36,245 nucleotides of DNA from Peptococcaceae bacterium (lineage in GTDB: Bacteria > Bacillota > Desulfitobacteriia > Desulfitobacteriales > Syntrophobotulaceae), in contig JAAYUV010000083.1 in the NCBI GenBank assembly GCA_012517475.1, positions 1-36,245 of the forward strand, given 5' to 3'. Within the stretch, counting starts at the first letter, position 1. Each line of letters begins with the position of its first letter. The notes below the pieces were generated by a model. It worked only from the letters and a program-made list of their open reading frames with translations. It did no database searches and was not told the DNA's origin. The position numbers and the translations under genes were made by a program. Positions 1 through 36,245 of this stretch are shown here, one piece after another.

Positions 1-88
1 CATCGTATACCATATCAATGCCTTGTGCGTGTTTTTTACAACAGGTTACAGGGCCAACATGAGAAAGCAAGATATATCTTAACACCAT
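1..88 (-). CDS. Possible 5' end of an unidentified gene, cut by the window edge
   Basis: An open frame runs off the left edge of the window. Read from the ATG at 88 it gives 29 residues, including the short stretch HVGPVTCCKK. No good ribosome-binding site precedes the ATG, so the start is uncertain. It lies downstream of the broken glycosyltransferase-like gene on the same strand and could belong to the same cluster. I do not recognise the family. The 93 bases between it and the next frame show nothing else. Confidence 0.3.
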   Translation of the reverse strand, partial: MVLRYILLSHVGPVTCCKKHAQGIDMVYD

Positions 89-181
89 TTTGTTACAAAA
101 TTTCCATGGCCTATTATGGCTATGAATATTTCAGGTATATAATGTTACGCAAATAGAATATATTAGACCCTGAATACATTT

Positions 182-1174
182 TTATAAATTAACAACTTGA
201 CTATCTTTATCTAGGTAATTGCTTATTTTTTCCCAAATATGCTGTGTTTCAATAAATTGACGATAATGTTTTTTGACATTTTTATGGTAATAATCCAGTT
301 CTGTAGCTATATTCATGAAATTATCCCGTTTGAAGTAAGCACAGATTTTAGGCAATGTTTGATCGAGCTGCTGCTTGATCATCCTTATTTTCCGTCGGTA
401 CAAATTCCGTTGGGTAATATATAGATAAAGCGGTTTATATCGGATCCACCCAATACAAGCCTGATAAAAACGGTTGATAACCTGCTCGGAATCAGCCTTG
501 ATATATTTCAGATCAATTGGCAGCACACCATCAAGCAAGTGATTATAGGCGGAAAAACCATCATGAAATGTATAGGACGGTACACGCAGCACTTTATGCC
601 CGCTCAGACAAGTACTTAAAAAGGTATCTTCGCCGCGGGCCCCGGGCGGGTTATAGAAGGGCTTTAATTTTGTAGAATCGGTAAGATTAATACCAAGATT
701 TCCGCCGGAGATGAACTTGCAATGATTCACTTCCTCTACCTCTTTGACTATTTTGCGGGTCAGCACTTCCGTATCGGCATACATGACGCCGCCGTTGTTC
801 ATTACCGACTTGATGGAATCCCAGCAGATGATATCGTTGCTGATCGCTTCAATAAAAAGGCGGAAGTCATTCTCTGTTAAATCGTCATTAAACTCAATAT
901 AAGGGATTGGGGAGACATACCCGCAATTCGTTTTGGTCAATAAAATAAACCTTATCGACCAAGTCGAGTACTTCTTGTTTTATTTCCCGATAATCGCTCG
1001 GTTTGGTATTTGAATATTTCAAATCATAGGCAACCAGTAAGTTTAAGCTGACTCCTTCCTGTTCGGTCAAGCCTGATTCCCGCCAATTATAAATGTAAGT
1101 TTTAAGAACCTTCCGGAAACTTTTCTTCCTGTGGCAAAACCAATCCCTACCTGCACATCGCTATATATCCTCAT
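182..1174 (-). pseudogene. Broken glycosyltransferase-like gene (frameshift and internal deletion)
   Basis: The original start is the ATG at 1174, with AAGGAGGT at 1181-1188. The first frame (MRIYSDVQVGIGFATGRK...) closes after about 35 codons. The protein-like sequence resumes one frame over (TYIYNWRESGLTEQEGV..., ending near VDKVYFI), as if one T were missing from the GTTTCC run near 1115-1120. A second frame change near 940-960 leads into a 252-residue open frame with YVSPIPYIEF, NNGGVMYADTEV and PPGARGEDTFLSTCL. These are recalled from uncharacterised clostridial glycosyltransferase-like proteins (family recall, not a search). In those proteins a DDDEYP-type acidic segment lies between the two parts; it is absent here, so the middle, probably sugar-nucleotide-binding, portion seems deleted. 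A TTG at 940 could start the C-terminal piece but has no convincing ribosome site. Confidence 0.6.
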
Positions 1175-1228
1175 CTCAGTACCTCCTTCCCCGTTTTTCG
1201 GCAGGTTGAAAGAACGTGCTTAGAGAGT

Positions 1229-1273
1229 GAAAGCCGGCCAACGGATATGATCCCGACAGCCGGCCTTTCTTTC
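1229..1273. terminator. Inverted repeat downstream of groEL, probable terminator
   Basis: AAAGCCGGCC and GGCCGGCCTTT-like arms (about 1229-1238 and 1257-1267) enclose a loop that itself contains GGAT-atg-ATCC. The better T-rich tail (CTTTCTTTC) is on the plus strand. On the minus strand, the direction of groEL transcription, the stem is followed by TTTC only. It probably works as a weak or bidirectional terminator between groEL and the broken gene to its left. Confidence 0.5.
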
Positions 1274-1299
1274 ATTCGTTTCCTGATATTTCCGATCGA

Positions 1300-6998
<5,699 letters not shown>

Positions 6999-7397
6999 AA
7001 TACTCCTTGTTATCAAAACGTTTTTAGAGTATAGTAAACTCTTTCTAAGGATTTGTTTTGCCAAAAATTATTATCTTTAGTTCTTTCTGAAACCATTCCA
7101 GGGGCTTTGGTCAAAAATTCTACATACTTTTTAAATATTCCTTCCAAAAATTTCAATAAAAATAAAGTCAGCGTATCAATACATTCAGGATGCAATTACG
7201 ATATATGCCTGTTTTTGTTTCAATACCGGTTAATCTATCATTGAAATCAACGTGTTTTAGGAACTTGGAGTGGCCCTTCCGGGGAGCCACTCTGGGATTA
7301 AGGAAGGTTGAGAATAACGAATTTTTTACTTAAAAGAGCCGCGTAAAGACATGACTCCGAAAAGGTGTCTTCTCAATTGTAATATTCTGCAAATTAC
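6999..7397. other. Intergenic stretch between the NTPase and the toxin gene, with one hairpin
   Basis: About 400 bases separate two divergently transcribed genes. GAGTGGC at 7268-7274 and GCCACTC at 7286-7292 form a perfect 7-bp inverted repeat with an 11-base loop, but no T-run follows on either strand, so it is not a clear terminator. The AT-rich part near 7020-7200 must hold the promoter of the NTPase; candidate -10 boxes exist (for example TATACT on the minus strand near 7030) but none has a convincing -35. No gene was found here. Confidence 0.4.
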
Positions 7398-7426
7398 TTG
7401 GAATAAAGCACTTAATCTGATAATAT
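7398..7426 (+). promoter_or_regulatory. Promoter of the PIN toxin / antitoxin pair
   Basis: TTGGAA (7398-7403), a 17-base spacer and TAATAT (7421-7426) match a sigma-A promoter. The toxin ATG follows at 7449. I saw no clear operator repeat overlapping it. Confidence 0.6.
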
Positions 7427-7448
7427 AGTATTGAGAAGGTGGGGAAAA

Positions 7449-7934
7449 ATGCGTATACCAAAGCTATATCTTGACACATCATTAATTAGTCATTTGGATG
7501 CCAAAGACACACCAGAAAAAATGAATGATACGCTCGTTTTATGGCAAGATATACTAAAAGGTAAATATGAAGTTTATATATCGGATGTTACTCTCGAAGA
7601 ACTTGCGGAATGTCCAGAGCCAAAACAAACTGTTCTTCTTGATTATCTTGGACAAATTGACTATAAGATTCAACGCGAATCAGAAGAAAGCTTGGAATTA
7701 ACAGAAAAATACCTGAAGTACGAAGTATTGACAGAAAAAAGCAGGGATGATCTTCGTCATATCGCACTTGCTGTAGTAGCAGAATGTGATTACATCGTAA
7801 GCTGGAACTATAAACACTTCGTAAATATTAAGACTATTACTAAAGTACAAGCAGTAAATAAGCTTTTAGGCTATAATGAAATAACTATTTTTCCCCCATC
7901 GATGTTCTTGGAAGGAGATGAAATCGATGATTAG
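7449..7934 (+). CDS. PIN-domain protein, probable toxin ribonuclease
   Basis: The start is the ATG at 7449 (MRIPKLYLDTSLISHL), with GAAGGTGG upstream; a TTG 18 bases earlier is in frame but lies on the ribosome site. The protein has 161 residues. It has the PIN fold signature: an N-terminal strand with an acidic residue (LYLDTS), a mid-protein acidic stretch (ISDVTLEELAE), and the late DDLRHIALAVVAECDYIVSWNYKHF segment (in parts: DDLRHIALAV, CDYIVSWN), where Asp and the W-N motif sit near the metal site. PIN toxins of the VapC type cut RNA with divalent metal. The next gene starts inside its last codons, which is the usual arrangement of a toxin-antitoxin pair, here toxin first. The target is unknown. 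Confidence 0.75.
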   Translation: MRIPKLYLDTSLISHLDAKDTPEKMNDTLVLWQDILKGKYEVYISDVTLEELAECPEPKQTVLLDYLGQIDYKIQRESEESLELTEKYLKYEVLTEKSRDDLRHIALAVVAECDYIVSWNYKHFVNIKTITKVQAVNKLLGYNEITIFPPSMFLEGDEIDD

Positions 7935-8094
7935 TGAACGCTTCTCCATTGAGGATATTCATAAAATCCGGCGTAATAACTATGAAAAAACCAAACACTT
8001 ATCACACAGTGAACTGATAGAAAATACAAACAAACGAGCCGAGATTGTAAAAAAACGATTACTTGAATTAAAACAAAAGAAATCGTCACTATAA
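7927..8094 (+). CDS. Small partner (antitoxin-like) of the PIN protein, 55 residues
   Basis: The ATG at 7927 lies inside the end of the PIN gene and overlaps its stop region by eight bases; GGAGATGA inside the toxin gene can act as the ribosome site. The product (MISERFSIEDIHKIRRNNYE...) is short, charged and predicted helical, ending in a Lys-rich helix. It resembles the small proteins that accompany PIN genes in clostridia (recall, not a search) and is most simply the antitoxin. No DNA-binding motif is obvious, so regulation of the pair cannot be deduced. Confidence 0.7.
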   Translation: MISERFSIEDIHKIRRNNYEKTKHLSHSELIENTNKRAEIVKKRLLELKQKKSSL

Positions 8095-8111
8095 AAATTT
8101 GGTTAAAATTA

Positions 8112-8150
8112 CCCGCTATATATTGTTACATAGCGGGCTTTTTTGTCTTT
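8112..8150 (+). terminator. Intrinsic terminator after the toxin-antitoxin pair
   Basis: CCCGCTA (8112-8118) pairs with TAGCGGG (8131-8137), followed by CTTTTTTGTCTTT. It is a strong rho-independent terminator 18 bases after the small gene. The remaining sequence to 8331 contains nothing recognisable. Confidence 0.9.
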
Positions 8151-8331
8151 AATTATACATACTCTCAATTTTCGACAAAATACAATAATTTTCAACATGC
8201 CTTGAGTACATGAAAAAATAAATATTCAAGTTAAAATCTGTATATACACATACTTTTAAATGGTTTGGTTTTCTCAGATACTTACATCCATAGCCATAGG
8301 AATAGCTTATGATATTAGTTTATCTACTTTA

Positions 8332-9387
8332 TTACGCTGTAAACCATGACCTTGTTTTATTAGCAATTTTGACAAGCGTAAGCATAACCGGCACTTCTAC
8401 TAATACCCCAACAACTGTTGCTAATGCCGCTCCTGATTGTAATCCAAATAATGATATGGCAACTGCCACTGAAAGTTCAAAGAAGTTGCTTGCGCCAATC
8501 ATTCCTGCTGGAGCTGCAATATTATGTGGCAATTTCCAAAGTTTAGCCCATCCATAAGCTATGCCAAATATTAAGAATGTTTGTATTGTTAGCGGAATAG
8601 CAATCAATAATATATGCAATGGATTATTGATTATCGTATCTCCCTGGAATGAGAAGATAATTACTAATGTTAAAAGTAATCCAACTATAGTTATATGATC
8701 AAATTTCTTAAGGAAAATATTCTCAAAGTACTCTATTCCCTTATTTTTAATAACTATTCTTCTCGTTATATACCCAAGCGCAAGTGGAATAACAACAAAT
8801 AATACCGTTGATAGTATCAATGTATTCATCGGAACCGAAACATCCCCGACACCTAATAAGAATGCTACAATGGGTGTAAAGGCTACCAATATTATTAAGT
8901 CATTAACAGCAACTTGAACCAGTGTGTAAGCAGAATCACCTTTAGTTAAATAGCTCCATACAAATACCATTGCTGTACAAGGTGCTGCTCCGAGAAGTAC
9001 TGCCCCCGCTAAGTAGTCCTTTGCCAGATCCGGTGCAATAAATCCTTTAAATACCACATAGAAGAAGAAAGCTGCAATTATATACATTGTAAATGGCTTA
9101 ATTAGCCAATTGGTTACACATGTAACAACAAGTCCCTTTGGTTTCTTCGTGGCATTAATTATACTTGAAAAATCAATCTTTAACATCATCGGATAAATCA
9201 TTAACCATATAAGTATGGCTACCGGAATAGAAACATTATAATACTCGAATTTACTTAAGGTGTTTGGAATCGCAGGTAATATTTGACCTATTAAAATACC
9301 TACAATAATACATGCCGCAACCCACAATGTTAAGTATTTTTCAAATATCCCCAAACCTTTCCCTTTAATTTCTTGATTTTCTGACAT
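8332..9387 (-). CDS. acr3: Arsenite efflux permease Acr3 (BASS superfamily)
   Basis: Acr3 exports arsenite from the cytoplasm across the membrane, alone by the proton gradient or energised by ArsA. The 351-residue protein has about ten hydrophobic segments and the hallmark GAAPCTAMVFVWSYL, whose Cys is essential in studied Acr3 proteins, plus NWLIKPF and AGMIGASNFFELSVAVA. I chose the ATG at 9387 (MSENQEIKGKG) because GGAGGGGG lies nine bases upstream; the in-frame ATGs 18-21 bases earlier would overlap this site. It is the last gene of the arsenic operon, 45 bases after the reductase gene. No arsenate reductase gene was found, so the operon as seen handles arsenite. Confidence 0.95.
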   Translation of the reverse strand: MSENQEIKGKGLGIFEKYLTLWVAACIIVGILIGQILPAIPNTLSKFEYYNVSIPVAILIWLMIYPMMLKIDFSSIINATKKPKGLVVTCVTNWLIKPFTMYIIAAFFFYVVFKGFIAPDLAKDYLAGAVLLGAAPCTAMVFVWSYLTKGDSAYTLVQVAVNDLIILVAFTPIVAFLLGVGDVSVPMNTLILSTVLFVVIPLALGYITRRIVIKNKGIEYFENIFLKKFDHITIVGLLLTLVIIFSFQGDTIINNPLHILLIAIPLTIQTFLIFGIAYGWAKLWKLPHNIAAPAGMIGASNFFELSVAVAISLFGLQSGAALATVVGVLVEVPVMLTLVKIANKTRSWFTA

Positions 9388-9432
9388 TTCAAAATCCCCC
9401 TCCATCATTTTATTGTGTTATAAATTATTATC

Positions 9433-11073
9433 TTATTTGTCCTTTGTAGCTTTATAGAATTTATGCCCACCTGAAAGGTTGTAAACGTTCTTAAACCCAT
9501 GGTTAATCAAAATATTTTGGGCTGCGTTTCCGGTCACCCCTTTATTACAGTAAGTGATTGTTAAAACATCCTTGTCCAAAGTTTCTAACTCTTTTCTTAA
9601 CTTGTCCTGTGGTATATTAATTGCCGTGTCCACATGGGATTCACCATATTGTTTATTAACTCTTGCATCAATAACTTGTATTTTTTCATCTTTATTTACT
9701 AGTCTTTGAGCATCTTTTGCTGTGATGATTGGTCTATTGTTATTTAAAGCATTATCCAATATCATTCCTGTATAGTGAACAGGATCTTTAGTTGTTGAGA
9801 ATGGTGGCGCATAAGCTAAGTCCAAATGGAAAAGGTCACTAACCTTTGCACCATAGGTAATAAGCGTTGCAAATACATCTATTCTTTTATCTACACCTTC
9901 ATACCCAACAATCTGTACGCCTAACAGTTTCTGCGTTGCCTTATCTGCAATAGCCTTTATTGCCATTTCCTTACCATGAAAATAATCCGGTTTATCTGAT
10001 TTAATATTATGACATATGACTATATCATATCCTTCGACTATGGCCTCTCTTTCAGATAACCCTGTATTTGCAATGGTCATATCAAATAATTTAAATATAC
10101 CGGTGCTTAGGTTACCTCTATATTCTAAATTACCGCCAGTAAGTGCATCTCCAGCAATTCTTCCTGTTTTATTTGCTGTTGAACCTAGTGGTCTATATAC
10201 AGGTTTGCCTGTAATTACAGAGAAAGTCTCGATACAGTCACCGCAAGCATAGACATCCTTGATATTTGTTTGCATCTTGTTATTAACCTTTATTGCACCG
10301 GCAACTCCAATTTCTACTCCCGCTTCCTTTGCAAGAGCAATATTAGGCTTTACTCCTGTCGCCATAACAACCATATTACTTTCTATCTCTCTGCCATCTT
10401 CTAAAACGACCTTGTTTTCATGGATTTCAACAATACTTGTATTTTTTATAATGGCTATGTTCTTTTTGGCTAGAGCACTTTCTAGAAAGGCCGCCATATC
10501 TTCATCAAGATTTGGTGTTATCTTGCTCATCTTTTCTACAATACTAACATTTATTCCTACAGCCAAGAGGTTCTCAAGCATTTCAAATCCAATAAACCCT
10601 GTGCCTGCAATTACTGCATGCTTTGGTTTTCTCTTTTCTATAAAGCTTCTGACATTCCTGGCACTTTGGACATTTCTTAAGAAAAATACGTTGTCACCAT
10701 CTATTCCTTTTACATTTGGTACAAAAGGTGAAGCACCTGTTGCCATAACTAACTTATCATACCTATCACAAAATACTTCATTTGTGTTTAGGTTCTTGAC
10801 AGTTAGCTCTTTATTCTCTGGATCTAGCTTTTGCACTTCATGACCAGTATAGATGTCAATATTGTATTTTTTCTTAAAGAAGATAGAATCTCTTGGTGTG
10901 AGTTCAGAAATATCCTCTATGTCACCACCAATATAATAAGGCAGACCACACCCTGAATAAGAAATATCCCTATCCTTTTCATATATTACTATTTCTGCTT
11001 TATCATCATTTCTGCGAGCCTTTGCAGCTGCTGATGTTCCTGCTGCAACTGCACCTATTACAAGTATCCTCAT
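9433..11073 (-). CDS. FAD-dependent CoA-disulfide/persulfide reductase with C-terminal rhodanese domain
   Basis: The 546-residue protein belongs to the pyridine nucleotide-disulfide oxidoreductases. It has an N-terminal FAD loop (VIGAVAAGTSAAAKARR), the single active-site Cys in SYSGCGLPYYIGG near residue 43, an NAD(P)H-binding AGTGFIGFEM, and the FAD-contacting VYACGDCIE. The last ~95 residues are a rhodanese domain with VIDARVNKQYGESH and the catalytic Cys in ITYCNKGVTGN. This CoADR-RHD architecture reduces CoA disulfide, CoA persulfide or polysulfide with NAD(P)H. Between arsA and acr3 it may supply reduced thiols or handle arsenic-thiol or sulfur adducts (inference). The start is the ATG at 11073 with AAAGGAGG upstream. 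A hairpin terminator/attenuator sits between it and arsA. Confidence 0.9.
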   Translation of the reverse strand: MRILVIGAVAAGTSAAAKARRNDDKAEIVIYEKDRDISYSGCGLPYYIGGDIEDISELTPRDSIFFKKKYNIDIYTGHEVQKLDPENKELTVKNLNTNEVFCDRYDKLVMATGASPFVPNVKGIDGDNVFFLRNVQSARNVRSFIEKRKPKHAVIAGTGFIGFEMLENLLAVGINVSIVEKMSKITPNLDEDMAAFLESALAKKNIAIIKNTSIVEIHENKVVLEDGREIESNMVVMATGVKPNIALAKEAGVEIGVAGAIKVNNKMQTNIKDVYACGDCIETFSVITGKPVYRPLGSTANKTGRIAGDALTGGNLEYRGNLSTGIFKLFDMTIANTGLSEREAIVEGYDIVICHNIKSDKPDYFHGKEMAIKAIADKATQKLLGVQIVGYEGVDKRIDVFATLITYGAKVSDLFHLDLAYAPPFSTTKDPVHYTGMILDNALNNNRPIITAKDAQRLVNKDEKIQVIDARVNKQYGESHVDTAINIPQDKLRKELETLDKDVLTITYCNKGVTGNAAQNILINHGFKNVYNLSGGHKFYKATKDK

Positions 11074-11096
11074 CTTATTTACCTCCTTTGTATCTG

Positions 11097-11144
11097 CGCA
11101 AAAAATTCACTGCAAAATCACTACTGTTACTTTGCAGTGAATTT
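11097..11144 (-). terminator. Perfect 14-bp hairpin with T-run inside the ars operon (attenuator)
   Basis: The arms AAATTCACTGCAAA (11103-11116) and TTTGCAGTGAATTT (11131-11144) are exact complements with a 14-base loop. On the minus strand the stem runs into TTTTTT and then GCGC. It lies right after arsA and before the reductase gene. It should reduce transcription of the two distal genes or stabilise the upstream mRNA end. Confidence 0.8.
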
Positions 11145-11148
11145 GGCT

Positions 11149-12897
11149 CTAGCTTATTAAATTATTAAGCTTTTTACCCTTTACTTCTTCCGGTACCCAC
11201 TCTATAACAGCAAAATTACCCTTGGATATTTCATTTACCTTGTTAATCCATTGTACTTCATTGCTTGCCTTTGCCTTTAATATCGCATTGGTTGTATTCG
11301 CTGCATAGAAACTTGAATTGATAACCCACCACTTACTGAGGATACCGGCTCTATTTAAGTCACTTTGTAATCTTAAAGCTTCATGAATCGGAGTAGTCTC
11401 AGCAAGCGTTATAATAATAGCTTCAGTTTCTTTTTCATTTCTAAGCTTAGGTAAAAGCTTCTTAACTGACTCGGGAATATCTCCTTGGGAGCGCTGAATT
11501 TCTCTATGATAACTTTGAGTAGAATCCAAGAGTAACAGTGTATGCCCCGTTGGTGCAGTATCAATAACTACAACCTCATTTTCCGACCTTTCAACTATTT
11601 CAGCAAAGGCCCTAAATACCGCAATTTCCTGTGTACAAGGAGATCTTAAATCTTCTTCTACATAAGCAATATCATCCTCGCTCATTGTTTCTCTTGCCTT
11701 ACTTAATACTTCTTCTTTATATTTTTCAAGTTCTTTTTTTTCATCAATATTGCTTATAGTAATGCCTTCGCTTTCATCTAATACAAACTTCAAATGGGCT
11801 GCCGGGTCAGTGGTTGTTAAATGCACCTTCTTACCCTTCTTCGCTAAGCCCAATGCAATGGCAGCAGCTATTGTAGTTTTGCCTACTCCACCTTTGCCCA
11901 TTGTGAAAATCACTTTTTTCCCGGTGTTATATAAATCTTCTATTACATTTCTCAACTTTGGTATATTATCAATATTTAGCGTTTCACCATTATATTTAAT
12001 ATTGTTATCCTTTAAGAAGGCTCTTACATTTTCTAATCCTGTTACATTATAAGGTCTAAGGGGTATTTTAAATGTCTCAAGTTTCTGGAGTGCTTGTGGT
12101 ATTTCTTTTAGGGCGTTTTGCTGTTTTTCGTATATAGCATTAGAAAGATAATCATCGTGTTCCTCCAGAACACCATTAATAATCAGAACTTGATTGTTAA
12201 CTCCAATATCCTGAAGCTCTTTAGAAGCTCTTTCAGCTTCTTTTAGCGGTGATAGTTCAGGACGAGACACAAGTATCAGTGTGGTTTTTTCTTTATCCGA
12301 CAAATTGCTAACCGCATTTTTATAAACTTCCTTCTTACTTTCTAATCCGGAAAGCTGTCCTAAACAGGATGCGCCGTGGGTACTTTCACTGATAAAGTTA
12401 CTCCATGCTGAAGGAAGCTGAAGCATTCTTAATGTATGACCTGTTGGAGCTGTATCAAATATTATGTGGTCATACTCCACTGCCGCTTTTTCATCGGTTA
12501 TAAAGTTTGAGAATTCATTAAATGCGGCAATTTCAACTGTACATGAACCCGAAAGCTGTTCCTCCATATTTTTTAATACTACTTCCGGTAGTTTACCACG
12601 ATAGGGGGCTATCACGCTTTCTCTGTATTCAGCAGCTGCTTCCTCTGGATCAAAGTTTGCAACCACCAAATTGGGAACATCTTTTATAGCAACACCTTTA
12701 TTATTTAGCTCTGTATTAAAAACGTCCTGAAGGTTGGAAGCCGGGTCAGTACTGATAAGCATGACTTTCTTGCCTGTATCAGCTAATACTACTGCTGTAG
12801 CACATGCCGCTGATGTTTTACCAACACCGCCTTTGCCTGTAAAAAACAAATATTTGGTTAGATTTATCTCTTTTATATCAAAATTTTTAAATAACAT
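11149..12897 (-). CDS. arsA: Arsenite-transporting ATPase ArsA (two-domain)
   Basis: ArsA binds arsenite/antimonite delivered by ArsD and drives the efflux permease by ATP hydrolysis. The 582-residue protein is an internal duplication: A1 with GKGGVGKTS (near residue 20) and DTAPTGHTLRML, and A2 with GKGGVGKTT (near residue 335) and a second DTAPTGHTLLLL. All three metalloid-binding cysteines known from the R773 protein have counterparts: GSCTVEIAAF (C113), GASCLGQLSGLE (C172) and SPCTQEIAVF (C422). The start is the ATG at 12897 with GAGGG nine bases upstream; the in-frame ATG at 12930 would lie inside the preceding arsD. It follows arsD by 19 bases. It is complete, and its role is firmly supported. 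Confidence 0.97.
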   Translation of the reverse strand: MLFKNFDIKEINLTKYLFFTGKGGVGKTSAACATAVVLADTGKKVMLISTDPASNLQDVFNTELNNKGVAIKDVPNLVVANFDPEEAAAEYRESVIAPYRGKLPEVVLKNMEEQLSGSCTVEIAAFNEFSNFITDEKAAVEYDHIIFDTAPTGHTLRMLQLPSAWSNFISESTHGASCLGQLSGLESKKEVYKNAVSNLSDKEKTTLILVSRPELSPLKEAERASKELQDIGVNNQVLIINGVLEEHDDYLSNAIYEKQQNALKEIPQALQKLETFKIPLRPYNVTGLENVRAFLKDNNIKYNGETLNIDNIPKLRNVIEDLYNTGKKVIFTMGKGGVGKTTIAAAIALGLAKKGKKVHLTTTDPAAHLKFVLDESEGITISNIDEKKELEKYKEEVLSKARETMSEDDIAYVEEDLRSPCTQEIAVFRAFAEIVERSENEVVVIDTAPTGHTLLLLDSTQSYHREIQRSQGDIPESVKKLLPKLRNEKETEAIIITLAETTPIHEALRLQSDLNRAGILSKWWVINSSFYAANTTNAILKAKASNEVQWINKVNEISKGNFAVIEWVPEEVKGKKLNNLIS

Positions 12898-12916
12898 GAA
12901 ATCCCTCTTTTCTATA

Positions 12917-13288
12917 TTAGCAGCATCCATCTCTACAACAACATCCTTTGGATGTCGTTTTTACAGCAGCTTTTAGATAACTTGCCGGCACATCTAATAG
13001 ATTACTGAACTCTTCATCAGTCGGATATGTCTTTGTTTTTACAACAACACCATCAACCATTGTAACTGGAAGCACTTCTACCCCTTCATTATTCAATATT
13101 CTATTTATTTCTTTGTTATCAACAAATATTTGCGGATTACTTGACAAGTTATACCTTTCAACTAAAATACCATTATTCTTTAAGTTGTTTATTACTGTAG
13201 AAACTCTTAACAACTCTTTATCTACTGATGGACCACAAACTCCTGTTGAGCAGCACATAGCTGGTTCAAAAATTATCATTTTTTTCAT
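12917..13288 (-). CDS. arsD: Arsenic metallochaperone ArsD
   Basis: ArsD carries arsenite to ArsA and is also a weak repressor of the operon. With the ATG at 13288 the protein has 123 residues, and its cysteines fall at C12, C13 and C18 (AMCCSTGVCGPSVD), exactly where the metallochaperone site of R773 ArsD lies. GGAG sits nine bases upstream; an in-frame GTG at 13294 is three bases from that site and less likely. The C-terminus has two further Cys clusters (GCCCRDGCC), as in long ArsD proteins. The thioredoxin-like fold strands are visible (MIIFEPAM, LPVTMVDGVVV). It stands between arsR (18 bases upstream) and arsA. Confidence 0.96.
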   Translation of the reverse strand: MKKMIIFEPAMCCSTGVCGPSVDKELLRVSTVINNLKNNGILVERYNLSSNPQIFVDNKEINRILNNEGVEVLPVTMVDGVVVKTKTYPTDEEFSNLLDVPASYLKAAVKTTSKGCCCRDGCC

Positions 13289-13306
13289 AATCACACACTC
13301 CTTTTA

Positions 13307-13630
13307 TTATTTACATTCACATTTTGATTTATCTTTACAGATACAGTCTTCGGTATCTGTTATAAGATTCATAAGAAATAGTATAAGCCTATTACAGTTA
13401 TTATTATTAAGGTAATAATAACTCCATAATCCTTCCTTTCTGCATTCAACAATACTGCAGTCCATCAAAACCTTCATATGATGTGAAAGTGTTGGCTGTG
13501 TAAAGTCAAAGTGCTCCAATATATCACAGGCACACTTTTCGCCGCAGGATAGAATGTCAATAATTCTAAGCCTGCTCGGATCTGAAAGTGCTTTAATAAT
13601 CCTTGCATTATCATCATATTTCTGCTTCAT
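13307..13630 (-). CDS. arsR: Arsenical resistance repressor ArsR (SmtB/ArsR family)
   Basis: This 107-residue winged-helix repressor dissociates from its operator when arsenite bridges cysteines. The metal site is a Cys-rich version of the ELCVCDL motif: C29, C33 and C35 in SCGEKCACDI. The recognition helix region reads TQPTLSHHMKVL. The C-terminus ends in four further cysteines (CICKDKSKCECK), which might extend the metal response. The ATG at 13630 has AGGAG upstream. A perfect 8-bp inverted repeat lies 14-33 bases before the start, which fits autoregulation of arsR and the genes behind it. Confidence 0.95.
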   Translation of the reverse strand: MKQKYDDNARIIKALSDPSRLRIIDILSCGEKCACDILEHFDFTQPTLSHHMKVLMDCSIVECRKEGLWSYYYLNNNNCNRLILFLMNLITDTEDCICKDKSKCECK

Positions 13631-13643
13631 TCAATCACTCCTC

Positions 13644-13663
13644 ATATAGATGTTAATCTATAT
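13644..13663. promoter_or_regulatory. ArsR-type operator in front of arsR
   Basis: ATATAGAT (13644-13651) and ATCTATAT (13656-13663) are perfect complements separated by GTTA. The size (8-4-8) and AT-rich character fit operators of ArsR/SmtB repressors. A near copy occurs in front of the next upstream gene, which supports a shared regulator. Confidence 0.75.
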
Positions 13664-13686
13664 ATGTTAATGCCATTACAGCACTG

Positions 13687-13959
13687 CTACATGATATCTA
13701 CTGACAATTTCCTAAACCACAGAAGTTTACTTATCGATATATCAATTTTCTCTGAATTGATACGCTTATCAATAAATACAGCAATATCTCCCATAACATT
13801 TTTCTCGTAACTGGATAAATCCTGAGGTAAGCCTATGTGAATCTGTGGCATCGGTGCAGTGCCGCCACAGCATCCGGTCATAGTTCCTAATAACACCATT
13901 ACAGAACATCCATTTCCTTTAATATATTGCTCTGCTTCATGAGTTACCTCAACTCTCAT
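13687..13959 (-). CDS. CC/Se-motif small protein at the head of the ars operon
   Basis: The protein (about 90 residues) contains MTGCCGGTAPMPQIHIG, the Cys-Cys motif of the family annotated as CC/Se motif (seleno)proteins, in which the second Cys can be selenocysteine. Here both are Cys codons. The rest fits the family pattern of short strands ending in a hydrophobic segment (ISKLLWFRKLSVDI). Its biochemical role is unknown; a vicinal Cys pair could bind arsenite or take part in thiol chemistry (inference). I prefer the ATG at 13959, because GAGAGG is nine bases upstream; the ATG at 13968 directly abuts that site. It is the first gene after the promoter-operator at 14.0 kb and 56 bases before arsR, so it is probably co-transcribed and arsenite-induced. 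Confidence 0.75.
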   Translation of the reverse strand: MRVEVTHEAEQYIKGNGCSVMVLLGTMTGCCGGTAPMPQIHIGLPQDLSSYEKNVMGDIAVFIDKRINSEKIDISISKLLWFRKLSVDIM

Positions 13960-13998
13960 CTTTTTCATCCTCTCAGATAATATTGCTACCCACTGCCT

Positions 13999-14048
13999 AT
14001 ATAGGTGTGTATCTATATATAATATATACCGCTATCTATATATCGTCA
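13999..14048 (-). promoter_or_regulatory. ars operon promoter with second ArsR-type operator
   Basis: On the minus strand TTGACG (14043-14048), a 17-base spacer and TATATT (14020-14025) form a good sigma-A promoter. Immediately downstream lies ATATAGGT-GTGT-ATCTATAT (13999-14018), which matches the arsR-proximal operator in 15 of 16 arm positions. Repressor bound there would block transcription start. Confidence 0.75.
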
Positions 14049-14202
14049 ATATACTTTGCACAAATTAACACAAAATTAACCTCTATATTTATTGTTATCT
14101 ATATAAAACATTCTATGCACCACTTCATTAAATGTTCTTATATTCATATTGATACTGTTCCTTAATTTAATTCCTTTAAAATCTTTATGTTAAAATATGT
14201 AT

Positions 14203-14245
14203 TAATAAAAAACCGGTCAGGGTGACAGACTGCTACCATGACCGG
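14203..14245 (-). terminator. Intrinsic terminator of the mer-type operon
   Basis: On the minus strand CCGGTCA (14239-14245) pairs with TGACCGG (14213-14219); the interior can also pair GGT with ACC. A run of six T and ATT follows. It lies about 70 bases after the thioredoxin-like gene. Confidence 0.85.
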
Positions 14246-14314
14246 AATATACTTTGAAAAATATTAAACTGATGAGGCTGGATTGCTCCGACCCCAGCAT
14301 TTAAAGTTGTTACC

Positions 14315-14584
14315 TTACTGTCCAAGTCCTGCTCTTTTTAATGCTTCAAAATCGATTCCCCTGTTGTTGCAGCAATCTACTAATTTCCCATTGACAGCAA
14401 CAACAGGAACTCAATTAATGCCGTACTGCTTAGCCTTTGTTTCGCATTCGTTGGTATCACACTTCTTGTTTAAGTCATAGACCTTAACTTCACAGTTAGG
14501 GCAAGCAAGGGCTTTAATCTCCTTTACTGCGTTTTCACATACATAACACCCTGCAGTAAATACTTCAATAAGTCTCTTCGCCAT
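14315..14584 (-). pseudogene. Thioredoxin-like small protein with an in-frame TGA at codon 58
   Basis: The start is the ATG at 14584 with AAGGAGGG upstream (MAKRLIEVFTAGCYVCENAV). The frame meets TGA at 14411-14413 after QYGIN and then continues with VPVVAVNGKLVDCC and ends GIDFEALKRAGLGQ at a TAA (14315-14317), for 89 codons. The part after the TGA is clearly the second half of the same fold (cis-Pro in VPVV, then a strand), so the gene was 89 residues long. The N-terminal half has a CxxC site (AGCYVC), and ACPNC and a CxxxxxC pair follow. Related MerR-adjacent proteins, as I recall them, have Ser, Arg or Thr at the TGA position. A nonsense mutation is most likely; recoding is discussed as a finding. 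It follows merR by one base and could bind or reduce mercury. Confidence 0.75.
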
Positions 14585-14585
14585 T

Positions 14586-14993
14586 TTAATCACTTCCCTC
14601 CTTAAATTCTTCTAAAATTGAGCATTTATCAAGTGGGCCTTGACCTGGGCACTTCTTAGATAAGTCATATAAAATAGACTTGATTTTCTCCAGGTCAGAT
14701 ATTTTTTGTTCGATTTCTTCAAGCTTTTTGGAAGCAAATTGCTGTATATCGTGGCAATCATAATCTTTACCATCAGATACAGAAAGCAGCTTATTAACTT
14801 CCAACAGGGTAAAACCTAACTCTTGAGCCCGTTTAATAAATTTAATACGCTGTACTACTTCAACTGGAAACTGTCTATATCCTGATTCAGTTCTTGGTGG
14901 CTTTGAAATCAGCCCCAGCCTTTCGTAATATCTAACAGTTTCAATATTTACATTAGCCTCTTTTGCAACCTTGCCAATTGTTAGTCCTTTCAT
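14586..14993 (-). CDS. merR: Mercury-responsive MerR-family regulator
   Basis: MerR proteins hold RNA polymerase at an over-long promoter and untwist it when metal binds. With the ATG at 14993 (GGAAGG eight bases upstream) the protein has 135 residues: an N-terminal winged helix (LTIGKVAKEANVNIETVRYY), the dimerisation coiled coil (about 80-112), and cysteines at 80, 115 and 124 (DYDCHD, KKCPGQGPLDKC). Their spacing equals C82, C117 and C126 of Tn501 MerR, which bind Hg(II) in a three-coordinate site. It is therefore more likely a Hg(II) sensor than a general MerR. The in-frame GTG at 15002 overlaps the ribosome site and is rejected. No merA or mercury transporter was found in the window. Confidence 0.85.
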   Translation of the reverse strand: MKGLTIGKVAKEANVNIETVRYYERLGLISKPPRTESGYRQFPVEVVQRIKFIKRAQELGFTLLEVNKLLSVSDGKDYDCHDIQQFASKKLEEIEQKISDLEKIKSILYDLSKKCPGQGPLDKCSILEEFKEGSD

Positions 14994-15013
14994 ATGGCTC
15001 ACCTTCCAATATT

Positions 15014-15045
15014 ATTATAAAGTCTGTACTAAGGTACAGAGTCAA
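15014..15045 (-). promoter_or_regulatory. MerR-type promoter/operator with long spacer
   Basis: On the minus strand TTGACT (15040-15045) and TATAAT (15014-15019) are 20 bases apart instead of 17. The spacer contains the perfect dyad CTGTAC-CTTA-GTACAG (15024-15039). This is the classical layout of MerR-activated promoters and implies autoregulation of merR and its partner. Confidence 0.85.
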
Positions 15046-15424
15046 GAGTTTTTTAAAAATTATTTTTATCATTTTTGTTCTTTCCATTCACAGTAGCTGT
15101 TTTCGGATTCTACGATGGCTATTCTTTACAGTACTTTGTGACTACTTTAGCTTCCATGCAATTATACAATGGCTAGATCAAATTTACCGTTCTTATTAGC
15201 CTGATACAAAGATACATATAGAAGATTGCAGCTTTATTGGAAAGTTCCAATCTAAAATGAGTGATTACATAGAAAGCTAATACTTTGTCTCTTTTCTGAT
15301 GTTAGGTTATTTCCTTAGAGTGGGTAGTTCACTACATAGCTCATCATGAACCGTAGCATAGTTCACCAAATGGATAGACTGCCCCCTTGGTGTAAAGTTA
15401 GGTTTTTAGAATTGATCCTATCCT
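15046..15424. other. Intergenic stretch between the mer genes and the conjugative region
   Basis: About 380 bases with no convincing gene, terminator or repeat. The boundary of the conjugative element, or the junction of resistance cargo with it, could lie here, but I see no attachment-site-like direct repeat. Confidence 0.3.
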
Positions 15425-15679
15425 TTATTTTAAAAAAAACATGCAGCTGCTTTTTCCGCCGTTTTCGCGCCATCGCTGCTCACGGCGCAGTCGGCCACTT
15501 TTCTCCAGGTCTTCAATTGCCCGCTTGACTGTACTGCGGGACAGCTTCAGCTCTCTGGCGATGGTACCTATTGCCGGATAGCATTTGCCTTCCTTATCGG
15601 CACGGTCATACAGGTACATATATACTGCTCTTGCACGATGCGGCAGTTCCGAGGCATAAAGAGATGTAAAGTAACCCAC
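15425..15679 (-). CDS. Helix-turn-helix protein of the conjugative element (HTH_36-like), 84 residues
   Basis: The start is the GTG at 15679 with GGAGGTGA upstream. The sequence fits a winged-helix domain like those of replication initiators and small regulators: ELPHRARAVYMYLYDRAD, then CYPAIGTIARELKLSRSTV (helix-turn-helix), then KRAIEDLEKSGRLRRE and a basic wing. It is the last gene of the leftward transfer operon, 11 bases after the coupling-protein gene. It may control element genes or take part in replication of the excised circle; which cannot be told from sequence. Confidence 0.75.
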   Translation of the reverse strand: MGYFTSLYASELPHRARAVYMYLYDRADKEGKCYPAIGTIARELKLSRSTVKRAIEDLEKSGRLRREQRWRENGGKSSCMFFLK

Positions 15680-15690
15680 AGCTTCACCTC

Positions 15691-17508
15691 CTACTCAACC
15701 CGAACAGGCGCTTTTGTTCTAGTTTTAATTTCCGTTTGCTGGGCCGGCGTATGCAGCAGACCGCCTGACGCCGCTGCCCCTATTCCAGGTTCCTCCGGTA
15801 CTTCCTCACATGCAGCGTGTCTTCGAATGATTTCATCCTCCAGCTCGTGCCGGTCCGCATATTCCACTCTGCGTGCAGATTTTTCCGCAATCTCATAGGG
15901 CTTGCCGAAGGTGATGCCCCATTCAAGGAACAGCTTCAGTCGGGTACGCATGGGATAAGCACCTGTCTTGGTGACAATAAAATGACCCTTGGGCATGGAC
16001 TTGAGCTCATCGGGAGTCATGAGAGGGCGTTCGATCATCTGCAGGCTCTGACTGGGATCGTTTTTACCACGGCTGACAGAACCGCTCATGACAGTCTTGC
16101 ACCCCATGGCCTTCGATAATATCTGTGCAGACTCGCTGTTGGGAGCAAAGCCCCCGAATACCGTATCCTGGCAGTTATCGATGATGATGGCGGCCCCCTC
16201 CTTGCCATAGTTTTTTTCAAGCTGCGCAAAGCTTTGTATAATAGCCACTATGGACACGCGGCGGGAACGGGATGCACTGAACATCATCTCTGCAGATTCT
16301 ATCTTGGGGATGGTGCCGATCTCATCTAAAAACATCATAATCCTGTTGGGGAGCTTGCCGCCATGCTCGTCGGCTACAGACAGGATTTCCCGATAGAGCT
16401 GCTGGACAATCAGGCTGATGATGAAATACTTGGTGTTGTCTTCTTCCGGCATTACCAGGAATATTGCACTTTTGTTTGTACAGAACTTCTCCGCATCTAT
16501 AGCCGTATCAAAGCATAGAATCTGCTCCAGCTCTGAATCTAAAAAAGCGTTGAGTCGGGACAGTGCCGTAGAGAGGACGCTCTGCATGGCCTGCTCCGCA
16601 GTGTTGAGCGCCGCTCCTGCAAACCATTTTGTTTTGTGCTCATCCGGCAGATGAGCAAGAAGCAGTTGGAACAGTGTCCGTCCCTTGACGCCGCTTGGTG
16701 CCAGCAGATCCTGTATAAGTTTGAACACCGAAACGATGTGCCGCTTCTTCGGCTCACAGTATTCCGCAATAAGCAGGATAACAGAAGTTAAAAGCCCCTC
16801 TGCTGCGTCATAGAAGAAGGCATTCTGTCCTGCCATAGCGGTATCAAAGCCTCCGGAGTTAATAATGGTCTTAGCAGTGATCTTGGCATACTTCTCCGCT
16901 CTTGCTTTGTAGGAAAGGTTCTGCGGATCGGCGAGATAGGCGTCCATATAGCGATTAACCAGATGCAACAGGTTGTTGCCGTCTGAGCGGGTAGGATTTC
17001 TAAGGTCAATAACAGCAACATTGTAGCCGTAGTAGTCTTTTGCGATAGTCGCATAGTTTCGGTAGAGATCACCCTTGGTATCGGTTGTAATAAAGCTCAT
17101 TCCGGACGCACAGGCGTATTCCAGGTTTGGATACAGAAAGTTTGCGGTCTTGCCGACACCTGCAGCGCCGATCATCAGGCAGTGTATGTCATCATCGTCC
17201 ACAAGGGCATAGCCGTGGAGAGCAGCCCGATCAAAAAGAGACGCCTTCCGCCAGCCCACAATCAGCCCCTGCGCTGTGGGGAGATTCTCCCCTTTGCGCC
17301 ATTTCTCCGGCTCATAGGGAATTTCCGTATAAGTCCTTTTTATTTCATTTTTCGTCACCCAGCGGGCAGTGCCGTGCTGGCCGTCACCCACGGTTTTGGA
17401 TTTGATGCCGTTTAAGGTATAGTAATGCGCTAGGAGCGATAAAAAACCGATGACGCTGAACATTGTCAGCGCCGCCGCAATTAAGGTGATGATTTGAGAT
17501 GTTTGCAA
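15691..17508 (-). CDS. VirD4/TraG-type coupling protein (605 residues)
   Basis: The coupling protein is a membrane-anchored hexameric ATPase that brings the relaxase-DNA complex to the type IV secretion channel. A membrane helix at about residues 7-29 is followed by the Walker A GAAGVGKT (114-121), the TTDTKGDLYRNY segment typical of TraG/VirD4, and Walker B IMMFLDEIGTIP in the second half, followed by SIVAIIQSFAQLEKNYG. The length is normal, and only one membrane segment is visible, as in Gram-positive versions. The start is the ATG at 17508 with a GGGGGA ribosome site. It follows the toprim gene by 13 bases. Confidence 0.95.
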   Translation of the reverse strand: MQTSQIITLIAAALTMFSVIGFLSLLAHYYTLNGIKSKTVGDGQHGTARWVTKNEIKRTYTEIPYEPEKWRKGENLPTAQGLIVGWRKASLFDRAALHGYALVDDDDIHCLMIGAAGVGKTANFLYPNLEYACASGMSFITTDTKGDLYRNYATIAKDYYGYNVAVIDLRNPTRSDGNNLLHLVNRYMDAYLADPQNLSYKARAEKYAKITAKTIINSGGFDTAMAGQNAFFYDAAEGLLTSVILLIAEYCEPKKRHIVSVFKLIQDLLAPSGVKGRTLFQLLLAHLPDEHKTKWFAGAALNTAEQAMQSVLSTALSRLNAFLDSELEQILCFDTAIDAEKFCTNKSAIFLVMPEEDNTKYFIISLIVQQLYREILSVADEHGGKLPNRIMMFLDEIGTIPKIESAEMMFSASRSRRVSIVAIIQSFAQLEKNYGKEGAAIIIDNCQDTVFGGFAPNSESAQILSKAMGCKTVMSGSVSRGKNDPSQSLQMIERPLMTPDELKSMPKGHFIVTKTGAYPMRTRLKLFLEWGITFGKPYEIAEKSARRVEYADRHELEDEIIRRHAACEEVPEEPGIGAAASGGLLHTPAQQTEIKTRTKAPVRVE

Positions 17509-17521
17509 GTGAATTCCCCCT

Positions 17522-18955
17522 TTACATGGTCATGATAAAATTTGCGGTTTGTCCCTGTACCGGAAGCAGTGACGGTACTTCCAGTTCGACAAAGAGCTGG
17601 GCTTTAACACAGTCCAGCGCGAGCCGCATATATGAACGGACGAGGTTATGTTTATCCTCCCAGCTTCGGATTCCGGCTGAATGGACCTGACGGCTGATGT
17701 CTTCCAGATCCAGCCGTATATCCTCCGCCTTAGACCGCAGCCAGCCGCGATCCTGATGGGGACGGTAGCTGTTTTGAAGTTCTTCTAAGAGACGCTCCAT
17801 GGACACTGGGTGCTCCATCTGTCTATACTGATGTTGGGCCGAAAGCAGGGCAGCCGCCGCAATACATTGCAGATGTGAGATCACAGACTCTGCATTTGCT
17901 GCCGCCAGCTTACCCGATTCAATCAGCGGCTTTAGCCTTGAGTGGTACTCCTGCGCCACTCCATCCGGATTTTTTACAGCTCGCAGAGCTTCACAGACGA
18001 CGAGAAGCTCCCTGCACACCTGCGGCAGAAGCACAAGCCTCGAATGCTCACTTGCCGGGATGGGTTTGATACCGTGTTTTGCTTTCAAGTCCTCATTCCA
18101 ATCCTTGTATTGAGATAGCATAACGGAAATGTCCATATAGTCCTGCTCCGCCAGAATATCCTTCAGCCGTCCATTAGCTTCAATACCGGCTTCATCATGA
18201 TCCAGGCACAGCATAATATTTTTTAAATGAGGATTCTGCTTTAGCTGCTGGAGCATGGCGTGTTCCGAAACCCCGTCCAGCGTGACGTAGCTGTGGTCTT
18301 TCCAACCCTCCATGTGAAGCGTAATAAAGGAGAGCATATCGACAGGTGCCTCAAACACATAAAGGACGCCGCTCTTACCGATCCAGTGGAAGCTGTATTT
18401 CGGGTCACTGCCTTCCACATTTCCTTTATAGGGATCGCCCTTGGTATAGGTACCTCGCTTGTGGGCGTGCCGGGGAACGCCGTTCTCATCCAATCCGACA
18501 AACACTGCATTGTGGTATTTCTTGTCCTCATATATCAACTTTTCATGTGCGAAGTGCGATAGTACCTCTCGGTCTATAAACCGCTGCTTAATGAGATATG
18601 CGAACACCCGATGCATGTCGGAGTTGGCTTCCGGCAGAGTGAAATCTTTTTTAGGCGGCGGTGCACTCTTGGCGGTCTGGTTCCACTCCACACCGGACTC
18701 GCCGCCAAGGAGCAGCGTCACTGCTTCGGGAAAACTCAAATCAAAAAACTGCTGGACAAAGTCGATGGCACGGCCGCCTTCCTTACGGCTGTGCCTAAAC
18801 CATTGGCTGCCGCGCACGGTCACGCTGTCGTGCCGTTTCCAGCGCCATTCTCGTCCGGAGCGTATCAGCTGCTCCCCCTGCCGCTGCAGGAAATCTACAA
18901 GGTCTACTGAATTGGCTCGCTGTTTTTGCTCTTCGGTAAAATGGATATATGCCAT
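17522..18955 (-). CDS. DUF3991/toprim-domain protein (primase-like), 477 residues
   Basis: The N-terminal ~95 residues (FTEEQKQRANSVDLVDFLQ, ... GGRAIDFVQQFF) resemble the zinc-free primase-associated DUF3991-type region. The middle carries a toprim domain: a first strand with Glu in LYVFEAPVDMLSF and the later acidic pair in IMLCLDHDEAG. The C-terminal third is helical and unassigned. Such proteins accompany relaxases on conjugative elements and are thought to help priming or processing of transferred DNA (family knowledge; function not proven). The start is the ATG at 18955 with AGGGAGGG upstream. It ends FIMTM, one of five element proteins with a Ser/Thr-Met terminus. Confidence 0.85.
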   Translation of the reverse strand: MAYIHFTEEQKQRANSVDLVDFLQRQGEQLIRSGREWRWKRHDSVTVRGSQWFRHSRKEGGRAIDFVQQFFDLSFPEAVTLLLGGESGVEWNQTAKSAPPPKKDFTLPEANSDMHRVFAYLIKQRFIDREVLSHFAHEKLIYEDKKYHNAVFVGLDENGVPRHAHKRGTYTKGDPYKGNVEGSDPKYSFHWIGKSGVLYVFEAPVDMLSFITLHMEGWKDHSYVTLDGVSEHAMLQQLKQNPHLKNIMLCLDHDEAGIEANGRLKDILAEQDYMDISVMLSQYKDWNEDLKAKHGIKPIPASEHSRLVLLPQVCRELLVVCEALRAVKNPDGVAQEYHSRLKPLIESGKLAAANAESVISHLQCIAAAALLSAQHQYRQMEHPVSMERLLEELQNSYRPHQDRGWLRSKAEDIRLDLEDISRQVHSAGIRSWEDKHNLVRSYMRLALDCVKAQLFVELEVPSLLPVQGQTANFIMTM

Positions 18956-18973
18956 AAAAGATACCCTCCCTTA

Positions 18974-19105
18974 TCAGCGCTTGAGCTTGCCGCAGCGGCG
19001 AAAAAAAGCCACCCGCTGATGAACGGATGGCCTGAATGATACCTGATTGAGTTTTACGGGAAGTGATTCTTTTTTCTGCTGCTGTTTTGGAAATTGCTTT
19101 TGCAT
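18974..19105 (-). CDS. Small basic protein between relaxase and toprim genes (43 residues)
   Basis: The ATG at 19105 has GGAGGG seven bases upstream and opens a 43-residue frame beginning MQKQFPKQQQKKESLP and ending FFRRCGKLKR. It is rich in Gln, Lys and Arg and has no hydrophobic segment. It fills the gap between the relaxase and toprim genes and starts 18 bases beyond the relaxase stop. I recognise no family; a basic accessory DNA-binding peptide is possible but unproven. The strong ribosome site is the main support. Confidence 0.5.
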   Translation of the reverse strand: MQKQFPKQQQKKESLPVKLNQVSFRPSVHQRVAFFRRCGKLKR

Positions 19106-19122
19106 GGGAGCCCTCCTTTGCT

Positions 19123-22032
19123 TTAATAAGATTGTTTGAGTCCGTAGTCATCCGGTGCGTGCCCCTGAGCCACCTTTTTCTGACGGAGCTTACGGCGCAG
19201 TTTACTGTCCACCTGCATGCCGGGGCTGCTGGGAAGCTTACTTTGTTCTTCTTTGAAGATCCTACTTAGGTGATGCAAAAGTCTTGTGGCTGCGAGGAAA
19301 GGAGACGGATCACGGAAGGAGTCCAAATGGCCAAGGATAAACTGGGCATAGATATTCCCCTGTTCTGCAGACAGGGTGAGCCAGCGTACTGCGGCCTCCC
19401 GGTCCCTTGGAACCTCATGCCCCATAAGGTAGAGCTTGCCGAGTACATACTGAGCATATTGATTTTCCTGCTCGGCAGACAGAGTCAGCCACTTGATTGC
19501 GACATTGATATCTTTGGGAACATCCTCTCCCAGGAGATAGAGCTTTCCAAGCTGATACTGGGCGAATGAATTGTTTTGCTCTGCGGATTTTGTGAACAAC
19601 TCTACCGCTTTGGGAATGTTTTTCGGAATATCTTCACCGGTCATACACAGCTTTGCCAGCGTATACTGTGCAAATTGATTTCCAAGGTCTGCGGAAGCCA
19701 TCAGCCACTTGACAGCGGCATCCACATCCTTGGGAATACCCTCGCCGGCAAGATATAGCCTCGCAAGGGCAAACGCAGCGTACTGGTTATCCTGTTCAGC
19801 CGACAACGTGAACAGCTCCTCGGCTTTTTCAAAATTCTTTTCTACATGACTGCCGTCACGATAGAGCTTTCCCAGGGCATATTGAGCAAGGCTGCTGCCG
19901 TTATCCGTGGCCTTTGTCAACCATAGGATGGCCTTCTCCGCGTTTTCATGACCGCTGTCTGTATCCAGATAAATCTTGCCCAGCATGTATTGGGCATGGA
20001 CATTGCCGAGCCGGGCTGCCTTTTCAAAATAGCTGATGGCTGCCGGTACGTCTCTTTCCGTGCCGGTCCCGGTATAGAGCATCTGTCCCAGGCGGTACTG
20101 GAGCTTGTCATCATGGCTCTGCTCCTCCAACCTTTGAAATCCCAGAAAAGCTTCCTTAAAATGTAGCTCTGCTTTTTCCGAATCCTTTGCTGTGCCTATG
20201 CCGTCCCGGTACATTTTCGCCAACTCGTAGGAAGCATATGGCACATGCTGTCTGGCAGACCTGCGATATAAATCAAACGCGATTTCAAAATCCTGTTCTA
20301 CACCTTGACCCCGGTAAAAAAGACCGGCAAGGGAATATTGGGCATATTTATGATTTTGGGAAACCGCCATATCAAACCATCCTGCCGCTTCCCCATAGTC
20401 CTGCTCCGTTCCAAGCCCTGCTGCATACATTTTACCGATGCGGTATTCTACATAACGGTTTTCCTTTTCTCCCTCGATTTCAAGAAATGCGGTAAGGGCC
20501 TTGCTGTACCAGGAGAAAGAAAGAGCCTTGTCTATCTTCACGCCGAGTCCGTCCGCATACATACGGCCGATGTCATGCATGGCAAGAGCATTTCCAGTTT
20601 CGGCTTCCTCCAGGAACAATTGGAGGGCCTGCTCAAAGTCAGGTTCTATATCATCACTGCCGTAAAGAAATGCACGGGCCTCTTTGTAGCGTTCACTCCA
20701 TGCAATATGGAGATGTGGTTCTCCAGAATCATTCTTAGCGGAATCTGTAGGGGATGAATTTTCCGGAATAGAAGGCGAAATATCCTCACCGTCCTCAATC
20801 CGTTCATTTAGTACTAGCGGATATTCTTCCTCTGTAAGTAGGAAATCAGATTCCTCCGCCTCGGATACTGTTTCTTCATTAAATATATCCGCATTTTCTT
20901 CACCCTCAAAAGTAAAATGGTGACCGCCGATGTTCATTGCTTCAGCAATCACCATATTTTTTATGCTCTTGAATTCCTTCTGCTGAGAGAGTGGAAGCGG
21001 GTCAGGAAGTTCATCCTTATAGGTACGCAGCACTTCATTGCGCAGCTTATACCATTTTGCATAGGCTTCCGCCACCCTTGCGTCCTTTGCCAGCTCATCC
21101 ACGATCTGATTTACGAGTTCTTTCAGCGGTGCTTTGAGATAACCATACTGTTTTTTGCCGGAGGTATGTTTGAGCCGCTCTGCAAGCTTAGACAGCAGAT
21201 CTTCCATTACTTTATTCTCACAGACTCCCGATTGCATCTGGACCAGGATATCCTGAAGCGCGTCACGGCTCTGTTGGGTGAGGGCATTCCTTCTCTCGGT
21301 CTGCTCGGGATAAATCTGGATCAAATCCTGCTGAAAGATCTCTCTTGCAAGGCTGCTCCGCATTTTTTCAATGGCAGGTTTTGTGACATAGCCCTCGCGA
21401 TGATTCACAGAATACACTATCATGTGGCAGTGCGGATGATGCCCCTCGTTATGAAAAGCTGCATACCAGCGCAGGTTTTCAGGGGCAATCTTCATTTGCT
21501 CGGCAAAAATGTTCCGCTGTTTTCGCAAGAGTGCCATCCACGCAGCGGCATTGTCATATCCCAGCCGCGTGGCATCCTCCCGCCGCAGGGAAATGATTGG
21601 TGTCCAAATGTTTCCGGTGTGCTGTGCGATTTCTTCAGCAGCCTGTGACAATACCAGCGGTTTGTCCTCGTCAGAGAATAGACCGTGGGTACCAAGCTTT
21701 TCCACGCGGGGGCGGGTGGCAATATAGTTGACATAGACCTCCTGGTGCGATATCTGATCCAGATTGTGATCTATCGCAGCGGTAATGAATTCCGACGCAT
21801 TTTCCAAGGTTGGCTTGTTCCGGTAGTCTTCGTACTCAAACAAGCGGACGGAATCGGAGAACCGGGAGAGGATATCCTCAATGCGCTCTATCTGCTTTTG
21901 TGTTGCAGGTTGATTCTTTCTATTTTGCGGAAGCTTTTCAACCCCTTCCCTTGTCCCCATATATACCAATAGGTTCTCCGCATGTTGTGGGTCGTTTTTG
22001 ATGTAGCCGCATTTGAAGATAATCCTTGGCAT
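19123..22032 (-). CDS. MobP-type relaxase fused to about eleven Sel1 repeats (969 residues)
   Basis: The relaxase nicks the origin of transfer and stays covalently bound to the 5' end of the transferred strand. The three-His metal site is clear in FHNEGHHPHCHMIVYS (about 193-208); candidate nucleophile tyrosines lie in the first ~105 residues (for example LLVYMG, EVYVNYI). Residues ~210-370 are helical, and ~380-440 are acidic and probably disordered. From about 447 to 905 there are roughly eleven Sel1-like repeats of ~36 residues (pattern AQYxLGKLYLxGExVPKDxxxAxxWL), followed by a basic tail (KLRRKLRQKK). The head matches MobP3-type relaxases. Sel1 repeats usually bind proteins, so the tail may dock the relaxase on the coupling protein or other partners (inference). 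The start is the ATG at 22032, two bases from the MobC-like stop. Confidence 0.93.
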   Translation of the reverse strand: MPRIIFKCGYIKNDPQHAENLLVYMGTREGVEKLPQNRKNQPATQKQIERIEDILSRFSDSVRLFEYEDYRNKPTLENASEFITAAIDHNLDQISHQEVYVNYIATRPRVEKLGTHGLFSDEDKPLVLSQAAEEIAQHTGNIWTPIISLRREDATRLGYDNAAAWMALLRKQRNIFAEQMKIAPENLRWYAAFHNEGHHPHCHMIVYSVNHREGYVTKPAIEKMRSSLAREIFQQDLIQIYPEQTERRNALTQQSRDALQDILVQMQSGVCENKVMEDLLSKLAERLKHTSGKKQYGYLKAPLKELVNQIVDELAKDARVAEAYAKWYKLRNEVLRTYKDELPDPLPLSQQKEFKSIKNMVIAEAMNIGGHHFTFEGEENADIFNEETVSEAEESDFLLTEEEYPLVLNERIEDGEDISPSIPENSSPTDSAKNDSGEPHLHIAWSERYKEARAFLYGSDDIEPDFEQALQLFLEEAETGNALAMHDIGRMYADGLGVKIDKALSFSWYSKALTAFLEIEGEKENRYVEYRIGKMYAAGLGTEQDYGEAAGWFDMAVSQNHKYAQYSLAGLFYRGQGVEQDFEIAFDLYRRSARQHVPYASYELAKMYRDGIGTAKDSEKAELHFKEAFLGFQRLEEQSHDDKLQYRLGQMLYTGTGTERDVPAAISYFEKAARLGNVHAQYMLGKIYLDTDSGHENAEKAILWLTKATDNGSSLAQYALGKLYRDGSHVEKNFEKAEELFTLSAEQDNQYAAFALARLYLAGEGIPKDVDAAVKWLMASADLGNQFAQYTLAKLCMTGEDIPKNIPKAVELFTKSAEQNNSFAQYQLGKLYLLGEDVPKDINVAIKWLTLSAEQENQYAQYVLGKLYLMGHEVPRDREAAVRWLTLSAEQGNIYAQFILGHLDSFRDPSPFLAATRLLHHLSRIFKEEQSKLPSSPGMQVDSKLRRKLRQKKVAQGHAPDDYGLKQSY

Positions 22033-22034
22033 GG

Positions 22035-22448
22035 CTATTCACCCTTCTGGAATTTTGCCACATCTTCAAAGGTCACAGCTCCCATCGATTTCTTTACGTC
22101 GTTCACGCACTTGCCGCGTAAGCGCCGCAGGGTGTTTTCATCCACATCGGCGGTAGAGGCAAGGATGTTCATCATCATGGACATCTCCACCGCCAGCTTG
22201 AAGATAAGGCGTGCCATGCGGTTTTCCAAACTGTCTACCATGCCTGTCATTGCCGAGGTAATGGCCGCAGGCAGAAAGCGCACACCTTCCTCTGCCGAAA
22301 TATACCCGCAGTAAAATTTAATCGCTTTTTCTATGAATTCACTCTGGCTCTGGCAGTTGTCCTTTTTGTACCAATCTGTCACCAGCTTCCGAGTTTCAGG
22401 ATAAATCCATAAGGGAAATTTCTTTTTGTTCTTGTTTTCTTCTGACAT
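22035..22448 (-). CDS. Ribbon-helix-helix relaxosome accessory protein (MobC-like), 137 residues
   Basis: The N-terminus (FPLWIYPETRKLVTDWYKKDNCQSQSEFIEKAI in parts: FPLWIYPETRKLV, SQSEFIEKAIKFY) has the strand-helix-helix pattern of plasmid nicking accessory proteins. The remainder is helical with a Met-rich segment (AVEMSMMMNILA) suited to oligomerisation. It is directly upstream of the relaxase gene and next to the repeat-rich candidate oriT, where such proteins bind. The start is the ATG at 22448 with GGAGG upstream. Confidence 0.8.
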   Translation of the reverse strand: MSEENKNKKKFPLWIYPETRKLVTDWYKKDNCQSQSEFIEKAIKFYCGYISAEEGVRFLPAAITSAMTGMVDSLENRMARLIFKLAVEMSMMMNILASTADVDENTLRRLRGKCVNDVKKSMGAVTFEDVAKFQKGE

Positions 22449-22869
22449 GACACAGCCTCCAATTCCGTGAAAAGTAGCCGCGACCCCTGTCGCAGCCCTC
22501 GCAAATTCTTTGAATTACGGTGCTTTCTCGGTATTTTTTTCTTCTATGACCCCGAAGCCGACCCCAAAGGGCAAAAACTGACCCCGATGAAAATCGTTCC
22601 CCGACCCGCATTGCGGGGCGGTGTGAGCCGGAGCGGGGAAGCTCTGCAACCCCACTCCTTTAACCAGCATCATTTTCGACCCCATGGTTCACCCTCAAAA
22701 TGGCTTTTTATGAGGCTCTGTCCGGAGGATGGTTTTTGTTCCCTCAAAGCTCCGTCACAAATCCTCAACAAAAGGCATTATCCTGCCCACAGGTGTTACG
22801 ATGCTACCCCTGATGTCAAAACGCGACACAGGGGCACACAGGCGTACACACACGAGTTTGCAGGTTTTG
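22449..22869. other. Gene-free region, candidate origin of transfer (oriT)
   Basis: This 420-base stretch before the mobilisation genes holds no credible gene. It contains six copies of GACCC(C/G) in one orientation at 22482, 22548, 22560, 22580, 22603 and 22678. It also has a CCCGC-att-GCGGG hairpin near 22605-22618 and a larger stem-loop at 22807-22834 (CCCCTG-a-TGTC, loop, GACA-CAGGGG). Repeats plus a hairpin, next to the MobC-like and relaxase genes, are the usual make-up of an oriT. The nick site cannot be fixed from sequence alone. Confidence 0.55.
22807..22834. repeat. Stem-loop within the candidate oriT
   Basis: CCCCTG (22807-22812) pairs with CAGGGG (22829-22834); inside, after a bulged A, TGTC (22814-22817) pairs with GACA (22825-22828) around the loop AAAACGC. 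There is no T-run, so it is not a terminator. It is a good candidate for the inverted repeat recognised by the relaxase. Confidence 0.6.
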
Positions 22870-23127
22870 CTATGCCTTACCGCTGTCCGCAGTTGGACTA
22901 CTTTGTCCTGTAGAAGCTGCCGGATGGGTGCTGCGCTTAGGGGCGTCCGTCACATTTTTATCCCGGCTTTCGATGTACTCCCGGACTGGAGCGGGAACGT
23001 GCTTCTCATACAATGCTTGCAGCAAAGTGTCCAGCTCAGCCTGCAGTTCTGTTTCATCCTTCATGTACTGGTGTATGGCACGAAGCTTTTCAGCTTCAAA
23101 GCTGATCTTTACAATAGTTTTTTTCAT
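22870..23127 (-). CDS. DUF6103-like small element protein (copy 1), 85 residues
   Basis: The sequence reads MKKTIVKISFEAEKLRAIHQ, then a Glu/Gln-rich helix, then EKHVPAPVREYIESR and a disordered Ser/Thr/Pro tail. The same plan (short strand, SFEAEKL-type helix, LYEKHVPAxVREYIESR) is seen in the paralogue at 24878-25243. The name DUF6103 is from recall. The strand-helix-helix start suggests a ribbon-helix-helix DNA-binding fold (inference). The ATG at 23127 has AAAGGAG upstream. It is the gene just upstream of the candidate oriT, so a role in transfer regulation is possible. Confidence 0.65.
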   Translation of the reverse strand: MKKTIVKISFEAEKLRAIHQYMKDETELQAELDTLLQALYEKHVPAPVREYIESRDKNVTDAPKRSTHPAASTGQSSPTADSGKA

Positions 23128-23150
23128 GCAGCTTTGCTCCTTTCTATTTG

Positions 23151-23516
23151 CTAATAACCAATAAAAATATAGCCGGAGGCTTCCTCCACCTGTTTCTGGG
23201 TAAAGGTTTCCGGCTTTTGGAATCGATCACTGTACTGCCGGTTTTTATCCTCAGGCAGCGACACAAATTCCCCCTCATCATTGCTGCCAACTACAAAAAA
23301 TGTACCGGCAATGATGTCGTTTCCAAGAGAACGGTTACCAGGAAGCCCGATCAGTTTTCCCTCTTCATTGCAAACCAGAACAACATCATCCTCCAGATAT
23401 ACTGTTTCAATATATCCTCCAACTGCCTTTTGCAATCCTTCCAAAGTATTTTCAACTTCAGCAGGATAGGGCTCCTTCATAGGTTCCACCATTATCACTT
23501 TTATCGTTTTTTCCAT
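23151..23516 (-). CDS. DUF3846 family protein, 121 residues
   Basis: The protein matches the DUF3846 pattern common on Firmicute conjugative elements: IKVIMVEPMKEPYPAEVEN, LEGLQKAVGGYIETVYL, VLVCNEEGKLIGLPGNR and IIAGTFFVVGSNDEGEFVSL. It is soluble with alternating strands; the function is unknown. The ATG at 23516 has GGAGG upstream and starts ten bases after the small TGA-containing gene. It is probably part of one long leftward operon. Confidence 0.8.
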   Translation of the reverse strand: MEKTIKVIMVEPMKEPYPAEVENTLEGLQKAVGGYIETVYLEDDVVLVCNEEGKLIGLPGNRSLGNDIIAGTFFVVGSNDEGEFVSLPEDKNRQYSDRFQKPETFTQKQVEEASGYIFIGY

Positions 23517-23525
23517 ATTCGCCTC

Positions 23526-23669
23526 CTACATACTCATCATCATATTCACGTTTTCCTTAGGCTCTTCTGACTTCTCCTGCTGCACAGTCTGTTGTTTGAG
23601 GAATAGTGAGCCATGATGGTGTACTTTTCAGCCATCCGGTATAAGGACGGCGGGAAAGTGAGCCAACAT
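23526..23669 (-). pseudogene. 48-codon small gene with an in-frame TGA at codon 14
   Basis: An ATG at 23669 with GGAGGAATTGTAACC before it (it lies four bases after the parR-like stop) opens MLAHFPAVLIPDG, then TGA (23628-23630). In the same frame it continues KVHHHGSLFLKQQTVQQEK and ends VNMMMSM at a TAG (23526-23528). The total length is exactly 48 codons. TGG to TGA is one base, and PDG-W-K would read naturally, so this looks like a small element gene with a nonsense change. Its ending in Ser-Met matches four other proteins of the element and supports the frame being real. Function unknown. Confidence 0.55.
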
Positions 23670-23671
23670 GG

Positions 23672-23965
23672 TTACAATTCCTCCATCGCATGGATCAGAC
23701 TGCCGGGGAGATCGGACAGCTGAACATCAGTGTCTTTTTCCTGCGGCAGCATGGTTTGCTGTGGCAGTTTGACATTTTGCAGTTCATTCCTGACCGCCTG
23801 TCGGACAATCTGTTCCAGACTTTCAGTCTGATGTGCCGTCAGGATGCTGTTAACTACATATTCGGTGCGCTGCCTGCTGGCCTGCTGTGCAAACAATGCC
23901 TCGGCCTCCCGATGTCTTGGATTGTCCATATCGAAGGAGAGGTAGTATCGTTTTCGCTCGGACAT
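23672..23965 (-). CDS. ParR-like plasmid-segregation adaptor, 97 residues
   Basis: The gene lies five bases after the actin-like ParM gene. The protein begins with a strand-helix pattern suited to a ribbon-helix-helix (RKRYYLSFDMDN, then HREAEALFAQQ, then RTEYVVNSILTAH), as in ParR proteins that bind the centromere and the ParM filament. The C-terminal half is acidic and helical, ending LIHAMEEL. Identification rests on position as much as on sequence. The start is the ATG at 23965. Confidence 0.65.
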   Translation of the reverse strand: MSERKRYYLSFDMDNPRHREAEALFAQQASRQRTEYVVNSILTAHQTESLEQIVRQAVRNELQNVKLPQQTMLPQEKDTDVQLSDLPGSLIHAMEEL

Positions 23966-23969
23966 AGGC

Positions 23970-24851
23970 TCACCCCATCAGGAGCCTGTAGCCGTCCGCA
24001 TTAGCAAACCGGTTCAGCACTGCCACCGTATTGAGGCTGTTTTCATGCAGCCTGGGTTCCAGCAGCTCCGCACCGCCGCCCGCGAACACCGTGGGAAGCC
24101 GCAGATCCAATCCGCGTTCACGGAGTGCATTGAACAGTTCCTTGCAATAGGCCGCCATAGCCTGCTCCACTACAGCCTGGATTAATTTACTGTCAGCATG
24201 CTGGATCTCCCCGCGAATGGCATCGGTGATGAGCTCGTCCGACAGGAGGATGTCACTGCGCTGCAGTGTATCCTGAATCCGGCTGTATAGGGTGATGGTA
24301 CCCATGCGAAGACTGGCACAGCTCGACCTGTCCAGCCGGAAATCATGAAGTGTGAGGATGTCCACCGTATACCCGCCGATGTCTACAAGCGTGATACTGC
24401 GGTAATCCTTCAGCCTCTGGTAATATCGGCACAGCGCCGCATGACCTTGCGCAAACACCTTGCACTCCACAACATGGCACCGATAGGCCGTTCCCTCGAA
24501 CAGAAACGAAACATTGTCACGCAGGAAATATCGTCGGAACGCCTCCTTCTGAGTTCCATAGCTGTCAATAGGCAGCCCCACACCAAGGGTGATTTCAGCA
24601 TTCACTGTTTCTGCTTTTTTCATTGCATCCGCTATTGCCGGAAGTGTCAGCAGAAAGGTGTCCGGCTCCCTGGTTTTATCTTGCTGGAAACGCATGCGAC
24701 GCTCGCCGATAGCGTAATACTTGCCCTCAAAAAAGAGCTGCATCTCCGGCGTGATGAATTCCCTGTCACTTGTCGCATAGCCGGAGGCATAGAGCATCCC
24801 CTCCGAGGATTTGGTGTTGTAATTTCCATTGTCTACACCAAGCTTAATCAT
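23970..24851 (-). CDS. ParM/StbA-like actin ATPase, 293 residues
   Basis: Actin-like ATPases form filaments that push sister DNA molecules apart. The protein has the actin-fold signatures: phosphate-1 LGVDNGNYNTKSS at the N-terminus, phosphate-2 ITLVDIGGYTVDIL near the middle, and the adenosine motif VFAGGGAELL near the C-terminus. I chose the ATG at 24851 (MIKLGVDNG) because GGAGG is eleven bases upstream; a TTG at 24860 is too close to it. Carriage of a partition pair on an integrative element suggests that the excised circle is stabilised or replicated (inference). Confidence 0.88.
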   Translation of the reverse strand: MIKLGVDNGNYNTKSSEGMLYASGYATSDREFITPEMQLFFEGKYYAIGERRMRFQQDKTREPDTFLLTLPAIADAMKKAETVNAEITLGVGLPIDSYGTQKEAFRRYFLRDNVSFLFEGTAYRCHVVECKVFAQGHAALCRYYQRLKDYRSITLVDIGGYTVDILTLHDFRLDRSSCASLRMGTITLYSRIQDTLQRSDILLSDELITDAIRGEIQHADSKLIQAVVEQAMAAYCKELFNALRERGLDLRLPTVFAGGGAELLEPRLHENSLNTVAVLNRFANADGYRLLMG

Positions 24852-24877
24852 TAAAATCAATACCTCCTTTTCTGGGT

Positions 24878-25243
24878 TTACATGCTTATGGTCATGCCCT
24901 GTGTTTCTTCCTCGACAGATCCCTCAGCATCGGTCTGAGTCTGCGGAGCGGGAGGCGCTTCGGCCGCTGCCTGCTCACGCTGGCGGCGGCTCTGCCGTGC
25001 CGGACGCTCTCGTGCAACCGGAGTCTGTTCGGCCTCCGGTGTTGGTGCTTGTTCCTGTGTTGCTTCCGTATCCATGCGGCTTTCCACATACTCTCGGACT
25101 TGTGCGGGAACGAGGCGCTCATAAGTCTTGTTGAGGTAATCCTTTAGCTCCTGTTCCACGGTCTGTTCCTTTTTGTCCATGAAAAAACGGAGAGCATCCA
25201 GCTTCTCCGATGGGAAAGGGATTTTCAATTCAGTTGTGCTCAT
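24878..25243 (-). CDS. DUF6103-like element protein (copy 2) with long tail, 121 residues
   Basis: This is a paralogue of the protein at 22870-23127. Shared features are a first strand (LKIPFPSEKLDAL), LKDYLNKTYERLVPAQVREY and VESR, followed here by a ~65-residue tail rich in Glu, Gln, Pro, Thr and Arg that is likely disordered. It ends GMTISM. The ATG at 25243 has AAAGGAGG upstream. It precedes the ParM gene by 26 bases. The function is unknown; it may bind DNA by analogy with ribbon-helix-helix proteins (inference). Confidence 0.65.
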   Translation of the reverse strand: MSTTELKIPFPSEKLDALRFFMDKKEQTVEQELKDYLNKTYERLVPAQVREYVESRMDTEATQEQAPTPEAEQTPVARERPARQSRRQREQAAAEAPPAPQTQTDAEGSVEEETQGMTISM

Positions 25244-25258
25244 TGTATTTTCCTCCTT

Positions 25259-25915
25259 TTATAGTTGTTTCATCTGAATATCCGAAGCTTCCGGTTCCTG
25301 TACAACCCATTTTTCATAGTCCTTTGTTGGGCAGTGCCCCGCAAGCATGAATGAAAAATCAGAAAGACGCTGGGGATTAACGCCGCTGCACTCTAACTGC
25401 ACACCATAGACTCCGTTAAAGATTCTTACTACATCAGCGTTTAAAACGTCAGCCCATTCCTTACGGCCTTCTATAGTCAGCGTGTCGGATTTCAGTTCAC
25501 AGACTGTTGCAAGCTCTATGTCCTCATCGCTGTGGACCAGGTGAATGTCCTGCAAAGAAATGCTTATTAAATCCTTAAGTTTCATACCCAGAGCAGGCTT
25601 TTGTTCCTGCTGCACAGCTAAAAAGTCAGCAGCGTTTGGAAGAAATGAAGAGTATCGGGCATAACTGCTACCCTCGCTTTCTATGAGTATCCCATCCCTC
25701 CTGTCCTGACCCACAACTAAGAGGCAATGATACACCCCCTGTCCGTCGCAGTACATGAGATCAATATTGTCTTTAATAAAGTCATAATCATTCAACATGT
25801 TTTTAGAAAATACATCATACTCCTGAGAGGCAAGCTCAATTATTTTTTCAATTACACAGTCCCTAGGCTGAAAATCATCGGTCTTTCTTTCGAACACGGC
25901 TTTAGTCTTTAACAT
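25259..25915 (-). CDS. Uncharacterised element protein (DUF6329-like), 218 residues
   Basis: The frame starts at the ATG at 25915 with AAGGAGGG and encodes a soluble protein with alternating strands and helices. Visible segments include NIDLMYCDGQGVYHCLLVVG, GILIESEGSSYARYSSFLP and IFNGVYGVQLECSG. DUF6329 is a tentative recall. There is no signal peptide or membrane segment. It sits between the Fic gene terminator and the second DUF6103-like gene. Function unknown. Confidence 0.6.
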   Translation of the reverse strand: MLKTKAVFERKTDDFQPRDCVIEKIIELASQEYDVFSKNMLNDYDFIKDNIDLMYCDGQGVYHCLLVVGQDRRDGILIESEGSSYARYSSFLPNAADFLAVQQEQKPALGMKLKDLISISLQDIHLVHSDEDIELATVCELKSDTLTIEGRKEWADVLNADVVRIFNGVYGVQLECSGVNPQRLSDFSFMLAGHCPTKDYEKWVVQEPEASDIQMKQL

Positions 25916-25932
25916 TTTTTTCTTCCCTCCTT

Positions 25933-25977
25933 ATGGCTTTTTGTGAAACAAAAAAAGCCATCCCTTTTCGAGATGAC
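25933..25977 (-). terminator. Terminator after the fic gene, with a competing second hairpin
   Basis: On the minus strand GTCATCTC (25970-25977) pairs, with two G-T pairs, to GGGATGGC (25957-25964) and runs into seven T: an intrinsic terminator. The same GGC strand and T-run can instead pair with ACAAAAAGCCAT just downstream (25933-25944), so two exclusive structures are possible. Confidence 0.65.
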
Positions 25978-26002
25978 TTCTGCTTCCCTGTTATTCAGTT
26001 AG

Positions 26003-26800
26003 CTACATGCTCTGAGTAAAATCTGATAAGCCTTTACGCTCCTGCTTCATGCCGTTAGCAAGAGCCAACGCCTTTTCCCATGTTTTTTCTGTTTCATACT
26101 TGAAAAACTCATACAAAGGTTTTAGTTCCTCAGTTTCATCATACTTTTGCAGGCACTCATAGTACAGGTGTTTATCCTCGTCATAGACAATGAGGGGCGG
26201 ATGATCATGTGTCATCAGATAGTAGTTCATGAGCGTCCTTCCGACACGACCATTGCCGTCTGCGAAGGGATGGATATATTCAAACCTTGCATGAAGATAT
26301 GCGGCAGCTTTTAAAACGTCCTTCCCCCTATGCTCATTTACTTCTGCAAACAGCGCTGTCATATCCTTTTCCACATTTTCTGCAGCAGAGCCTACTTCAT
26401 GGATACCCGTTACATAATCATGCTTTTTAAATTCACCCGGCCGCTCCTCATTTGCAATAAGCTTACGTTCATCATATGTCCCACTAGTGAGAACCTTGTG
26501 AATCTCCTTAACCAGCTCTATGCTAAGGGGTTCCTTTTTTATGATTTTTTCTTTCAAAACTTCATAGCACAGCTTCTGGTTTTGCTGTTCAAATACAGCA
26601 CGGGGACTTCCGGTATAATTCACAACTCTTCCATTCTCAAAGATTTCTCTAGTATCGTGATAGGTGATTTCTTCGTTCTCTATTTTTCCGGAATGAAATG
26701 CAAACAGGATACGGAAGCTGTCAAGGTATTTATCTAAATCAGCAGCGGACGCAATTTCGTATGACTGCCACAGTTCAACAGCCTGGTTATATTGTTCCAA
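26003..26800 (-). CDS. fic: Fic-domain protein (probable AMP transferase) with internal inhibitory motif
   Basis: Fic enzymes transfer AMP or other nucleotides to target proteins. The active-site loop HPFADGNGRVGRTLMNYY is complete (His, Gly-Asn-Gly-Arg). An N-terminal SGKIEN fits the inhibitory (S/T)xxxE(G/N) motif, which marks a class II, self-inhibited Fic. I place the start at a TTG at 26800 (LEQYNQAVELW), with AAAGGAGGGG just upstream. The in-frame ATG at 26836 lies inside the -10 box of the promoter and cannot be translated from that mRNA. The protein then has 265 residues and ends DFTQSM. It has its own promoter and a terminator behind it, so it is an independent unit in the element. 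Confidence 0.88.
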   Translation of the reverse strand: MEQYNQAVELWQSYEIASAADLDKYLDSFRILFAFHSGKIENEEITYHDTREIFENGRVVNYTGSPRAVFEQQNQKLCYEVLKEKIIKKEPLSIELVKEIHKVLTSGTYDERKLIANEERPGEFKKHDYVTGIHEVGSAAENVEKDMTALFAEVNEHRGKDVLKAAAYLHARFEYIHPFADGNGRVGRTLMNYYLMTHDHPPLIVYDEDKHLYYECLQKYDETEELKPLYEFFKYETEKTWEKALALANGMKQERKGLSDFTQSM

Positions 26801-26834
26801 GCACACCCCTCCTTTTTTTTGCATCACTTGCTTC

Positions 26835-26843
26835 ATTATACCA
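26835..26843 (-). promoter_or_regulatory. Extended -10 promoter of fic
   Basis: TATAAT (26835-26840, minus strand) is preceded by TGG, giving an extended -10 TGnTATAAT. The -35 region is poor. Transcription would begin just after the ATG at 26836, which supports the downstream TTG as the start of fic. Confidence 0.6.
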
Positions 26844-26956
26844 CAATATTTATAAACTTAGACAGAATTGCGAAGGCTATTGGTTTATTCAAACAGAAAA
26901 GCCCTCTCATGGAATCCACCTCTTTCCCTAATCTGCGGCATCACTTTCTACCCTGA

Positions 26957-28042
26957 CTATGGAAGATAGCTTCTCGGATTTTGCATTTCCCCATTAATCC
27001 GCACTTCAAAGTGAAGATGAGGTCCGGTGCTTCGTCCTGTGGAACCTACCTGTGCAATGATATCCCCTGCTTTGACCGTCTGTCCCTCAGTAACTAAAAT
27101 TTTTGAGCAGTGTGCGTAGAGGGTGATGAAACCGCCGCCGTGGTCAATGGCCAGATGATAGCCGTATCCAGTAGTTTTGTAACGTACAAACAGCACCGTG
27201 CCATCAAGTGCTGCATGGATGGGTGTCCCTTTGGCTGCGCCTATATCCAGCCCTGAATGACCTTTAGGCTGTCTTGTAAAGGGGTCCATTCTATAGCCAA
27301 ATTCCGAGGTAACCATGTTGCGCCAGTTTTCACCAAGCGGAGAACAGAAGCCATCCGCACCAATAAAGGGTGTATCGGATAGGGGCAGGCCGTTTACCCA
27401 TGCATCGAATTCTTTCCCGTAGGTAGGAACACTACCGCCATATTTAATGCGGTAGTAGATCTCCGAAGCATTGGCCTGATCCTCATAAGTGATCATCCTA
27501 TCAAGAGTTTTCATAAGGTTTTCATAGATTTCCGGCAGTGATTTAAGCGGCACAGCCACGGTGTATTCTTCTTCCGATGTTGTACCGTCGCCGTTGCCCA
27601 CAGTACGGGTGCGTTTCTCATATCGCACAAAGCAGCCGACAAAAGCCCGATAGTCGACTCCCCGCAGGGAGTCGGCGCCGAAATACAGAGAATAAAAAAT
27701 AGCCTTGACCTGTGTGGAATCAAGGCTTTCGTTCTCAATCATCGGTGCAATTTCAGAAATTGCATCATCCAGTTCCAAGAAGCTGCTTCGCATATCATCA
27801 ATGTACCGGCGGTAGTCCTCCGGCACCTGACCCGAGATCACTCCACCGTTAAAGGACAACTGAACAGCCGTGCTGTTGTGGTCGGCGGTACCGGAGATGA
27901 GACTTAAGATCATCACGATTATAAGGATAAAGGGTGTTAAAATTGCGGCGATAACCACCCCGAGTATCTTCCATGTCCTTTTATCGGTGGCAGCGGCGAT
28001 GGCTGCCTTTACCGCAAGGGCTATGGTTGCAGGATCTGCCAT
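26957..28042 (-). CDS. Conjugation cell-wall hydrolase: membrane anchor, lysozyme-like region, M23 peptidase (361 residues)
   Basis: Gram-positive conjugation needs a hydrolase that opens peptidoglycan for the channel. A membrane helix at about 25-50 (ILGVVIAAILTPFILIIVMI) is followed by a ~150-residue region like the CD1108-type module of such proteins. The C-terminus is a zinc M23 endopeptidase: GHSGLDIGAAKG (His and Asp ligands) and GPHLHFEVRI (HxH), with YAHCSKILV between. Its fold cuts peptide cross-links. The domain pair with one anchor matches VirB1-type hydrolases of conjugative elements. The start is the ATG at 28042 with GGTGGTGA upstream, six bases after the cyclotransferase stop. 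Confidence 0.9.
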   Translation of the reverse strand: MADPATIALAVKAAIAAATDKRTWKILGVVIAAILTPFILIIVMILSLISGTADHNSTAVQLSFNGGVISGQVPEDYRRYIDDMRSSFLELDDAISEIAPMIENESLDSTQVKAIFYSLYFGADSLRGVDYRAFVGCFVRYEKRTRTVGNGDGTTSEEEYTVAVPLKSLPEIYENLMKTLDRMITYEDQANASEIYYRIKYGGSVPTYGKEFDAWVNGLPLSDTPFIGADGFCSPLGENWRNMVTSEFGYRMDPFTRQPKGHSGLDIGAAKGTPIHAALDGTVLFVRYKTTGYGYHLAIDHGGGFITLYAHCSKILVTEGQTVKAGDIIAQVGSTGRSTGPHLHFEVRINGEMQNPRSYLP

Positions 28043-28048
28043 AGGGTA

Positions 28049-28552
28049 TCACCACCATTTCAGGTCGAACAGTGTGCCCTGTTCCGGTCCCTGTTTCTGC
28101 TGCTCCTGCGCCAGGTGTATGGATTTTTCCACGGCCCTCTCCAGAATTTCGGTATCAAAGCCCGCCGACCGGTAACCCTCAAGAATGGTATTCAGATAAT
28201 AGTCCGAAGGAGCTCCGAAGTGATGACCGTCATTCATGATATAGACCATGGCGTGAACAGTTTTTCCCTTCAGCTCCACGGGAAGTATCTCCTTGCGGTA
28301 GAAAGAAGGATATCCTTCATAGCGGTCGAGAGCTTGCAAATCTTTTTCCTTCAGCTTCCACAGAAGAACAGGAACACTGGAGCCTTTGAGCGGCTCCACA
28401 GTTGCTACGGAACTTCTTAGCCCGCCGCGGAACAGCAGCTCGTAGTCCTTAATTTCACTGGTGCCGACGACCTTAGCCGTCGGGCAGCGAAACGCCATCT
28501 GCGGCAGATTTAGGTTGCTGCCGTAGGCGATATACAGGGTTTCAGATTTCAT
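28049..28552 (-). CDS. Gamma-glutamylcyclotransferase (AIG2-like) family protein, 167 residues
   Basis: The GGCT fold is shown by YIAYGSNLNLPQM at the N-terminus, LWKLKEKDLQALDRYEGYP in the middle (the conserved Glu of this fold follows Arg-Tyr), and AMVYIMN later. Such enzymes release 5-oxoproline from gamma-glutamyl amines or related amide bonds. It lies 19 bases downstream of an amidoligase gene. Pairs of an amide-forming ligase and a cyclotransferase are known from comparative genomics and suggest a cycle of attaching and removing a tag or building a peptide (inference). The ATG at 28552 has GGAGG upstream. Confidence 0.85.
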   Translation of the reverse strand: MKSETLYIAYGSNLNLPQMAFRCPTAKVVGTSEIKDYELLFRGGLRSSVATVEPLKGSSVPVLLWKLKEKDLQALDRYEGYPSFYRKEILPVELKGKTVHAMVYIMNDGHHFGAPSDYYLNTILEGYRSAGFDTEILERAVEKSIHLAQEQQKQGPEQGTLFDLKWW

Positions 28553-28571
28553 TTTTAATCATTCCTCCTTT

Positions 28572-29624
28572 TTACATGGACAAGGAAAGGCCGGGGCTTT
28601 CTTCTTGTTCCCCGGCCTGCTCCTGTTCATTTTCAATTGTTTGCTCCTGCTGCACCGGCCGAGATTGTGCAGCTTCTGCCAGCTCTTTTTCTTTTTTCTG
28701 CTTTAACCGCTGCTTTTGCTGCTCGGCCTGCGCCGGATCTTTCCATGCGATACAGCCGTCCAGATGCTCCAGCAGGTGGAGCCGGGCGGTTTTGAATTCA
28801 TCACCAATGAGCCCCAGCCTCAGAAGCCAGGTACGGAAGGTATATTTTTCATTGGTGCTGTGGGTTTTCTGGCGGCTTGCACACCGCTGGTTGAGAGCCT
28901 GTGCAGAGATGGCGAGGCACAGCTGGATATATGCCTTGATCTTGCCGGCATGGGTAGTGCTGTTAAACAGCCTGAATTCTATAGTGCCTTTTTGGAACAC
29001 GCTGTGGAGGTTGAGGCAGTGGTAGCGGCTGCTGTGGTAATGCTCCCGGTGTCCGTCGCCGCCGTTATACCAGATGCGGCTTACCTCATCCAGCGTCCGG
29101 GGCTTTTTCCGGTTGATCTCATCCAGAAAGCTCTGCTCCACCTTCTTACAATACTGCCGCTCCCTGGCCACCTCCACCTGCATGGCCTTATAAATCATAT
29201 CCTCCTTGGAGGCCATAATATTGGTGATGTTGCGCAGAGTGTTGGCGTTGTGAGGTGACGCGTCCAGGTGAATATGGATGCCGCAGGATTTGTTCACCAG
29301 CATTCCGGCCTCCCGCAGCTTGCGCACAACCTCTTGTATGGTTTCGATGTCATCGTATCTGCAGATGGGGCTGACCAGCTCTACACTGTAGGTACTGTCG
29401 GCAGATACAACCCGCCGGCCTTCTTTTTTCTCTGTGGTTATGCTTCCGTCACTCATAACCTTCCACCGGCGGCTCTGGCTGTCCAGCACGGAATATTCTC
29501 CGTAATATCCGCCGTCAAAGTTAGAAGGTGGTCCGAAATATTCTGACAGCACCTGCGCGGCACGCTGACGGGACAGACCCGTCATTTCAATCTCAATGCC
29601 GAAGCGCTGCTCCTTCATGTCCAT
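28572..29624 (-). CDS. Amidoligase family protein (carboxylate-amine ligase), 350 residues
   Basis: The N-terminus RFGIEIEMTGLSRQRAA, then STYSVELVSPICRYDD and CGIHIHLDAS, are signatures of the amidoligase branch of the COOH-NH2 ligase superfamily (acidic metal residues in the first motif, HIH in the third). FRLFNSTTHAGKIKAYI follows. These ATP-dependent enzymes join a carboxylate to an amine; the substrate is unknown. The C-terminal ~65 residues are a Gln/Glu-rich tail ending GLSLSM. The start is the ATG at 29624 with AAGGAG upstream. It lies 18 bases after the VirB4 gene and is followed by the cyclotransferase. Confidence 0.85.
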   Translation of the reverse strand: MDMKEQRFGIEIEMTGLSRQRAAQVLSEYFGPPSNFDGGYYGEYSVLDSQSRRWKVMSDGSITTEKKEGRRVVSADSTYSVELVSPICRYDDIETIQEVVRKLREAGMLVNKSCGIHIHLDASPHNANTLRNITNIMASKEDMIYKAMQVEVARERQYCKKVEQSFLDEINRKKPRTLDEVSRIWYNGGDGHREHYHSSRYHCLNLHSVFQKGTIEFRLFNSTTHAGKIKAYIQLCLAISAQALNQRCASRQKTHSTNEKYTFRTWLLRLGLIGDEFKTARLHLLEHLDGCIAWKDPAQAEQQKQRLKQKKEKELAEAAQSRPVQQEQTIENEQEQAGEQEESPGLSLSM

Positions 29625-29642
29625 GCTTTATCACTCCTTCCT

Positions 29643-31475
29643 TTACCGTCCCCCCGCCTTTCCGAAGAGTTTCGCTTTATGTTCTGGAGCCTGCACCATA
29701 AGGTTGTACCGCTCGTTGCCGCATTTGTACAAGCAAACACCCCGCTGGGGGTACCGGATCAGGTTGTATTCTGATTCCTCCAGCTGAAGGGTATCCATAT
29801 AGAACCGCTTGTCAATATTGCCGGCGTTGAATAAAAAAGCGTGAGCCGGAATGGAAAACAGCGGCTTGGTGTACTCCCGGATGCCCTCCAGATTGAAATC
29901 CTCCAGGTTCTGACTGGAGAGGATTACCGCTGAATCCTTTTTACGGACACGCTTCATGAAGTTCCTGACATACTCCACGGCCGTCAGATTGGAAAGGAAC
30001 AGATAGAACTCATCGATGCTGGCGGCGGTATTGCCTGTGGTAAGAAGCTCGTTGCTCATGTAGGACAGCACATTGAAAAGGAGTGCATTTCGCAGGTTTT
30101 TACTAGCCTGCAGAAGCCCCTTGACGCCGAAGGTCACGAACTCGCTGCTTTTAATATTGGTGTGTCCGTTAAAGAATTTGGACTCCGCGCCCTTACACAG
30201 GGAGTGGAGTCCGAGGCAGATTTCCCGCAGGGTTTCTGCTGTGTATAGCTGGCGTTTTTCTTCTTCGAATTCCTTGTATTCCGACTCAATCAGCTCGTAC
30301 AGGTCGGACAGGATGGGGTAATCCGAGGGCTTTAACCGATCAAATTTGCTGTGATCAGTAATGTTCCATTTATCATAGAGCTTGCCCAGCATAATCTCGA
30401 TGGTATCGATCTGGCGGTCATCGAAATCCTTATAGGCTCGGAAAAAGTCCTTGAGAAAGCTGATGTGCTGACTGAGCTTGCTGGTCTGCCGAAATGCCTG
30501 GGGCGCTTCAGTGTCCTTCGGATCACCAATTTCATCCCAGGTCTTTGGTTCCAGAACATTGATAATATACTCTCCGGTCATCAGGTCGATGAAGCATCCA
30601 CCGATATTGTTGGTGAGATCCTCAAACTCCATCTCAGGGTCGAGGCAGATGATTTTCATCCCGGATTCCCTAAGATTGCAGAGAATGAGTTTTAACAGAT
30701 AACTTTTGCCCTGGCCGGAGTTACCGAGAATGAGGATGTTGGCATTGGTCTTATCGTCTGCTCTCCGGTTGAAATCCACGAGGATATTGCTTCCGAATTT
30801 ATCCCTGCCAAGATAGAAGCCGTTTGGATCTGTCTTACCGCTGTAGTTGAAGGGATAAAGATTGGCTACCGAACTGGCGGGAAGTACCCGTTCGAACTGA
30901 TCAGAGAACACATTCCAGCCTGAGGGCATAACGGAAAGAAAGCCCTGCTGCTGGCGGAGCAGGAGCCTGTCTACATTAAGCTTGCTTCGCACCAGCTCGG
31001 TCAGCACCTCGGTCTGCAGGAGCTTGAGCTGATCCGGGTCATGTGCAGACAGCTCGATATATACTGCTGCATGGAGGAGTGGCTCCTTGCTCCGGTGCAT
31101 CTGTGCCACGATGTTGGCAACATCCTGCAGGTTGCTTTCAGCGGTGACTGTCTGCTGCAAATCCTGGGTGCTGCTCCGCTGCATCCGGTTCTTGTTGGCA
31201 GCATTGCTGATGATTTTCTTTTCCTCCACAGGGGTCACATGCCGGGTATAGATATGCAGGGTTACACCGTCCTTTTCACCCAGGTGCCGCAGGATAGCTT
31301 GCTCACTGGTTTCCGTAGGATATTCTCGGAGTACCCAGACACATCGATAGGTGTTGCCGCAGATGAAGTGGTCGGTGTTAAATTTGATGATTGATGGGGC
31401 GATCATATCCAAAAATTCTTGGATATGGAAATCATCCTGCAAGGTAACGGCTGTTTGTACATTCCTTTTTGGCAT
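29643..31475 (-). CDS. VirB4-type conjugation ATPase (610 residues)
   Basis: VirB4 is the conserved ATPase that powers assembly and function of the type IV channel. Walker A is GNSGQGKS at about 251-258, preceded by the usual LGRDKFGSNILVDF; Walker B-like MKIICLDPEMEFEDL follows, and the late SSQNLEDFNLEGIREY is the typical C-terminal ATPase segment. I chose the ATG at 31475 (MPKRNVQTAV) with GAGG upstream; the in-frame ATG at 31517 lies in a terminator tail. The small upstream partner gene sits 2.3 kb away beyond the cargo islet, and two terminators lie in between, so this gene may need its own promoter or read-through. Confidence 0.93.
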   Translation of the reverse strand: MPKRNVQTAVTLQDDFHIQEFLDMIAPSIIKFNTDHFICGNTYRCVWVLREYPTETSEQAILRHLGEKDGVTLHIYTRHVTPVEEKKIISNAANKNRMQRSSTQDLQQTVTAESNLQDVANIVAQMHRSKEPLLHAAVYIELSAHDPDQLKLLQTEVLTELVRSKLNVDRLLLRQQQGFLSVMPSGWNVFSDQFERVLPASSVANLYPFNYSGKTDPNGFYLGRDKFGSNILVDFNRRADDKTNANILILGNSGQGKSYLLKLILCNLRESGMKIICLDPEMEFEDLTNNIGGCFIDLMTGEYIINVLEPKTWDEIGDPKDTEAPQAFRQTSKLSQHISFLKDFFRAYKDFDDRQIDTIEIMLGKLYDKWNITDHSKFDRLKPSDYPILSDLYELIESEYKEFEEEKRQLYTAETLREICLGLHSLCKGAESKFFNGHTNIKSSEFVTFGVKGLLQASKNLRNALLFNVLSYMSNELLTTGNTAASIDEFYLFLSNLTAVEYVRNFMKRVRKKDSAVILSSQNLEDFNLEGIREYTKPLFSIPAHAFLFNAGNIDKRFYMDTLQLEESEYNLIRYPQRGVCLYKCGNERYNLMVQAPEHKAKLFGKAGGR

Positions 31476-31516
31476 TTGGCATTCCTCATTTCTTTTTAGG
31501 CTTTTTAAAATAGGCA

Positions 31517-31548
31517 TAAAAAAAGACCTGTTGACAATTTGAACAGGA
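31517..31548 (-). terminator. Intrinsic terminator just upstream of virB4
   Basis: On the minus strand CCTGTT (31542-31547) pairs with AACAGG (31527-31532), followed by TCTTTTTTT. It lies about 45 bases before the virB4 start. Confidence 0.75.
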
Positions 31549-31597
31549 CTAAGATATTTTCTGTTTTATATGTGTTAACAATAAAATTATTTGAACA

Positions 31598-31641
31598 TAA
31601 AAAAGCCGCTTGCCCTATTATATCAATAAAGCAAACGGCTT
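31598..31641 (-). terminator. Intrinsic terminator of the cargo islet
   Basis: On the minus strand GCCGTTTGC (31631-31639) pairs, with one mismatch, to GCAAGCGGC (31605-31613), and a T-run follows (TTTTTTATG). It ends the VOC/VbhA-like transcription unit. Confidence 0.75.
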
Positions 31642-31717
31642 CTTTACCCGGAACATATGAAAATGGAGCATCAGCCATTTTATATTCCCCTTGCTCCTTA
31701 TTCAGCACTTACTCCAA

Positions 31718-31915
31718 TCATTTGTTTATCTGTAACTCGCTGCTATGTGTCTTAACAGCCTTGTGTTTTTTTATGAGTTCAGCAATCGCTTCTTCCACCA
31801 ACTCATCATTGCCTGCACAGCGTCTGATTCTATCCTTATCAGCCTTCGTAAGCGGCATACCCTCCATTGACATTGAGCCGTTAACCTCATCAATTAGTTT
31901 TTCCAAATCCCTCAT
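31718..31915 (-). CDS. VbhA-like Fic antitoxin (orphan), 65 residues
   Basis: VbhA-type proteins block class I Fic enzymes by inserting an inhibitory helix with the motif (S/T)xxxE(G/N). Here SMSMEG fits that motif near residue 14, inside MRDLEKLIDEVNGSMSMEGM, and a second helix pair (DRIRRCAGNDELVEEAIAEL) follows as in the family. The gene sits among cargo genes, about 5 kb from the only fic gene in the window, which already has an internal copy of the motif. Its partner may lie elsewhere, or the gene may act on that Fic (inference). The start is the ATG at 31915; a weak GGCGGTG precedes it. Confidence 0.7.
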   Translation of the reverse strand: MRDLEKLIDEVNGSMSMEGMPLTKADKDRIRRCAGNDELVEEAIAELIKKHKAVKTHSSELQINK

Positions 31916-31954
31916 ACGAACACCGCCTTGTTTATATATTATACTATGTTTTCA

Positions 31955-32314
31955 CTAAGGCCTCCAGGAGATTTTAATATCGTTACCTTCACTGTCTTTA
32001 GCTTCAAAAGACCAGCCCCTCTCAAGCCTCACTAGTGCAGACGGAACCAAACTTCTTTTATTAAATTGCATTCTCGTCTTTTCAAAGAATTCATCCCAAT
32101 CGGTAATCTCAAAACTTAATTGATAACTGTCTTCCCCTTCAACTTCTTCATCTGCTTTTTTGAGGCAGAACTTAAAATCACCGAAATCAAAGACACTAAG
32201 ATTTTCACCTTTTACATCCACTTTGTGCCCAAAAAGTCTTTGATAAAACTTTATTGCTCTCTTCATGTCTTTAACGGGTATATACGATGTGCTTCGCCTT
32301 ATCTCAAATGTCAT
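31955..32314 (-). CDS. VOC (glyoxalase/bleomycin-resistance-like) family protein, 119 residues
   Basis: The beta-alpha-beta-beta-beta modules of the vicinal oxygen chelate fold are visible: STSYIPVKDMKRAIKFYQRL at the start and GWSFEAKDSEGNDIKISW at the end, the usual VOC C-terminal strand pair. Members bind a metal and act on diverse substrates or sequester drugs. Metal ligands are not certain here, so the substrate cannot be given. The start is the ATG at 32314 with GGGAGG upstream. It is in the cargo islet, 39 bases upstream of the VbhA-like gene. Confidence 0.8.
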   Translation of the reverse strand: MTFEIRRSTSYIPVKDMKRAIKFYQRLFGHKVDVKGENLSVFDFGDFKFCLKKADEEVEGEDSYQLSFEITDWDEFFEKTRMQFNKRSLVPSALVRLERGWSFEAKDSEGNDIKISWRP

Positions 32315-32436
32315 CTGAACACCTCCCTGTCTAAATTTCTACCAGGTTATATAAAATTCCCTTAAAAGGGCTTTTGACAGATATTTATTCTTACACATGT
32401 TACCATTTAGACAGCGGATTTTCTATAGCATGTGCG

Positions 32437-32478
32437 CAACTCGTCGGTTTCGTTGCTCAACTCGTAGGAATTGTTGCT
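32437..32478. repeat. Imperfect 21-bp tandem repeat
   Basis: CAACTCGTCGGTTTCGTTGCT is followed directly by CAACTCGTAGGAATTGTTGCT: two 21-base units (the first written here to show the unit; 17 of 21 positions agree). It lies in the 286-base gap between the VOC and cyclase genes. I see no gene using it; its origin is unclear. Confidence 0.5.
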
Positions 32479-32497
32479 TGAATCATTGATTTAGGTA

Positions 32498-32532
32498 TTA
32501 AAAAATCAGCCAACTATTATCTAAGGGCTGAT
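32498..32532 (-). terminator. Intrinsic terminator of the diguanylate cyclase gene
   Basis: ATCAGCC (minus, 32526-32532) pairs with GGCTGAT (32505-32511), followed by TTTTTT and AATACC. It lies about 70 bases after the cyclase stop. Confidence 0.85.
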
Positions 32533-32600
32533 GTCAGGTAAAAAATTATCTATTATCCTCTATCAAATGAACAATGGACTTAAACTTAAAGTCAAATCAA

Positions 32601-33278
32601 TTAAGCGTATAATGGGCCTTCTATACTTACCACATTATTCTTTGTTTCTTTAGCCTTATACAGCGCTTTGTCTGCTACTGCCATGAACTTTTTCATATCA
32701 TCTTCCTTAATAGTGCAGGTGATACCAACAGAAATAGTGACTTTATAAGGGAATTTGTGCTTCTCAACCTCACTTCTGATACGTTCGGCAAATGCTTCTG
32801 CCCCCTTGATATCTGTATCAGGCAGAATGACTGCATATTCGTCCCCGCCCCAAACAGTAACAGTGTCTTTTGCCCGTGCATATGCTTTGAAAATATTTGC
32901 GAGCTCCAGCAAGACTCTATCCCCTTCTACATGTCCGTATGTGTCGTTTATACTTTTGAAATCGTCTACATCAATAAGTGCAATTGATACGGGAAGCTTG
33001 ACCCGTTTTAGGCGTCCCATTTCATATGCGAGCCTATTGTAAAAGTAACGTTTGTTTTGCAATCCTGTTAAAACGTCGCTGTTAGATCTATTATGCAGCC
33101 TTTTGATTACCAGCCCAAGCATCAATCCTGAAAATGTTTGACTTAGTGTAAGAGCCCCCCATAATACTAAACTTGTGCCAGATGGCAGGAATTTAGCAAT
33201 ACTGTAAATGCATGTGCTGAAAATAAAACATATGATAGCCAATACAGCAGGTGCATATTTATAAAAGTTCGTCTTCAT
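32601..33278 (-). CDS. Membrane diguanylate cyclase (GGDEF domain), 225 residues
   Basis: The product makes the second messenger cyclic di-GMP from two GTP. Two membrane helices (about 9-30 and 35-58) precede the GGDEF domain with DVLTGLQNKRYF, IDVDDFKSINDTYGH and the signature VWGGDEYAVIL (144-148; the last aromatic is Tyr instead of Phe). RAKD at 135-138, five residues before the signature, fits an inhibitory I-site, so product feedback is likely. I chose the ATG at 33278 (MKTNFYKYAP) with GAGGGGG upstream. It has no sensor domain beyond the membrane helices. As cargo of a conjugative element it could shift the recipient's lifestyle (inference). Confidence 0.88.
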   Translation of the reverse strand: MKTNFYKYAPAVLAIICFIFSTCIYSIAKFLPSGTSLVLWGALTLSQTFSGLMLGLVIKRLHNRSNSDVLTGLQNKRYFYNRLAYEMGRLKRVKLPVSIALIDVDDFKSINDTYGHVEGDRVLLELANIFKAYARAKDTVTVWGGDEYAVILPDTDIKGAEAFAERIRSEVEKHKFPYKVTISVGITCTIKEDDMKKFMAVADKALYKAKETKNNVVSIEGPLYA

Positions 33279-33367
33279 GATTCCCCCTCGCTTTCCTTTA
33301 ATTAATTGCAAGTATAAAAAAACATTCACAAAAAGACCAGCTTATTTAGCAAGCCAGTCTTTGGAAG

Positions 33368-33661
33368 CTATATTACCGTCAGGCATTTAAGCAGCACAAC
33401 GCAATCCTTTGCCCCTTGCAGGTAAAGGTGCTTAATTTCCTTATTTGTCAGGCGGTCCTTTTGGTCAAAATATTGTTCTATGGTTTCTCTGTCCTCCCTG
33501 CTCATCTGTGCAAGGATTTTTTCTACTTTCCCGCTTAGCTCCCTAACCTCTTGGTATAGATCTGGCTGGTTATTCTTTTCAACATCGCGCAGTTCTATAA
33601 GGCTCTTTTCCATTAGCTCTGTAATAACAATCTCCAGTATTTCTTCCTGTGACATTGCCAT
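33368..33661 (-). CDS. DUF6809-like helical protein, 97 residues
   Basis: The start is the ATG at 33661 (MAMSQEEILEIV), with GGAGGTGA upstream; an ATG 21 bases earlier lies on the ribosome site. The protein is all-helical, with EKILAQMSREDRETIEQYF followed by HLYLQGAKDCVVLLKCL. This pattern resembles short Firmicute proteins labelled DUF6809, which end in a Gly-containing helix (recall). The function is unknown. It begins the cargo islet, about 80 bases downstream of the VirB4-associated gene. Confidence 0.6.
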   Translation of the reverse strand: MAMSQEEILEIVITELMEKSLIELRDVEKNNQPDLYQEVRELSGKVEKILAQMSREDRETIEQYFDQKDRLTNKEIKHLYLQGAKDCVVLLKCLTVI

Positions 33662-33742
33662 ATTCATCACCTCCAGCAACACACATTACCACACAATCTT
33701 TTCAATAGCTATCCAAAAGTTCCTAAAACGCAACAGAAATTT

Positions 33743-34333
33743 TCAGTCGTTCAGGATGATCCAGCGTTCTCCGTCAAAGTCTTCGAATTTCTCGGTCGTG
33801 ACGTTCTGCTCGAAATATATTGCCAACATCCTCTTGATATCCTCGCTGCCTGCTCGTTTGGTAGAGAAGCCTTGCTCCCGCAGTGTTTTCTCTATGCGGT
33901 TTAAATACGGAAACACCTCGCTTTCCTTTTCGTTGCGCAGCCGGATAATGACAAGAAATTCCCGCGCCGTTGCCATCTGCACCTGTATACGGTCAAGGTG
34001 GGTCAGGTCATGCTCAAGGAGCCTCCGCACAGCAGGGTTATTCTCCTGTTCTATGCGGCTTTTTAAGAACCTCTTATTATCGTCAAAGTTTTCCCGGCTG
34101 TTTAAGCACAGGAACTCCAGTTCCGCCATCCCTTTGAGGACGGTCATCAGGGCGTAGATCCGCGCTGAGATGCTGGCCTCGGAGAGGACAGAAATGTTGG
34201 TGGGCTTGATGATAAAGTACACCAACTCATCGCCGCGGTAAGTCACCAGGCTACGGTCTGTGACGACCTTTGTGTTGATAAGCTGGCGAGTAAACTGCTT
34301 TTGCTTTTCCGCCTTTTTTTCTTTTCTGCTCAT
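33743..34333 (-). CDS. VirB4-associated conjugal transfer protein, 196 residues
   Basis: The ATG at 34333 overlaps the PrgI stop (ATGA), so the two are translationally coupled. The sequence has SLVTYRGDELVYFIIKPTNI, ISARIYALMTVLKGMAEL, EFLCLNSRENFDD, MATAREFLVIIRLRNEKE and FEQNVTTEKFEDFDG. These recall the N-terminal, non-ATPase half of VirB4-type proteins, which in this element family is a separate gene before the ATPase gene. It has no membrane segment. In this window the ATPase gene is displaced 2.3 kb by cargo. Confidence 0.7.
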   Translation of the reverse strand: MSRKEKKAEKQKQFTRQLINTKVVTDRSLVTYRGDELVYFIIKPTNISVLSEASISARIYALMTVLKGMAELEFLCLNSRENFDDNKRFLKSRIEQENNPAVRRLLEHDLTHLDRIQVQMATAREFLVIIRLRNEKESEVFPYLNRIEKTLREQGFSTKRAGSEDIKRMLAIYFEQNVTTEKFEDFDGERWIILND

Positions 34334-34596
34334 TGTTTGGTATACCCCCATTCGTAAGTCTGCTGCTTGATTAAGAAGAAGGCACAGGCATATTTTATAA
34401 AGTCCAGAATGCTGGTATCGTCAAACCGGATGGTTAAAAAAGCATAGAGGGCTGTGATAACGATGGGCGGCAGAAGCTTAAGCTGCGCTAGCGCAAACAC
34501 AGAGAGTAGAAGGCCGACGCCGATGATGCCGATGTCGCGCAGCTGCCACAGCCACAATACTGCTTTGGATTTCAGGTTGTCAGGGTAGATGTACAT
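34330..34596 (-). CDS. PrgI-family membrane protein of the transfer channel, 88 residues
   Basis: PrgI proteins are small two-helix membrane proteins next to VirB4 in Gram-positive type IV systems. Two hydrophobic segments are visible (IGIIGVGLLLSVFALAQL and PPIVITALYAFLTI), followed by FIKYACAFFLIKQQTYEWG, the common family ending. The ATG at 34596 lies inside the end of the methyltransferase frame, whose stop is 25 bases further. GGAGG lies upstream. It is coupled to the next gene by an ATGA overlap. Confidence 0.9.
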   Translation of the reverse strand: MYIYPDNLKSKAVLWLWQLRDIGIIGVGLLLSVFALAQLKLLPPIVITALYAFLTIRFDDTSILDFIKYACAFFLIKQQTYEWGYTKQ

Positions 34597-36085
34597 TCCG
34601 ATTCCTCCTGTTCTTGTTTGGATTTTCTCAAAAAATATGCGATCCCCCGGAGCACATGCTCCACACAGGGAATCGCCACGCTGTTGCCAAGAGCTTTGTA
34701 CCGTGCACTGTCCGAGGCACCGGGGATGTCCGTCCAGTAATCAGGAAAGCCCTGGAGCCTTTCGCATTCAAGAGGTGTCAGGCGCCGGATCAGCTTCCCA
34801 ATACGGACAGGATGCACATTATTCAGGGAATATCCTCCGTCCGTTTTGGATTGAAGGGTGCCGCTCAGATCTTTGTTTTCTGTACCGTTTCGGCAGTCCA
34901 GACCAGCAACGTCTATTTCACATACAAGGTCTGTAGAGTCCTTGTATTGCCTCGAGCTCTGAGTGCTAACCACATGGTTTGACACATATTCGTCACTCCG
35001 CTGCTGGGAGAAAACACAATGCCGGTCCGCAGTGTTTAATGTATAGCTGATGTTGGGCTGAAAGCCCATGCCGTTTCCTCCGTTGTGGTCCTGGCGGTCA
35101 ATAATATTTCCGGCTATACAATACGTTTCCGCAGGTGACAGTTCGGCACCTTCACCCTCAGAAAGCACAGCAGGCTGGGAAATCAGCGGCACGTTGTTGC
35201 CACCAGTACCGTACCGGGCGGACATAGTTGGAGCTACTGCATGAGGTCCTGTATATCTGGAGTCAATACCGTGGTTCTCAAACAGTACCGGCTGGTTGTT
35301 CCCGCTTGTGCCCGCTGCCGAGGTGATAGTAGGACACAGGTCTTCACAAATTTCAGCACCTCCCTGCTGGCTTCCCAGCACAAGGGGTGGATGACCTGAC
35401 ATCTGTGCACGCAGAGTGGCTGCCATGTTTTCCGTTACATCCATTCGGTTGCCGCCCTGATCATTGAGACACAGGATGGACGGTGTCATGCTTGAGCCGT
35501 TTTCCGTAATCTGTTTGTTTTTTTCTGCGGATACATAACCATGACCGCGTTCTTCTATATAGCATGGATTCCTGCCTGGATTTCCAGTGCTTGCTTGAGA
35601 ACAGGAGGCAGCTCCTTGCCGCGCTTCCTCGCCCGGCGCAGGATGCCCACACAGGCTGTCTTGCTTAAATAATATTTCGGGTGCGGTTCGGCCTCCAAAA
35701 TCTGCAACAAGGAAGATACGCTTGCGTCTTTGGGCGAGGCCCCAGTATTGAGCGTCCAATACCCTCCAAGCAAGTGAGAATTGATATCCCAATATGGCCC
35801 CAGCAGGGAGCCATACCCCTCCCGGAGGTCGAGGTACAGATACGGTGCTGTCCGCAATTCGGCAGGTTTCTTCAAGCACCGCTCGAAAGTCCTCTCCGTC
35901 TGCGCTGGAGAAGGCTCCGGGGACATTCTCCCACACCATGTATCGAGGTCGAACAGCGTCATCTGCCCTTCCGCTTGCTTTGTCATCCGCTCTCATCTCC
36001 TTGATCACCCGGATCTGCTCCATAAACAGTCCGGAACGCTCACCCTGAAGTCCGGCACGCTTGCCGGCTACCGAGAGGTCCTGGT
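34572..36085 (-). pseudogene. C5 cytosine DNA methyltransferase, 5' end lost at the catalytic motif
   Basis: The frame keeps the later motifs of a C5 methyltransferase: RPRYMVWENVPGAF (motif VI with ENV), YWGLAQRRKRIFLVADFGG (motif VIII), a long target-recognition region, and RRLTPLECERLQGFPDYW with the terminal YKALGNSVAIP (motifs IX-X). Motif I and the catalytic Pro-Cys-Gln are gone: the frame begins near NNQDLSVAGKRAG, exactly where SPCQDLSVAGKR would stand. Beyond that the DNA is foreign and hits a TGA. An ATG at 36023 could start a 483-residue protein, but it would be inactive. The recognition region has repeated Gly/Asn-rich units such as APTMSARYGTGG. The 3' end overlaps prgI by 25 bases. 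Confidence 0.88.
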
Positions 36086-36245
36086 TATTCTGATATCGGG
36101 ATAATCAGGATTATGCCGAGGAAAAAGTTATCCCGAAGTTTAAGCCGCCACCCTTGTAGGTAAAGGGGTCACGGTCAAAAACCTCGGGATAATAGAATGG
36201 CGTCCATAGTTTACTTGCATAATAAAAAGGCAGGTTTTCACCTGA
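36086..36245. mobile_element. Foreign sequence at the right edge, possible insertion-sequence end
   Basis: This DNA replaces the 5' part of the methyltransferase gene. It carries TCGGGATAA at 36096-36104 and 36184-36192, the inverse TTATCCCGA at 36128-36136, and the small palindrome ATAATC-AG-GATTAT near 36101-36114. Repeated short motifs near an end are typical of some insertion sequences, IS21-type for example (recall). On the minus strand a 44-codon open frame ends at a TAA (36111-36113), but I recognise no protein in it. The element itself is outside the window. Confidence 0.4.

Follow-up and report, generated by a model that had tools for sequence, protein, structure and literature searches.

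Several published phage genomes contain an amidoligase gene next to a gamma-glutamyl cyclotransferase gene, with no tested function given for the pair (PMC3485107, PMC11318856, PMC11253131, PMC10945688). In three reports, the amidoligases of phage phiEco32 are proposed to modify the cell wall against other phages, with credit to Iyer 2009 (PMC11318856, PMC11253131, PMC10580990). From the field of conjugation, a study on the F-type T4SS of pED208 describes the movement of ParA, ParB1, ParB2, SSB, PsiA and PsiB into recipients, where such delivery of plasmid proteins dampens the mating-induced SOS response (PMC8406263). Short terminal signals on unrelated T4SS substrates are indicated for the Agrobacterium VirB/D4 system and for Legionella RalF by titles that another report cites (PMC3297438), and a 2025 review poses the export of proteins into other cells by Gram-positive T4SSs as an open question (PMC12857230). 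A literature search of partial coverage recovered no account of the amidoligase-cyclotransferase pair in a T4SS operon.

The DNA analyzed here, henceforth the window, is a stretch of 36,245 nucleotides from a Peptococcaceae bacterium which contains this pair among the T4SS genes of a conjugative element. On the minus strand, which carries all the window features given below with coordinates, the genes run from the C-terminal part of a split VirB4-like T4SS ATPase (29643..31517; NF045975, 1.8e-87, model positions 292-893/894) through an Amidoligase_2 enzyme of 350 aa (AMD; 28572..29624) and an AIG2/GGCT gamma-glutamyl cyclotransferase of 167 aa (GGCT; 28049..28552) to an M23 peptidase with an N-terminal hydrophobic segment, which is probably a VirB1-like cell-wall hydrolase (26957..28042; PF01551, 1.2e-35). 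The gaps between these genes measure 18, 19 and 6 bp and a GGAGG site precedes GGCT, which together fit a single operon. The initial annotation had placed the pair between VirB4 and the cell-wall hydrolase, and its coordinates, strand and position are borne out. As the whole 3.68 Mb genome yields one Amidoligase_2 match above the cut-off and one GGACT match, the adjacency of AMD and GGCT is not a chance pick among many copies.

The element further encodes a VirD4/TraG coupling protein (15691..17508; PF02534, 2.8e-45), a MobL relaxase with Sel1 repeats (19123..22032; PF18555, 7.2e-36), a ParM-like protein, and a C5-cytosine DNA methylase that is incomplete near the contig end (34572..36023; PF00145, 4.6e-19). 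A small membrane protein of 88 aa (34330..34596), with no Pfam match, is named PrgI by inference and from its position, which is conserved in 61 loci. Across this ICE family VirB4 is about 610-624 aa long and looks split, with a separate conserved ORF of about 200 aa upstream in 70/81 loci; its counterpart in the window, an ORF of 202 aa with no Pfam match (33743..34351), would be the N-terminal VirB4 part. The gap between the two parts is a cargo slot, occupied by GGDEF and glyoxalase-like genes in the window and by Fic in other elements, and in five further loci (L082, L084, L087, L096, L110) an ORF of about 600 aa splits VirB4. Elsewhere in the window lies what reads from its sequence as arsenic-resistance cargo (8332-15002), with Acr3-, ArsA-, ArsD- and ArsR-like proteins, a flavin oxidoreductase with a rhodanese-like part and a MerR-like regulator. 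At 1300-7064 the genes of a GroEL-like chaperonin (1300-2919) and of a HEAT-repeat ATPase of 1382 aa (2916-7064) have 4 bp in common; PADLOC gave no match for the ATPase, and this unusual pair is perhaps a defence or stress system.

AMD matches Pfam family PF12224 over positions 1-244/245 (E 1.1e-86, 291 bits against a cut-off of 22) and PHROG 2443 'amidoligase enzyme' (2.5e-102), and a sequence search of the PDB gave no match. Its catalytic domain comprises residues 1-~296 and is followed by a helical/disordered tail (~297-350). The folds nearest to its AF2 model (pLDDT 89, falling below 50 from residue 324) are YbdK (Z 14.0-14.2; Foldseek E 9e-5), plant glutamate-cysteine ligase (13.9), glutamine synthetases (~11.5) and Dop (11.3), by which the modelled fold is that of the glutamate-cysteine-ligase/glutamine-synthetase superfamily. 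Residues E10/E12, E81, H116/H118, E215 and R217 (ExE, E, HxH, ExR) are invariant in 55 sequences from ICEs and viral contigs; YbdK has ExE, HxH and ExR-like motifs whose equivalence to those of AMD was judged by eye, the hhalign comparison of the two being non-significant (E 0.077). AMD is a predicted ATP-dependent ligase, with a putative specificity for gamma-glutamate that is read from the fold alone. GGCT matches PF06094 (GGACT, 3.6e-14), PF13772 (AIG2_2), PHROG 2520 'gamma-glutamyl cyclotransferase' (7.6e-48) and, in phmmer searches, human GGCT structures (6.9e-9). Its AF2 model (pLDDT 93) superimposes on human GGCT with Z 20.1 and an rmsd of 1.8 A over 139 residues, followed by YkqA (19.5), ChaC2 (12.8) and GGACT (11.7). 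Catalytic E79 is invariant in 54 sequences and the loop Y10-G11-S12-N13 is kept at a level of at least 90%; the model is that of a true GGCT fold with its catalytic Glu and YGSN loop.

These predicted folds agree with the initial annotation, which had recognized an ATP-dependent amide-forming enzyme beside a gamma-glutamyl cyclotransferase. The fold of AMD is one that typically activates the gamma-carboxyl of glutamate, and its juxtaposition with a GGCT suggests that a single modification could be installed and removed, or produced and recycled, through ligation by the first enzyme and cleavage by the second; we regard the predicted chemistry of the pair as quite likely to be correct. Inspection by eye shows neither a signal peptide nor a membrane helix in the two proteins, and both look cytosolic.

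A scan of genome contigs with the AMD alignment gave 80 loci, in which VirB4 lies near AMD in 79 and M23 in 75. GGCT follows AMD in 78 of the 79 ICE-type loci with room for it, and the order VirB4-AMD-GGCT-M23, at times with a 166-aa protein after VirB4, recurs in most of the 80 loci across Clostridia. The initial annotation, by which absence of the pair from related elements would have spoken against its reading, is thus upheld on this point. Because these loci had been selected by AMD, a second sample was seeded by VirB4 and comprises 27 elements with a readable VirB4 neighborhood; locus G068, a short contig with neither AMD nor M23 after VirB4, was left out of the tally. Both genes are present in 18 of these elements, neither in 9 and a single one in none, and in most pair-less elements VirB4 directly adjoins M23. 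This all-or-none presence defines the pair as an accessory but well-kept module and not core machinery, and the 9 elements that lack both genes led us to reject it as a core transfer gene. A function as part of the transfer machine is accordingly not supported. On the VirB4 tree the state of the pair has to change 6 times, with 5 changes forced by well-supported branches, implying that it was gained or lost several times as a unit.

AMD and GGCT are under strong purifying selection (median dN/dS 0.075 and 0.173, respectively, with 0.063 for VirB4 and 0.114 for M23), and AMD distances correlate with those of VirB4 (Mantel r 0.82) and of GGCT (0.78). These figures come from related loci, which are not independent, with ORFs called mechanically and some contigs drawn from bins with doubtful names. 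A true exception to the pairing is L106, which has AMD without GGCT, a damaged tail, and M23 on the opposite strand. An apparent loss of GGCT in other loci (e.g. G007, L067, L069) was rejected as an artefact of ORF choice, since tblastn recovered the gene. In an Enterocloster bin the two genes form a natural in-frame fusion of 513 aa (L105:9965-11506), which would be useful for structural work, and in L229 AMD itself is split by three ORFs. Among plasmids, four records gave partial matches.

The pair is common to ICEs and gut viruses, with AMD relatives found by tblastn in 88 phage records. Among 80 loci from IMG/VR, GGCT follows AMD in 77 of the 79 with room, and the terminase large subunit lies at most 9 kb from AMD in 69. 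Blautia phage NatCom_2932 has its methyltransferases followed by a second amidoligase-like protein, then AMD, GGCT, DUF4314 and the terminase small subunit. A second short amidoligase is present in 40 of the 80 IMG/VR loci; this very divergent protein of ~230-254 aa, situated just upstream of the main AMD (e.g. L033:7110-7871), matches PHROG 2443 with no Pfam match, was not seen in the ICE loci, and may be a regulatory or inactive subunit. PADLOC (2023 models) gave no match for AMD or GGCT.

At about 340-350 aa the AMDs of ICEs are longer than those of phages, which end near residue 298 (e.g. ...GNSAWRNAA) and lack the extension. The latter is acidic and Gln-rich and ends in PGLSMSM, PAFTMSM and variants thereof; in the window it occupies 28575..28667, falls in the low-pLDDT region, is detected by the tail PSSM and ends in EESPGLSLSM. 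Three viral contigs (L136, L137, L140) have a tailed AMD, of which L136 and L137 are ICEs. In L140 the tailed AMD and GGCT (9980-11572) lie beside three serine recombinases where the IMG/VR contig ends, and the available stretch is free of T4SS and terminase genes.

Similar endings occur on unrelated ICE proteins, namely DUF6103 (QGMTMSM), DUF6329/DUF5688-type (QGMHLEM), toprim (QEMKLSM), DUF7768 family (PGMSMKL) and Fic (SGMGMQL) proteins, and on some MobL relaxases (e.g. HEQTMSL). Within the window they are found on a Fic/DOC protein (26003..26836; PF02661, 1.3e-22), with the tail-like end GLSDFTQSM, on a DUF6103 protein (24878..25243; PF19598, 2.8e-10; EEETQGMTISM) and on a primase-like DUF3991/Toprim protein (17522..18955; PF13154, PF13155; ANFIMTM). 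The window's DUF6329 protein (25259..25915; PF19854, 7.2e-17) is without the motif, and its MobL relaxase ends in GLKQSY. The motif had been noticed first and was tested afterwards, using a PSSM trained on AMD tails only and a background of 330 ORFs from 400 kb of one related host genome. A strict form of it is present in 38/61 distinct AMD tails, 20/74 of DUF6103, 10/71 of DUF6329, 8/38 of toprim and 10/34 of the DUF7768 family; it was found in 0/330 background ORFs and in none of the VirB4, M23, PrgI, VirD4, ParM and GGCT tails. PSSM scores in the window are 13.5 for DUF6103, 11.4 for AMD, 10.5 for Fic and 7.5 for toprim, against a background maximum of 5.7, and the methylase (2.3) is the only other window protein above the 99th background percentile, and that slightly. 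This percentile is exceeded by 31/71 members of the DUF6329 cluster and by 11/46 relaxase tails; most relaxases have a partial motif or none, including the window copy (98.8th percentile). In viral loci the tail was detected on 1/1098 ORFs. A family of ~155 aa with no Pfam match (L088:4169-4636 and relatives), in which 7/10 distinct members exceed the 99th percentile, is a further candidate exported protein.

Two other readings of the tail were rejected. It is not a tag marking substrates for AMD, because elements without AMD keep it on other proteins (10/113 ORFs, one being the MobL relaxase of L221, which ends in EQEQTPGMTMTM). Nor is it an element of the nucleic acid, be it DNA or RNA: the tails differ in the codons used for serine, proline and stop, and a separate ribosome site follows, so that the conserved entity is the peptide. 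GGCT has a different ending, LFDLKWW in the window (28052..28072), which is of an ICE type and unlike the AMD tail; KWW closes most ICE GGCTs and is missing from those of phages, the only viral-contig GGCTs with it being those of L136 and L137. The protein of ~166 aa and unknown family that lies between VirB4 and AMD in 26 loci (e.g. L003, L010, L051, L060), the window not being one of them, often ends in HRMW or KLW, recalling this KWW.

Relaxases are a class of proteins known to pass through T4SSs. AMD shares its motif with several families and in part with the relaxases, and GGCT does not. A motif common to unrelated cytosolic ICE proteins including some relaxases, and absent from structural proteins, resembles a T4SS secretion signal, and on balance we favor the view that the tail is a C-terminal recognition signal of this kind, for which VirD4 would be the expected receptor. 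It could instead serve docking, regulation or degradation. In its wider form, to which we would give even odds, the proposal is that secretion in a large Gram-positive ICE family is directed by a short tag, consisting of an acidic/Gln-rich stretch and a GM-x-M-x-M-like end, and that amidoligase, primase-like toprim, Fic, DUF6103, DUF6329 and DUF7768 proteins and some relaxases are thereby marked for injection, along with the DNA, into the recipient. The amidoligase pair would be one such effector, and would have been exchanged with phages, whose versions of the enzymes work untagged.

From these observations we infer a chain of events whose activities, substrate, translocation and benefit are all proposed, and to which as a whole we assign a probability of about 0.42. 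The pair would be an accessory module of a clostridial MobL-type conjugative element family that makes and breaks gamma-glutamyl linkages. AMD would use ATP to activate a carboxylate, most likely that in the gamma position of glutamate, and join it to an amine, from which GGCT would remove the gamma-glutamyl group as 5-oxoproline. If the VirD4-T4SS recognizes the PGLSMSM-like motif, AMD would probably be delivered to the recipient together with the DNA, and GGCT, whose ICE-specific ending is a different one, may accompany it or be synthesized once the element has entered. Phages, too, produce both enzymes inside the cell they invade, and a purpose shared by ICE and phage would be to become established there: whether the newcomer arrives in a recipient by mating or in a cell by infection, the pair may assist it through counter-defence or the exclusion of rivals.

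An alternative is that the two enzymes act in the donor only, with the shared tail serving as a ClpXP-type C-degron or as a docking tail for an element protein. Short hydrophobic C-terminal motifs on disordered tails are typical of degrons as well, and GGCT lacks the shared motif; yet the tail is confined to element proteins, is hardly seen in host or phage ORFs, is missing from the structural proteins of the element, as it is from the window's arsenic and chaperonin cargo, and is present on some relaxases, and we consider a purely donor-side function unlikely. Similarly unlikely, in our estimate, is an action on the envelope, as the initial annotation had proposed, in which AMD would couple a cytosolic precursor of peptidoglycan or of a surface peptide to an amino acid or amine, with trimming or recycling by GGCT, so that the wall is changed during mating or that phages and other elements are kept out. 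The operon places the pair next to the M23 wall hydrolase, and modification of the wall to exclude other phages is a suggestion made in phage reports (PMC11318856, PMC11253131, PMC10580990). However, the phage pair adjoins methyltransferases and terminase and not wall genes, and elements without the pair still keep M23. Moreover, by established chemistry GGCT acts on gamma-glutamyl groups whose alpha-amino group is free, which is not so for the D-Glu of the stem peptide as long as L-Ala is attached to it. Of the earlier proposal the mating context is strengthened by the ICE-specific tail common to other transfer-related proteins, which the initial annotation had not foreseen, just as it had made no mention of how common the pair is in phages; the envelope, for which two cytosolic-looking proteins give no direct support, is kept as a less likely target.

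A contribution to host metabolism, in which the pair would make or recycle gamma-glutamyl compounds for nitrogen storage, redox or polyamine handling to the benefit of the host, has in its favor that PHROGs classes the cyclotransferase among moron/auxiliary metabolic genes, and one study of a phage that has both enzymes speculates about a role in nitrogen metabolism (PMC10945688). We find it improbable given that metabolism alone would hardly explain the ICE-specific tails or why the pair is so strictly tied to the T4SS operon or the terminase region. The match of Dop, a member of the same superfamily, to the AMD model (Z 11.3) recalls protein tagging, whereby AMD, in the manner of the Pup ligase PafA, would join lysines of target proteins to the side chain of a glutamate, and GGCT would reverse this. 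But Dop ranks below the glutamate-cysteine ligases, an unsystematic look brought up no modifier protein as partner, and GGCT is closer to the small-molecule GGCT than to GGACT, and we hold tagging to be very improbable.

If export of AMD through the tail is correct, a tag readable from sequence would provide a ready list of candidate T4SS substrates across Clostridia. Likewise, the known but unexplained amidoligase/cyclotransferase pair of phages would gain a setting, the newly entered cell, in which its target can be searched for.

The closest known systems are the modules of Clostridia phages (PHROG 2443 + 2520), as in Ca. Heliusvirales, C. clostridioforme LM41 prophages, a Terrisporobacter prophage and part B of the Tn6164 island (PMC3485107, PMC11318856, PMC11253131). 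They have homologous enzymes in the same gene order with the same catalytic residues as the ICE pair, and the best viral AMDs are about 52-64% identical to the ICE AMD. They differ in that their AMD is without a tail, that it is accompanied by a second, short paralogue in half of the viral loci, and that their context is terminase and methyltransferases, that of the ICE pair being the T4SS. At the level of fold, YbdK and plant GCL are the best matches of AMD, with similar motifs in YbdK as seen by eye, though identity is about 10-12% with no significant sequence match. Human GGCT and B. subtilis YkqA share with the ICE GGCT the fold (Z 19.5-20.1), the catalytic Glu and the YGSN loop, at 22-29% identity, the C-terminal ending being ICE-specific. 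The co-delivery of element proteins that we propose for the ICE AMD resembles that by pED208, a Gram-negative and relaxosome-dependent system for which the accessible part of the report describes no common short C-terminal motif (PMC8406263). Compared with the Agrobacterium and RalF signals, the ICE tail, a candidate signal identified from sequence, is an alternation of Met/Leu residues (e.g. GMTMSM) that follows an acidic/Gln-rich stretch.
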